DNA of 54,495 nucleotides, taken from positions 1-54,495 of the IMG/VR virus record IMGVR_UViG_3300021375_000035; one strand, given 5' to 3'. The notes beneath the pieces were generated by a model. The model was not told the origin of the DNA. It did not search any database and saw only the letters and a program-made list of their open reading frames with translations. Both the position numbers and the translations under genes were made by a program. Source of the stretch: a virus. Numbering within the stretch: the first letter of the stretch is position 1; each line of letters begins with the position of its first letter. Below, one piece after another: positions 1 to 54,495 of the stretch.

Positions 1-3000
1 TTTATATAGATCTAATTCATCTTTAGCTCTTTGTAAAGGACTCTCTACAACTTCTGTTGCTTCTGCCAAACTATTTCTACCTCCTTGATTTAAAACTAAT
101 AGCTCTATCTTAGACTCTAAAGCTTTAAACACAGCTTCCTCTCTAGTATTTAAATCTATGCCTCTTAGTAGTTTGTTAACTACAGGTTGTAAAAATTCAT
201 TATTAACACTTTCAAAATCTTCAGATACTAATTCTTCAAACTCCTCATCTGTTAACCCTTCTAAACCTGCATCTCCTAGTTCTTCATTAGTAGGATTTGG
301 TTGAGGTTTAACATCTTCTGGTTTTGTAGGATTAATAAAAGCAATTTGTTTTGAAGCTTCTATAGCTACCGCATCAGCAGTTACTCTTAATTTTTGTTGT
401 TCAATAACTTTAGGTAAAACAGAAGTGCTGGTTTTTGCTAGTATTTCTTCTACTGGTGCACCATCTGCAAATGATTGTCTTAAATTACCTGCTGAAATTT
501 TTACTGCTTCTCCTCTTACCGCTTCATCATTATTAAAGTCATTAATAAGAGACTGAATCTTTTGATCTGAAGATAACTCTTTATCTCTTACTTTATCTTT
601 ATCTAACTCAACTCTAGCAATCTCTTCAATATTATCTTTGCCTAATTTCTTTTTTAGTACAAACTGTGGTTTACCATAAGGGCTTACCTCTAAGTCAATA
701 ATATAACCTGGCTTATTACTTATAAATAATCTATTGCCTAAGTCTTCATTCCATTTATCATTAAATAAAACATCTTCTCCTTTAGCATTATCTTTTAAAG
801 TTAATTGAGCTCTCTCAATAACCTCATTATATAATTCACTTATCTCAAGAGTAGTAAGTCTATTAGATTTAACATTTACAGGTGCATAAGTACCATTAGG
901 TAGTTTGATAATTACATAATATCTATCAGTACCATTTAACATTTGATTGTATAACCCTTGCTCTAAAAGGCCCTGTTTTACATCTGCTCTTAATCTAGCT
1001 TGTGCATCACCTTCTAAATTAGTTACAGTTTGAACAGTTCTTTTTCCAGTGTTCTCATCATACTTCATATCATATATAAGAACACCACCATTTAAATCTG
1101 AGTCAGTAAACATTAAATCATTTACACTTCTTGCAGCTTGTGCTCCTTTTGGATAAGCTACTCTACCACCTTGTACTTTAAGTCCAAACTTACCAAAGCC
1201 TTTTTCAAATACATATGGCTCACTTTCAACTGTCAAGTTTAATGAGTCTAATTCATTTACTATTAAAGCATTTAATGCAAAGTTATTATGAACTAGATCT
1301 AACAACTCTTTATTAGACATGTTTTGTACACCGCCTGGATATATAGTATTAAGCATTTGCTCTTCAGTCATACTACGTGGATCTACAGGGTTACCCTGCA
1401 TGTCTTCCATTACAACATACTGATTATTTAAGAATGCAAAAAAACCTCCTGGATTAGTGTTAGGAGCTAGATTAGCTTTTGTTAATGCTTGATATATTTT
1501 TTCTTGTGCAGCTGGATCTTTAACTCTTATCCCTATTTGATACTTACTTGTTGCAAGTCTTATAAGTGGGTTAGGTGACAAATATGTTTGACCATCTTTA
1601 CCTACCATACTAAATTGTCTAGTACTTACTTCTCCACTATTCTCAGGTACAGTGATAACGTACTCTAAGTTTGCTAAATCATCTTTTGATAATGCTGATA
1701 TAATAACATTGTATCTTGCTTCTGCAGTTCCATTTGATCCAGAACCTTCTCCTTCATTAACTGCTTTATATGGTGTTACAGGTTCATTAACATCTATCCT
1801 TGCTACATTAGCATTTAATCTTGTAGTGTCTAATTTTTGTGGAGCATATACACCTTTAAACTCTCCTTCTTTTAAAGTAATAGTATTGCTCTTTAATTCT
1901 TTTTTGTTTGGTGTATTTAATGCAGCCGGTATAACTTTTAAATATCCTCTTGCTGCCTCACCAGGATTACTTAAAATGATATATGGTTCATTGTCTTTAT
2001 AAACTATCATCCCTTGACTCAAACCTTCTACATTATCAAAAGGAAAAACTGTTGTGTCTGGTGCAGTAGCTTCTATAATCTTAAATGCATCTTTAGCAGC
2101 ACCTAATGTTCTAAAAGATCCAAAACTGTGAGTCTTGTTTTTTGCTGTTAAAAAGTCTAACAACTGTTTAGAAAGATTGTTTCCTTGCAAGTCAGTAACC
2201 TTATAATATGTAACTGCTTCTCCTGTATTTATATCTACTGTATCAATTTGAATAATAGCAGCTGTTGATCCTTTTAATTTTACTTTTTTCTTTTGGTCAC
2301 CTAATACTGCAGATCCTTCATCACCTACTGCATCCGGCTGTATAAATATATCAGCTAGCGTAAGATTTAATTGATCTAATACTCTTTTTACATCAGGACT
2401 TTCTATTGTTTCTCTGCTTTGTGACCATTCTTGAAATCCATTTTCTGATAGTATTTGCTCCCTACTTAAAGGACTCACATACTCTGGTTGTTGAGTATCA
2501 GGATTATTGGTCATTCCACCAGCAGCCCAGATTTTCTTAACTGCATTAAAACCATTCTGCAAATTAATTCCTTCTTCTGTGTTTCTCCATTTCTCAAAAG
2601 ATAATACTGGGTCACCCATTATAGCAGCACTTGCAGCATACTTTCTATATTTTCTTTCTAGTAAAGCATTAAGCATGGGAGTATTATTAGTCTGTGGTAA
2701 TTCCACTTCTATACCCATATTATTAAGAGTATCTTCTACGTCTGCTGCTGCTTCATTTACAACTTGATCTTCTGTCTTTTCTTTTGGTTGAGTTTGCTCA
2801 GTAGTATCTTGCTCTTTAATTCCATTATAATTAATAAGCTTACTCTTTATTTGCTCATATACTTTTTTATTAAGTACTTCCATAGCACCGTCTGCATTAA
2901 GCATAGTAACCGGTCCATCTGCAGTGTAAAAAGTTTTTAAATGTTTACTATCTCCAGTCTTTAAGAACATTGCTGTTTCAAGTGGATCAGCAAACACAGA

Positions 3001-6000
3001 AGGAGAAATAGATGTTAGTTGATTTATAAGCTCATTTGCTTCAATTATACCCACATACTTTTCTACTACTTCTTCAAAATTTTCTTTTATTCTTGCATAA
3101 TATTGCTTTTCAAATGCATATTGTCTATCAACTATTTCAGTAAATCTATCTGGGTTTCCTAAATATTCAATAGTCTTATCATACACTCTTGCTCTTCCTC
3201 TTAAAGCAATATGATCCACTATATCTATTAAAGCCTTATCAATATTATCTTCACTAACAAAAGAGTCTTGAGTTCTTGCTAAGTACTGTACATAAGCTTT
3301 AAATGCAGGTCTTAATTTTTTGATGTTTCTTCTATCAAACTGACCTTTTCTTTTTCCTTTAGGATTAGTAGCATATTTAGGATCTTGAAGAATATCTTTA
3401 ATAGCTTGTAATCTACTAATACGTTCTTCTTTATCAGCTATATCTTTTGTTCTTGATTTTTGTTCTGAATCAGCAAAAACTTTCATTTCAGCCTTAAGCA
3501 TTTCTAATTCCTTATCTATACTTTCCATATTAAGAAGTACAGTAAGATCTTTAGCAGCCATCTTTTCAAAAATAGGCTCATTTTCTAACTTACTATATAT
3601 AGCATTAGATCTTTCTAAAGCTTTTTCAAAACCATCCTGAGTAAACATATATATAAACCTAGCATGATTCCAAGCATTTTCTTTTAATACTTCTTGTACA
3701 TATTCATTAGTATTCTTTTTGAACTTGGTTGAGTCAAATGGGTTAGGAAATTTAGCTTTGTTAGCTCTATAGCTTTTTTCTTGTTTGTCAATGGCTTCTA
3801 CCATCTTACCTAAACGTTCTCTAATCTTTCCGTTCTTTATATCTTGAGGGCTTACTCCTGCTGCATCTTTATAAGCTTCATATAACTCTTCATCACTTAG
3901 CGTCATCATATCAGTAAGCTGACTTCTAAAAACTTGTGAAGTACCATTACTAAATATAGTATACATTTGTTGGAACTTGGCTGCATCTTGAGCATCCTTA
4001 AAACCAAACATGTCATTATTATTAACAGCTGCTTTCATCTCTGCAGAAAGCTGCTTCTGCATCATAAAATTAAATTGATTCTCATCAAACAATGAGTTAG
4101 GATCATCTATTTGATTATTCCATGCAGTGTTGTGTGTATCTACAACAGTTTTAATAAAGTCATCTCTTTGGGTTTTGTATTCTTGCCAAGCTTCAGTTTG
4201 TTTTTTAGTACCAAAACTTCCTTTATCAAAACCTAAACCAGAAGCTGCTTCATTTAAACCATACTTATAGATAGAAGGAACTCCTTGGAAAAATAATTTT
4301 TGTGGTCCTTGTACAACACCACCCATTAAGAAACCAGACATAAATACACTAAACCCTTCTGAAGATAACTGTGATCCCATTCCTGAAGCAATAGAAGCAT
4401 TCCTTAATTGTATACCACCAGCCAATGGATCCTTCATAACCTCTGTAAAGTATCCTTCAGTTGCTGCTGCTACAGCTTCTTGTGATACTTCTTGTATACC
4501 TTCTGCAAAATTAGAAGCACTATATCTTAACATAGCAGCTCCACCTTTTCCAGCTAAACCTTTCCATCCTGCAGCTCTAACTTTTTTAATAGTACCTGCT
4601 AAATTAGAACCTACGTCTTCAAAGACATCTTTCATTAATTTACCACCCGCACCTCTTGTTGCTCCAGTCTTTACTACAGTTTTAAAGCCTGTTTCAAATG
4701 CATCATTAAAAACTCTACCTAAAGTTCTATTAAACCCTCCCATTGCATTTCCTAATACAAACCAGTTACTGGCATATATAATAGGAGCATTAGCCATTGT
4801 AGTATAAAAGGCTGCTTTACTTGCTTTAGAAGTAATCTTAGCCATTTCTTCAGGAGTAACAGCTCTTCCTGATTTAGCTTCATATATGTCTATACCTTCT
4901 CTTACAATGTTATTATAAACCATACCCCCTTCAAGCTTGCTCTCTGCTAATGCTAGATTAACTGCTCTTACATCTCTATAAAAACCACCAAATGTATTTG
5001 CTGCTTTGGCTATGTTAATACCATTCTGTGCTGCATTTTGAGCAGTCTTAAAATTCTTAAGTGCATATAACGTATTAGGTGCAAATGCATTTCCTAAAAC
5101 TTGACCACCAGTTTTAGCAGCAGACCAAAAATCTTTTGCTGCGTCAGCACTCTTTAAAGTTCTATAAATGTCTCTACCGGCTTCCATACCTCTAAACACA
5201 TTAAATACTCTTGCTCCTTCAACTGCTAGTCTTTTTAGGTTTGCTCCAGTTCTGGCTAATAACACTGCATCTGAAGCAGGATTTAAAAAACCTTGTACTC
5301 CTGCAGCAGCAAATAGTGCTAACTCTTCTACAGCAATAGAACCTATAATACCCATTGTATATGCAGAGTTTAGTAATAGGTTGTTAGTCCAAGCCATACC
5401 CCCATCTCTAGAGGAGTTACCAATTCTCATTGCATCCTCAAACTCTAATGCAGTAGTTGTATCAGGTTGATAAAAATAATCATCACCATCAAATAAATCT
5501 CCTATAGATCTATATACACTACTAAATCCTGAGCCAGCCAAACTAGTCCATTGACCCCACATTCTAGACATGTCATCATACACATCACTATTTACATTGT
5601 AATACTCTTCCATATTACTGTAAGGTGCAAAACCTAAATCATTAAAACTTGAATGATTAAAGTATCTGTCAAACTGAGCACTTCTCATATTGACAAATCG
5701 TGGTGCTTCTATATCATTAGAAGGTCCAGCAGAAACATTATCATTTAAAATTCTTTGAATCTTACTAAAATCATTATCAGGTGGGTTTTGTTGAGCAACA
5801 GGATCAAAAGTACCAGTAGCTAAAGATGGACGTGCTACACCTAAGTTAGCTAAAGCAGGTATACCATACTGATCTAACTCATTCTTAAATCTATTAACAC
5901 CTGATATAATGCTTGGATCAACAGCATTTATATCTGCTATCTGCGTATAAGCATTATCAAACATTTCTGTAACAGGAATAAATCTCTCATCTGCTGGATT

Positions 6001-6087
6001 AACTACACTAGAATAAGGTCTTTGTGTTTCTTGTATAGTAGTAGCTAGAGAGTCATTCTGAAAGCTCTTGTCATTTTGGTTCTCCAT
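1..6087 (-). CDS. Giant internal/ejected virion protein (3' end outside window)
   Basis: The frame opens with ATG at 6087 and stays open to the left edge, giving at least 2029 residues. The start lies 6 nt after the stop of the previous gene, so the two are probably co-transcribed. Hydrophobic, possibly membrane-inserting stretches occur near residues 236-265, 428-452 and 573-593. Between the last two lies an amphipathic segment with 'EGIQEVSQE' near 528. The rest is charged, helical and rich in N, D, E, K and Q. Size, position at the end of the internal-protein cluster and the membrane-like patches fit an ejected protein (compare T7 gp16), or the giant proteins next to the tail genes of crAss-like phages, some of which are RNA polymerases. 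I saw no DxDxD-type polymerase motif in the visible part. Function is inferred only. Confidence 0.8.
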   Translation of the reverse strand, partial: MENQNDKSFQNDSLATTIQETQRPYSSVVNPADERFIPVTEMFDNAYTQIADINAVDPSIISGVNRFKNELDQYGIPALANLGVARPSLATGTFDPVAQQNPPDNDFSKIQRILNDNVSAGPSNDIEAPRFVNMRSAQFDRYFNHSSFNDLGFAPYSNMEEYYNVNSDVYDDMSRMWGQWTSLAGSGFSSVYRSIGDLFDGDDYFYQPDTTTALEFEDAMRIGNSSRDGGMAWTNNLLLNSAYTMGIIGSIAVEELALFAAAGVQGFLNPASDAVLLARTGANLKRLAVEGARVFNVFRGMEAGRDIYRTLKSADAAKDFWSAAKTGGQVLGNAFAPNTLYALKNFKTAQNAAQNGINIAKAANTFGGFYRDVRAVNLALAESKLEGGMVYNNIVREGIDIYEAKSGRAVTPEEMAKITSKASKAAFYTTMANAPIIYASNWFVLGNAMGGFNRTLGRVFNDAFETGFKTVVKTGATRGAGGKLMKDVFEDVGSNLAGTIKKVRAAGWKGLAGKGGAAMLRYSASNFAEGIQEVSQEAVAAATEGYFTEVMKDPLAGGIQLRNASIASGMGSQLSSEGFSVFMSGFLMGGVVQGPQKLFFQGVPSIYKYGLNEAASGLGFDKGSFGTKKQTEAWQEYKTQRDDFIKTVVDTHNTAWNNQIDDPNSLFDENQFNFMMQKQLSAEMKAAVNNNDMFGFKDAQDAAKFQQMYTIFSNGTSQVFRSQLTDMMTLSDEELYEAYKDAAGVSPQDIKNGKIRERLGKMVEAIDKQEKSYRANKAKFPNPFDSTKFKKNTNEYVQEVLKENAWNHARFIYMFTQDGFEKALERSNAIYSKLENEPIFEKMAAKDLTVLLNMESIDKELEMLKAEMKVFADSEQKSRTKDIADKEERISRLQAIKDILQDPKYATNPKGKRKGQFDRRNIKKLRPAFKAYVQYLARTQDSFVSEDNIDKALIDIVDHIALRGRARVYDKTIEYLGNPDRFTEIVDRQYAFEKQYYARIKENFEEVVEKYVGIIEANELINQLTSISPSVFADPLETAMFLKTGDSKHLKTFYTADGPVTMLNADGAMEVLNKKVYEQIKSKLINYNGIKEQDTTEQTQPKEKTEDQVVNEAAADVEDTLNNMGIEVELPQTNNTPMLNALLERKYRKYAASAAIMGDPVLSFEKWRNTEEGINLQNGFNAVKKIWAAGGMTNNPDTQQPEYVSPLSREQILSENGFQEWSQSRETIESPDVKRVLDQLNLTLADIFIQPDAVGDEGSAVLGDQKKKVKLKGSTAAIIQIDTVDINTGEAVTYYKVTDLQGNNLSKQLLDFLTAKNKTHSFGSFRTLGAAKDAFKIIEATAPDTTVFPFDNVEGLSQGMIVYKDNEPYIILSNPGEAARGYLKVIPAALNTPNKKELKSNTITLKEGEFKGVYAPQKLDTTRLNANVARIDVNEPVTPYKAVNEGEGSGSNGTAEARYNVIISALSKDDLANLEYVITVPENSGEVSTRQFSMVGKDGQTYLSPNPLIRLATSKYQIGIRVKDPAAQEKIYQALTKANLAPNTNPGGFFAFLNNQYVVMEDMQGNPVDPRSMTEEQMLNTIYPGGVQNMSNKELLDLVHNNFALNALIVNELDSLNLTVESEPYVFEKGFGKFGLKVQGGRVAYPKGAQAARSVNDLMFTDSDLNGGVLIYDMKYDENTGKRTVQTVTNLEGDAQARLRADVKQGLLEQGLYNQMLNGTDRYYVIIKLPNGTYAPVNVKSNRLTTLEISELYNEVIERAQLTLKDNAKGEDVLFNDKWNEDLGNRLFISNKPGYIIDLEVSPYGKPQFVLKKKLGKDNIEEIARVELDKDKVRDKELSSDQKIQSLINDFNNDEAVRGEAVKISAGNLRQSFADGAPVEEILAKTSTSVLPKVIEQQKLRVTADAVAIEASKQIAFINPTKPEDVKPQPNPTNEELGDAGLEGLTDEEFEELVSEDFESVNNEFLQPVVNKLLRGIDLNTREEAVFKALESKIELLVLNQGGRNSLAEATEVVESPLQRAKDELDLYK

Positions 6088-6093
6088 CTATTT

Positions 6094-9000
6094 TTATCTT
6101 TGTCCGTTTTCAGCATTATCTTTTTCCCTAGCCAATCTATTTTCTTCTCTTTTATTTCTTAAAAATTTATCAAAATTAGCTATATGTATATCAAGTCCTC
6201 TTAATCCATTTTGCATATTAATAGGTTGTGTCTCTGTTCTAGTTGTGTAAGTACCACCCGGCACATATGTATTAATAGAATAATGTAGATTATATTGATT
6301 TGTACCTGTTTTAATTACTCTGTAAGTTCCAGTTGGTGATAATCCTTCAGGCATCTCAAACTCTGCATATCCATTATTACCAGCAAGTATAGCTGTTTCT
6401 ACATTTGAATAATATAAGTTATCTATACTCTTAGTGTTACCATCAAACTCTTGTGGTATAATAAAACTAATACCTGCAGTTCCTTGAACACCATCTTCTA
6501 CTGAGCTAGCTCCAGTTAAACTGTTTATTTCATCAGTAGTTAATGCACCAAATTCTGAGCCAGTTCCACTTGCAGTATTACTTCCTTGTTTCTTACTTGC
6601 TAACCACTCAGGATTAAATATTACTCTATATCCTGCATTGGTTTTAGTAGGATCATCTGACTTACCATATGATGGCATATACTGTATAGTAGCTCTAGGA
6701 GCTATTTTAGCAGTATTTGATCTCTTAGGATTGTTATACCATGTATTTAAATCTTGTTTATATAAGTTCCATGCTTTTATAGCTGTTGCATCTTGTTGCA
6801 TCATACTTTGTACATCATCATAACCAAAGAAGTTTGCTGCATCTATATCTCCTTGTATAATACCATATCCTGTACCAGCATTGTCTAATGTATTTAATTG
6901 GTTTATTAGCTGAACCATTTCTGCTTCTGCTTGAGGATTTGGAGATAGTGGATCTAAAGTATACTCATAAGTAGGTGCCATAACAACATCCACCCCTTTT
7001 GCATCACTACGTCCATAAGCCGTAGAATATAAATCTCCACTAGCAACTTTACCTGAAGTTAAAGTCATGTTTAATACATCTCTGTTTTTCTGATAAAATC
7101 TTTGAGCTTCATCTTTAACTGCTCTTTCATCAATCATCCTTGCTCTAGAACCATCCTTATTATATATTGGTTTAGCTCTCTCTACATAGTTTCCATAAAT
7201 AGGATCATATTCTCTTACCATTTCATAAGCAGGAATCATGTAGTCTTCATTGTTAGTACCTGTATCCCATTTCCAGTCTAAATTAGGGTTGGTTATATTA
7301 CCTTCTTTAACTCCTTTAAGTACTAATTCTTCATACTCTTCATAGGACATTAGAGTACCATTATCATTCATTATAGGAGGGAATCCTGCTTCATCCATTT
7401 GAGCATATATATTATCTCCATCATCCTCTTTTAATACTGCAGCAGCAGATAAATCATATGCCGCTTTATGATTATCTAAAGCAGTAGTCATAAATTGATC
7501 TAACCCATCTCTTTTATTTATTGTACCATTAAGACCCCAAACCTTATTATATAATGCATCATATTGATTTCTTTTATCTGTACCCATTGTTAATGATGGA
7601 TCATCTAGAGTTCTTTGTCTAGTATCTTTAAACTCTGTAGATAACTGGCCAAATAGATTTTCTACTGCCACTCTTTGATCATATACTGGTAAGGCATTTT
7701 CATCTTCAGGATCTATTTCAGCTGAAGTACTTAGCTTTTTTCTTATCTCTTCTATAGTACCTCTATATTCTGAACCATCAGATAAAGTAACACCATATGT
7801 TTGATCTTGGCTAGCATTATCTCCTGTTGGATTTAATAGCTGCATCATAGCTAAACTATCTTCTAACTGATCATTAAATATTTTACCATCTTCTTTTAGG
7901 AATTGTTCATTAGTTCTCTGAATTAAATCAGTATTTGGATCTAACTGACCATCATCATCAACTGCTCCAGTAATAGTAGTACCATCACCAAAGTTTACTC
8001 TAGTATCTGTAAGTGCATTTCCTAATGGATTACCTTGACTTCCTATAAGCTCACCTTTCTTAGCTGCTAAATCTTCTTCTCTATCAGCTTTATACTTTGC
8101 TAAGTTCATATCATTTTCTGCATTAGCTCTAATCTTAGCCATGTCATATCTAAACCTATCATCCATCATCTTTCTTTCATTGACTCTGATAGTGTGCTCT
8201 TGATCTCTTGCACCATAAGATATAGCAGCATTTACTAAATCAGTTTCAATATTGGCACCCATAAGCATTCTATATGCTTTGTTTAAATTGCCATCTACAC
8301 TGTTAGTAGGTAATTGCCCTTCTCTTTTAATATTCATACGTGCATCCAATGCTGCTTGAGTTGCCTCAGCAACAGACATGTTTTCCTCTAATGCTTGTGA
8401 CATATCAGAACCTGGAATTATACCATTTTGTTTTTGGTAGTTTTCCCAATTAGCATTTACATTAATTTGTTTTGCTTGATCTTCTAACCCTGCTTGTATA
8501 GCCAGATCATTTCTTTGATTAATTCTATTAATGGTTTCAGCAGCCCATGCGTTTTGTCCTTCTTCTACTGTTTGAAAAGCTCCTGCTTGCATACCATTAG
8601 CTGCAAAATCTCTACTAGCTACAAACGCATCATCTGCATAAGCTGCTTGTACTCTTGGATCTTTCATTAAAGTCTGCTGTAATATTTGTAATGCAGCACC
8701 AGTAACAAGTGAACCATTTTGATTAGTAATAATGTAATTGCCATCTTCACTAAACTGATCCATTTTCATTTTTAATGGAGGGTCCATTTCACCTAATATC
8801 TTTTCAGACATTTTATATAGGTTAACATTCTGCACATAATTAGGCAATTTCATATTTAATGCTTTACTTGCATCAGCATTTATAAAATCATCTAATTGAT
8901 ATTGCAAGCTTCTTTTACCACGCTCAGAATATCTATCAGCAGCAACTTCAGTTCCTTGATCTAGTAACCGTTGTGCATGTGCCATTTCTTTTCTATATGC

Positions 9001-9339
9001 AGATGTATATACTATGTCTTTTACAATTAAATCATCCTCATAAAAAGGTGCAAAAACACTTCTAGCATTATCTGCATTTTGTTGTAATGACAAATCCATA
9101 CCAGAAATTTTTTCAATAGCTGGTGCTATAGTTTCTGCATATTGATCTCTCTTTGTTTTGTTATCTTCTCTAGATAAGTCAGCATATACTACCTTGTTGT
9201 ATAGATCATTAGTTGCTTTAAAATTGGCATCATACTTATCAGTTCTTGTTTCTAAAACTGCAGACAAGAATTTATAATCCGGTGTAAACGGTTTAATATC
9301 TGGTAAGTAAGTATCTGCTCCTTTAATGTATGTTGCCAT
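6094..9339 (-). CDS. Large internal virion (cargo-like) protein, 1081 aa
   Basis: It is a long, soluble, helix-rich protein without signal peptide or membrane segment. The N-terminal 130 residues contain a recognisable pattern: 'KPFTPDYKFLSAVLETRTD' near residue 15, then 'GMDLS', then 'VFAPFYEDD'. I associate this with cargo/internal proteins next to the short-tail genes in crAss-like and related Bacteroidota phages, from memory and without a search. The middle (about 300-450) is strongly coiled and charged. The last 40 residues form a basic/acidic helix with 'NKREENRLAREKDNAEN'. It lies between the 942-residue protein and the giant partial gene. A TTG-N19-TAATTTTG promoter-like sequence sits immediately upstream (9344-9373), so it may also have its own very short-leader transcript. 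No enzymatic motif is visible. Confidence 0.85.
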   Translation of the reverse strand: MATYIKGADTYLPDIKPFTPDYKFLSAVLETRTDKYDANFKATNDLYNKVVYADLSREDNKTKRDQYAETIAPAIEKISGMDLSLQQNADNARSVFAPFYEDDLIVKDIVYTSAYRKEMAHAQRLLDQGTEVAADRYSERGKRSLQYQLDDFINADASKALNMKLPNYVQNVNLYKMSEKILGEMDPPLKMKMDQFSEDGNYIITNQNGSLVTGAALQILQQTLMKDPRVQAAYADDAFVASRDFAANGMQAGAFQTVEEGQNAWAAETINRINQRNDLAIQAGLEDQAKQINVNANWENYQKQNGIIPGSDMSQALEENMSVAEATQAALDARMNIKREGQLPTNSVDGNLNKAYRMLMGANIETDLVNAAISYGARDQEHTIRVNERKMMDDRFRYDMAKIRANAENDMNLAKYKADREEDLAAKKGELIGSQGNPLGNALTDTRVNFGDGTTITGAVDDDGQLDPNTDLIQRTNEQFLKEDGKIFNDQLEDSLAMMQLLNPTGDNASQDQTYGVTLSDGSEYRGTIEEIRKKLSTSAEIDPEDENALPVYDQRVAVENLFGQLSTEFKDTRQRTLDDPSLTMGTDKRNQYDALYNKVWGLNGTINKRDGLDQFMTTALDNHKAAYDLSAAAVLKEDDGDNIYAQMDEAGFPPIMNDNGTLMSYEEYEELVLKGVKEGNITNPNLDWKWDTGTNNEDYMIPAYEMVREYDPIYGNYVERAKPIYNKDGSRARMIDERAVKDEAQRFYQKNRDVLNMTLTSGKVASGDLYSTAYGRSDAKGVDVVMAPTYEYTLDPLSPNPQAEAEMVQLINQLNTLDNAGTGYGIIQGDIDAANFFGYDDVQSMMQQDATAIKAWNLYKQDLNTWYNNPKRSNTAKIAPRATIQYMPSYGKSDDPTKTNAGYRVIFNPEWLASKKQGSNTASGTGSEFGALTTDEINSLTGASSVEDGVQGTAGISFIIPQEFDGNTKSIDNLYYSNVETAILAGNNGYAEFEMPEGLSPTGTYRVIKTGTNQYNLHYSINTYVPGGTYTTRTETQPINMQNGLRGLDIHIANFDKFLRNKREENRLAREKDNAENGQR

Positions 9340-9343
9340 AATT

Positions 9344-9373
9344 CAAAATTAATATAATTTAATAAGTTTACAA
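9344..9373 (-). promoter_or_regulatory. Possible Bacteroidetes-type promoter (TTG-N19-TAATTTTG)
   Basis: On the minus strand TTG (9371-9373) is followed after 19 nt by TAATTTTG (9344-9351), a match to the host -33/-7 consensus. The ATG of the 1081-residue gene begins only 4 nt later, so the transcript would be leaderless or nearly so. That makes this weaker than the copy at 33478-33507. Confidence 0.35.
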
Positions 9374-9394
9374 AGAGTATTAAATAAACTCTTT
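9371..9394 (-). terminator. Weak stem-loop after the 942-residue gene
   Basis: A 7-bp inverted repeat (AAAGAGT/ACTCTTT) with a 9-nt loop, 5 nt after the stop codon. It lacks a clear U run, so termination is doubtful. It overlaps the possible promoter of the next gene. Confidence 0.3.
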
Positions 9395-9398
9395 AAGT

Positions 9399-12227
9399 TT
9401 ATACACCCATCTTTCCACTGTAAAATGGTACTGCATATTTCTTTAGTCCTCCACCTTTCTTACGTGTTATTTGCACATTAGAACCTGGATAACCTGGTAA
9501 ACCATTTGTCATTGCTTCATTTCTTCCAACAGTCAAATCAGAATTTAATGTTTGACCTGCACCAAGACTACCCCAAACTTTAAGAGCTTCTGTCATATCA
9601 AGTTCTTGATCAGGAAAATCTGCTTTTAGGTCTGTATAAAAATCTTTAAAATCATCTATTTTAGGTTTTTGTGAATCTTTATATAACTGTCTACCATTAT
9701 CTCCCCACTCTACTCTACCAGCTCTTTGTGGATTTATATCATAATAACTGTATAAATCATTTAAATTTGCTGTGTTAGCGGCATTAGTAATACCTGCATT
9801 ATATAATTCATTTGCTTTTGCTGTTTTCCAATTAGAAAAGTTTTGTGCATTTTGCAAACTTGTTATAGTATCATCGTATAGTTTAGTATCTTTAGCTGCA
9901 TTTCTAACATCAACTTGTAAATCTAATTGAGGTTGTAATGTAGCTACTTGATTCATAGTCCTAACATTATTAGTATTGACTTGATTAATAGCTTTAGCAT
10001 TTTGATCCATTGTTTTTCCAAATACATTGCTCCCTGCTAAAGCTTGTGGTCCATATGATGCTAATGAATCAGCCATAGTAGCTAATGATGCATTGTTAGC
10101 ATTAACTCTTCCTGTGTAATCATCTAATACATAATCAACCTTTTGCTCTTCTAAAGTAGGTGCCCAAGGTAAAAATAACTCATCTTCAATACCCATTAAT
10201 GTATTTAGGTTATTCTCATCTTGTTTCCACCATTCTGCTTTTGCTGGTTGTTCTTCCGGAATAGTTATCTCCAACTCTTCTTTTGGTTCTTCAGGAAGAT
10301 CCATAAACTGTTCATCTTGTGATGTAAAGTCTACATCTAACCTAGGTGTGTTAAAAGTATGAAATCCTAATGCTCCATCATATCCTTCTCCTTGTACATA
10401 ACCTTCATCTCCTGGTTTCTTAAAATGTGGTACATATGGTATACCTAACTGTTCAGCTTCTTTCTTTCTAGTTTCTTCTGCTAATACCTGGAACTCTTTC
10501 CATTGTGGGTCATTTGCAGGTTTGCTATAATCAAAACCTTCAATCTGTTCAGTAACATCTCCCCATCTATTCATAAAGTCTGCTTTCCCTTCTTCAGACT
10601 TAAGCTGTGAACTACCATATGCATATATACCTGAAGATGGATCTGCTGCTATACTAGGATCATATGTGCCATCAACTACTTGATTGCTATATATAGTACC
10701 TTGTTTTGTAGGTCTATTACCACCTGAATAAATCCCAGGTCTATATGATCCAATAGGAGAGTTTTCTAGTACTTCACCTTGTGCTTGGTTATCTGCTGAT
10801 ATAACAGATGTCTCACCTGTACCAACTCCTTCAATATCTTGCACAACTACTTTTTCTGCATCTTTAAATCTTGATTGGAAAGGTTTATACGCTCTAATTT
10901 GTTTTTTACCATTTACTTCAACTACAGTTAGTTCATATCCATCTTTTCTATATTGCTCAAGTTTATTATAGTTATCTGTACCTTCTTTATATGGATTTTT
11001 AGCTTCAGATAATTTACCTGAGTTTAAGTTTACATCTTCTTTAAGATCTTCATTTACATCTGTTACAGTTCCATTGTTAACCATCTCATCAGTTACTGTT
11101 ACTGTTTCTTCTGAGTTGCTTGGTGCTTCATATCCTACTCTATACTCTTCTGGAATGTCTCCTCCGTTATTAACTTTGTTTGCCATTCTTAAAGCTTCCA
11201 TCATACTTAACGTTCTGCCATCTTCAAATACCCATTCCTTACCATCCCACGTAGGATCTTGTGCATTTTCAGGCCATTGTTGACCTTTTCCTTTTGCAAA
11301 ATCAGATGCTTTTTCACCAGCCTTTTGATAGTTTGGTAAGTTACCTCCATATTTTGCAGTTGCCATCATAGCATTGTTTGCATCAGCTAATTCCATTTGT
11401 TCAAATGATCCTGGTGCTGGAGCTTGTTGTGGTGCTTGTTGTGGTTGTTCTTGAGCTTGTGCCATAAACTGTTGCAACATCATTAGTTGCTGTTGTTGTT
11501 CTGGCGGCAATGCTGCTATAGCTTCACGTTGTGCTTGTTGTTCTGTAATCTGTTCTACTTGTGATGTAAATTGTATAGGATCTTCACCTATAGAAATTAA
11601 ATAAGGATGTGCTGCTAATGGAACACCATCAGAAAAATTCTTTTTAGATTCTTGCATATAAGCTAACTTAGATAAATCATTCATGTTTTTCTTTAACATG
11701 AGCTCTGCACTTAATGAAGATATATTATCTGCATACTGTGAATCTAATTCACCATAATAATCATTTAATCCAAATCTTTTAGACAATTTAGCAGGTGTCT
11801 TTCTATCTCCTGCTATATCTAATTCAGCCATTTCTTCTTTACCAAACTTTAATTTTGGTGTATCTGAATAGATAAATGATTGTTCTGGTAAAAACATTGG
11901 TACTCCTCCTTTACTATGTCTAGGACCCGTAATATCATAAAGACCAAATGTCCCATCATTATTTAAATCTGTTAATACAGTTTCTCCACCTTCTGCTTCT
12001 ACATTAGCATTTTCTCTAGGTACACTTGAAAGACTATATCTTACATTTTCATCTTTAGTGTTATTAAAGTTTGTGTTTCCGTAATATTGTTGTGGAGTTG
12101 TAACCAAACCATAATCAGCTTGATCACCGGTTATCATGCCACCATCTTGCATAGCCTGAACTTCTTGAACTTTGCCGTCAACTAATTCAAAACCCTTTGG
12201 TAATTTATTTATCTTAATTCTTGCCAT
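9399..12227 (-). CDS. Large Q-rich internal virion protein with 'HSKGGVPM' N-terminal domain, 942 aa
   Basis: Residues 70-130 carry the pattern 'NVEAEGGETVLTDLNNDG', 'GPRHSKGGVP' and 'SFIYSDTPKLKFG'. I recall this domain from large structural proteins of Bacteroidota phages; its function is unknown to me. A Q-rich low-complexity stretch follows around 225-275 (runs of Q, 'PEQQQQLMM'). Double-glycine signatures occur at residue 26 ('QAMQDGGMITG'), at 294 ('KYGGNLPNYQKAGE') and near the C-terminus ('RKKGGGLKKYAVPFYSGKMG'). The C-terminal third (from about 700) is rich in N, A and Q and predicted helical. The start lies 2 nt after the stop of the upstream 951-residue gene, suggesting a pair whose products act together inside the virion. 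No catalytic motif is evident. Confidence 0.85.
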   Translation of the reverse strand: MARIKINKLPKGFELVDGKVQEVQAMQDGGMITGDQADYGLVTTPQQYYGNTNFNNTKDENVRYSLSSVPRENANVEAEGGETVLTDLNNDGTFGLYDITGPRHSKGGVPMFLPEQSFIYSDTPKLKFGKEEMAELDIAGDRKTPAKLSKRFGLNDYYGELDSQYADNISSLSAELMLKKNMNDLSKLAYMQESKKNFSDGVPLAAHPYLISIGEDPIQFTSQVEQITEQQAQREAIAALPPEQQQQLMMLQQFMAQAQEQPQQAPQQAPAPGSFEQMELADANNAMMATAKYGGNLPNYQKAGEKASDFAKGKGQQWPENAQDPTWDGKEWVFEDGRTLSMMEALRMANKVNNGGDIPEEYRVGYEAPSNSEETVTVTDEMVNNGTVTDVNEDLKEDVNLNSGKLSEAKNPYKEGTDNYNKLEQYRKDGYELTVVEVNGKKQIRAYKPFQSRFKDAEKVVVQDIEGVGTGETSVISADNQAQGEVLENSPIGSYRPGIYSGGNRPTKQGTIYSNQVVDGTYDPSIAADPSSGIYAYGSSQLKSEEGKADFMNRWGDVTEQIEGFDYSKPANDPQWKEFQVLAEETRKKEAEQLGIPYVPHFKKPGDEGYVQGEGYDGALGFHTFNTPRLDVDFTSQDEQFMDLPEEPKEELEITIPEEQPAKAEWWKQDENNLNTLMGIEDELFLPWAPTLEEQKVDYVLDDYTGRVNANNASLATMADSLASYGPQALAGSNVFGKTMDQNAKAINQVNTNNVRTMNQVATLQPQLDLQVDVRNAAKDTKLYDDTITSLQNAQNFSNWKTAKANELYNAGITNAANTANLNDLYSYYDINPQRAGRVEWGDNGRQLYKDSQKPKIDDFKDFYTDLKADFPDQELDMTEALKVWGSLGAGQTLNSDLTVGRNEAMTNGLPGYPGSNVQITRKKGGGLKKYAVPFYSGKMGV

Positions 12228-12229
12228 AG

Positions 12230-15085
12230 TTATAATAATTCAATATCAGCTCCCGCTGCAATTAGTTTAGCTAACATTGTTGAATCAACATTAACTGTCA
12301 TTTCTCCTCCTTGTTGTTTTAAACCAAATAATTCCATTAAACTTGCATCATTATTTGGTTGTTTAGATTTAAGTACCTCTACAACATTATCTCCTTTACC
12401 TTTGTAAAAATTTCTTAAAAAGTCATAGCTCTGACCATTACTAGCTGGGGGAGTAGAAAAGTATGGCATTTTATTTTTCATATTAACTATCCCACTATAA
12501 TTACCTGAACCATCATTATATAAATCATCAGCAATAAATGTAACTACATCTGCGTTGTTCATCATTCTAGCTCCCATTTTGTTATTTGATTGATTAACAA
12601 AAGCTGTATCTCTTGGAGTTATATTCATTTCTTCTAAGATCTTAAGTGCACGTTTGTTTCCAACACCTTTACTTTTAAACTCTTCTAAGTACTCTTCATA
12701 ATAAGGATGATTCTTACCTGTTTCTTGGCCATCTTGTGCTTTAGCCATTTCTCTTTTAATAACTCTATCTCTATTTGCAAGATATGCTTCTGCACCTTTA
12801 GCACCTCCATAAGCCATATTACTAAGTATATTATGCTGTGCTTCAGGAGGTAAAGCTTTAAATCCAGGATTGTTAACTCCTCCACCTTCTTTGCTTAAAT
12901 ATAAACCTGTAGTTCTATCACCTTCACTACCCATTATTCCAGAGTTTACATCAAACGTTCCTCTTTTATTAAAGGCATCTGTTTTGGTTCCATAGATATT
13001 ATCTGCCACTAAATTACCTCTTAGTTCATTTTTAGCATCTCTAATATTTTTATCTTCATACCAGTCATTTATTGAATCAGCTGCTTCAAATGCAAAATTA
13101 CTTAAACTACCAAATCCTCTTGCTACATTACTATTTATTAATCTATCTGTAAAACCATCCAGACCACCATAATCTTTAGTAACTTCTGGTCCTTGTATAT
13201 CTCCATATAAATCTGCAGCAGTACGTTGTTGTGCTGGTCCTACACCTGCATCTTCAGTAGCATCTGGAGTAACATCTGGTGCAGCATCAGAATTAAAACC
13301 ATCAACATAAGCTTGATATTGTTGTGGTGCATCAGCTGTGCCTCTAGTAACAGGATCTTGTTGTACCCATTCTTGAAAACTTAATGGGCCATCATCAGCA
13401 ACAACATCACTATCCATTGGATCTGCAAAAGGAGCTCCTGTTTCTGGTGCACTAAATTGTGCTTTATATAAATCACCACCTTGTTGCATAAAAGCTGTTG
13501 CAGCTGTAACATCTCCTGCCATTAATCTTGCAAATGACATAGGGTCATCTTTAATTTTTTGTTTAGCTTTTTTAGCTCTTTTTCCAAAACCAAACAATGC
13601 TTTAGGTATTTCTGATCCATAAGCTTGAACAGTTATTTGTTCATCAATCACTTCTTGATCATCATTTCCACTTCTCATCTTTTCTCTTATGGCATCATAT
13701 GTAGCTTTTGCTGCATCACTTAAACCATCCATATTAGAATTAAACCAATTACTAAAATCTTCTTCTGCTTGTTGAATTGGTGTATTAGTAATTTCTATAG
13801 TATTATTTCTATCTGGATCATCACCTGCATTTTCCTGTACTACTGGATTACCTAATGCATCTACTTCTGGATTCTCAATATCATATTGTTTTTTCCATGC
13901 TTGTATTGCTGCTTGATTTTCATCAGATAAATCTAACTTAACATTATAGTTAGCATTAAGCTCTTTATTTATTTTATTATTAATAGTTTTATTTTTCCAA
14001 TCACGGAATGAACCATCTTTTAAACCATCTCCATCTGTATCACCAGCAAACATATCTTGATATGCATTATTTAATACATTAGCTACTTTACCTAAACTAA
14101 AATTGTTTCCTGTTTTAAAAGCATTAGGATTAAAATAATTTTTAGTAGTTAAAATTCCTTCATCTGATGTCTCAGGTTTCTTACCTCCTATGTACTGATT
14201 ATCTTGATTTGTAAGTGTAACGTTTGCTGCATCAAAAAACTGCATCAGTTGATCTTGTTGGTTCTTCTGTTCTTCTGTTAATCCAACTTCTTCTTCACCA
14301 CCACCTTGCATGTATCCCATTGAAGGATATGCATTTGACCCATAAGCCATAGTACGTGGCATATCTATTTCAGAACCACTTTGAGCTTTTGGTGGTTCAT
14401 GACCATAACCTGCATCTTTAAGTCTTAAGTGAGTAGCTACATCATTAGCTTTTATTTTTCTATCCCCTTTATACATAAAGTGTGGTTTGAACTCTTCTTG
14501 TTCACCACCTTCTTCTTTTTTCCAACCAGCTGCATTCTTTGCAAAATTAGCCATCTTAACTACAGATGGTGGGTAAGCATCAGTATTAGCCATAACCTTG
14601 TTATATGCTTCCTTAACACTCATACCACGTGCTTTAGCCCATCTAGTAAACTTACCTTTGTTTTTTGGATCTATTTCAATTCCTGACTTAGCCATTTCCA
14701 TAGGTTGTGTAGCTACTGGACCTTGTTGATTTTGTGCAAGTTCTTCATTTCTAGCTAGTTCTTGTGGATTAGCATTAACCTGTGCTGCAGTTGCAGGCTT
14801 AGGTTGTTTCATTAATCTTACATTTTCAAACAACACAGTTATATCTTCTTCTTGATAACCTCCTGTCATTAAGGCTTCAGCAATAGTTCCTTGATCTATT
14901 TGCTGTTCCATTAGGCTCATAACAATCTCTTCTGGCTTACCTCCTTGTTCAAGTGAAGTAGAAAAGTATGTAAGAATCTCTTGCACAGCAGGATCCACCT
15001 GTTGTTGTTGAGGTTGAACCATCTGCTGCATCATTGCACCACCTTGTTGTTTTACACTTTTTTTGTTTAAATTCACTTTGCTCAT
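12230..15085 (-). CDS. Large Q-rich internal virion protein with 'KGKFT..ANFA' domain, 951 aa
   Basis: The N-terminus is Q-rich ('MMQQMVQPQQQQ'). Around residues 135-190 there is a compact motif block, 'IDPKNKGKFTRWAKARGMS' followed by 'ANFAKNAAGWK', a pattern I recall from proteins of diverse large phages without a firm function. Gly/Gln signatures recur through the protein: 'VKQQGGAMMQQ', 'EPPKAQSGSEID', 'YMQGGGEEEV', 'MQQGGDLYKAQF', 'MAKAQDGQETG' and 'LKQQGGEMTVNVD' close to the end, where the last 26 residues form a small 'AKLIAAGADIELL' helix. An EF-hand-like 'DTDGDGLKDG' lies near residue 350. The ATG is preceded by an AT-rich TTTGTATATTA element only 11 nt away. It is probably an ejected or internal protein, by position and composition. 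Confidence 0.85.
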   Translation of the reverse strand: MSKVNLNKKSVKQQGGAMMQQMVQPQQQQVDPAVQEILTYFSTSLEQGGKPEEIVMSLMEQQIDQGTIAEALMTGGYQEEDITVLFENVRLMKQPKPATAAQVNANPQELARNEELAQNQQGPVATQPMEMAKSGIEIDPKNKGKFTRWAKARGMSVKEAYNKVMANTDAYPPSVVKMANFAKNAAGWKKEEGGEQEEFKPHFMYKGDRKIKANDVATHLRLKDAGYGHEPPKAQSGSEIDMPRTMAYGSNAYPSMGYMQGGGEEEVGLTEEQKNQQDQLMQFFDAANVTLTNQDNQYIGGKKPETSDEGILTTKNYFNPNAFKTGNNFSLGKVANVLNNAYQDMFAGDTDGDGLKDGSFRDWKNKTINNKINKELNANYNVKLDLSDENQAAIQAWKKQYDIENPEVDALGNPVVQENAGDDPDRNNTIEITNTPIQQAEEDFSNWFNSNMDGLSDAAKATYDAIREKMRSGNDDQEVIDEQITVQAYGSEIPKALFGFGKRAKKAKQKIKDDPMSFARLMAGDVTAATAFMQQGGDLYKAQFSAPETGAPFADPMDSDVVADDGPLSFQEWVQQDPVTRGTADAPQQYQAYVDGFNSDAAPDVTPDATEDAGVGPAQQRTAADLYGDIQGPEVTKDYGGLDGFTDRLINSNVARGFGSLSNFAFEAADSINDWYEDKNIRDAKNELRGNLVADNIYGTKTDAFNKRGTFDVNSGIMGSEGDRTTGLYLSKEGGGVNNPGFKALPPEAQHNILSNMAYGGAKGAEAYLANRDRVIKREMAKAQDGQETGKNHPYYEEYLEEFKSKGVGNKRALKILEEMNITPRDTAFVNQSNNKMGARMMNNADVVTFIADDLYNDGSGNYSGIVNMKNKMPYFSTPPASNGQSYDFLRNFYKGKGDNVVEVLKSKQPNNDASLMELFGLKQQGGEMTVNVDSTMLAKLIAAGADIELL

Positions 15086-15095
15086 ATTATATTAT

Positions 15096-15106
15096 TAATA
15101 TACAAA
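15096..15106 (-). promoter_or_regulatory. TTTGTATATTA promoter-like box
   Basis: Minus-strand TTTGTATATTA lies 11 nt before the ATG of the 951-residue gene in a 51-nt gap. It shares its core with elements at 33085-33095, 40959-40966 and 42684-42694. The short distance to the start codon makes its function uncertain. Confidence 0.3.
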
Positions 15107-15136
15107 TAATTAAGGAGATTCACTAATCTTTATGGT

Positions 15137-18100
15137 TTAAGAATTATCAATAATCTTAGTCATGATATAATTAGCAGGAGACATACCAGCAGATTTAGCT
15201 TGCTTATAATGCTTTCTGTTAAGCCTATCATGTAAATTTTTTGCAAATACTTCTCTATTAGTTCCATCATAATCTCCCATTATATAATTTTTAAATACTC
15301 CATATTCACCACCCCTTGCCATAGTTGTTACTTGAAATGGATCACTCTCATTTAAATAAGCATAACTTACAGGGAATACATCCTCTATATAGTTATTTAC
15401 TTTTGATATATACTTTTCTCCTGGTTGTTCAAGACCTGTATTTAATGCTAGTGAATATGCTACATCTCCAACCGGCCCTAAATACTTATATTTTGTAGAA
15501 CTTATATCTGCCATAGATCCTTCATACAAATCTCTAAGTGCTGCTACTTCTTCTTCAGGTGTACGGTCATCATCTACTCTACCAGTATTTATAAGTCTAT
15601 TACTACCTTGATTATATGCTAATATTGACATGTTCCTAATGTCTTGTTCTGTTAAACCTAAAGAAGGATACTGTTGAGCGTAATCTTTAAATAACTCATA
15701 GTTCTTTGTAAGTATATAAGATATTGCATCAACAGATTTATTATCATCAGATAAATCTTCTGGGCCAGTAATATTAAAATATTCTCTGGCAAAATTATCT
15801 AATGCATCATATTTTGTTTTTCCAATACCTAAAGAAATTGAACTATCTTCTCTACCTTTTAAGTCATATGCAATACCTTGAAGTCCAAAATTTTCTCCTC
15901 TTGCTTCATCAACTGTACGTGGTGCTTGTGCTCCAACTCCTGACTCAACACCAGTAATACCAAAGGTTGCAGTCTTTAACCATTCAGGATCTACAGATGA
16001 ATTTAGTATTTCAGGTATTTTAGTTGAATTATATGTTGCTCTTTTTAAAATATTATTAACTATTTCTTTTCTTTCAGGACTCAATTGTGTTCCCCATTTT
16101 CTTTCTAAGTTTGGAATAGCCATTGGGTCTATACTAACATCTTCATCACTTACCTCATATGTAGATTTTATTTCTACATCTTCATTAGGTCTTCTAATCC
16201 ATGCAGTAGTTAATTCATTATAAGGTTGTTGTATAACCTTACCGTTTACATTATGTGTTATAATAGGTATACCATCTTCATTTATATCTGATACAAAACC
16301 ACTATGTGTATTAAACGTTTTAGATCCTAATGTTTCTGCATGATGACTAGAACCTTGCCAATATATACCAACTATATCACCTACTTGATAATCACTAGCT
16401 TTAGTTTGATTCTTCTTATTCTTTTTTACTTTATTAGTAATTAGTTTAAGTTCTTCAATTGGAGTATTTTCATCTATATTTTTAAATGCTACATCATCAT
16501 ATATATTAAATATTCTTTCACTATTTTCTGCACCTTCCATAGATTCATATAAATCCCAAGCATCTTTATATTTTACACCAATAGCTTCTGTAAGAATATC
16601 ATTTCTTTCTAGAATAGTACACATACCTGCAGCACATCTTGGCTCATCTAATCTGTTAGGAATATTATTAAATACTGTTGTATTAATATCTTCATCAAAA
16701 TTATCTGTATTATATGCATCTATTGCAGCTCTAGTTTGATCACCAAACTTACCGTCAACACTAGAACCTCTCCCATTTAATAATGTAGGGCTCATGTATC
16801 CTTCTTTTATTAATCTTTCTTGTATAGATTTTACTTCATCATATGTATCTTTAGAATACTTTTTATAATATCTTGATATAGCAGTAGGATCAAGGTTACT
16901 ATCATCTACCATTGCTCTATGAGCTGCATATGTTCTATTGCCATAAATACCATCTGCACCTGTTCTGCCTATATCATATCCTTTAGCTACTAATATGTTT
17001 TGTAAATCTTGTATTTGATATTCATCTGCTTCAGCCATATCTTTCCATCCTTCTGCATAGTAATTAGATTTTTTAATAAAATCTGCTATTAATACTGGAT
17101 CTTGATATTCTACTGATAATTCTTGCATTATGTCTTGATCTTGTTGTGATGCCAATAAAATGTTTTCTATTTGTTCCTCAGTTAAATTTGGATTTTCACT
17201 AATTGCATCTAAAACATATTTAGGTATTCCTCTTTTAGTTGAATCTACATAAGTGTTATCTTGTTGTACTATAAAGTTTGTAGGATCATAATCTTCATAG
17301 TTTCCAAAAGGATTTTGAAATATAGCTGTTGCGTCTCTTGGATCATCTTCTAAAATAGGTAAAGTCTGTAAAGGCAACCTTGGTGCCCTAGGTAATGCTA
17401 CTCTAGTATTATCTTGTTGAACTACATTCACTTCTCTATTACCATTCTGACCTTTTGGTAATGAGCCACCAGCTTTATAAAACTTTCTACTTGTCTCTAA
17501 ATATTGTACTGGTGTTTTATTTTCTAAAGGTTTACCATCTTTACCTTTTGTTCTTTGATCTCCAAACAAATGTGGGTAAACTTCCTCTAAACCTTTACCA
17601 TCTCTAATTACTTCTCCAAAGTATTTTCTAGCTCCTTGTCTACCTAAAAAATTAGATAGGTTAATAATATCTTCATATGAGTAATCCCAGTTATCTCCTA
17701 GTTGGTCTTTATACTCTATAGTAAGATCATATGCATCTTTTACTAATGGTGTTACAATTGTTTGACCATTCTCATCTACAAAACCTTCATACAATCTTTT
17801 TGTAAATATATCATCTTGAGCTTTTAAATCTTTTATAAACTCATCTCTAGTTCCGTCATATAAACCTAACTTATCTAATTCAGAAAATCTTTGACCATAT
17901 AACCCAGAAGCAGTTGATTGTTTATTTTTCATTAATTTACCACCTAAGCTTTCTGCTTGAGCTACAGATTTTTTTACACCATCTAAATTTATTTCAATAT
18001 CTCTCCAACTGCCACCATCTTGAAAACTACCTCCAAGTCTTTTATAGAAGTCAGTTAGATTTTGCATAATACTTTCTGAATTGCCTATCATAGTATTATA

Positions 18101-20290
18101 TCCTCTTCCCACTTCATTAGCTCTCATTTTTCCAACTATTGAAGGAGGTAACACATATTCAGTGTTAATTGGCATATTACCCATACCACCACTCATATTT
18201 GCTGCACGCTCAGTTGCTACTCCTTTAGATACATTAAATGCTTTAGCATCTGCTGGATCAAGATATACAGAAAATAATCTTTTAGGATCTTTAGGATTTA
18301 GCAAGCCTGGCTTTAAACTATTTTTTGCTGCATTTAAATAAAATGGAGTAATCTCATCACTAAACCAATTACCATCCTCATAATTTACAAACGTTTGATT
18401 ATTTACATTAGCATCTTCAATTCTATTTAATCTTATTGCATCTGCTTTTTTCATTAATTTCTTAGAACCATCTGTAGTAAATACTTCTACCATATCATCA
18501 GCTGGTTTTATTACGTCTTTTACTTTTTTAACTGCTTGTTTAATTGGCCCTTTAAAATTTTTACCTTTAGCTAACCATGCAGGTATAACAGGTATAGCAC
18601 CTAATGCATCAAAAGTTCCATCTATATATTCTCCTTCTTCAAAATTTCTATCAGCATTTTCTGCATATTGATACCAAGCAAAAGGATTAACTATGTCTAT
18701 TATAGAATCATAAATATTTCTGTTAGGATTAGCTACATTTACATTATCAGGAATATCTTGATTACGTACACTATAACCAAATGATGTCAAAGGATTAGCT
18801 AATACATCAGCAGCTTTTTCAAAGAATCCTGGTGGATTATATTGCCTTATCTCACCAGCCTTTTGTTTAATAGGAATAGCTTTTATAAGTTTACCCATTA
18901 CATCTCCTTCTTCACCAATAAATTGTGGAAAGTTTCCATCAAATACATTTACACCTTCTGTTCTTATTGGAAGATCAGGCCCAAATGCTCTTGCATTTCC
19001 TGCGTCATAAAAAGTTTTATAACTAAAATCTTTAGATCCAGTATTGTTCCAAACTTCTTTATATAACTTTTTATTCTGTTCAGCAGATATAGTACGCAAT
19101 CCAGGATTAGGTTTTACTTTTAAAACATACTTTTGACCATTAATAAAATCATCTGTATTACCCAATGTATAAATTGAATTTGGGTTAGTAAATTTTCTAA
19201 CATGATCTGCTGCCATATCAAAATCTCTACCAAAATTCATAGTTTGATTCCATTGTCTTTTTCTAATAGTACCTGTAGAGCCGGGTATTTGTGTACCCAT
19301 AATCTCTAAAATCTCATCATCTGTTTTACCTAAAAACTTTTCTAAGTTTCTTATTTCATCATTTAAATATACACCTCTATATATTGCATCAGCATCCGTA
19401 GTTTGAAAAAGATCTTGTAAATACTTAACTCCTTTCTTTGCATATGGTCTTAACCAACCCAAGCCCTTTTGTGCTTTTGGTAAACTACCACCTAATTCTT
19501 TATATCTTTTTAATTCACTTATAATACTTTTATCTAGAGGGATTATTTGATATGCATCTCTTATATCTGACTTACCATAATTATTAGTTATAATAGCATC
19601 ATGCCCATCATCTATCATTTTTTGTACATCTTCTATTGAATATGTTCTTGCTTTATTTTCTATAAAAGGATTATTAGGTCTAATTTTTGCTCCCCATTTT
19701 TGAGCACCATAATCTCTAAATGCTGAATTACTTGGTGTAAAAAAACTTAAATTTTGAGGAGCTTTCCAACTTGAATACACTCTAGGATTTGCAAAATCAA
19801 GAGGTTTCATTATACTTTCTGGATTACTTGTGTTTCTGTAAAAAATATAATCTTCAGCTGGTGGTCTATTTAATCTTTTAGGAGTATCAGAAAAAAATGA
19901 CATTGCATTTGGAGTTTCTTCAACTACGTCATCAGTAACACGTACACCATCATCAAAATAATTTTTTATAAGTTGTATTCCTTTCTTTACATAAGGTTTA
20001 GCTAATTTACCAAGTTTTCCTAATTGAGCTTGTGGTATTTCTACAACCATATCACCTGGAAATTGGTATTCATTCTCAGGCAACATCATTTGTTCATTGC
20101 CAAGATTATCTACACCATAAACAGGAAAATCTACATCTTTCATTGTTATACTTCCTGACTCAATAATATTAACTGGATTGTTTATATCAGAGCTAGTACG
20201 TTTATAACCTTCTACAGATATATACTGTGTTATATCTTGTAAGAACTCATTTGGTCCTCCAGGTAATCCTATGCTTTTTTTCTTTCCCAT
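15137..20290 (-). CDS. Multi-domain virion cell-wall hydrolase with ADP-ribosyltransferase-like modules, 1717 aa
   Basis: Approximate layout: basic helix 'KLAKPYVKKGIQLIKNYF' (about 95); ART-like module about 115-265 ('FYRNTS', 'FFTPSNSAFRDYG', 'DGHDAIITN', 'IIPLDKSIIS'); a repeat of the basic helix ('LRPYAKKGVKYLQDLF', about 280); a second ART-like module about 300-475 ('YRGVY', 'FIGEEGDVMG'); a possible third about 620-750; a lysozyme-like domain about 795-935 ('TASGLYGQRF', 'LGRQGARKYFG'); two peptidoglycan-binding repeats about 1085-1200 ('DGIYGNRTYAAHRAM', 'VDGKFGDQTRAAIDAY'); an NlpC/P60- or CHAP-like domain about 1215-1380 (Cys in 'AAGMCTIL', His in 'THSGFV' and 'THNVNG'); and a second lysozyme-like domain about 1440-1640 ('GITGVESGVG' with the likely catalytic Glu, 'LAYNQGSNR'). 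'GGSLPKAQKG', 'GGSFQDGG' and 'GGSLPKGQNG' mark module borders. It probably opens the host wall during entry. The wall-hydrolase calls are firmer than the ART calls. Confidence 0.85.
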   Translation of the reverse strand: MGKKKSIGLPGGPNEFLQDITQYISVEGYKRTSSDINNPVNIIESGSITMKDVDFPVYGVDNLGNEQMMLPENEYQFPGDMVVEIPQAQLGKLGKLAKPYVKKGIQLIKNYFDDGVRVTDDVVEETPNAMSFFSDTPKRLNRPPAEDYIFYRNTSNPESIMKPLDFANPRVYSSWKAPQNLSFFTPSNSAFRDYGAQKWGAKIRPNNPFIENKARTYSIEDVQKMIDDGHDAIITNNYGKSDIRDAYQIIPLDKSIISELKRYKELGGSLPKAQKGLGWLRPYAKKGVKYLQDLFQTTDADAIYRGVYLNDEIRNLEKFLGKTDDEILEIMGTQIPGSTGTIRKRQWNQTMNFGRDFDMAADHVRKFTNPNSIYTLGNTDDFINGQKYVLKVKPNPGLRTISAEQNKKLYKEVWNNTGSKDFSYKTFYDAGNARAFGPDLPIRTEGVNVFDGNFPQFIGEEGDVMGKLIKAIPIKQKAGEIRQYNPPGFFEKAADVLANPLTSFGYSVRNQDIPDNVNVANPNRNIYDSIIDIVNPFAWYQYAENADRNFEEGEYIDGTFDALGAIPVIPAWLAKGKNFKGPIKQAVKKVKDVIKPADDMVEVFTTDGSKKLMKKADAIRLNRIEDANVNNQTFVNYEDGNWFSDEITPFYLNAAKNSLKPGLLNPKDPKRLFSVYLDPADAKAFNVSKGVATERAANMSGGMGNMPINTEYVLPPSIVGKMRANEVGRGYNTMIGNSESIMQNLTDFYKRLGGSFQDGGSWRDIEINLDGVKKSVAQAESLGGKLMKNKQSTASGLYGQRFSELDKLGLYDGTRDEFIKDLKAQDDIFTKRLYEGFVDENGQTIVTPLVKDAYDLTIEYKDQLGDNWDYSYEDIINLSNFLGRQGARKYFGEVIRDGKGLEEVYPHLFGDQRTKGKDGKPLENKTPVQYLETSRKFYKAGGSLPKGQNGNREVNVVQQDNTRVALPRAPRLPLQTLPILEDDPRDATAIFQNPFGNYEDYDPTNFIVQQDNTYVDSTKRGIPKYVLDAISENPNLTEEQIENILLASQQDQDIMQELSVEYQDPVLIADFIKKSNYYAEGWKDMAEADEYQIQDLQNILVAKGYDIGRTGADGIYGNRTYAAHRAMVDDSNLDPTAISRYYKKYSKDTYDEVKSIQERLIKEGYMSPTLLNGRGSSVDGKFGDQTRAAIDAYNTDNFDEDINTTVFNNIPNRLDEPRCAAGMCTILERNDILTEAIGVKYKDAWDLYESMEGAENSERIFNIYDDVAFKNIDENTPIEELKLITNKVKKNKKNQTKASDYQVGDIVGIYWQGSSHHAETLGSKTFNTHSGFVSDINEDGIPIITHNVNGKVIQQPYNELTTAWIRRPNEDVEIKSTYEVSDEDVSIDPMAIPNLERKWGTQLSPERKEIVNNILKRATYNSTKIPEILNSSVDPEWLKTATFGITGVESGVGAQAPRTVDEARGENFGLQGIAYDLKGREDSSISLGIGKTKYDALDNFAREYFNITGPEDLSDDNKSVDAISYILTKNYELFKDYAQQYPSLGLTEQDIRNMSILAYNQGSNRLINTGRVDDDRTPEEEVAALRDLYEGSMADISSTKYKYLGPVGDVAYSLALNTGLEQPGEKYISKVNNYIEDVFPVSYAYLNESDPFQVTTMARGGEYGVFKNYIMGDYDGTNREVFAKNLHDRLNRKHYKQAKSAGMSPANYIMTKIIDNS

Positions 20291-20291
20291 T

Positions 20292-23200
20292 TTATCTCAT
20301 TGATAATTGTAACTTAGTATTATATAATCTTAATAACATCTTTCTATTACCTGATACATTTCTTCTAAGAATAACTTGATTAGAATAATGTCTAAACTTC
20401 TTACGTTGTGTTTGAGGTTTGTTGTAATTAAGGTTAGTTGCATTTAATGTTCTTACATACCCGTTACAAGATGTATTAAATATTGGTTGTTCTGCATTTG
20501 TAAATTCTCCTCTATCATTAGTAATATCCCAGAATTGATTAAATCTAAATTTATGTTCTTCTTTAGATACAAGAATCTCCATGTTGTTTGGTGTTATTAT
20601 TGGGTAATCTAAATTTGCCCAAGGCCTATTGAATGGTTGAGGAGTTAGAACTAATAATCCTGAAACTTGATCATTGTTATACACAATAGATGCATCAAAA
20701 TTATAATCTAAATCTTCCCATTTGTCTCCACCACACATGTTGTATTGTGGATCTCCTTTATATACATATGTTTCTAATTGGTATTGGAAACTTCTGACAG
20801 TATTAACAGCTTGACCAGTATTGGAAATTAAATCTATCTCCCAAGGATAATCTACATTATAAAAATTAACAAATGAATCACATCTTACATTGTGTCTCCA
20901 AAACCCTCCTACATTATAATTTGCAGGTGTGCTATCATAATAAAAATAATTACACAATCTTGGGTCAGGATTAATATATCCTGGATCACCTATATCAAAT
21001 ATACCAGGTGCACTATCAGGACATGTTCCACTTATTGTTGTTGTAGCACCTGTTACTGTAGAAGGTGGACAAGAACAAGTTACTTTTCTACATATAGGAG
21101 GTGTTATGTCATCACATGTTCCACTAGCATCTGTATATGTTGATGATGTAGCATTCAAATATACTGGTGTATATCCCGCTGGACATTCACATACATAAGG
21201 TATTTGACACACAGCTCCTGCAATAGCTGCAGCAGATGCATCTAAAGATGCTTGATTTTGTGAATCCATAACAAATTGATTTTGCCCAGGACCACCGGAA
21301 TATACAGTGTTAGAAAGACTATTAAGTATTCCTGCATTTGGAGGAGCACCTGGACCAATATTACAAAATACCCCATAAAGTTCTTGTGCAGTATTACTGC
21401 CTAAATTAGCAAGAGCCCAAGCTCCTGTATTTGTTGCTTGACCTCCTCCTGATATAACATTTGGTGATTGAAGAACTGCCATTTGTCCACTGTTTGCTGG
21501 GGTACCATTTGTACCATCTGTAACAGTAATCATTATTTGTCTAAAAAATGGGTTTCCTGATCTATCTCCTAAATCAGAATCAGCCTTATTATTTAGTAAA
21601 GTAAAAGCTCCACCTGTTGTACTAGTTGTAGGGTTATTAGGTTGTAAAGCTTGTTGTGCATTTGTTCCACCACCATTAGTAAGGTTAAAGCCTTCAGTAG
21701 ACATCCACCCACATGCAAAAGCACCAGTCAAATCACTTGCCATACTTGGGTTAGTATATCCACCAGCTGGATCTGTCCACCATGCTGCGTCTGCTGCCCA
21801 AGCTTGTAAACCTATCTGCATATTTCCTGCTGCTAATTCATCAGCTATTGCTGGATTATTTAGAAATACATCTAACCAACGCATTTGTGCTGTAGCTCTA
21901 TCTGTATTGTTCATTACACCTGTACCTGGAATTACATTTCCTGCAGAATCAAATTGCATAGGTGTATAATTAGGAGTACCTGTACTACCTGAACAATCCA
22001 TTGCAATAACTATATCTAGTAAACAATCTTGTGGTCCCCCTGATACAGATGCATTAACTTCTTCTACATCTATAATTGCATTTACTGTTTCATTTACACC
22101 TATTTCACATAAGCCATTAGCAGGATTAAAATTATATCCTGGTGGACATTGTGGTATAGTACCAGTTATTGTCTTTGTAGTAAAGAAATGATTAATGCTT
22201 GGTAATGCTAATTCAGGATGCCAATCATGGAAAGAGATCCATGCTTTTACTTTTGGATCATATGATACAGTCCATGAACAATCATCAAAATATATTGGAT
22301 CACCAATATCAACATTAATTGATCCCCAAACTCCAGATGTTATAGTCACAGGTTTTGAAGCTGTATCACTAAAAGTTGCATCAGCAACATAAGCAGGTTT
22401 TAATTGATAATCTTTTTTCATGAAATAAACCAAATCATCTACTGAGTCATACATTACTTGACATCCTACACCAGCTACTGGATTATCTGTCCATGCTGTG
22501 TTTTCTGATTCAGGAAACTGCTTTATAAATCTTGATGGTAAATATTTAGCAAACCACCATTTCATACCATTGTTAGATATAGGATCTAATCCTTTACCAG
22601 CATACTGAAATATTTTTCCTTGTTGTTGTGATATAAAAAATAAACCTGCTGAGGTATTTATTACACCTCTTAAACTTTCACATGATCCATATTCATTAGA
22701 TATGTCTGCATTAGCAACGTTTTGGAATGGTTGACTAAATAGTTTACCATCTCCAATAGTTACATTATTATTTGAACCTAATTTTAATGTATCTACTCCA
22801 TTAAATAATTGAGGAGATAAATATGGGAAAAACACCAATGCTCCATTCTTACTAATAGGTTTAATAACACTTACTTCATTTTTAAAGTCTTTATAATTAA
22901 AGTTTAAGAATACTCTCCAATAATCTCTTTTTGATTCTTCTTGTGCTTGTAAAGAATATATTAATCTTTTAGGATAATTTACATAACAATTTGCTGCAAC
23001 GTAAGGATCATAATCACGGGGTTGTATTTGACCAAAAGAAGATATTTGAGTAACAAATTTAGATGCAGATAAAGAATCATCATATTTATAAAAATTATCT
23101 TTCTTTTCTATACTTGCATTAAACAGTGCATCTATATCATTATACTCATATATATCATAAAATCTTTTAGCAGGCATATCTTCCCAATCTCTATATGCAA

Positions 23201-26200
23201 GATTAATTTCTGACTCAACAAAAAATTCATTTATCCCATTAACATGAGTATACATATATGCGTATCTCATATTATATGCTGGGTTTGGATCACCACCTGT
23301 ATCAAAAGACCCAAATATAGAACCAAATAAACTAGTTGATTGACAATTATCATTACCTCTATCTAAATAATATCTGTCTGTTGGTACTTTATCTTGCCAA
23401 GGTCCACTAGCAAAACCTATTGATGCAACTTCACCGGCTAAACCACTTATATCAAACTTAGAAGAATCTAACCAAAATCTAGGGTATGGAATATTTACAT
23501 ATAATGAATAGTCAAATGAATACTCATTAGGTTGGCCTACTAAATAATCTGTAAAAATAGGCATAATACATTTCTCAGTATATCTATTAATATATACATC
23601 TCCATTAAACATTGGCTTTGAAGTATATAATCCAGCATATTCAGGATCTAATAATTCAACACACCCTCTCATTTGTACTTGTTTTATTCCATCTAACTGA
23701 CCATATTGATTATCAAAATTAAATTTAAGAGCTCCATATAATGAAGAAATAGTTTTTCTAAAAGGTCTTTGGAAATTAATTAAATTACTATCTCCATAAT
23801 CTTGTGTAGCACTACCACCTAAAGTAAATCTTGAATCATCTCTTGTAAAAGGATCAGCTAAAGGTAGTTCAGTTGAAACAGCAACTGTGCTAGGTCTAAA
23901 TAAATTATTTATTTTATACTTAGTTCCGTCAAAACTTTGAAAAGATGAACCTATATAATTGGAATCACTGTTTTTTACACGGAAGGTATTATTAATATTT
24001 GCTGGTATAAAATTATTATAAAATCCATTAGAGTTATATTTTAAAACATAATCTGCTGGATCAATTAAGTTATACATTAAGTCAATTACTTCTTGACCTC
24101 CTATTGCAATATTTTTTTGTGCTAATGATATACCTGCCATAAATCTAAGTACTGATGGCATAGCACTTTCTGGAGTATCATATGTAGCTCCAAGTTCTGA
24201 ACCACCACCATACATTCCAGGAATTGCAGCTTTTAAAGCTCTTGATTCTGCTATAGCATTTAATTCTGTTGAGGATGTTGCACCTCCTGTATATAAATCT
24301 GCTGCATCTATAGCAGTATCAATAAGTGCATCTACTACTAAATTCCATAATGCACTTATCCCTGCTTGGACACCAATAGAAGTACCATAGATAAGTTGAG
24401 TTCCTGATGATACTAAAGGTGGAACTACACCCACAAAAGGAGCATTACCATCAGCATTACTTCCTGATAATGGTACAGCTGTTTTATGAGTTGTACCTTG
24501 TACTGCATGTAATGCATATCCAATTCCTATTAAACATGCTAATGAAGATGCTACCGGTCTAAGTAATTTAAATTGTGGATGATCTTCTGATGCTTTAAAA
24601 TAACCAGTGCTATGACCATGTTGTTCACCGTATATTTTAGTTTCATACGCATTTAAAAATGGTTTAGTAAACATTAAATCTGGAGAAGAAAATGTAAATA
24701 CATCATCCGTGTATCCTGATAAAGGTGGATAACAGTCTAAACTATCGGTAAAACTAGTAGAACACTGTGGTGAAGGACCAGCTGGGTTACCACAATATGA
24801 AGCATCTGTTGACCCTGACCTTTGATCTCTTGAAGATCCTGCTTTTCCTTTATGAAAATACACATCATCCTGTAAACAATTGTAAGGATAGTTAGGATAC
24901 AAACCTTGTGTGGCAGTTCCTAATAAATTAGCTTGACCAGGTATATCATACTTACGCATATTTTTAAACATACCTTTTGCTAAAATTGATTTAGCTCCTT
25001 GTCTAGATCCTCTTAGTATTTCATATCCAACTATATTTTCTATAGGTGTACCATCATTGTACAATGGTATAGCAATATCAGAAAACTCTACCCCTAAAAG
25101 ATTTATTAGATCCCCTTCTGTTGTACTTATTCTTAAATCTGAACCTAATGATTCATCAGGCATTTTATGATGCCTAATTTTTTTACCACATAAATCCCCC
25201 CATATATCTGGTCTATTAGTTGGGTATCTTTCTGTGGATTCCCAAAATGCCATTTCCCCTCTTCCTATAATTACAGAACCGTCTGGTTGTACTTCATTCA
25301 CAGGTGATGGTGCACCTGCTGTATTATATACTTTAAAAACCGGTTCACCATCTATTTGATTTAATACATTTTGTCCACCAATTATAGCATTTTCCATTTC
25401 TGGTCCGGATGGTGTATTATACATCACTGGAGCTCTACCAGGTATATGATATGATGAAGATCTTTCTCCAGTATTATATATCCACCTAATAAAAAATGCA
25501 TATTGCTCATCACGCATAAAACCTACTTTAGGTCCGGCTAAATGATAATAAGTAGAAGGTTGTTGATTTATTACATAGTTAACTTTAATGTTATTTGCTA
25601 AAGGTTGATAATTAAAATCAAATTGCTCTGTAGGCCCTTGTCTTAACAACCAATCATTTACAACAAACATAGACTCAGACTTTTCATATGCAGGACTACG
25701 CAATGGAATTGTAACTAAATCTACAGCTGGTAAACTTTCATCAACATTATCTATATTAATAAAATCTTGTTCAGTACTATATATACCTATTTTTTTTGCT
25801 GATGTTTGACCTTGATTTCTTCTTAATAATACTACTTCATAATAAAAAAAATCTTGATCTAAATTAGATAATGAAATATCTAAAGAACTACTTGTACCTT
25901 CATGACTCCACAATCCTATTACATTTGAAATACCAATATAATCTGTTACCTTTTGTTCATTTTCTACATAAGCTATAAAAACTTGATAGGATCCATTTTG
26001 TAACATTCCTCCATCAGTTGCTTTAGTTATTTCAACACAAGGAGTATCTACCAATGGAGCTAATCTTATTTTTTCACAATTTAATTTTTTTGGTTCTAAG
26101 TCTACAAACTCTGAACATGGTTCACCATTAACATCTATACCGGCTACCTGAACTTGTTTATATGGTATATTATCTATATTTAAAGATCTAGATGGATTAT

Positions 26201-26648
26201 TACCATCATCCCAATATACTTGCCATGAACAATCAAAATTTTCTTTTGCTGCTCCTGTAATTAAATGTTTAGTTGAAAAATTTAAACATGTGTCGTTAAC
26301 TAGTGTTGTATATTTACATTCACTATCATCAAATGTACCTATTTCAGAATTTATATCATCTGTAGAATATACTATCCATTCATCACCATATCTATGTATA
26401 GCACCAATAACTGTATAAGGTATAACACCACAAGATAAGTTTGATGGTTCATTACCTATTATTCCTAAATCTCCATCCTCTGAATTATTTACTACATTAC
26501 GTGCATGCCACCAAGCTTGGTTGTTTTCCAAAGATGGAGTAATGTCTTTGTTCATCCCCTTAATAAAGGAATTTGTTTGTACTGATGAACTCCCCTTTGA
26601 TGGAACCTTACTTCTACTACCAGAATTAGTTGTACGTTTTTTTGCCAT
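20292..26648 (-). CDS. Short-tail stabilization protein with inserted VWA domain, 2118 aa
   Basis: After a Ser/Lys-rich start, 'FIKGMNKDITPSLENNQAWW' (about residues 28-47) is the N-terminal hallmark I associate with crAss-like tail stabilization proteins. A very long beta-rich body follows. Near residue 1480 the text 'WISFHDWHPELALPSINHFF' is typical of the conserved C-terminal part of that family, whose continuation appears only at about 1919 ('GFWRHNVRCDSFVNFYNVDY'). Between them lies a foreign-looking module: Cys-rich 'CPPGYNFNPANGLCE', a von Willebrand factor A domain (MIDAS 'DCSGS' near 1549, 'GGGTNAQQAL' near 1660, 'ITVTDG' near 1707), then two more Cys-rich motifs ('CECPAGYTP', 'CSCPPSTV'). 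The basic C-terminus resembles a tail anchor. The stop is 1 nt before the ATG of the wall hydrolase. Role: tail hub or tail-tip body that also displays an adhesion domain (inferred). Confidence 0.85.
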   Translation of the reverse strand: MAKKRTTNSGSRSKVPSKGSSSVQTNSFIKGMNKDITPSLENNQAWWHARNVVNNSEDGDLGIIGNEPSNLSCGVIPYTVIGAIHRYGDEWIVYSTDDINSEIGTFDDSECKYTTLVNDTCLNFSTKHLITGAAKENFDCSWQVYWDDGNNPSRSLNIDNIPYKQVQVAGIDVNGEPCSEFVDLEPKKLNCEKIRLAPLVDTPCVEITKATDGGMLQNGSYQVFIAYVENEQKVTDYIGISNVIGLWSHEGTSSSLDISLSNLDQDFFYYEVVLLRRNQGQTSAKKIGIYSTEQDFINIDNVDESLPAVDLVTIPLRSPAYEKSESMFVVNDWLLRQGPTEQFDFNYQPLANNIKVNYVINQQPSTYYHLAGPKVGFMRDEQYAFFIRWIYNTGERSSSYHIPGRAPVMYNTPSGPEMENAIIGGQNVLNQIDGEPVFKVYNTAGAPSPVNEVQPDGSVIIGRGEMAFWESTERYPTNRPDIWGDLCGKKIRHHKMPDESLGSDLRISTTEGDLINLLGVEFSDIAIPLYNDGTPIENIVGYEILRGSRQGAKSILAKGMFKNMRKYDIPGQANLLGTATQGLYPNYPYNCLQDDVYFHKGKAGSSRDQRSGSTDASYCGNPAGPSPQCSTSFTDSLDCYPPLSGYTDDVFTFSSPDLMFTKPFLNAYETKIYGEQHGHSTGYFKASEDHPQFKLLRPVASSLACLIGIGYALHAVQGTTHKTAVPLSGSNADGNAPFVGVVPPLVSSGTQLIYGTSIGVQAGISALWNLVVDALIDTAIDAADLYTGGATSSTELNAIAESRALKAAIPGMYGGGSELGATYDTPESAMPSVLRFMAGISLAQKNIAIGGQEVIDLMYNLIDPADYVLKYNSNGFYNNFIPANINNTFRVKNSDSNYIGSSFQSFDGTKYKINNLFRPSTVAVSTELPLADPFTRDDSRFTLGGSATQDYGDSNLINFQRPFRKTISSLYGALKFNFDNQYGQLDGIKQVQMRGCVELLDPEYAGLYTSKPMFNGDVYINRYTEKCIMPIFTDYLVGQPNEYSFDYSLYVNIPYPRFWLDSSKFDISGLAGEVASIGFASGPWQDKVPTDRYYLDRGNDNCQSTSLFGSIFGSFDTGGDPNPAYNMRYAYMYTHVNGINEFFVESEINLAYRDWEDMPAKRFYDIYEYNDIDALFNASIEKKDNFYKYDDSLSASKFVTQISSFGQIQPRDYDPYVAANCYVNYPKRLIYSLQAQEESKRDYWRVFLNFNYKDFKNEVSVIKPISKNGALVFFPYLSPQLFNGVDTLKLGSNNNVTIGDGKLFSQPFQNVANADISNEYGSCESLRGVINTSAGLFFISQQQGKIFQYAGKGLDPISNNGMKWWFAKYLPSRFIKQFPESENTAWTDNPVAGVGCQVMYDSVDDLVYFMKKDYQLKPAYVADATFSDTASKPVTITSGVWGSINVDIGDPIYFDDCSWTVSYDPKVKAWISFHDWHPELALPSINHFFTTKTITGTIPQCPPGYNFNPANGLCEIGVNETVNAIIDVEEVNASVSGGPQDCLLDIVIAMDCSGSTGTPNYTPMQFDSAGNVIPGTGVMNNTDRATAQMRWLDVFLNNPAIADELAAGNMQIGLQAWAADAAWWTDPAGGYTNPSMASDLTGAFACGWMSTEGFNLTNGGGTNAQQALQPNNPTTSTTGGAFTLLNNKADSDLGDRSGNPFFRQIMITVTDGTNGTPANSGQMAVLQSPNVISGGGQATNTGAWALANLGSNTAQELYGVFCNIGPGAPPNAGILNSLSNTVYSGGPGQNQFVMDSQNQASLDASAAAIAGAVCQIPYVCECPAGYTPVYLNATSSTYTDASGTCDDITPPICRKVTCSCPPSTVTGATTTISGTCPDSAPGIFDIGDPGYINPDPRLCNYFYYDSTPANYNVGGFWRHNVRCDSFVNFYNVDYPWEIDLISNTGQAVNTVRSFQYQLETYVYKGDPQYNMCGGDKWEDLDYNFDASIVYNNDQVSGLLVLTPQPFNRPWANLDYPIITPNNMEILVSKEEHKFRFNQFWDITNDRGEFTNAEQPIFNTSCNGYVRTLNATNLNYNKPQTQRKKFRHYSNQVILRRNVSGNRKMLLRLYNTKLQLSMR
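20933..22166 (-). other. VWA plus Cys-rich module inserted in tail stabilization protein
   Basis: This span codes for residues of about 1495-1905 of the 2118-residue tail protein. It holds a complete metal-ion-dependent adhesion site signature (DxSxS, then T, then D), flanked on both sides by EGF-like 'C-x-C-P-x-G-Y/S' pieces. The sequence before and after reads as one continuous family domain if this part is removed. VWA domains bind ligands through a Mg2+/Mn2+ ion, so an adhesion role at the tail is likely. Borders are approximate. Confidence 0.7.
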
Positions 26649-26662
26649 AATTTCTTAACTCT

Positions 26663-27589
26663 TTATTTAACTGTACTAGTAGTTCTAGGTCCTGATACTA
26701 TTCTAGGATTAATTGGTGCATAACTTAAAAACATATTATAATAATTATGATACTGTGCTCTTCTGTTTACTTCCCACATCTTTTTCATCTCAGCAAAGTT
26801 TGGAGTATTAACAAAACTTAATGCATTATTTCTAGATGCACGCAATCTTGTTTCTACAAGCTGTAATTGATTAGAAACATTTTCTCCATTAAATACCATA
26901 TTTTCAAGTATTCTTTGCTTTATAGCATATTCATAGTATTCATTGCAATATGGTTGATCTAATACTAGTAATTCACCAGCAGCATTTTCCATAGCTCCTT
27001 GATAACTTATATATACTTTTCCTGTTTTAAATGTTGTTAATAAAAATCCATCTTTTAATTCTGCTATATCTGGTGCTTGAGCTCCCAGTTCAGGACAATA
27101 ACAAACTTTATCATTTACCCCTTGTATTCTTAATTCAGTCCAATCTGTAAATGTTCTAAAATTACTTGGTCCAACTCTTTGAATTAATTGATAACTATTC
27201 TTATCATCACATGTTTTAATTACACATACATCTCTACATTCAGGGTCCTCACATGGTCCTGATTCTCCTGGAGCTGGTACATAAGGAACATCATTAAATG
27301 TTTCTATATGTGTTCCAGAAGGCATTGTATTATTTATTGAATAAGAGCCACATCTAAATGCATAATTTAAATATTGAAAGTCCATTGGCATTTGAGCTTT
27401 ACCATGCTCTATATCTAAAATAACTTCTTTTGTTCTATGTATTTTTAAACCTAGATCATAGTTAACTCTAGTAGCTACTTTAATAAGTTGAGCTGGTTCT
27501 ATCATTCCTTCTAATGCATAATTAGAAAAGTCAATAGAAACATCTTCCATTAATTGACTGAACGTTCTATATTTTTGTGATACTCCCAT
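26663..27589 (-). CDS. Tail tubular/ring-type connector protein, 308 aa
   Basis: The N-terminal helical part ('YRTFSQLMEDVSIDFSNY', 'ATRVNYDLGLKIHRTKEV') is followed by a beta-rich middle and a C-terminal helical pair ('YYEYAIKQRILENMVFNGEN', then 'LVETRLRASRNNALSFVNTP'). This is the layout of adaptor/ring proteins that join portal and short tail. The same layout is seen in the 224- and 235-residue proteins of this window. The middle contains a dense Cys patch ('CEDPECRDVCVIKTCDD' near residue 112, then 'CYCPEL'). It sits directly upstream of the tail stabilization gene (14 nt gap) and after the gp4-like gene, the order expected in crAss-like phages. It could be a ring protein or a tail-hub adaptor; the exact assignment is uncertain. 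Confidence 0.8.
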   Translation of the reverse strand: MGVSQKYRTFSQLMEDVSIDFSNYALEGMIEPAQLIKVATRVNYDLGLKIHRTKEVILDIEHGKAQMPMDFQYLNYAFRCGSYSINNTMPSGTHIETFNDVPYVPAPGESGPCEDPECRDVCVIKTCDDKNSYQLIQRVGPSNFRTFTDWTELRIQGVNDKVCYCPELGAQAPDIAELKDGFLLTTFKTGKVYISYQGAMENAAGELLVLDQPYCNEYYEYAIKQRILENMVFNGENVSNQLQLVETRLRASRNNALSFVNTPNFAEMKKMWEVNRRAQYHNYYNMFLSYAPINPRIVSGPRTTSTVK

Positions 27590-27600
27590 GATTTTTTATT

Positions 27601-28275
27601 TTAATTTCTCATTAAGTTACGTTTATTATCAGAATCTTCAGAAGGAACTTTTAATGTATTCATCATAGTAGATACTACCTGTTGTTCTATCTCTGCAAAT
27701 AATGCTTCAGGTATATATATTTCTTGTTTATATCTTGGAGTACAATCATTTGTTGTATCACAATCCCAAGCAGTAATATCAGAATCAAAAACTCCTTCTA
27801 CTTTAATAGCATCCCATGCTATATTAGGACAATAAATATATCCGTCTAACCACCAAAAATATAATGTGTTGTTATATTTAAAGCTAGTTGATTTAGTCAT
27901 TGAAGTATACGTGCCCGGTTGTGTTGCTTGTAATTCCTGTGAACCATCTATTGAACTAATAGTACGGATCAGTGGTCCCCAATATCCTTCAAACATAGAA
28001 GGCAACTTATGTTTTGTACGTTTGATTGTACAGCCACTTGTAATCCCTGCACAATGTGCTTCTATTTTATCTACCTCAATAAGTTCTACATATGGTAAAG
28101 TTTTCCATACTGAATTAAACTTTAATAGTTTATTTGCATAGTCTTGTCTTCTCATTAAAAACTGTGCATGCTTTTCTATTAGACTGTATATATATCTATC
28201 TGTAATAAAAGCATCTTGAACTTCTGCTTTTACTTGTCCTCTGACTCTAGATATTGTTTCTCCAATTGTTGCCAT
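27601..28275 (-). CDS. Tail tubular protein (P22 gp4-like head-to-tail adaptor), 224 aa
   Basis: The N-terminus 'TIGETISRVRGQVKAEVQDA' with 'FITDRYIYSLIEKHAQFLMR' is the pattern I recall from crAss-like tail tubular proteins described as P22 gp4-like. A beta-rich centre includes 'LIRTISSIDGSQEL' and 'TLYFWWLDGYIYCPN'. The end is a helix, 'EALFAEIEQQVVSTMMNTLK', and a polar tail. Length (224) fits this adaptor class. It lies 11 nt upstream of the 308-residue connector and 5 nt downstream of a basic unknown gene, so all are probably translated from one message. Four Cys in two pairs ('CAGITSGC', 'CDTTNDC') could form disulfides or a metal site in the assembled virion. Confidence 0.75.
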   Translation of the reverse strand: MATIGETISRVRGQVKAEVQDAFITDRYIYSLIEKHAQFLMRRQDYANKLLKFNSVWKTLPYVELIEVDKIEAHCAGITSGCTIKRTKHKLPSMFEGYWGPLIRTISSIDGSQELQATQPGTYTSMTKSTSFKYNNTLYFWWLDGYIYCPNIAWDAIKVEGVFDSDITAWDCDTTNDCTPRYKQEIYIPEALFAEIEQQVVSTMMNTLKVPSEDSDNKRNLMRN

Positions 28276-28280
28276 GTTTT

Positions 28281-28847
28281 TTATTTTTCAAATTCATTAT
28301 AATAATTTAAAGCTTTGTTGGTTTCTTCAAAGTTTTCATCATATAAATGAGCTACCTTATATTTGTTCTTCATAACTACATACTTAGTCCAACTTTTAGG
28401 ATACTCTTTGGCAACTGTCCTTTTAAAATCCCTGCAAGCTACAAACCTCCATAACTCTCTATTTTTAAATCTGTATTTAGTAGAATAATTTGTATAAAAT
28501 ATTTTTCCTAAATTACCATCAGTTTCCCAGTTTTTGTTCTGTAATACTTTACCATACTCTTTTGATAAGGCATAGTTTGTATTTACTGTCTTTGCTGCTT
28601 TACATGTTCCTATAAATAAATAACCCAATGAATCTGGTAATTCTACTCCATTTCTGTTTTTAACTACTGCTTCCCAAAGTCTTCTATTATATAGTTTTAT
28701 TATCTTTTTTAGTTTAACATTATCTATATGAGAGTATAAAGGTTTCTTATCTTTAAACTCCCTTATTGTTTCTTCATTTAATAACCCTAACCTTTTCTCT
28801 CTATATCTAGGAGCATTTAGATTGGGTTTTTTAAAATTGTTGATCAT
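28281..28847 (-). CDS. Basic conserved-looking protein of unknown function, 188 aa
   Basis: It is strongly basic (many K and R) with aromatic residues and no membrane segment. A central block reads 'GVELPDSLGYLFIGTCK', then 'NWETDGNLGKIFYTNYSTKY', then 'ELWRFVACRDFKRTVAKEYP'. I recall such proteins in phages of Bacteroidota but do not know a function. Basicity and position between the metallophosphoesterase and the tail adaptors fit a nucleic-acid-contacting virion or regulatory protein, as inference only. The gene starts 19 nt after the hairpin terminator of the upstream gene, so it heads a tail transcription unit; a GTAAATTAT promoter-like box lies in that gap. Confidence 0.75.
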   Translation of the reverse strand: MINNFKKPNLNAPRYREKRLGLLNEETIREFKDKKPLYSHIDNVKLKKIIKLYNRRLWEAVVKNRNGVELPDSLGYLFIGTCKAAKTVNTNYALSKEYGKVLQNKNWETDGNLGKIFYTNYSTKYRFKNRELWRFVACRDFKRTVAKEYPKSWTKYVVMKNKYKVAHLYDENFEETNKALNYYNEFEK

Positions 28848-28866
28848 ATAGTTATATTTATAATTT

Positions 28867-28905
28867 ACAAAAAAAACCTCACTTTATGAAATTAAAAGTA
28901 AGGTC
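28867..28905 (-). terminator. Rho-independent terminator after the metallophosphoesterase gene
   Basis: Ten-bp stem (28876-28885 with 28895-28904, one G-U pair) and a 9-nt loop, followed on the minus strand by a run of eight T. It begins 2 nt after the gene's stop. The T run runs directly into GTAAATTAT, a promoter-like box for the next gene. Confidence 0.85.
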
Positions 28906-28906
28906 T

Positions 28907-30124
28907 TTACAGTGCTTGATAGGTTAACTCACATATATTACCCATTGTAGGGTGTTGAATTTCTAATTTACCAGATCTTCTATTACCTACATACTTATTG
29001 CTATAATGATAATAATCTGCCTTACCTAGGCTAGGTAATGTCTTTTCTACAAAGCCAGCTGTTTCATTAGATGTCATATATTCAACTTTTCTATCTGTAT
29101 GAATATGACCTTTAAATAATGTTCTATTTGTAGTTGCACCCCATTCTTTTGGATACTCAGTAGCAAATATTAAAGGGTTATTTTTACTACGTTTATCACC
29201 ATGTTCAAATGCATTAAAGTTATTATGCCATACATGAACTTTTCTTTCTTCATATTTTATATCCCAAGTAATTTGATTACACTCTATAGATTTAGATAAA
29301 GCATGTACTAAATGAAAAGAAGATAATCTATCATGATTACCTGGAACATAGACTATAACAAGCTCAGTACAAAATGCTTTTAAATAATTTATAGCCCAAT
29401 GCATTGCATCAAATGCTTGCATATAAGCATCTGTAGCAGTCATACAGTTATCTAATCCAGTTCCACTAGTAGTTGTACCCTCAAAAGTATCCATGTTAAT
29501 TAGATCCCCTCCTACAACAAAATACATTTTCTCAATGTAATTAACTGGTGCAGCTCTACTCATAAGATTTATAATTGTGTCTTCAAAATCTTTATCAATA
29601 GTATCATTACCTTGCTTACCAAAATGTATATCTTGTAAAGACATTACAGCACACACAGGATCTTTAGATTTAGCAGGTTTTAACTTAGGTATTTTATATG
29701 TTTTAGGTTTCCAATTTGCAAGAAGCTCCTCAAATAATTGTTGTTCAGGATTTTTTATTTGAGTAACTAAAGCTGATACTCTCCAATGATCTCCCATTTG
29801 TTTGTTCCAATATTGAGATAATCTCCATTTGTTAGTATCTATTTTTAAAAGTTTTATTATTTCTTCAGAAGACTTAGGCTCATGATCAAATGTTCCTGAT
29901 AGTTTGCCTTGTCCTTTTTCTAAATCTACTGCTTCAGTAATTTGACATTGACCATCATCATTTGTAAAAAACTTACTTCTTTTTCTTTCTTCTTTTCTTT
30001 CCTGTAATATTTCTTTTTTAATTTTTATATATTGTTTCTCAGTAATATTTAGTTTATTTGCACAATAACTTGGGTGCTTTTTCCATTTTAAAGATTCAAT
30101 AATTCTCTGTTTTAAATTTCCCAT
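28907..30124 (-). CDS. Calcineurin-like metallophosphoesterase with N-terminal helical domain, 405 aa
   Basis: All motifs of the two-metal phosphoesterase superfamily are present in order: 'SLQDIHFGK' (D-x-H, about 165), 'VGGDLIN' (about 207), 'PGNHDRLSS' (GNHD, about 264), 'EHGDKRS' (about 309) and 'FKGHIHTDRK' (GHxH, about 340). The first 45 residues look like a small helix-turn-helix ('HPSYCANKLNITEKQYIKIK'), followed by a highly charged KER helix, so it may act on or near DNA. The substrate cannot be read from sequence; family members include SbcD/Mre11-type nucleases and nucleotide phosphoesterases. The gene is framed by terminators on both sides and has a TATCTTTA box 20 nt before its ATG, so it is probably its own transcription unit inside the structural region. 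Confidence 0.9.
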   Translation of the reverse strand: MGNLKQRIIESLKWKKHPSYCANKLNITEKQYIKIKKEILQERKEERKRSKFFTNDDGQCQITEAVDLEKGQGKLSGTFDHEPKSSEEIIKLLKIDTNKWRLSQYWNKQMGDHWRVSALVTQIKNPEQQLFEELLANWKPKTYKIPKLKPAKSKDPVCAVMSLQDIHFGKQGNDTIDKDFEDTIINLMSRAAPVNYIEKMYFVVGGDLINMDTFEGTTTSGTGLDNCMTATDAYMQAFDAMHWAINYLKAFCTELVIVYVPGNHDRLSSFHLVHALSKSIECNQITWDIKYEERKVHVWHNNFNAFEHGDKRSKNNPLIFATEYPKEWGATTNRTLFKGHIHTDRKVEYMTSNETAGFVEKTLPSLGKADYYHYSNKYVGNRRSGKLEIQHPTMGNICELTYQAL

Positions 30125-30143
30125 GTGTTTTTTTATTTTTGGC

Positions 30144-30151
30144 TAAAGATA
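30144..30151 (-). promoter_or_regulatory. TATCTTTA -7-like box before the metallophosphoesterase gene
   Basis: Minus-strand TATCTTTA, one base from TAnnTTTG, placed directly after a terminator T run and 20 nt before the ATG. No TTG lies at the expected 19-nt distance. It supports a separate transcription start but only weakly. Confidence 0.35.
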
Positions 30152-30187
30152 CAAAAAAAAAAGAGACCGGATTTAAACCCAGTCTCT
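30152..30187 (-). terminator. Rho-independent terminator after the Fn3 protein gene
   Basis: A 10-bp stem (AGAGACTGGG on the minus strand pairing with the CCGGTCTCT side, including G-U pairs), a 6-nt TTTAAA loop and about ten T. It lies about 50 nt after the stop of the Fn3 gene; a second imperfect hairpin (GCAAGTAG/CTACTGC) lies between them. Confidence 0.9.
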
Positions 30188-30237
30188 CCCAACGTTTGCA
30201 GTAGAAAACCAACAAACCACTACTTGCTGTTGTTGTA

Positions 30238-30804
30238 TTATGATGCTAAGGTAGTAAACAGAATTTCTATAGGCTTACATGCCGCAGAATTACCATTATC
30301 TACTACTTTAACTTTATAAGCTGTACTAGCTAATAAGTTGGTTATTGTATAATTACTTATTGTAGTTACAATTGGAGTACCTCCATTTACAGGAGTTCCC
30401 CATCCGCTTGGTGCTATTACTGTGTCTATGTATACATTAAATCCTGTACTAGAACTATATATTCCATTCCATATTACATTAACAGAATCTTTTGTAATAA
30501 CCCCTGCGTATACATTAAATGGATCATGTTGAACATCACTTGAAGTACAAGCACCTAATCCGTTTGCTAAAATCATTGCATATTTCTGAATAATAGAATC
30601 AAGTCTTTCTCCAGATTGAATTGTAATTCTAGCATTTGCATCTCCAATTTGAAATGAAGTACCACAATAGCTTACACATTCAGCACATTGAATATCTGAA
30701 CATCTTTCACTACCTACACTACAATCCGTATAAGTACATGGATTAGTTAATGCTGTGTCTTTACATCCACATTTTTGATCACATTTTGTACAATTACATG
30801 CCAT
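30238..30804 (-). CDS. Cys-rich Fn3-domain virion protein, 188 aa
   Basis: The N-terminal 50 residues are extremely Cys-rich ('MACNCTKCDQKCGCKD' and further Cys up to 'CAECVSYCG'). They are followed by a polar helix, 'ARITIQSGERLDSIIQKYAM', and then a C-terminal fibronectin type III-like domain (about 95-188) with the typical 'NVIWNGIYSSSTGFNVYID' strands and 'YTITNLLASTAYKVKVVDNG' near the end. The Cys cluster could bind Zn or form disulfides. The gene follows the VWA adhesin gene by 17 nt and ends before a strong terminator. A surface or tail-fibre accessory role is inferred from neighbours and Fn3 content. The 59-residue zinc-ribbon gene at 40162-40341 starts similarly. Confidence 0.8.
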   Translation of the reverse strand: MACNCTKCDQKCGCKDTALTNPCTYTDCSVGSERCSDIQCAECVSYCGTSFQIGDANARITIQSGERLDSIIQKYAMILANGLGACTSSDVQHDPFNVYAGVITKDSVNVIWNGIYSSSTGFNVYIDTVIAPSGWGTPVNGGTPIVTTISNYTITNLLASTAYKVKVVDNGNSAACKPIEILFTTLAS

Positions 30805-30821
30805 TTTATTTCTTTTTTATT

Positions 30822-33038
30822 TTATGAACAACCTGCTATTATTTGATTAGATATAGTTGTTGGATCTGATGACTGGTTCCATGCTCCACCTGTTTGATCT
30901 GCTAATTCTCTCCATGGATAAATCTGTGAACCACCTATTACACTAGATTGTTGTACACCTGGTCCACATATAAAGTATTTAATACCATTAGTATTAGCGT
31001 CTAAAATCATTGATTGAATACCTGCCCATGTAGTTGCATTAAATTGATCTTGAGTACCACTTGGTAAAGCATCAGTTATTATTATAACATATTTAGCTAC
31101 ATTAGATCTAAATGCTCCTGTAAAGTTTGCAGAACCAGTTACAAGTTGTGCAGCATAATCTGTAGGTTCAGCCATACCAACCCCATCTCCTAAATTAATA
31201 CATGTTCCGTCTACCCCTTTATTTAATTTATTTAATTGAGTTGTAAATGATGCACCATTATTAACCTGGAACATTTCCCAAGCTGTAATAATTTGATATT
31301 TTCCTGTTGATCCTAAATTTGCTACTTTTTGTGCTGCAGGTAAACTTGTATAATCTGTACAAGTAGCATATGTAGGTGCAGCTTGTTGCTCTTCATCAGC
31401 TCCTACTAAGGATACTCTATAATTATTTGCTCCTGAAGCATTGTCTATTGTAGTTACAAGTGAAGCTACACCTGCTTTAACAGAATCAATACGTGATCCC
31501 ATTGAACTACTATAATCTATTATAAATGCTACATCCATACCATTTGCACAAGGTGCTGATGCAGTTGTTGTTGCAATTGCTGATACTGGGCATACTCTTG
31601 TATTACCTCCATATGATACAGTAACTCTACCTTGATAAGCTGTATCTGGTGTTAAACCTGTAAATTGATGAGTAACAGTTCCTCCAGGATTGTTTTTAGT
31701 AACTGTATCAACAACTATATTATTAGCATCTAATATTTCTATTACATATTGTGCTGTATTACCTAAACTATTTGTCAAAGATACATCTGCTGTTGTTTGT
31801 GCCATAGTCCATGTTGTTGAAGGGCATGGTAATTGAACTGTCACTACACTACTTTGGTTTGCTTCACAAGTTTGACTACCATCTGTTACACTAAACTGTA
31901 CTGCTACATTTAAATCTGATCCTACATTTAAGGAACTTACATTTACATTTTGTCCAGCAGGATTATTTTGTAAAAGTGCAACACTCATTGTAGAACTCGT
32001 TGATGCACCTAAACTATCTGTTACTGTTACAATAGTAAAACCTGCACTATCATTAAAGCTTGAAGGAATAGTAGAATTCATAAAATTCATATTTATGTCT
32101 GTAACTAAACCTGAACTTGGTCCTATAACTGATGTACTAGTATATGCAAAAGTTATTCCATCACATCCTGATGGACAACAGTTAGTTTGTATGTCTGTTA
32201 TTGCTGCATACATATCATCTATTACTACCCATGCATTCTGAACACTTTGAGCTAGTGTATTAGCTGTATTAGACCAACCACTTATACTACTATATGTAGC
32301 AGAAGAATTAGAAAGTAACTGGCTTGCTCCAGTTAATGTTGTTTGATTGATAGCAGTATTTATATTTGCAGGAGTACCTGTTGCATTTCTTAAAGCACAA
32401 AAAGCACTTTCAAGTGCTAATACTACTACTGATACGTTGGTTAGTTGACCTATTGTACTTGTTACACAAGTTGGTACAATTTGAACTTCTGTAATTGCAC
32501 CTGAGCATGGTAAAACACATGCTTCTAACACATCTAGTCTATTACTATAACTAGTTAAAGTAGAGTTTATAGTTTGTATGCTAGCTAAATTAGTACATAC
32601 TTGATTTGCTATAAGTTCAGCAAATAAATCTAAACGTAGTTGTGTTACTGGGTTCCCACTTGCATCATTATACTGCAAACATGCAGGTAATGTCATAATA
32701 GGCAGATCATCTTGTACTTGTGTAGATTTAGGTAAAGCAGTAGAAGTGCTATTCAAGCATATCTGATTTACCATTGCTTGTAATACTGGTACAAGCTCAG
32801 TTGGTGTTGTACCTCTAACATTTAAACATGTAATATCTAATCCTGTTAAACTTGGATTAGCTGAAACACCGTTTGTAATTATGTCACATACCTTTGTAGC
32901 AATCTTAGCTGTAACCTCACTAATTGTATCTCCACTGCATAAATCTATACACGCAATATCAGGACCTTGCCATACTACACAATTAGATGATATATTATCA
33001 CACCCATTTGTGGTGCCGCTTGAATTTGTTGGAATCAT
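30822..33038 (-). CDS. VWA-domain virion adhesin (tail/fibre protein), 738 aa
   Basis: N-terminal attachment-type domain (about 1-60) with 'NCVVWQGPDIACIDLCSGDT', a pattern I recall from structural proteins of Flavobacteria phages. A long beta/helical stalk with regularly spaced Cys follows, then an Fn3/Ig-like domain (about 405-495, 'FTGLTPDTAYQGRVTVSYGG'), then a C-terminal von Willebrand factor A domain (about 500-735). The MIDAS is intact: 'FIIDYSSSMGS' near 508 and 'IIITDALPSG' near 654. VWA domains of this type bind ligands via a divalent cation, so a receptor-binding role at the host surface is the best inference. A shared promoter-like element lies about 50 nt upstream of the ATG, and a 17-bp palindrome closes the previous gene. 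Length and architecture match no phage fibre I know by name. Confidence 0.85.
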   Translation of the reverse strand: MIPTNSSGTTNGCDNISSNCVVWQGPDIACIDLCSGDTISEVTAKIATKVCDIITNGVSANPSLTGLDITCLNVRGTTPTELVPVLQAMVNQICLNSTSTALPKSTQVQDDLPIMTLPACLQYNDASGNPVTQLRLDLFAELIANQVCTNLASIQTINSTLTSYSNRLDVLEACVLPCSGAITEVQIVPTCVTSTIGQLTNVSVVVLALESAFCALRNATGTPANINTAINQTTLTGASQLLSNSSATYSSISGWSNTANTLAQSVQNAWVVIDDMYAAITDIQTNCCPSGCDGITFAYTSTSVIGPSSGLVTDINMNFMNSTIPSSFNDSAGFTIVTVTDSLGASTSSTMSVALLQNNPAGQNVNVSSLNVGSDLNVAVQFSVTDGSQTCEANQSSVVTVQLPCPSTTWTMAQTTADVSLTNSLGNTAQYVIEILDANNIVVDTVTKNNPGGTVTHQFTGLTPDTAYQGRVTVSYGGNTRVCPVSAIATTTASAPCANGMDVAFIIDYSSSMGSRIDSVKAGVASLVTTIDNASGANNYRVSLVGADEEQQAAPTYATCTDYTSLPAAQKVANLGSTGKYQIITAWEMFQVNNGASFTTQLNKLNKGVDGTCINLGDGVGMAEPTDYAAQLVTGSANFTGAFRSNVAKYVIIITDALPSGTQDQFNATTWAGIQSMILDANTNGIKYFICGPGVQQSSVIGGSQIYPWRELADQTGGAWNQSSDPTTISNQIIAGCS

Positions 33039-33063
33039 AAATGTTCTTTTTACTATAAAGTAC

Positions 33064-33095
33064 TACTCTGTTGTAACTATACAGTAATAATATAC
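33064..33095 (-). promoter_or_regulatory. Promoter-like element upstream of the VWA adhesin gene
   Basis: Minus-strand GTATATTATTA (33085-33095), a 6-nt gap, then AGTTACAACAGAGTA (33064-33078), 26 nt before the ATG. Both blocks recur upstream of the 515-residue structural gene at 42656-42694. It follows directly after a stem-loop ending in TTTT. Confidence 0.45.
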
Positions 33096-33142
33096 AAAAT
33101 TTTTTAAAACCAAACAAGTTAATGCTGGTTTTAAAAAATTTT
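33096..33142 (-). terminator. Perfect 17-bp A/T-rich stem-loop
   Basis: 33096-33112 and 33126-33142 are exact inverted copies with a 13-nt loop. It lies 25 nt after the stop of the 92-residue gene, and its descending arm ends in TTTT. It is probably a terminator, possibly working in both directions, though the stem is unusually A/T-rich. Confidence 0.65.
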
Positions 33143-33167
33143 ATACAAACAAATATGAGGGGAGTAA

Positions 33168-33446
33168 TTATGCTTTTACAGCAGGAACTTCTTCCTTTTC
33201 TTCTAATGGACTAATTGCACCATCTTCTAGACTGATGTTTACATTTCCATATTTCTTTTCTAGTTTAGCTGTTTCAGCTTTCCATTCAGCTTGCAACTCT
33301 GAATGATTATTAACTAGTTGATTCTTAACTAACGCTGCATTACCAATGTTCATGATAACCGTGTTAATTCTACTTTGCAGATCTTTAACTGCTTCAAGTT
33401 CCTTTGCAGTAACTTTCTTTGCTTTAGATGTTTTTGACTTTGCCAT
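33168..33446 (-). CDS. Small coiled-coil protein, 92 aa
   Basis: Short Lys-rich N-terminus, then a helix predicted as coiled coil ('LEAVKDLQSRINTVIMNIGN', 'LVNNHSELQAEWKAETAKL'), then 'KKYGNVNISLEDGAISPLEE'. The ending 'KYGxVNI.LEDG' is a pattern I recall from small proteins in many marine phages; its function is unknown. The gene has the clearest host-type promoter of the window directly upstream (33478-33507) and a perfect 17-bp stem-loop downstream, so it may be a single-gene transcription unit. Confidence 0.75.
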   Translation of the reverse strand: MAKSKTSKAKKVTAKELEAVKDLQSRINTVIMNIGNAALVKNQLVNNHSELQAEWKAETAKLEKKYGNVNISLEDGAISPLEEKEEVPAVKA

Positions 33447-33477
33447 TTTACGTATTGGTTTTAATAATTATTAGTTA

Positions 33478-33507
33478 CAAAGATAATTAAATATTTAAGA
33501 TTTCCAA
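33478..33507 (-). promoter_or_regulatory. Bacteroidetes-type promoter (TTG-N19-TATCTTTG)
   Basis: Minus-strand TTG (33505-33507), 19 nt, then TATCTTTG (33478-33485): an exact fit to the host primary-sigma consensus of Bacteroidota. The predicted start is about 25 nt before the ATG of the 92-residue coiled-coil gene. It overlaps the last codons of the upstream gene. Confidence 0.6.
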
Positions 33508-34016
33508 GGAAGATCTTTAATAATTTTAAATTCTGGCATTAATTCTTTTTCAATTATTTCTTTCATACCATCAATATGACCTTTTCTAATATTGTTTTTT
33601 AATAAAGTTATAATACTACTTCTAGATACTTTACTAAAGTCTTTGGTACTTCCATCCCATTCAAGATTACTTGGTATAATAAATATACCAGTAACATATG
33701 TTGTACCTGCTTTATAGTTATCTTTCTGTGATTTAGGAATAACCATAGTTCCTTTATAGTTATATGTTATTTCTTCTAATATGTTTTGTGAATCTACTTT
33801 TATAGAATCAATATGAAAAGAATATCTGATAAAAGGTTTTTCTTTTTTTCTAAGATCTTTAAGTTTTTGCTCAGCAGCTTGTTTTAATTTAAAAATAACA
33901 GCTTTACTAGGCTTTCTTTTCCTTGTACTTTTTTTTATTGCAGGCTTCTTTTCTACAGCTTTTTTAATAACTGGTTTTTTAGCAGCAACTTTCTTTTTTA
34001 TTTTTTTCTTTGCCAT
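33495..34016 (-). CDS. Protein with Lys-rich histone H1-like tail, 173 aa
   Basis: The first about 58 residues are almost entirely K, A, P, V, I and R in a loose 'KK(P/A)xIKK' repeat ('KKKVAAKKPVIKKAVEKKPA'), like histone H1/HU-type tails. The remainder is a compact domain with beta strands ('PFIRYSFHIDSIKVDSQN', 'TTYVTGIFIIPSNLEWDG') and a C-terminal helix. The tail suggests DNA binding or condensation, which would suit a virion-packaged or early-acting protein, but no specific family is recognised. It lies 7 nt after the short fibre gene and precedes the small coiled-coil gene. Confidence 0.75.
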   Translation of the reverse strand: MAKKKIKKKVAAKKPVIKKAVEKKPAIKKSTRKRKPSKAVIFKLKQAAEQKLKDLRKKEKPFIRYSFHIDSIKVDSQNILEEITYNYKGTMVIPKSQKDNYKAGTTYVTGIFIIPSNLEWDGSTKDFSKVSRSSIITLLKNNIRKGHIDGMKEIIEKELMPEFKIIKDLPWKS

Positions 34017-34023
34017 AATTTAT

Positions 34024-34449
34024 TTATTTACCACATGGTCCATAAGCTTGAACTCTACCACTATTTACTTGTATATAAGTATTATTTGATAATTTATACC
34101 ATCCATTAGATAAAGCCGTACTACATCCGCTGTTACTATATACATAATCACCAGTTGTTGGTAATGTTCCACTACCATCATGATAATATTCAACAGTTAC
34201 CTCCCTCTTACATGCCGCACCTGCAGATTCAGTATTTACTACACTACTATCATATTTAGTACATGATGATGCAGACTTTCCATAAAAATCATCCATGCTT
34301 ATAGCACCTGATGCAACACCGGCTAATGTTCTAAAATTAGTTTGACCTAATCCTGAATTAGCATTCTGTGCTAAACCAAGCTCTAAGTTAATAGACCTAT
34401 TAGTAGATGTACCACCTATAGACATTGTTCCACTACTTGCTAAGGCCAT
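34024..34449 (-). CDS. Short tail-fibre protein ('RTLAGVASGAISMDDFYGKS' type), 141 aa
   Basis: Residues 1-60 match a motif common in small phage fibre/collar proteins: start 'MALASSGTMSIGG', a middle 'INLELGLAQNA', and 'RTLAGVASGAISMDDFYGKS' near residue 40. A Cys-containing beta domain of about 80 residues follows ('YVYSNSGCSTALSNGWYKLS'), perhaps the tip. Its 5' end overlaps the 3' end of the S74 fibre gene by 17 nt in a different frame, implying coupled translation and probably a joint role in one fibre. Confidence 0.8.
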   Translation of the reverse strand: MALASSGTMSIGGTSTNRSINLELGLAQNANSGLGQTNFRTLAGVASGAISMDDFYGKSASSCTKYDSSVVNTESAGAACKREVTVEYYHDGSGTLPTTGDYVYSNSGCSTALSNGWYKLSNNTYIQVNSGRVQAYGPCGK

Positions 34450-37189
34450 CTAATTGTGCTTTAAGGTCATTAATTTGTTTTTGTTGATCTTTAACTGCTT
34501 CAATTAAATATCCAACTAAATTACCATATGCTACAGCTTTTGTACCATCTTCATCTTCCATAGTATGTACTAACTCAGGAGCTACTTTTTCTAGTTCTTG
34601 TGCAATAACACCAGATCCTTTTTCTCCTTCTTTAGTATATGATACACCTCTCATCTCTAAAACTTTAGAGCCGTCTAGTGTTTCAATATTATCTTTTAGT
34701 CTTACGTCTGAAAACGCAGTGACATTTCCTGTAGCTGTAAAATTACCGTTATCATCAAATGTATAACGGGTAGTAGTACCATCTCTTATATAAAAGTTTC
34801 CTATACCAGAGTTAAGATCCATATACATATGAGATCCATTAGTAAAGAATTCACAGTCATCACCTGTTCCAAAACGTAATATATCATTATCTGCTAGATC
34901 AATTGCTCCTCTAACACTTAATGTATTAGTAATCTGTAAATTAGTAAAACTACTAATATTACTTGTTACAAAACTTGACAATGTACCTAAATCAGTATAA
35001 TGAACTTTATTACTACTACTAAAATCTGCATATAAAAAGAAGTCTTTTGCTTCAAGACTATTTACATTTGGTGCATCCATTATAAGATTACTTGAACCAC
35101 CACCATACTGAACATCTACAGTAACAGATCCTGTAGTACCACCGCCAGTTAAACCATCACCGGCTGTTACAGCTGTTATATCACCTTGATTATTAGTAAA
35201 TGGTAAATCAACAATTGAAAATTTTCTTGCTTCACCTTGACCTGCAGAATCTAATCCAACCATTATACTGTCATCCTCTTCAGGTGATCCAGTTCCAGCA
35301 GGACAATCATTCATTATTCCATTAATACCATAATCTACACTTATGGTACCAGAACCAGTTATTGTTCCTCCTGTCAAACCATCTCCTGTAGCAACACTTG
35401 TTACAGTTCCTGCACCTGAAACTGCACTGTCTACATAGGCTTTATTAGCAGCATCAGTACTTGCAGATACAGTATCTACACCTGTTATTCTACCTGTTCC
35501 ATTTAAAACTATATCACCCCCAGTAACAGTTAAATCTCCTGTTACAGTTACACCAGCACTAGATGTATTTAATCTTTCAGATCCATCATAATATAATCTT
35601 ACTTCACTATTTTCTATCCATTGTAAAAGCCACTCACCTTGTTGATCATCATAAATACCACCTGTAGAGCCATCACCCATCAACGAGAAAATAAACTCAT
35701 TAGATGTATTGCCTATTTGTAAACCTCCCCAACCAGATGTTTCACTATTAATATATAGTAAGTCAGATCTGTCTGTTGATTCAGACAATCTAACGCCAGC
35801 ACCTAAACGTAAATAACTTGAAATTTCAGCTGTACCATTTACATTTAATTGATAACTATATGAACTAGATGGAGTTTTATTGATTCCTATATTTCTATCT
35901 GCATCCCAAGTTATAGGTAATTCATATTCTCTACCTTGACCTTGATCACCTGCTCTTAATGTCATCAATCTAATTTGAGACATTCTCACAGAATTTGAAC
36001 TAGATGTTCCTTTCTGTATAGTTACTCTGATATAGTTATCTCCTCCATAACTTGTCAGGTTACAAGTTTTAGTTGATGTACCTGCACTGGCTGTACCAGA
36101 AAATCTAGTAGTCCATGTACTATTATTTGTTGATGATTCAACAGTTATTTCTTTTGTAATATCATTAGCACTATATGTAAAGGCAGCATTTAAAAATAAT
36201 GCACTACCCCATGCTGTACCAGTAAATGTCCATCTAACAGCTGTATTACTGCTACTAATAACTTCTACTGATTGATCTTCTTTCTGAGCAAATAATGCAT
36301 TTTGTACTGTAGCACTAGACCATGTACTACCATTATAAGTTTCTTGTGTTACTGTGTAATTATATTCAAATGCAAATAAATCATGCCATAAATATGCATT
36401 AGGTGGATTGGCCATTGTTTGTGTAGAAGATCCAAATGAATATATATCATTTGTCTTAGTTGTATACAAAAAGTGATCTAAACCATCTACTCTAACATTA
36501 CCACTAACATCTACATGTGTAGATGGTGTTTTATTTACACCCAAATAATTACTACTACTATTCCATACTAATGCAGAATCACTTGATATAGAATTAGTAC
36601 CTGTCCAAAATGCTACTCTAGTATTTGCACCAGTACCTTCAGCATATCTACCATCTAAATCTACAGTTAAAGATGATAGTCCTCCATTTCTACTTGCTGT
36701 TAAAATACCATTACTAGTATTAAAACTTAATCCTGTAACATAATAGTTGTCATTATTATCTGAAGAAGTAATTGTAATAGTATCACCACTTCTTGATGTG
36801 GTGGTGCCTCCTGCTCCAGTAATAGTTAATGTATCATTATTACTATTTGCTGTAGCAGTACCACTTTGTGTAGCAATATTTTTATATATAGCTTGAGAAG
36901 ATCCTCTATCAGAATTAGTAAGAGTTATTGTACCACTAGATGTAACAGTACCAGAACCAGATAAGCCTGTTGTTCCTTGAACAGTAACAGAAGTTACAGT
37001 ACCTAAATTACCAGTAGCACCAATATCTGCTAGGACTTGTGCTTTAGTTCTATATTTTAGAACTCCACCGTCCCATACCATAATACCTGTGTATGTAGAA
37101 TTATCATTAGAAATACTACTAACAGAAAAAGTTCCTGTTACAGTACTATTTCCATCTACACTTACACCGGTTAAAAAATCTATTGCCAT
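34433..37189 (-). CDS. Tail fibre with C-terminal S74 self-cleaving chaperone domain, 918 aa
   Basis: The N-terminus 'MAIDFLTGVSVDGN' is nearly the same as that of the neighbouring 765-residue fibre, suggesting a common attachment site. The body is Ser/Thr/Gly/Asn-rich beta repeat typical of fibres ('TVTSVTVQGTTGLSGSGTVT', 'GRYAEGTGANTRVAFWTG'). From Ser827 to the end the sequence is a peptidase S74 / endosialidase intramolecular chaperone: 'SDVRLKDNIETL', 'GSGVIAQELEKVAPELVH', 'VAYGNLVGYLIEAVKDQQKQ', ending in a coiled coil. In that family the Ser starts the released chaperone after autocleavage, so mature fibre should end at about residue 826. It trimerises the fibre and then leaves it. A strong hairpin lies between this gene and the upstream fibre gene. 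Confidence 0.9.
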   Translation of the reverse strand: MAIDFLTGVSVDGNSTVTGTFSVSSISNDNSTYTGIMVWDGGVLKYRTKAQVLADIGATGNLGTVTSVTVQGTTGLSGSGTVTSSGTITLTNSDRGSSQAIYKNIATQSGTATANSNNDTLTITGAGGTTTSRSGDTITITSSDNNDNYYVTGLSFNTSNGILTASRNGGLSSLTVDLDGRYAEGTGANTRVAFWTGTNSISSDSALVWNSSSNYLGVNKTPSTHVDVSGNVRVDGLDHFLYTTKTNDIYSFGSSTQTMANPPNAYLWHDLFAFEYNYTVTQETYNGSTWSSATVQNALFAQKEDQSVEVISSSNTAVRWTFTGTAWGSALFLNAAFTYSANDITKEITVESSTNNSTWTTRFSGTASAGTSTKTCNLTSYGGDNYIRVTIQKGTSSSNSVRMSQIRLMTLRAGDQGQGREYELPITWDADRNIGINKTPSSSYSYQLNVNGTAEISSYLRLGAGVRLSESTDRSDLLYINSETSGWGGLQIGNTSNEFIFSLMGDGSTGGIYDDQQGEWLLQWIENSEVRLYYDGSERLNTSSAGVTVTGDLTVTGGDIVLNGTGRITGVDTVSASTDAANKAYVDSAVSGAGTVTSVATGDGLTGGTITGSGTISVDYGINGIMNDCPAGTGSPEEDDSIMVGLDSAGQGEARKFSIVDLPFTNNQGDITAVTAGDGLTGGGTTGSVTVDVQYGGGSSNLIMDAPNVNSLEAKDFFLYADFSSSNKVHYTDLGTLSSFVTSNISSFTNLQITNTLSVRGAIDLADNDILRFGTGDDCEFFTNGSHMYMDLNSGIGNFYIRDGTTTRYTFDDNGNFTATGNVTAFSDVRLKDNIETLDGSKVLEMRGVSYTKEGEKGSGVIAQELEKVAPELVHTMEDEDGTKAVAYGNLVGYLIEAVKDQQKQINDLKAQLDGLSK

Positions 37190-37221
37190 TTAATCTTTTG
37201 TTTGCTAAGATAATAAATTTA

Positions 37222-37266
37222 TAATAAAGGGAGTTGGTCATCATCAATTAACACAACTCCCTTTAT
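37222..37266 (-). terminator. Stem-loop terminator between the two large fibre genes
   Basis: An exact 11-bp stem (37226-37236 with 37254-37264) and a 17-nt loop, 16 nt after the stop of the 765-residue fibre. On the minus strand it ends in TTTATTATAAATTTATT, a broken U-rich tract. TATCTTAG (37205-37212), a variant -7 box, follows. Confidence 0.8.
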
Positions 37267-37280
37267 ATTGATTAACAAAA

Positions 37281-39578
37281 TTATCTTACTTTATGAGCAG
37301 CTAATTCAAATTCATTTGCATTTACAGCTGTACTCCATGATAATTCTATATCTCCACTAGTAGGATCAACAGTAGTATCCATAAATACTTGATTACCACC
37401 CTTTCCATATACTTGAACAACTAATGGATCAGTACCTAATTTATGTGTACCTGCTGCAACAGTAAATGATGTTTGTGAATTAGATGATGGAAAACTAGTT
37501 GTATATCCTTCTCTTTGTAAAGCATCTCTCAAAGTTGAAGGAGATATAGCTAAAGTTGTAGATGAACCAGCAGTAACTTCAGTAGTATTTGCCATTTCTA
37601 CTACACCTAGATTTGTTTGAGATGTAGTTGGTAATGATCTTGTACTATGTGATTGAATAACACCATCAGTCATATTTAACTGATCAATTACAACAATACC
37701 TGAAGTATTAATATCTGAATCAGTACCAATAATCTTATTGAATGTACTTGCTAATTGAGCATCACTAACACCACCTGTTTTAATTGTAACCTGTCCAGCT
37801 GCACTAACTGCAAAGCTTGCACTACTAAATGATGCAATACCTGGAGTTGAAGTTGAAGCTAAATCAATATTACTCTGAACAGTTGTCCATTCATCTAAAG
37901 CAGTTGGAGCATCTACATTAGCAATTAAGAAATCACCTGCTCTTACTTGCTCTGTAAAGAATGAACCGTCAGCTGTAACAACATATGACCAACCTTTCTT
38001 AATACTTGCACTTGGTGAAGAATCAAGATCTGGTGAGTTGGTTGCTGCATTATATCCTCCTTGGAAGATTAACACCCCTGAACCAGCTAGCTGTGTATCT
38101 ACATAATTTTTAGATGCAGCATTTGTTGATATAGAAGGAACACTTGGTACTACTATATTACTACTAAATGTCTTTGTACCTCCTATAGTTTGATTACCTG
38201 ATGTTCTAACAACTGTACTATCTACTTCTATATCATTAGCATTAGCTGTAATACCATCTCCACCAATTACATTTAATGTTGGATTAACAGTTGAGGTACC
38301 ACTTTGTGTCATACCAGTTCCTGCTGTTACACTTGTAACTGTTCCTTGATATTGATCTGTAGAGTTAATTGTTACTGTAGTACCACTTACAGATGTAGTA
38401 ACATTTGTACCACCATCAAATGTAAATGTACCTGATGTTGTTAGTGCTGAACCAATTCCTGAGTCTGCAGCTAATGTAATACTAGTTACAGTACCACCTG
38501 AATTTGAATCAGCTGCCCATACTGGTACACCACCTGAAACTTTTAATACTTGTCCAGCTGAACCAATACCTAATTTTGTAAAAGCAGTACCTGATCTATA
38601 GAATACCATATCACCAGAAGTGTAACTATTTACTCCTGTACCACCATTTGTAGTAATAAGAGTACCACTCATTGTCATAGTACCACTACTAGTAATTGGT
38701 GAATTACTAAAAGATAATCCAGTTGAAGCTCCACTTACACCTACAGAAGTTACAGAACCTGCACCTGCATTAATATAAGTTGCTAACTGAGTTAAGTTTG
38801 CATATTTAGCATTATTATCAGATGCATCAGAGAATAAAAAGTCATCTCCATCTGCCAATGTAACACCTGTTCCATCTCCTGCAGCTAATACAACGTTATC
38901 TGTTCCTGCATAATCTACAGCTAATGAACCTGAGCCTGTAATTGTTCCACCTGTTAAACCTGCTCCAGATCCTACAGAAGTTACTGTACCATCTTTACCA
39001 AATCCAGGCATTGATGAAATTAAAGCTTTTTTAATTGTATTATCACCTGCATCAGAAAACCATAATGTATCAGCACCAACAGGTGTTGCAGCTGTAGCAG
39101 CTAAGATTGCATTGTCAGTTCCTGCATAGTCAATAGCTACTGTTGGATTTACTGATGTATTCCCTGATATTGAAATACCAGTACCTGCTGATACAGAAGT
39201 TACTGTACCTGAAGCACTATCACTAGAAGTTATTGTAATTGTGGTACCTGATCTGGTTACACTTGTAGTACCTGCTCCAGTAAATAAAATACTGTCTGTA
39301 CTAGATGGGTTACTAGCTACAAGATTAACTGTAGCTGTTCCATTACTAGAACCTGTTGCTGTTAAGTCATAGGTAGTGTTTCCATCTGTACCTGTTGTTA
39401 TATCAACCCAAGACCCATTATAAAGTCTTAGCTTGCTTGAAGTAGTGTCATAATAGATTCTTCCTAGGGATCCAGACGGAGCTGAACTCTCATTATCTAT
39501 CCTAACCTCTTTTAATTGATTAGAGTTTAAATCAATGTTTCCATCTATATTTAACCCCGTTAGAAATTGAATTGCCAT
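37281..39578 (-). CDS. Beta-repeat fibre protein, 765 aa
   Basis: The N-terminus 'MAIQFLTGLNIDGN' parallels that of the S74 fibre. Next, 'APSGSLGRIYYDTTSSKLRL' is a common fibre motif. The body has at least five copies of a 'GTVTSV' unit spaced through the first 430 residues (for example 'SGTVTSVSAGTGIS' and 'QGTVTSVTAGTGMT'), plus 'GLTGGTITGSGSLAVDYAG', almost identical to a stretch of the S74 fibre. The C-terminal 70 residues ('FTVAAGTHKLGTDPLVVQVY', ending 'NEFELAAHKVR') look like a receptor-binding or capping domain. It has no S74 domain. It is probably a second side fibre or a head fibre. Confidence 0.85.
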   Translation of the reverse strand: MAIQFLTGLNIDGNIDLNSNQLKEVRIDNESSAPSGSLGRIYYDTTSSKLRLYNGSWVDITTGTDGNTTYDLTATGSSNGTATVNLVASNPSSTDSILFTGAGTTSVTRSGTTITITSSDSASGTVTSVSAGTGISISGNTSVNPTVAIDYAGTDNAILAATAATPVGADTLWFSDAGDNTIKKALISSMPGFGKDGTVTSVGSGAGLTGGTITGSGSLAVDYAGTDNVVLAAGDGTGVTLADGDDFLFSDASDNNAKYANLTQLATYINAGAGSVTSVGVSGASTGLSFSNSPITSSGTMTMSGTLITTNGGTGVNSYTSGDMVFYRSGTAFTKLGIGSAGQVLKVSGGVPVWAADSNSGGTVTSITLAADSGIGSALTTSGTFTFDGGTNVTTSVSGTTVTINSTDQYQGTVTSVTAGTGMTQSGTSTVNPTLNVIGGDGITANANDIEVDSTVVRTSGNQTIGGTKTFSSNIVVPSVPSISTNAASKNYVDTQLAGSGVLIFQGGYNAATNSPDLDSSPSASIKKGWSYVVTADGSFFTEQVRAGDFLIANVDAPTALDEWTTVQSNIDLASTSTPGIASFSSASFAVSAAGQVTIKTGGVSDAQLASTFNKIIGTDSDINTSGIVVIDQLNMTDGVIQSHSTRSLPTTSQTNLGVVEMANTTEVTAGSSTTLAISPSTLRDALQREGYTTSFPSSNSQTSFTVAAGTHKLGTDPLVVQVYGKGGNQVFMDTTVDPTSGDIELSWSTAVNANEFELAAHKVR

Positions 39579-39616
39579 TGTTCTTGTTTTTGTTTATTAA
39601 TTAATTATTTTAGTCT

Positions 39617-40159
39617 TTAGTTTAAAAATGCACAACCTGTAAAAGCTGCATCAAATGTTATTGTAACTGTATTAGTATTATCATATTTAATATCACCTAC
39701 AACAACTTTATTATCATTATCTACAACTGTTACAGAAGGATACCTTCCTAAATTATGTGTAATAACCCATTTATCTGAAGCTATTTCAAAACATTCAGAG
39801 TATGTACCTGCTTTAGCAATAATACTAGCTAAATCAACTACAGTACATACATTAGATGGAATAGTAGGACATGTCTTGCTAGACATTATATTAACAGTTG
39901 CTAATGGTTCTACAAAAACTCCTGGAGTTTCTGTTGCTACCACAATTTTGCTACTGCTAGAGTTCTTCCAATCACATAATTCTTTATTAATAGTTGCACT
40001 TTCTAAATCTTCATAACAGCAAGCTTGTATACCAAACTTTAATGATTTAAACTGAGCATAAAATTGCCTAGCAAATCTTTGCTCTATTTGAATACGCTTC
40101 AATTTAGCTAACTCTTTTTCTTGAGCTTCATTTGATGTTCCAGTCAATGCTGTTGCCAT
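39617..40159 (-). CDS. Small fibre/receptor-binding type protein, 180 aa
   Basis: The C-terminal 55 residues carry 'DKWVITHNLGRYPSVTVVDN' followed by 'VVGDIKYDNTNTVTITF', a beta domain widespread at the tips of phage tail fibres. The N-terminal half is helical ('KELAKLKRIQIEQRFARQFY') with a Cys pair ('ACCYEDLES'), probably an oligomerising or attachment part. It lies 2 nt after the zinc-ribbon gene and upstream of the large fibre gene. A role in fibre assembly or binding is inferred. Confidence 0.8.
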   Translation of the reverse strand: MATALTGTSNEAQEKELAKLKRIQIEQRFARQFYAQFKSLKFGIQACCYEDLESATINKELCDWKNSSSSKIVVATETPGVFVEPLATVNIMSSKTCPTIPSNVCTVVDLASIIAKAGTYSECFEIASDKWVITHNLGRYPSVTVVDNDNKVVVGDIKYDNTNTVTITFDAAFTGCAFLN

Positions 40160-40161
40160 AT

Positions 40162-40341
40162 TTATTTACTTCTTAAATCTTGTATCTGTTGTCTAGCTAA
40201 TTCTAAATTTAAGTCTCTTGATGTTTCAACATTTGCTTCAGCTGCTGCTTTACATTGTTTACAAACTACCACTCCATTTCCTAAACTAGCCTTCTGACAT
40301 CCACAAGTAAATTTTTTATTACAGTGTGCACAATTTGCCAT
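40162..40341 (-). CDS. Small zinc-ribbon-like protein, 59 aa
   Basis: Frame from ATG at 40341 to TAA at 40162. The sequence begins 'MANCAHCNKKFTCGCQK', then has 'VVVCKQCKAAA', then a C-terminal helix ending 'LARQQIQDLRSK'. CxxC, CxC and CxxC give six ordered Cys that could hold Zn. The gene fits exactly between its neighbours (11 nt from the upstream stop, 2 nt to the next ATG), and the A-rich start context is like other genes here. Its N-terminus resembles that of the Cys-rich Fn3 protein. Function unknown; a structural or assembly factor is likely from position. Confidence 0.8.
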   Translation of the reverse strand: MANCAHCNKKFTCGCQKASLGNGVVVCKQCKAAAEANVETSRDLNLELARQQIQDLRSK

Positions 40342-40352
40342 TTTGTTGGTTT

Positions 40353-40928
40353 TTAAATTAAATATTTAGAACTTGAACCACAGTCACCTGAAGGACAAGC
40401 TATTTTGTTTAATCTTTCTTTTGCATAATTATACAACTGCATACCTTGTGCTGAAGACTGACAGTATTCAACATTTGATACAGCTGCATCAATCATGGTT
40501 CTAATATAACTCATCTCTGCAAGAAGATCTTGCTTTGTTGAATTAGGTTGACAAGCTTGCACATCTAAATCACATAATACTTCATAATAAGTATTAAGCA
40601 ATCTAGTTACTCTTAAGTGATTATATTCTACATAAACTTTAGAGTTAGGTGATACACTATATTTTACAATGTATATTCCGTCAGGTATTTTTTCCTGAGT
40701 TACCCCACAATTTGTTGTTTGTAATGCTAAGGTGCAAGCAGTTAAACACATATCAAAGTCTTTATCTACTTTAATAAGTACTGGTACAGTATATCCTGGT
40801 AACGTAATTAAAAGCTCTTCACAATCTACAGCTAACTCCTTATTGTATTGACTTGTATCTTTTATACACAACAATTCACAATTAGATACTGCAGGTATTT
40901 CTAAACTTAATATATGTTGTTTTGCCAT
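40353..40928 (-). CDS. Cys-containing virion protein, 191 aa
   Basis: It has a beta-rich N-terminal half ('ILSLEIPAVSNCELLCIKDT', 'EELLITLPGYTVPVLIKVD', 'GIYIVKYSVSPNSKVYVEY') and a helical C-terminal half ('DLLAEMSYIRTMIDAAVSN', 'LYNYAKERLNKIACPSGDCG'). At least ten Cys are spread along it. I recall similar proteins in structural regions of Bacteroidota phages, without a named function. A promoter-like GTATATTAT element lies about 31 nt upstream (40938-40966), following the terminator of the 515-residue gene, so it probably starts a transcription unit with the zinc-ribbon and fibre genes. Confidence 0.75.
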   Translation of the reverse strand: MAKQHILSLEIPAVSNCELLCIKDTSQYNKELAVDCEELLITLPGYTVPVLIKVDKDFDMCLTACTLALQTTNCGVTQEKIPDGIYIVKYSVSPNSKVYVEYNHLRVTRLLNTYYEVLCDLDVQACQPNSTKQDLLAEMSYIRTMIDAAVSNVEYCQSSAQGMQLYNYAKERLNKIACPSGDCGSSSKYLI

Positions 40929-40937
40929 TTTATGTCT

Positions 40938-40966
40938 TACTTTATTATACTATATAGATAATATAC
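40938..40966 (-). promoter_or_regulatory. Promoter-like element upstream of the 191-residue gene
   Basis: Minus-strand TTTTTTGTATATTAT with the core at 40959-40966, then an AGTATAATAAAGTA block at about the place where the adhesin element has AGTTACAACAGAGTA. It lies 10-40 nt before the ATG and follows the terminator of the 515-residue gene. Confidence 0.4.
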
Positions 40967-40984
40967 AAAAAATTACAGACAATT

Positions 40985-41020
40985 TAAAATAAAAAGAGCA
41001 GGAGATTTCTCCCCTGCTCT
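40985..41020 (-). terminator. Strong terminator with GAAA loop after the 515-residue gene
   Basis: An 11-bp stem (AGAGCAGGGGA against TCTCCTGCTCT, one G-U pair) closes a GAAA tetraloop, followed by TTTTTATTTT on the minus strand. It lies 24 nt after the stop. This is among the most stable hairpins of the window and suggests a highly expressed gene. Confidence 0.93.
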
Positions 41021-41044
41021 AATTAAATTAAACATTGTTGTTTA

Positions 41045-42592
41045 TTACATGTAAAGATTAGTATCTTCAAAAACAACTTTGTTACCATTTGCTCCAGCCC
41101 ATGCTTCTAAACTTTCCATAACTTTCTTGATTGCAGCTTGGTCAGCAGCATCAGAACATTTTGCATAAATTTTGTAAACATACTGGTCATTATCAAATAC
41201 ACCAGTTGGGTTATTGAATCTTGGTACAGAGTGTTGGATATAGTAAGCTCTATAAGTAGCTGTTCTATCAACCGCAGCTAAAAGCTCATCAGACATTTCA
41301 ATCTCTCTGATTCTTGCACTGCTAGCATTTCCTTGGTTATAAGGAGACTGACGGTATCTTTCAGACATGATTAATTCTCTAATTACTTCTTCACCTTGAG
41401 TTTGTTGCATTGAACCAGGAGTTCTTGAAGCAACACCACAGTCATTACATGGGTTACCAGTTTCATCTAAAGAAGATAAAATGATTTCCACAGGCTCTGC
41501 ATTATAGTGATCTCTTGTGTCAAATGAACAGTTACCAAATGTAGTGTCTACATAAGCACCTACAACATTAACACATGCTGAAACTTTAACAGCTCCATTA
41601 GGATCAGTTGAAGGAACATATGCTCCAGCACCATCACCTTTAGCTTGTGCAATAGTATATACTTCAGTAGTTACTACTCCAGCAGCAGTTGTTTTAGTTA
41701 CAACAACACCACCAGAAGTTAGTCCACCTGCACCAACAGTTAATGTAGCATCAGCAGATGCACCAGCATCTACAATAGTTATAACATCACCATCTTTGTA
41801 ACCAGCACCTGCTTGAGCAACATCATAAGTTGCAATAGGGCCTGTAGCAGCACCACCAGATACAGTTAATACTTCTATCTTAGCTGGTTCATAACCTGGA
41901 CGGCTTGAAGCTGTAATAGCAGCACCATTACCATCAACTGCAGTAGTACTATGTACAGCAACGCTGTAACCAGCACCAGCACCTAAAGTTAATCCAGCTT
42001 CTAAAAGACCATTTACATCACCTTCAGCAGCAAACGGCTTGATTAATGGATCAGAAAGAGCCATGTCAGCCATTACTCCTAAGATAAGAGCAGGGTCAAT
42101 ATATTCTTGTCCATCAATACAACATACATTTGCTGAGTCAGCAATTGCATATGCATTGTGATTTAAGAATCTTAGTGCAGGAGATCCCTTCACGTCAATT
42201 CTCATAAATTGTGTTTTACCACATGGAGCACAATCTGATGCTAAACATAATTTAGCAGTAGCTTGACTTGCATCAAAGCAGTTTGCAGCCCATAGTCTTG
42301 TAATATATCTTGGGTTGATACCCTTAGATTTTACAGACTCTTTGTACCCACCGTGACCAGGATTGTTACCAATTGTGTCTTTAGAATAGAAAGAACCTTC
42401 AACTACATAAGCAAGTTGACCAGCAGTAATTGGAGCCGCAACTCCACCACCAGCAACTAATACAGTTTCCCAGTTAGCTCCATCTACTAAACCTAATTGT
42501 CCTGCGGCAAGTGCACCTGAAGCAGTCCCTGCAGCTAATTGCACAGAATCTACAACAAATGTCTTGTTAAACGCATTATTAAAATAAGCCAT
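41045..42592 (-). CDS. Probably abundant virion structural protein with inserted beta domain, 515 aa
   Basis: The core has no obvious enzyme motif. The N-terminus 'MAYFNNAFNKTFVVDSVQLA' and the C-terminal helical part ('GEEVIRELIMSERYRQSPYN', 'IREIEMSDELLAAVDRTATY', 'AIKKVMESLEAWAGANG') look like a self-assembling capsid-associated or tail subunit. Residues about 230-300 form a Gly/Ala/Val-rich segment with 'AQAGAGYKDGDVITIVDAGA', a small beta unit common as an insertion in phage virion proteins. Cys pairs ('CLASDCAPCG', 'CCIDG', 'CNDCG') are frequent. It has a long leader with a promoter-like element and one of the best terminators in the window, which argues for high expression. Candidate roles: capsid auxiliary protein or tail/ring protein; not resolved. 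Confidence 0.75.
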   Translation of the reverse strand: MAYFNNAFNKTFVVDSVQLAAGTASGALAAGQLGLVDGANWETVLVAGGGVAAPITAGQLAYVVEGSFYSKDTIGNNPGHGGYKESVKSKGINPRYITRLWAANCFDASQATAKLCLASDCAPCGKTQFMRIDVKGSPALRFLNHNAYAIADSANVCCIDGQEYIDPALILGVMADMALSDPLIKPFAAEGDVNGLLEAGLTLGAGAGYSVAVHSTTAVDGNGAAITASSRPGYEPAKIEVLTVSGGAATGPIATYDVAQAGAGYKDGDVITIVDAGASADATLTVGAGGLTSGGVVVTKTTAAGVVTTEVYTIAQAKGDGAGAYVPSTDPNGAVKVSACVNVVGAYVDTTFGNCSFDTRDHYNAEPVEIILSSLDETGNPCNDCGVASRTPGSMQQTQGEEVIRELIMSERYRQSPYNQGNASSARIREIEMSDELLAAVDRTATYRAYYIQHSVPRFNNPTGVFDNDQYVYKIYAKCSDAADQAAIKKVMESLEAWAGANGNKVVFEDTNLYM

Positions 42593-42720
42593 AATAAATA
42601 AATTTGTGTGAGGACCATTACCCCCACTAGTTAATAAATAAAGATTTTACCAGTTTACTCTGTTCGTAACTTTAGTGTTACTATAATAATATACTACTTT
42701 TCTACTAGATAAGCAATTTA
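42593..42720 (-). promoter_or_regulatory. 128-nt leader and promoter-like element of the 515-residue gene
   Basis: Longest non-coding gap in this half of the window besides 44459-44579. It contains minus-strand GTATATTATTA (42684-42694) and AGTTACGAACAGAGTA (42656-42671), nearly the same as before the VWA adhesin but with 12 instead of 6 nt between the blocks. GTAAC/GTTAC form a short inverted repeat inside. The remaining leader of about 60 nt shows no clear structure. Confidence 0.45.
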
Positions 42721-43428
42721 TTAGTTATTTCTTTCAGCAGCCTGAGTTCCTCTTTGTTGTTGATATGAATTCTCAATATCACCAGCTATAATAGCTGCGG
42801 TGTCATCAAGTATAACCTCAACTAAGTCATCTTTGAACTCACAATTTACATTGATAGCACTTGGGAAACCCGTATAAGGATCCACACATCCAATCATTTG
42901 TATATTTGTAGGCTTCTCATAATAAGTTAATACAGGATTTACAATATTAAAATCTGTATTTCTGTATATTCTTATTGTATTATTTAACATTGTGCAAAAC
43001 GTTTCACCCCATTCAAAACTAGGGTTCTTAAGTGGGTCCCTTAAGATCAATGGTACATTAGCTTCTTCAGCCAAATATACAGTCATTGATCTTGGTTCAG
43101 GACAACACTCTTGGTTTGCATCAGTGGTAACAGTTTTAAATTCTAAATAAGTATCAACTGGAAAATTAGTAGATTCAAAATACTCCGGTGTAACTGTACC
43201 TGCTAAAGATAACTCTCTTAACAAAGGTTGTAAATCATCTATTCTCTTCTTAGATAATTCATCTCCTTCTTTATACATATTACCACCATGTAAATTTCTT
43301 CTACACCATTCTATTTGAGCTTTATTAAAAGCCTCAATAAATTGCCAACACTCAATATTATCATAATCTTGACTATCTAATTTATTTAGTCTTTGTTTGA
43401 GTTTTAAGAATGCCGTGTTATTTTCCAT
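42721..43428 (-). CDS. Connector/ring-type protein, 235 aa
   Basis: The N-terminal helices 'FLKLKQRLNKLDSQDYDN' and 'WQFIEAFNKAQIEWCRRNLH' with 'IDDLQPLLRELS' are followed by a beta-rich centre ('TVYLAEEANVPLILRDP') and a C-terminal helix ('LVEVILDDTAAIIAGDIENS'). This helix-beta-helix layout is like the 224- and 308-residue tail adaptors, so it may be a ring protein below the portal. It follows the 339-residue gene by 10 nt and precedes the 515-residue gene, whose element-bearing leader separates the two. Assignment is by architecture and position. Confidence 0.7.
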   Translation of the reverse strand: MENNTAFLKLKQRLNKLDSQDYDNIECWQFIEAFNKAQIEWCRRNLHGGNMYKEGDELSKKRIDDLQPLLRELSLAGTVTPEYFESTNFPVDTYLEFKTVTTDANQECCPEPRSMTVYLAEEANVPLILRDPLKNPSFEWGETFCTMLNNTIRIYRNTDFNIVNPVLTYYEKPTNIQMIGCVDPYTGFPSAINVNCEFKDDLVEVILDDTAAIIAGDIENSYQQQRGTQAAERNN

Positions 43429-43438
43429 TTTTTAATAT

Positions 43439-44458
43439 TTATGAATTCCAATATGGGTCAACTTTATCTAATAAAGATAATAGTGTTTCTTCATTCTTTG
43501 GATCTTTTAAAAACTCTAAACATTCAGCTGGTCTTTTACCTAGTCTAATACCACTATCAATTGGTTCAATCCACCCACCTGCTTTTGTAGTTAAAAATCT
43601 ATAATATAAACAATCTTTAATTAGTGCTCTAATTTTTAATTCTTCCATATCTAATTTAGATACATCTAAGAATTGTTTAGCAGCTCTTTTCTTATTGTTC
43701 TCTGCACCTCTTCCGTTAACGTATTCATCCATGTTTTCATACATTACATCATTAGGTGTTGATTTAGTATATTGAACACTGTCAGCATCACATACTTTAG
43801 ATACATACATTAATTTTGTAGTATCTGAATCATATAAGTTTTGTAAAGATGTCAATGCTCTATTCTTTAATTTAGTTAATTCAGTTCTAGTTGTAAGTGT
43901 TTCTTCAACTGTATCTAAATAAAACTTATGGTTATCATTACCTGCTTTTGCTTCTTTTAAAGACTTAGCTACAATAGAAAAACCACCAGCTCTAATTGCA
44001 TGTAATTTAATTCTATCATATGGATCTAAATGACCATCTAAATACACTGGATCATTACCACATCTTAAAGAAATCTTATCCCAAAACTTAGAATTATCAG
44101 GCTTCATTACAGTTAGTTTGTTCCAAAAGTCTTTATCTTCTGGATCAACTTGGTTTGCTGCTAATTCAGCTTCTAATTCAGAAACAACCTTTCTGATTTC
44201 TGCAATCTTTGCCTTCTTTTCTTTAGGAGGTAACATCTTTACTTCAGGAGCAAACTCATTTAATCCTGTTACATATCTCTTAACTCCATTCATTTCTAAA
44301 CATGCTAATGACTCTTCATGATATACTCCATCATGCATAGCCATACCATATTGTTCTAACCCCATATTTTCTTTTGAGGGATTAAAATAAGGACGTATAG
44401 CAATAGTGCTAGTCTTCTTTTTGTGTTGATACTTTTCAACAATAGTGTAATCTTCCAT
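43439..44458 (-). CDS. Unrecognised virion-region protein, 339 aa
   Basis: It is a soluble protein with mixed composition. There is a helical, charged stretch around residues 80-105 ('KEKKAKIAEIRKVVSELEAE') and a later one ('TLTTRTELTKLKNRALTSLQ'). Notable strings are 'KTSTIAIRPYFNPSKENMG' near the start and 'GGWIEPIDSGIRLGKRPAEC' near the end. No membrane segment, catalytic motif or repeat is visible. It sits between the small decoration-like gene and the ring-type gene, so a structural or assembly role is likely. It starts after a hairpin terminator and a 120-nt gap holding a 'TGCATTA' direct repeat. Function unknown. Confidence 0.7.
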   Translation of the reverse strand: MEDYTIVEKYQHKKKTSTIAIRPYFNPSKENMGLEQYGMAMHDGVYHEESLACLEMNGVKRYVTGLNEFAPEVKMLPPKEKKAKIAEIRKVVSELEAELAANQVDPEDKDFWNKLTVMKPDNSKFWDKISLRCGNDPVYLDGHLDPYDRIKLHAIRAGGFSIVAKSLKEAKAGNDNHKFYLDTVEETLTTRTELTKLKNRALTSLQNLYDSDTTKLMYVSKVCDADSVQYTKSTPNDVMYENMDEYVNGRGAENNKKRAAKQFLDVSKLDMEELKIRALIKDCLYYRFLTTKAGGWIEPIDSGIRLGKRPAECLEFLKDPKNEETLLSLLDKVDPYWNS

Positions 44459-44543
44459 TCTTTGGTTTTTTTTAAAAATTAATAATTGTTACTCACGTCA
44501 AATAATGCAACTTAATGCACATTTTATTATTACTAATATTTCT

Positions 44544-44567
44544 AAAGCAAGGTTTTACCCTTGCTAA
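44544..44567 (-). terminator. Stem-loop terminator after the 79-residue gene
   Basis: A 7-bp stem AGCAAGG/CCTTGCT (44546-44552 with 44559-44565) and a 6-nt loop, 14 nt after the stop. The following tract is TTTAGAAATATT, so termination may be partial. Confidence 0.6.
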
Positions 44568-44579
44568 AGTTTTTGACTT

Positions 44580-44819
44580 TTAGCCTATAACAATTTTTAA
44601 AGCTCCTGCTGTATGATATATATCACCCTTTTTTAAACCGGCTGCAATAGCTGCCGCTTCATTTGCATATGAATCAGAACTGGCTACATCACGTATCCAA
44701 CTAATTACTTCATTAACATGTAGTAATCTAGCATTTCCTGTTTCTGCTCTTGATACACCTTCATAAGCTGGGCTTTCAAATTGTTGCTTCAGCTTAGTTA
44801 ATTGTTTTGGTGCTCCCAT
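44580..44819 (-). CDS. Small head-decoration/fibre-like protein, 79 aa
   Basis: The last 30 residues, 'ANEAAAIAAGLKKGDIYHTA' followed by 'GALKIVIG', match a short beta motif widespread in phage head-fibre and decoration proteins ('AAxAxGLxxGDxYxTxxxLKIV'). The first half is polar with a helix ('ARLLHVNEVISWIRDVASSD'). It lies directly downstream of the major capsid gene, separated from it by a strong terminator, which fits a capsid-surface accessory protein. Confidence 0.75.
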   Translation of the reverse strand: MGAPKQLTKLKQQFESPAYEGVSRAETGNARLLHVNEVISWIRDVASSDSYANEAAAIAAGLKKGDIYHTAGALKIVIG

Positions 44820-44839
44820 GATTATTATATTTAAAGGTT

Positions 44840-44880
44840 AAAAATAAAAAGGGAGGAGGCATAAACCACCTCCCCTTTAA
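44840..44880 (-). terminator. Strong terminator after the major capsid gene
   Basis: Long GC-containing stem (AAAGGG-G-AGG-T-GG against CC-TCCT-CCCTTT with one bulge and one mismatch; 44848-44879) followed by TTTTTATTTTTAA on the minus strand. It lies 12 nt after the stop codon. Confidence 0.88.
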
Positions 44881-44891
44881 TGTTATAGTTC

Positions 44892-46511
44892 TTAGAATGA
44901 TCCTCCTGTAACAGGGTTTCTCATTACAATTTTAAGAACTTTAGTTGGATCCTTAACCCATATAGCTGGCATGGTTTGAGTCATATATACTCTGTATCCA
45001 TTGAACTGACCAGTAGATGCAAATCCTTGAGTTCTTCCCATGTAGTCCATAGTACCATTTTGGTAGAACCACTTAAGTTGATTATCCCAAGAAAGTTTCA
45101 ACAAGTGAATGTTGTCATTTCCTTCATCAGTTACATCAAAGATAATAAAGCTAAATGAACTTAGAGGTCTTCCATCAATTAATGGATTCTCAATGTCATT
45201 AGTATTTAAGTTATCAAATGCTGGATTCAATACAAACTTAACGTTAGCTAAGAAAGGAATAGTAAAGCTTGTGTAAGCAAAACCATAATCTAGATCCATT
45301 CCTGAACCAGATACTGCTCCAATCTCAGAAGCGTTTTGTACTAATCCTGAACCATACACTTCATCAGCAATTGCTTTGTTGATTAATTGCATACCACCAA
45401 TACCTGTTTGTACAACAAGTGATCTTTGTGGGTCTGGTCCTTTGAACTCAACTTTACCTTGATAGAAGTTATAAAGTTCAGATTTAAACATGTCAAGTGT
45501 AAATGAAGACTTGTTGTATACTCTCTTGAAAGAGTTATCTAACTGTGCCCATAAACCTACAGATAATCTAATGTCATCCGGTCCATCTTGCTTAATTCTA
45601 CCACCTTTACCCCACATTAGGTAAGTTTCAATATCCGTTGCAATTTTAGATAAGTGAGCTGCTTCCATATTTGTAATGAAAGTTCTTGTTAGAGTTCCAT
45701 TCTCAAATGCTTCTCTAGCACCCGCTTTACCCATGTTTGCTACTAGTCCTTCAATACTTGGTACTGATGGATTGTTTGGATCTGTATTAAAGTTTCTCCA
45801 GATTTCAGTAACAGGTACAGTACCATCAGCGTTTAATCCGCCTTTGATCATTAAATCTGCTCTTGAAGAAATTGAATAGTGTACGTGTGCTTCAGCTCCT
45901 CCTACAAAGTTGTAGAATTCACGGAAACCAGAACCTGTTTCAATGTCAGAGAATCTTTCTCCGTACTCACCTCTTGCAGAACCTTTTCTGAAGAATTTAG
46001 TACCTTTAGCTAAATACTTGTTATCCAAGAAAGCTGTGTTATTGTTGTTAACTAATTGAACAGTGTAAACAAAACCGTCACCAGCTGGGATAATATCATC
46101 CGCAGTAATGTACAATTCTAATCCATTATACTTATCATAAGTAATAATGTCACCATGTCCAAAAGTTCTCTTGTTGATCTTGATCTTAAATAGAGTTCCA
46201 TCTACACCTTTGCTAGCATTAGCTGGTTCAATGTCTGCTACAATATAAGGAAGATCCTGTGCAATAGGAGTTTGCCACTTGTACTCACCTCTAGCGTTAT
46301 CCACCATGATAGTATTCTTTCCACCAAAAGAAGCCATTTGATATAAAGGCATTTCTACCTTTTGGGTCATAGCCCATAAATCAATTGGTCCCATATCCAT
46401 AGGCTCAGGGTTACCAAGCATTTGGGTAAGGTGATAAGAATCAACATGTGAACTTGCTTTATAGCTTGTATCACGTAGGAAAATCCCATTATTTAAAACT
46501 GGAGTTGCCAT
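44892..46511 (-). CDS. Major capsid protein (probable), 539 aa
   Basis: Identified by place and size: the next gene after a scaffold-like gene and the portal, 539 residues, with a strong Rho-independent terminator 12 nt after the stop. The sequence is an alpha/beta mix without low complexity, for example 'GKNTIMVDNARGEYKWQTPI' near residue 63, 'FREFYNFVGGAEAHVHYSI' near 200, and a conserved-looking end 'GYRVYMTQTMPAIWVKDPTK'. The fold (HK97-like expected) cannot be shown by eye. No protease cleavage site is obvious. Start ATG at 46511 is preceded by an A/T-rich leader without Shine-Dalgarno. The phage GroES upstream of TerL may serve folding of this protein. Confidence 0.75.
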   Translation of the reverse strand: MATPVLNNGIFLRDTSYKASSHVDSYHLTQMLGNPEPMDMGPIDLWAMTQKVEMPLYQMASFGGKNTIMVDNARGEYKWQTPIAQDLPYIVADIEPANASKGVDGTLFKIKINKRTFGHGDIITYDKYNGLELYITADDIIPAGDGFVYTVQLVNNNNTAFLDNKYLAKGTKFFRKGSARGEYGERFSDIETGSGFREFYNFVGGAEAHVHYSISSRADLMIKGGLNADGTVPVTEIWRNFNTDPNNPSVPSIEGLVANMGKAGAREAFENGTLTRTFITNMEAAHLSKIATDIETYLMWGKGGRIKQDGPDDIRLSVGLWAQLDNSFKRVYNKSSFTLDMFKSELYNFYQGKVEFKGPDPQRSLVVQTGIGGMQLINKAIADEVYGSGLVQNASEIGAVSGSGMDLDYGFAYTSFTIPFLANVKFVLNPAFDNLNTNDIENPLIDGRPLSSFSFIIFDVTDEGNDNIHLLKLSWDNQLKWFYQNGTMDYMGRTQGFASTGQFNGYRVYMTQTMPAIWVKDPTKVLKIVMRNPVTGGSF

Positions 46512-46566
46512 AATTTTGATTGTTTTTAGTTAATAATTAATTTCAGTTTATATATTTAATGTTAAA

Positions 46567-47883
46567 TTAAATTCTTTTAAATATGTTGGTAGGTCTTTGA
46601 ATCTTTCTTTTAGAAGTTCTTTTAACTTCTTCATCTCTTGCTTGAACTCCCAATGATGCACCACCTGCATTTGTTTGCTCACTCTTCAATTTTCTAACCG
46701 TTTTCTCAACACTCTTTTGTGCACCCTTATCCATAATCTTTGCTTTGTAAGCTACTGGGTCTTGTAATAACCATAGTGCTTCAGAGATTAATGCATAATT
46801 AGGCTCCACAAATTGATACTTTTCTAATAAGTGACCTAATAGATTTGTATTAGTTCCACTTACTGAAGGATAGTTAGGTTGTACTAAACCATTATATAAC
46901 ATAGCTTGAGTCTTTCTATCAACTTTAATATCTCCTAATTTACCTTCTTTTAATGTCTCATAGACATTTTTCATATATTGTTGTGATGCATGCTCTTGTT
47001 GTTTTTTCTTCAACTCTTGTTCTTTGAGTTTTTGTGCAACAACTTTTTCTTGCATCTTATCTAATTTTGGTTTAAACTTAGAAGCTTGTGTTTCAAGTTT
47101 ACCTAAGTCTTTCCAAATTTCAATTTCTTCTTGTATATCCTCAGCAGTACCATAACCAGTTGCACTTAAATATTCAGTAATGATCTTTTCTTGATCAGAT
47201 GCTTTTTTAATGTTTAACTCTTTATGTTGCTCTACTTGAGATAATGTAGAAAATAAACCTTTTAAATCTTTACCACCATCAGCTACATACTTTGCAGCTA
47301 TTTGTAATTCTTGTGGTAAGCTCTGGAAAAATTGTTTTGGAGTTTCACTTCTTACTTGTCTAGCTTTTTCTTCTAGATTAGCTTCAATTAACTCTTCCCA
47401 GTCTTTAGCAGTATATTCTTCTAATGATTTATCATCATCAAATGGTACAATCTTATCATCTTTAATAAGTTTACCAAATACATCTGAGATACCACTAATT
47501 GATTTTCTACCTCTTTTTTCTTTTGGTTTGTTTTCTTCTTCTTCTTCTCCTACATCTAAAGAATCTAATATATCTTCTACATCAGCTTCTACTTTAGTTT
47601 CTGTTTTAGTTTCAGCTTTAACTTCTTCAGTAGCTTCTGCTTCAACAGTTTCTTCTTTTTTGTTTTCTTCTACTTTTGCATCTAAGTCATCAGCATCAGA
47701 AATATCTGGATCAGCAAAAGACATGTCAGCTTTATCATTTAAACCAGAAAAAATGTTTTTTGGTTTAGCCTTAGTATCTTGAATCATATCAGCACCACTT
47801 GGAGCTGCATTAAAGATTTCATCTAAGTTAATATCTACTTGTTCTACTTTACTATTCACAGTTTGTGTTTGCGTTGCACTCAT
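46567..47883 (-). CDS. Capsid scaffold-like protein, 438 aa
   Basis: The N-terminal 130 residues are very acidic and low in complexity (runs of E and D with 'KAETKTETKVEADVEDI'). They are followed by a helical region, a clear coiled coil ('FKPKLDKMQEKVVAQKLKEQ', 'ELKKKQQEHASQQYMKNVY') and a basic C-terminus ('RTSKRKIQRPTNIFKRI'). An acidic body with coiled coil and a basic capsid-binding tail, located between portal and major capsid genes, is typical of scaffolding proteins. A promoter-like TATATTAT element lies about 40 nt upstream of the ATG, so scaffold and capsid protein may form one transcription unit. No protease motif is seen. Confidence 0.75.
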   Translation of the reverse strand: MSATQTQTVNSKVEQVDINLDEIFNAAPSGADMIQDTKAKPKNIFSGLNDKADMSFADPDISDADDLDAKVEENKKEETVEAEATEEVKAETKTETKVEADVEDILDSLDVGEEEEENKPKEKRGRKSISGISDVFGKLIKDDKIVPFDDDKSLEEYTAKDWEELIEANLEEKARQVRSETPKQFFQSLPQELQIAAKYVADGGKDLKGLFSTLSQVEQHKELNIKKASDQEKIITEYLSATGYGTAEDIQEEIEIWKDLGKLETQASKFKPKLDKMQEKVVAQKLKEQELKKKQQEHASQQYMKNVYETLKEGKLGDIKVDRKTQAMLYNGLVQPNYPSVSGTNTNLLGHLLEKYQFVEPNYALISEALWLLQDPVAYKAKIMDKGAQKSVEKTVRKLKSEQTNAGGASLGVQARDEEVKRTSKRKIQRPTNIFKRI

Positions 47884-47904
47884 AATATTTGTTGGTTTTA
47901 ATAT

Positions 47905-47930
47905 TAATAACTTCTTACATACATAATATA
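47905..47930 (-). promoter_or_regulatory. Promoter-like element upstream of scaffold and capsid genes
   Basis: Minus-strand TATATTATGTATGTAAGAAGTTAT (core TATATTAT at 47923-47930) resembles the elements at 33064-33095 and 42656-42694 but is less exact. It lies 22-47 nt before the scaffold ATG in a 130-nt gap. Confidence 0.3.
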
Positions 47931-47964
47931 AGAATTCTTTTATTATAAATTGCTATGTTAAACT

Positions 47965-47990
47965 TAAAAAATTTTCTTAAAAATGAAAAT
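47965..47990 (-). terminator. Weak stem-loop after the portal gene
   Basis: A 6-bp stem ATTTTC/GAAAAT with an 8-nt loop followed by TTTTT. It lies 24 nt after the portal stop. The all-A/T stem makes it a weak terminator at best. Confidence 0.3.
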
Positions 47991-48013
47991 AAAATGCAGT
48001 ATATAGCTAACGC

Positions 48014-50764
48014 TTATTTTTTATCTTCCTTTTTTGGTGAATCATACTTGTTTTTATTCTCTCTTGCAATTTGTAGTTTTGTATCAGCAATCTGTTTATC
48101 AGCAGCAATTTTTTCTCTTTCAACAGATAATCTGCTATTCTCCATAGCTTGTTTAGAACTGTTTTCTTCACGTTTCATATTCATTTGCTCTCTATATTGA
48201 GTAGTCTCTCTAATCTCTTTCATAGCATCCTGATAATCAGATACTTGATTTTGATTTATATCTACCATAGAACCATACCCTGCTGATCTGATTTCTGCTA
48301 ATGTAATATCATTTTGTCTGTCTTTTTCATTTTCAGACATTTCTACTTGAAGTTTTTGTTGTTCTTCTTGCTGCTTAGCTTTTAATTGTTGCTCTTGCAT
48401 TTGACGTTGCTGCTGCATATCCTGTTCTCTTTGCTTCTGTATTCTAGTTTCAGAGTCTTTAAGTATGTCTGATACTTCTGCAATTGAGTCAGCTTTAACA
48501 ATATTACCTAATTCATAAATACTTGCTCCTGTTGTATTATTTGTAAGAGCCATTTGTTTTAGGTTTTCTAATATAGCTCTATGATTAGTTTTAGTAGTTG
48601 CAAATACATTAAAATCTCTAAGTAATAGATCAGTACCATTTATAGTAAAATTAACCTTCTCAGCCTCTGTAGAGATATATTGCAATCTTAGGCTTGGATT
48701 ATTACTGTAATAGTATTGTGCTAAGTCAGTTCTCATTTGATGCACTCTTGGCATTAAATGATCTGAATGCTGTACAAAATACATTTCTGTTTGTGCATAA
48801 GATTGCTGCATAGCTTGAACTACACCTGTAGCTGTTTGAGCTGATACAGCACCACCTAAACGCTGTGGGTTAATACCTATAGCATCAAAACATTGTTGCT
48901 TAAAATAGTTTGCTAGTTGTATTCTAGACATCAATCTATTTGTTTGCTCCATGTTTAGAGTCTGGTAATGATTGAAGTTGGTGGCATTCTCAGTATTAGT
49001 AATTGAAGTATCTAATGGTAACATTTGAAAATCTTTCATTGCTACCCATGCTTTTGAATAATTATTTTTACCCCAGTCTTCTCCCATTGAGTGACGTGGT
49101 AAAGCATTCTGATCAAACATGATTACTGTTCCTAATTCATCTATTAGAATGTCTGCAATCTGGTTATTAACCATATTGTACCCAACTTGATATGCTTTCA
49201 TTAGATCAACTAATGATGTAGATCTAGTGTTTCTATCTGAAAATACTCTTCCTTCTACTGGAAGTTTACATCCATAAAGTGTATTGTTTCCTTTAAATTG
49301 AAATGGTAATCTACCAGGTTTAGTTCTATTAATACCTATATAAATTGGATTAATATTATCACCCATAGTAGATCTCCACATAGCAGGTAAATTAGGACCT
49401 ATCTTAACACCACCCCATACTTCATTAATCCATATCCAGTCAATATGTTCTCCTGCTAATAAATTTTCTTTAGTTTTTTGTTTAAATATTGATGTATCAT
49501 AAATAGCCTTTTTAGTTATCTTAAATGTTTCATCAATAATTTCTTGTGTAACTTCACCATCATCTTCAATCTTAGTTAAGTGTCCAACTTTTCTTTGAGT
49601 CTTCCAATAAATTGTAGCAACTCTAAGTAAGTTTCCTTCACCCCATGATGATACATCTTCATTCTCATCAAGTATCTCACTAAGTATATCTCCACCATTA
49701 GCAGGATCATTCCAGTAATTAGATGTAAATTGTCTATAAGCTAAACCTGGTGCATTAGTATTCCATTCATGTGATCTTTGAGGATCATAATAAGCACCAT
49801 CATTTTGATAACCATTTACTTGATATTGTGCAGATCTAGCAGGATAGATTCTTTGTAATGACTTTAGTTGTTTTTCATCCATCAAATAACCATATCTATC
49901 TATTGCATCTGATACAGTCATTAAATCTATTTTACCAGCATAATTAGAATCAGCAATATATCTTTGATCTGGAGACTTTTGATAAAATGTTAGTACAGGA
50001 TTCCAGAGTTCTATATCATAGTCATCTTCTAGCATACGGAAATGCCAGAATTCTCTGTCCGCAATAAGCATATCTCTAAAGGCTCTTTCTTCAAGTTCTT
50101 GCATTTTGAATCTTTCATCATCTACTGCAAGTTGGTGAGATGCCCACTCTTCTACCATACTTCTATATGACTTACTAAAAAAGTCTTCTATTTCTGGTAA
50201 TGATTTTATTGCTTCTGGTGATAATTGTTGTTGAGCTTCTTCAGATGCAGGGTCCATACCCATCTCTACCATTCTACGTACTAAGTTTGCTTCAGCATCT
50301 GATAACAGTGCTTCTTCTATTTGCATTCTTTTCTGCTCTAACATCTCATTATAAGACGCATCATCTACTGCTCTAAATTGTACTTTAGAATATCTTTTAG
50401 CAAATTCCCCCGTAAGTACATTTATTACATTTGGAACTATTGGATAAAACTTTAACTCTAACGCAGAATCATTTTCTCTTGTTAAAGTATCCATTAAATC
50501 TTTATATTCATTGTCAGGTTCAACAATGTAATCTGATTTATCTATAATACCTTTTGCAAGTTTATAGTTCTTTAATAATCTTCTTGAATTGATACGTAAG
50601 AATTCTATTCCTTGTAGCTCTAGCCAATCTAAATTCCATGCTGCCCAATCATCATCTTTTTTCTTATATGGTAAAAATTGTACTGGCTGTGTTAAACTAG
50701 AAAATGTAGGCCCGCTTTCAGCTTTGGCACCATTCTTAAGTTGCATTGCATTTAATACTCTCAT
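48014..50764 (-). CDS. Portal protein, 916 aa
   Basis: It sits between TerL (start immediately after the TerL stop, 'TAAATG') and the scaffold gene. The N-terminal part has 'WAAWNLDWLELQGIEFL', 'LAKGIIDKSDYIVEP' and 'FYPIVPNVINVLTGEFAKRY', patterns I associate with large portal proteins of crAss-like and related phages. The middle is aromatic-rich and mixed alpha/beta. The last about 150 residues form a long Q/E/K/R helix ('MQQQRQMQEQQLKAKQQEEQ'), likely the extended crown/barrel helix or a flexible tail inside the capsid. At 916 residues it is longer than most portals, mostly because of this C-terminal helix. Role: dodecameric DNA channel at the capsid vertex (family knowledge). Confidence 0.85.
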   Translation of the reverse strand: MRVLNAMQLKNGAKAESGPTFSSLTQPVQFLPYKKKDDDWAAWNLDWLELQGIEFLRINSRRLLKNYKLAKGIIDKSDYIVEPDNEYKDLMDTLTRENDSALELKFYPIVPNVINVLTGEFAKRYSKVQFRAVDDASYNEMLEQKRMQIEEALLSDAEANLVRRMVEMGMDPASEEAQQQLSPEAIKSLPEIEDFFSKSYRSMVEEWASHQLAVDDERFKMQELEERAFRDMLIADREFWHFRMLEDDYDIELWNPVLTFYQKSPDQRYIADSNYAGKIDLMTVSDAIDRYGYLMDEKQLKSLQRIYPARSAQYQVNGYQNDGAYYDPQRSHEWNTNAPGLAYRQFTSNYWNDPANGGDILSEILDENEDVSSWGEGNLLRVATIYWKTQRKVGHLTKIEDDGEVTQEIIDETFKITKKAIYDTSIFKQKTKENLLAGEHIDWIWINEVWGGVKIGPNLPAMWRSTMGDNINPIYIGINRTKPGRLPFQFKGNNTLYGCKLPVEGRVFSDRNTRSTSLVDLMKAYQVGYNMVNNQIADILIDELGTVIMFDQNALPRHSMGEDWGKNNYSKAWVAMKDFQMLPLDTSITNTENATNFNHYQTLNMEQTNRLMSRIQLANYFKQQCFDAIGINPQRLGGAVSAQTATGVVQAMQQSYAQTEMYFVQHSDHLMPRVHQMRTDLAQYYYSNNPSLRLQYISTEAEKVNFTINGTDLLLRDFNVFATTKTNHRAILENLKQMALTNNTTGASIYELGNIVKADSIAEVSDILKDSETRIQKQREQDMQQQRQMQEQQLKAKQQEEQQKLQVEMSENEKDRQNDITLAEIRSAGYGSMVDINQNQVSDYQDAMKEIRETTQYREQMNMKREENSSKQAMENSRLSVEREKIAADKQIADTKLQIARENKNKYDSPKKEDKK

Positions 50765-52951
50765 TTATCTATAATTTTTAAAGCCAGATCTTTTAATTCT
50801 AGTACTATTATCTCTTCTATTACGTCCAAGATTCTTAAACGGACTATACTTTAATTTACTTATTTTTTCTGAATTTACCAAGGAATTATCCTCTGATTCA
50901 CGTCTTTTAGTATATCCTCTGTTAGACTGTTGAATTTTGACAAATGCAATTAATGCACCAAATGCAACTAATCTATCCACGTTAAGTCCAGGATAATAAG
51001 CCTGCATTTCTTTTAAAAGCATAGGATCTGGTATTCTTTCTACACCAAAAGTTTGAGACATTACATTACCTTCTTCATCTGTTTCTTCATCAATAACTTC
51101 TCTTAAAAATTCAATAGCATATGATATTAAATGACTTTTAAACAAAGTCCCTGTATTCTTCCAACCGTATTCCTGATATACTGTTTTGTTAGATCCTAAA
51201 TCTTTTAAAAATAATATCTGTTGCTTTGGAACTAAATATCTTTGTTTCTTTCTAGCAATCATATGTTGGATAAATAAACTTATATTGTTTTCTACAATAG
51301 TCCATGCATTATACCATTCTATAAGCATCTCAAGTCTTTCATGTGTTTTGTTTATATCATCAAACCTACCACACCATGCTGCTACAATCTTATCCTTTTC
51401 TATAAATTGTTCTACATCTCCACTAGCTAATTGTCTAGTTACCTCAATTGCATTCTTATAAATAAAAATACTACATAATGAATCTGATGTAGTTGTCTTA
51501 CCTTCTGATACAGGGTCAATAGAAGCATAATAAGCACCAAAGTCTGGTCTTTTCTTAGCTGGTCTTTCCCATACTACAATTGATCCCGTCTTATCTGTTT
51601 GTTTTTTATTTACTGGAAATTGTGAAATAGGTAACTTACTTGTTCTTGATGCAATAATTCCTGTCTCATCTCTATCAAGTTTAATTAACTCATATGAGTA
51701 TTCTTTTTCTTCAATCCTTTTTAATTGCTTACTAACTACACCTTGTGGAAAAACAGATTCTTTTCTATATGCAAATGCTTCAGCAATGTTTAATGGTTTC
51801 TGAGATATTCTTAATTGAAATTGTTCACCACTTAATTCATTCTTCCATCTTTCTCTTTCTATTCTAATTGCTTGTATAGCTTCTTCTATTTGAGAATTAC
51901 CATAATCATCAATGTATGGTGGCATTGACCATTGCTCTGGTATGAATAGACCTGCCATTGCTATAGTGCCATCAGCGTCCATTAAATTAGTTTCTACAGC
52001 ATATATATCATTTGCACCAGGATTGAGAATCATATCCTTTAATGGTCCACATTGTTCTAAATCACCCACAGATCCTGCAGCAATAAATTGCCCAGTTGTC
52101 ATCATACCGGAAGACATTGCTGGACGTAAGTACTCATAAGTCTGCATCATGTTTTTAGCAATACCTGCTTCCTCATGAAAAAAGTAAGTACATGGTCCAC
52201 CAACTCCAGTTGTTGCATTCTTCTCAAAAGATGCACCTTGAATTTTAGATTTTAAACCTCTTGAAGTTTTTCTGTTATTTACTTTAACTTCAATCTGTTG
52301 TTGCCATAAAAGAACTTTCTCTGGATTACTAGGTCTATACCATGCAGTATGTTCATTTAAAAATGTCTTATACTCTTCTAAAAACTTCCATGAACCTTTA
52401 TCATTAATGTAATCTTTAAGTGAAGCACCTACTTTACATATTGATCCTTCTTCAAACCAATACTGATTGATAATCTTACCCATATGAAAATATGAAGAAG
52501 CAATCTGTCTTTTCTTTAAAATAGCTACGTGTTGATTATTTAATTCAGCAATAATCTCATAGAGTGCCATATGATATTGTGCATCTCTTACTTTAGCAAA
52601 TCCGTAGTGCTTTTCTTCTTTATCAAATATAGGTAAGAAGTTGAGCCACATGTAGTAATCTCTGGTTAAATACCATTCAGCGTCTCCATCTTTAAATATT
52701 ACACCACTCCTACACTTATTCTTTTGATCTTCCCAATATGCTGTAAAGTCTTTTGATCTAAAGGGAGCACTACAATACACACCTTCTTTATTGAATATGC
52801 GTGCTTGCTCATTAAATTTAAAAGACATTTCAGTAAATTCATACTCTCCTGGCTCTTTAAAAATAAGCTCTAGATACTCTCTAAATTCTAAGTCTGTTTT
52901 AAACTCTCTAGTACCCCATTCTCCATCATATATAGGAATGATTCTACTCAT
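50765..52951 (-). CDS. terL: Terminase large subunit, 728 aa
   Basis: The ATPase half shows a divergent Walker A ('ILKKRQIASSYF', residues 144-155), Walker B with the catalytic acid ('CTYFFHEEAG', 254-263) and a coupling motif ('FIAAGSVGD', 289-297). The nuclease half has an RNase H-like first motif 'YYASIDPVSEGKTTTSDSL' near 475, and later 'DLGSNKTVYQEYGWKNTGT' and 'NVDRLVAFGALIAF' near 665 with a further acidic residue. The basic C-terminal tail ('RNRRDNSTRIKRSGFKNY') may contact portal or DNA. Its ATG overlaps the end of the GroES gene by 8 nt and its stop abuts the portal ATG. Role: ATP-driven packaging and cutting of genome DNA. The usual GK of Walker A is replaced by AS, and the lysines lie N-terminal to it. 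Confidence 0.92.
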   Translation of the reverse strand: MSRIIPIYDGEWGTREFKTDLEFREYLELIFKEPGEYEFTEMSFKFNEQARIFNKEGVYCSAPFRSKDFTAYWEDQKNKCRSGVIFKDGDAEWYLTRDYYMWLNFLPIFDKEEKHYGFAKVRDAQYHMALYEIIAELNNQHVAILKKRQIASSYFHMGKIINQYWFEEGSICKVGASLKDYINDKGSWKFLEEYKTFLNEHTAWYRPSNPEKVLLWQQQIEVKVNNRKTSRGLKSKIQGASFEKNATTGVGGPCTYFFHEEAGIAKNMMQTYEYLRPAMSSGMMTTGQFIAAGSVGDLEQCGPLKDMILNPGANDIYAVETNLMDADGTIAMAGLFIPEQWSMPPYIDDYGNSQIEEAIQAIRIERERWKNELSGEQFQLRISQKPLNIAEAFAYRKESVFPQGVVSKQLKRIEEKEYSYELIKLDRDETGIIASRTSKLPISQFPVNKKQTDKTGSIVVWERPAKKRPDFGAYYASIDPVSEGKTTTSDSLCSIFIYKNAIEVTRQLASGDVEQFIEKDKIVAAWCGRFDDINKTHERLEMLIEWYNAWTIVENNISLFIQHMIARKKQRYLVPKQQILFLKDLGSNKTVYQEYGWKNTGTLFKSHLISYAIEFLREVIDEETDEEGNVMSQTFGVERIPDPMLLKEMQAYYPGLNVDRLVAFGALIAFVKIQQSNRGYTKRRESEDNSLVNSEKISKLKYSPFKNLGRNRRDNSTRIKRSGFKNYR

Positions 52952-53222
52952 CTCTTATGATAGCATATACATCTCCAAACTGTAATAATAAATGCTGCTC
53001 ACCATTGTGTGTCATTGGTGTAGGCATTGCATGATCTGCATAATGTACCACATCTCCTATTTGTATTTCTTTAACTTCATCTCCTTTACCAACTACTTCA
53101 CCTTGAAAGGTTTTTTTCTGTGCCATTTCTGGTAAATATAATCCTGATGCAGTTTTAGTTTCAGGCTTAATTTCCTTTATTAATAACTTCATTCCTACTG
53201 GCACTACTACTTTTTTCTTCAT
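52944..53222 (-). CDS. GroES-type co-chaperonin, 92 aa
   Basis: Full-length Cpn10 layout: 'VGMKLLIKEIKPETKTASG' with the mobile loop at residues 20-32 ('ETKTASGLYLPE', GLYL taking the place of the GIVL-type GroEL contact), then 'GEVVGKGDEVKEIQIGDVVH', then the ending 'HLLLQFGDVYAIIRDE'. Family knowledge: such proteins cap GroEL; phage versions (T4 gp31, RB49 CocO) support folding of the phage capsid protein. No phage GroEL is seen, so it should work with the host GroEL. It lies directly upstream of TerL, overlapping its start by 8 nt, and ends in TAG. The start is preceded by an A-rich leader. Confidence 0.9.
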   Translation of the reverse strand: MKKKVVVPVGMKLLIKEIKPETKTASGLYLPEMAQKKTFQGEVVGKGDEVKEIQIGDVVHYADHAMPTPMTHNGEQHLLLQFGDVYAIIRDE

Positions 53223-53241
53223 TTTATTTGGTTTTAATTAT

Positions 53242-53763
53242 TTACATTTGATCATATGCAAGCCCTGCTCCTCCACGTACAGAACTTTCTTGTTCATTCC
53301 TCATATCAGTAAAAGCACCCTTATATGATTGTCTTATCTGCTCAAATTTAGCAGCTGCATTAATCATTGAGTTCATATTACCATCTCTTCCATGCTCTAT
53401 AGCTGTAACTTCCATATACTTAGCTAATCTATCTAACATAGATTTAATACCTACATATGCTCTATATGTGGGAGTTTCATATAACTTCTTACACATATCC
53501 ATACCATATCTAATTTTTGAATCTTCTGGTGATTCTTCAAGTCCTATTTCTTCTATAATAATATCTTCTTTTTCATGCTCAGGCAAATTAAAAAAAGGAT
53601 TCATATCAGGATTAGGGCAAGTCATATAAAACAAATATTGATACACTTGCATGTGTGTATCAGGATATTCATCCATAATGCTTTTCAAAAATGGTAATGC
53701 ATAACAATGCTCTGTTACCACTAGTTTGCTGTTTTGTATATCAAATAATTTTACTAACATCAT
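53242..53763 (-). CDS. Conserved-looking protein upstream of GroES/TerL, 173 aa
   Basis: It is an acidic, helical protein. Strings such as 'LVVTEHCYALPFLKSIMDEY', 'LFYMTCPNPDMNPFFNLPEH', 'MLDRLAKYMEVTAIEHGRDG' and 'KFEQIRQSYKGAFTDMRNEQ' look like a compact, well-defined family; I recall relatives in Bacteroidota phages without a known function. The position two genes before TerL makes a small terminase subunit possible, but no helix-turn-helix is evident. Its ATG overlaps the previous stop (ATGA). There are two possible ATGs in tandem ('MMLVKL'); the difference is one residue. Confidence 0.75.
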   Translation of the reverse strand: MMLVKLFDIQNSKLVVTEHCYALPFLKSIMDEYPDTHMQVYQYLFYMTCPNPDMNPFFNLPEHEKEDIIIEEIGLEESPEDSKIRYGMDMCKKLYETPTYRAYVGIKSMLDRLAKYMEVTAIEHGRDGNMNSMINAAAKFEQIRQSYKGAFTDMRNEQESSVRGGAGLAYDQM

Positions 53764-54041
53764 TCATTACATAAGTCACCACAATCAATTGCAGTCATGA
53801 AACCTTTGATCTCTTGATAGCTTTCTTTAAGTAAAAAAACATTAGGACCAACATAAGATACTTGTGTTAAATTTTGATTTGGAACTTTACCTACAGCTAA
53901 AATTTTTGCTTTATCTATGTATAAAGGTTCTGTATCCCTATAGGATATTTCAGGTACCAAAGTAACTGGATTTGTAACTTGTTTGGGTATTACTTGTGTA
54001 ACCTCAACATATCTGGGTATTAAAAAAGGTATTTTTGCCAT
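53760..54041 (-). CDS. Small unknown protein, 93 aa
   Basis: A mostly beta-predicted small protein: 'PRYVEVTQVIPKQVTNPVTL', 'YIDKAKILAVGKVPNQNLTQ', 'VSYVGPNVFLLKESYQEIKG', ending in 'IDCGDLCNE'. The alternating pattern resembles small OB- or barrel-like domains but no family is recognised. It is coupled to its neighbours: 3 nt after the nuclease stop and a 4-nt overlap with the next start. It could be a regulator or an accessory to packaging. Function unknown. Confidence 0.7.
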   Translation of the reverse strand: MAKIPFLIPRYVEVTQVIPKQVTNPVTLVPEISYRDTEPLYIDKAKILAVGKVPNQNLTQVSYVGPNVFLLKESYQEIKGFMTAIDCGDLCNE

Positions 54042-54044
54042 AGT

Positions 54045-54495
54045 TTATTGTTTTAAGTTATCTTTTAACCACATCACTAATGAGTTCACTTCATCTTTTA
54101 AATATGGTAATTCATATATTTTTATATCTTCTAATACTGGTTCTCCATTAATATGTTCATTAATTGGATAACCATTTTTATCTTCTCCAACTTGTTTAAA
54201 TTTAACATGTTGAATAGTAAGTTTTCCTATCTTTAATTTAGGATTGTGCTTTTTAATAATATACGCATAAATACTGAGCTGTAGGTTATAATGATTCAAA
54301 TTACAGTCATCTAAATGATTAACAGGTCTAAACATTTTATTTGTTATACCCTCCCAATTAGTAAAACCCTTACTCTTAATTTCTTTATTTGTCTTATAAT
54401 CATTAATATTTATATAACCATTTACTACTTCTACAACATCTGCTTGGCCACATATACCTAATGATTTTAAATACACTAAGTGTTCTGGATATACT
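54045..54495 (-). CDS. PD-(D/E)XK nuclease, RecB/Cas4-like (5' end outside window)
   Basis: The frame is open to the right edge; the visible part codes for about 149 residues. An internal GTG at 54476 is not needed as start because the frame continues as 'YPEHLVYLKSLGICGQADVV', matching the usual text before the active site. The motif pair 'GQADVVEV' (first Asp) and 'YININDYKTNKE' (D-x-K with following T) is the signature of RecB/Cas4-type nucleases. Later, 'HYNLQLSIYAYIIKK' has the conserved Gln/Tyr helix of that group. The C-terminus ends 'VNSLVMWLKDNLKQ'. Likely roles are DNA recombination, replication or end processing. It lies 3 nt upstream of the head-module genes, linking replication and packaging genes. 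Confidence 0.85.
   Translation of the reverse strand, partial: VYPEHLVYLKSLGICGQADVVEVVNGYININDYKTNKEIKSKGFTNWEGITNKMFRPVNHLDDCNLNHYNLQLSIYAYIIKKHNPKLKIGKLTIQHVKFKQVGEDKNGYPINEHINGEPVLEDIKIYELPYLKDEVNSLVMWLKDNLKQ

Follow-up and report, generated by a model that had tools for sequence, protein, structure and literature searches.

The Crassvirales rank with the most abundant phages, and little is known, to our knowledge, of what they bring into cells apart from components of RNA polymerase. Two described systems can be placed beside the locus analyzed here. Polyvalent proteins of phages and conjugative elements, as described by Iyer et al. (2017), are predicted to be injected and combine lysozyme, ADP-ribosyltransferase (ART), and peptidase domains (PMC5512222). 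In phi-crAss001, the genes that follow the muzzle gene gp44 encode the cargo proteins gp45 and gp46, which were detected by mass spectrometry of the virion (PMC10172136).

The window, a stretch of 54,495 nucleotides, comprises positions 1 to 54,495 of the IMG/VR record IMGVR_UViG_3300021375_000035. Its minus strand carries an uninterrupted open reading frame (ORF) of 1717 amino acids at positions 15137 to 20290, so that the single protein proposed in the first-pass annotation is borne out and now has a strand, which had been absent. The features and genes given below with window coordinates all lie on this minus strand. We consider it probable that the product (P0001, or POLY) is a polymorphic polyvalent protein, packaged as cargo in the virion of a divergent crAss-like phage, and would open the cell wall and deliver effectors.

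Gene Context

The muzzle gene upstream of POLY (positions 20292 to 26648) matches crAss_MUZ (PF25731, Pfam E 1.6e-23), and the same record holds a major capsid gene (PF23898, Pfam 4.6e-30), matched ring 1 and ring 2 genes, weak matches for ring 3/4 and portal, and a TerL about 25% identical to the terminases of Crassvirales and Flavobacterium phages. Judged by its muzzle, capsid, ring genes, and terminase, the record is that of a divergent crAss-like phage. Downstream of POLY, after a gap of 51 bp, comes the cargo-like C_a (positions 12230 to 15085), which carries linker-type motifs and resembles residues 366-425 of crAss001 gp45 (hhalign probability 83%). It is followed by the cargo-like C_b (positions 9399 to 12227), similar to residues 349-433 of phi17:2 gp41 (hhalign probability 54%), and by C_c (positions 6094 to 9339). 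The order ring2-ring1-muzzle-POLY-C_a-C_b-C_c, of which C_c forms part, is repeated across related loci. Homologues of P0001 include L001, with 57% identity across about residues 437-1717, and L002, with 74% identity across residues 1-782. No match to whole P0001 was obtained among named phages by tblastn; matches in Cellulophaga and Leptolyngbya phages were limited to the N-domain.

Several other genes in and around this region were recorded. A very long ORF with an open end (at least 2029 amino acids; window 1-6087, minus strand) follows C_a, C_b, and C_c, in the region where crAss001 has the RNA-polymerase-associated cargo gp47, and is without a significant Pfam family. A virion-region protein (window 30822-33038, minus strand) has a von Willebrand A domain at its C-terminal end (PF00092, 6.8e-7), and an insertion at about residues 1590-1850 of the muzzle contains a DxSxS-like string, DCSGSTG, similar to the von Willebrand A string and Pfam-negative. 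A tail fibre (window 34433-37189, minus strand) bears a C-terminal intramolecular chaperone, Peptidase_S74 (7.2e-11). In a related locus, an ORF between two tail ring genes (L010:1005-1700) resembles a GIY-YIG homing endonuclease.

Conserved Ends and Probable Virion Association

The first 92 residues of P0001 form a conserved N-domain (positions 20015 to 20290), predicted by AlphaFold2 as a confident beta-rich fold with pLDDT 71-93 from about residue 21, and 304 stretches related to this domain of about 92 amino acids occur in IMG/VR. A hidden Markov model of the N-domain matches gp040 of Cellulophaga phage phi4:1 (E 1.3e-18), gp41 of Cellulophaga phage phi17:2 (E 9.8e-18), and a Leptolyngbya phage protein encoded directly after a muzzle-like gene (1.4e-13). 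The phi4:1 protein is annotated as a virion structural protein on the basis of experimental MS/MS proteomics, and a structure search of BFVD with the AlphaFold model independently gave that protein as the top viral match (E 4.2e-6). In phi4:1 and phi17:2, the N-domain forms part of a C1-like virion protein, and in phi4:1 it is not fused to lysozymes or ARTs. Taken together, the N-domain homologue and the gene context indicate that P0001 is most likely packaged inside the particle.

The opposite end is a conserved C-domain of about 57 amino acids (residues 1661-1717, positions 15140 to 15310), present at 56 loci. Models of the N-domain and the C-domain gave no match to gp45, and scans of bacterial genomes with the N-domain returned no relatives and no prophage context. 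A free N-domain ORF of about 79 amino acids occurs in L062, L063, L071, L074, L078, and L090, at 7992-8231 in most of them, a few genes upstream of apparent terminase and portal genes of another phage group; several of these phages also encode a GroEL-like protein. Because a free copy lies near the head genes of that other group, the role of the N-domain is maybe not cargo tethering. In one further locus (L011:7665-9368), a SET-like stretch precedes the N-domain within the same ORF.

The Putative Wall-Active Half

The protein had been read as including two lysozyme-like domains, two peptidoglycan-binding repeats, and an NlpC/P60-like domain, and the repeats proved the firmest of these. They lie at about residues 1070-1200 (positions 16691 to 17083) and match PG_binding_1 (PF01471) in two stretches, with 38.8 bits against a Pfam cut-off of 23 (E 1.1e-9). 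Lysozyme-like LYS1 (residues 763-940, positions 17471 to 18004) and lytic-transglycosylase-like LYS2 (residues 1406-1647, positions 15350 to 16075) each contain a glutamate, Glu780 and Glu1449, that is invariant among aligned relatives. Foldseek relates the model of the C-terminal half, itself of low confidence (mean pLDDT 56), to MltE and MltC with probability 0.92-0.99 and E 0.07-0.5, and for MltE the same low-confidence model gave probability 0.98-0.99, a target TM of about 0.5, and E 0.07-0.15. The MltE/MltC-like fold and the two glutamates are in favor of the lysozyme-like domains; against them, LYS1 and LYS2 have no Pfam match.

The NlpC/P60-type, clan CA-like segment (residues 1201-1396, positions 16103 to 16690) fared in a similar manner. 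Its Cys-His-His set C1224, H1329, and H1346 is conserved in nine aligned sequences, and Pfam returned only weak clan-CA matches below cut-off at residues 1270-1350 (DUF1287, E 0.012; Amidase_6, E 0.061) and nothing for PF00877 (NlpC/P60). Comparison of LYS1, LYS2, and the NlpC/P60-type segment by hhalign with stretches of relatives that Pfam confirms as SLT, lysozyme, or NlpC was not significant. The presence of lysozyme-like and NlpC/P60-type domains in P0001 is accordingly graded here as supported but not proven.

The N-Terminal Modules

Two or three ART modules had been proposed for the N-terminal half from short strings, which were located in P0001 at residues 150-155 (FYRNTS), 228-236 (DGHDAIITN), 304-308 (YRGVY), and 459-463 (GEEGD). 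Four segments are distinguished here, namely ART1 (residues 118-265, positions 19496 to 19939), ART2 (residues 300-482, positions 18845 to 19393), a helical 'mid' segment common to many relatives (residues 483-600, positions 18491 to 18844), and a core module (residues 600-756, positions 18023 to 18493). Pfam found no ART in whole P0001, nor, at E<=10, in isolated ART1, ART2, core, or sister modules. In the same slot of relatives L006, L144, and L034, ART-PolyVal (PF18760) is confidently matched (Pfam E 7.7e-13 to 2.9e-12).

Profile-profile comparison by hhalign employed a 15-sequence phage ART profile and a background of 60 random family segments. ART1 (118-265) scored 27.6 (p 0.0014), where the highest background score was 21.7, and leave-one-out controls with true ART members reached p 5e-12 or better. 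No signal was obtained for ART2 (285-480, p 0.16) or the core (600-756, p 0.13), and hhalign with a shallow ART profile returned nothing. A sister module in L024 also rose above the ART background, on a 19-residue tail. In the ART1 alignment, the profile segments YFTDRADAASGYA, VYLNIQNP, YDGIVFT, and EFVVFSPEQV are paired with FFTPSNSAFRDYG, AKIRPNNPF, HDAIITN, and AYQIIPLDKSI of P0001. The YHG that is invariant in five aligned ART-PolyVal sequences is replaced by YRN (R152) in all four members of ART1, which is confined to four phages; a search of 49 whole viral records with ART1 found the same four only. The profile comparison is suggestive, short of proof, of ART1 being a divergent phage ART-PolyVal.

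Structure prediction of residues 1-780 from a 31-row alignment left most of residues 111-480 unfolded and folded the core confidently, in a form without a PDB match and with no class assigned. A Foldseek search of the PDB with this model found no ART. ART2, for which L002 was the only relative found, is ART-like by eye only: R305 and EEGD at 460-463, which bear on the catalytic R-S-E residues that were to be looked for, are present, and no ART fold accompanies them in AlphaFold or Foldseek, with two near-identical sequences to judge from. A scan of bacterial genomes with an ART-PolyVal returned no relatives. Of the two or three ARTs, one therefore retains suggestive profile support, ART2 and the core are without signal, and Pfam and fold prediction supply no proof. 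An ART fold had been expected at residues 115-475 or 620-750; the Pfam, hhalign, and AlphaFold results decide neither way at 115-265 and lean against an ART at 620-750.

Two observations lie beside this question. The gut crassvirus protein cr85_1 gp056, a Steigviridae RNA-polymerase-associated cargo protein, ends in an ART-PolyVal-type domain (residues 2322-2484, L163:8971-9474) and shows that crass cargo elsewhere does include an ART-PolyVal-type domain. The core module is found in a 771-amino-acid protein of unrelated phages as well (L009:2608-4920 and L008:5770-8082), which is encoded upstream of capsid-type genes and has a different repeated linker, KGGFDPxExLS.

Module Exchange and Family Polymorphism

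ART2 is a recently exchanged cassette, transferred whole and with its reading frame open. It is 96% identical to L002 in nucleotides and 92% in amino acids, with a third-position identity of 0.97, against a DNA identity between P0001 and L002 of 0.73-0.83 in other modules and 0.57-0.79 in neighboring genes. The edges of the high-identity tract are sharp, at about residues 303 and 482, and the exchanged tract therefore corresponds to one module. Past residue 782 the wall-cutting tails differ, that of P0001 resembling L001 and that of L002 being SLT-LysM-LysM-YkuD, and it follows that the tail has been swapped too.

This exchange bears on whether the N-terminal modules do anything at all. It could be argued that P0001 is an entry muralysin only, in which the wall-cutting half is what matters, the N-terminal modules being non-enzymatic spacers, either structural or decayed. 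The absence of ART signal from ART2 and the core, the loss of the YHG histidine from ART1, and the standing of the PG-binding and transglycosylase-like parts as the best-supported domains would all agree with such a protein. We nevertheless regard it as rather unlikely, given that the same slot in relatives holds confident ART-PolyVal, SET, and M91/HExxH domains and that ART2 was traded with its reading frame intact.

The family was sampled as 48 ORFs with both an N-domain and a C-domain, 37 of them full-length and non-redundant. Among these 37, the median identity is 58% for N-domains and 49% for C-domains. Their middles share nothing in 55% of non-redundant pairs and less than one quarter in 84%, yet the median private fraction of a middle is just 13%, the remaining 87% (median) recurring in another member, so that the middles combine a common pool of modules. 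Pfam domains found in the middles of relatives include LysM, SLT, YkuD, PG_binding, phage lysozymes, ART-PolyVal, Peptidase_M91, and SET. The motif HExxH, zincin-like metallopeptidase in type, occurs 22 times in the family against 0.46 expected, in 17 of 61 non-redundant members, and does not occur in P0001. A putative effector, under which we presumptively count the core and HExxH stretches, stands ahead of a wall-active module in 77 of 77 module pairs and in all 16 proteins having both kinds, which are related and therefore do not amount to 16 independent events. The family is one of fixed ends and a combinatorial middle, with putative effectors first and wall-cutters last.

A polymorphic middle between fixed trafficking ends, effector types (ART, peptidase, SET) common to toxin systems, and the occurrence of the core module in a protein encoded next to capsid genes in other phages would also suit a MuF-like polymorphic toxin that acts on competitors or on superinfecting phages instead of helping infection. 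This appears improbable, as Pfam finds no MuF domain in P0001, the effectors are internal and not C-terminal, the next gene is the cargo-like C_a directly after the short gap and not a candidate immunity gene, and the bacterial genomes searched show no prophage context. The PHROG matches of P0001 bear the name 'endolysin' on account of its PG-binding repeats, and a multi-domain endolysin acting in lysis at the end of infection was rejected as highly improbable on gene context and virion homology, P0001 being placed in the recurrent muzzle-cargo gene string, sharing its N-domain with an MS/MS-detected virion protein, and having a size, and effector-type modules in its relatives, that speak against it.

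The PxAQxG Linker

A linker motif, P[K/M/I/V/Q]AQ-x(1,2)-G, stands at the end of the N-domain and again between modules, in many cases as GGSLPKAQxG. In the 61 non-redundant members it is present in 71 copies against 0.37 in shuffles, and internally in 45 against 0.36 expected, an excess that reflects conservation and not independent origins, since co-inherited copies were counted separately. In P0001 the copies, including degenerate ones, fall at residues 86, 267, 753, 941, and 1660, which are module boundaries. They include IPQAQLG at the end of the N-domain (residues 85-91, positions 20018 to 20038), GGSLPKAQKG (residues 267-276, positions 19463 to 19492), the degenerate GGSFQDGG (residues 753-760, positions 18011 to 18034), and GGSLPKGQNG (residues 941-950, positions 17441 to 17470). 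Outside POLY the linker is almost confined to the two neighboring cargo-like proteins, with 0.95 copies per 1000 residues in POLY, 0.68 in C_a, 0.33 in C_b, and about 0.04 in C_c and other ORFs; 122,743 muzzle residues contain none, nor do the ring proteins. A recurrent zinc-ribbon-like cassette (CNSCGWKWKAADGGNDLTTCHKCGG) stands immediately before the PKAQ linker in many members, and precedes an internal linker in L005, L007, L017, L040, L106, L114, and L136.

Proposed Role

Packaging, ejection, wall cutting, delivery, and an enzymatic activity of the N-terminal modules are each proposed for P0001 as parts of the cargo reading given at the outset. The N-domain, and possibly the PxAQxG linkers too, would place P0001 behind the muzzle, together with the remaining cargo. 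As the cargo exits the tail, the C-terminal half, with LYS1, the PG-binding repeats, the NlpC/P60-type domain, and LYS2, would open the peptidoglycan. ART1, ART2, and the core would ride along, possibly be freed at the linkers, and act on the host as effectors after entry. Modules between linker copies would be exchanged by recombination. The first-pass annotation had likewise joined wall cutting to the delivery of host modifiers, and this finds support in the gene order, the phi4:1 MS/MS homologue, and the ART-PolyVal in the same slot of relatives. Weighing against it, ART1 alone is suggestive here, with YRN for YHG, and the other two modules are unproven.

More tentatively, it could be speculated that the linker is a tag in a crass-type payload system, in which N-domain and PxAQxG together mark cargo, cassettes are traded tag to tag, and multiple enzymes are released. 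Between modules, the tag might then serve for docking, as a hinge, or as a processing site. With the wall-cutting half staying downstream, one virion protein could open the wall and release separate host-modifying enzymes. If the cargo reading itself holds, an interchangeable payload system would exist in a very abundant virus group, and a virion protein with fixed ends, swapped modules, and a cargo-specific linker would explain adaptation of entry and early takeover through recombination. New injected effectors could then be sought by a simple rule, as any module between a POLY N-domain and C-domain, and a short sequence tag would make it testable how crass cargo is sorted and ejected.

Comparison with Known Systems

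Among crassviruses, the cargo proteins C1 and C2 (gp45 and gp46) provide the positional counterpart, as POLY lies directly after the muzzle gene and C_a and C_b resemble C1-type proteins. P0001 differs from C1 and C2 in lacking homology to either, in being about twice as long, and in having wall-active and effector-like modules, and in phi-crAss001 nothing lies between the muzzle gene and gp45.

T4 Alt would be comparable, if the proposal holds, as a virion-packaged enzyme delivered with the DNA that modifies the host. Unlike Alt, P0001 has its candidate ART fused to wall-cutting domains; no homology to the Alt family was detected in it, and an ART here would be of the ART-PolyVal/HYD2 type. 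MuF polymorphic toxins of temperate phages are virion-linked and combine a constant trafficking part with a variable enzymatic part (PMC5576092), as POLY does, whereas P0001 has no MuF domain, its variable part is internal and multi-modular, and its C-terminal end is conserved.

The likeness to polyvalent proteins is broader. P0001 unites disparate domains in a single polypeptide and adjoins late virion genes, just as a polyvalent protein is a very large chain with a number of mutually unrelated enzymatic domains, whose gene lies with the late genes of the virion, with ART, zincin, and lysozyme domains in the repertoire and predicted injection (PMC5512222); the zincin-like metallopeptidase that is common, although not universal, in such proteins is absent from P0001. 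POLY differs in its conserved ends, in the strict order of N-domain, effectors, wall-cutters, and C-domain, in the PxAQxG linker parting its modules, and in its place in the cargo cluster of a crAss-type podovirus behind the muzzle. The fusion of lysozyme and ART is not a new concept, because injected proteins combining them have been described (PMC5512222). What is new, as far as the literature consulted shows, is a crAss-type chassis with fixed ends, strict order, a cargo-specific linker, and module exchange.
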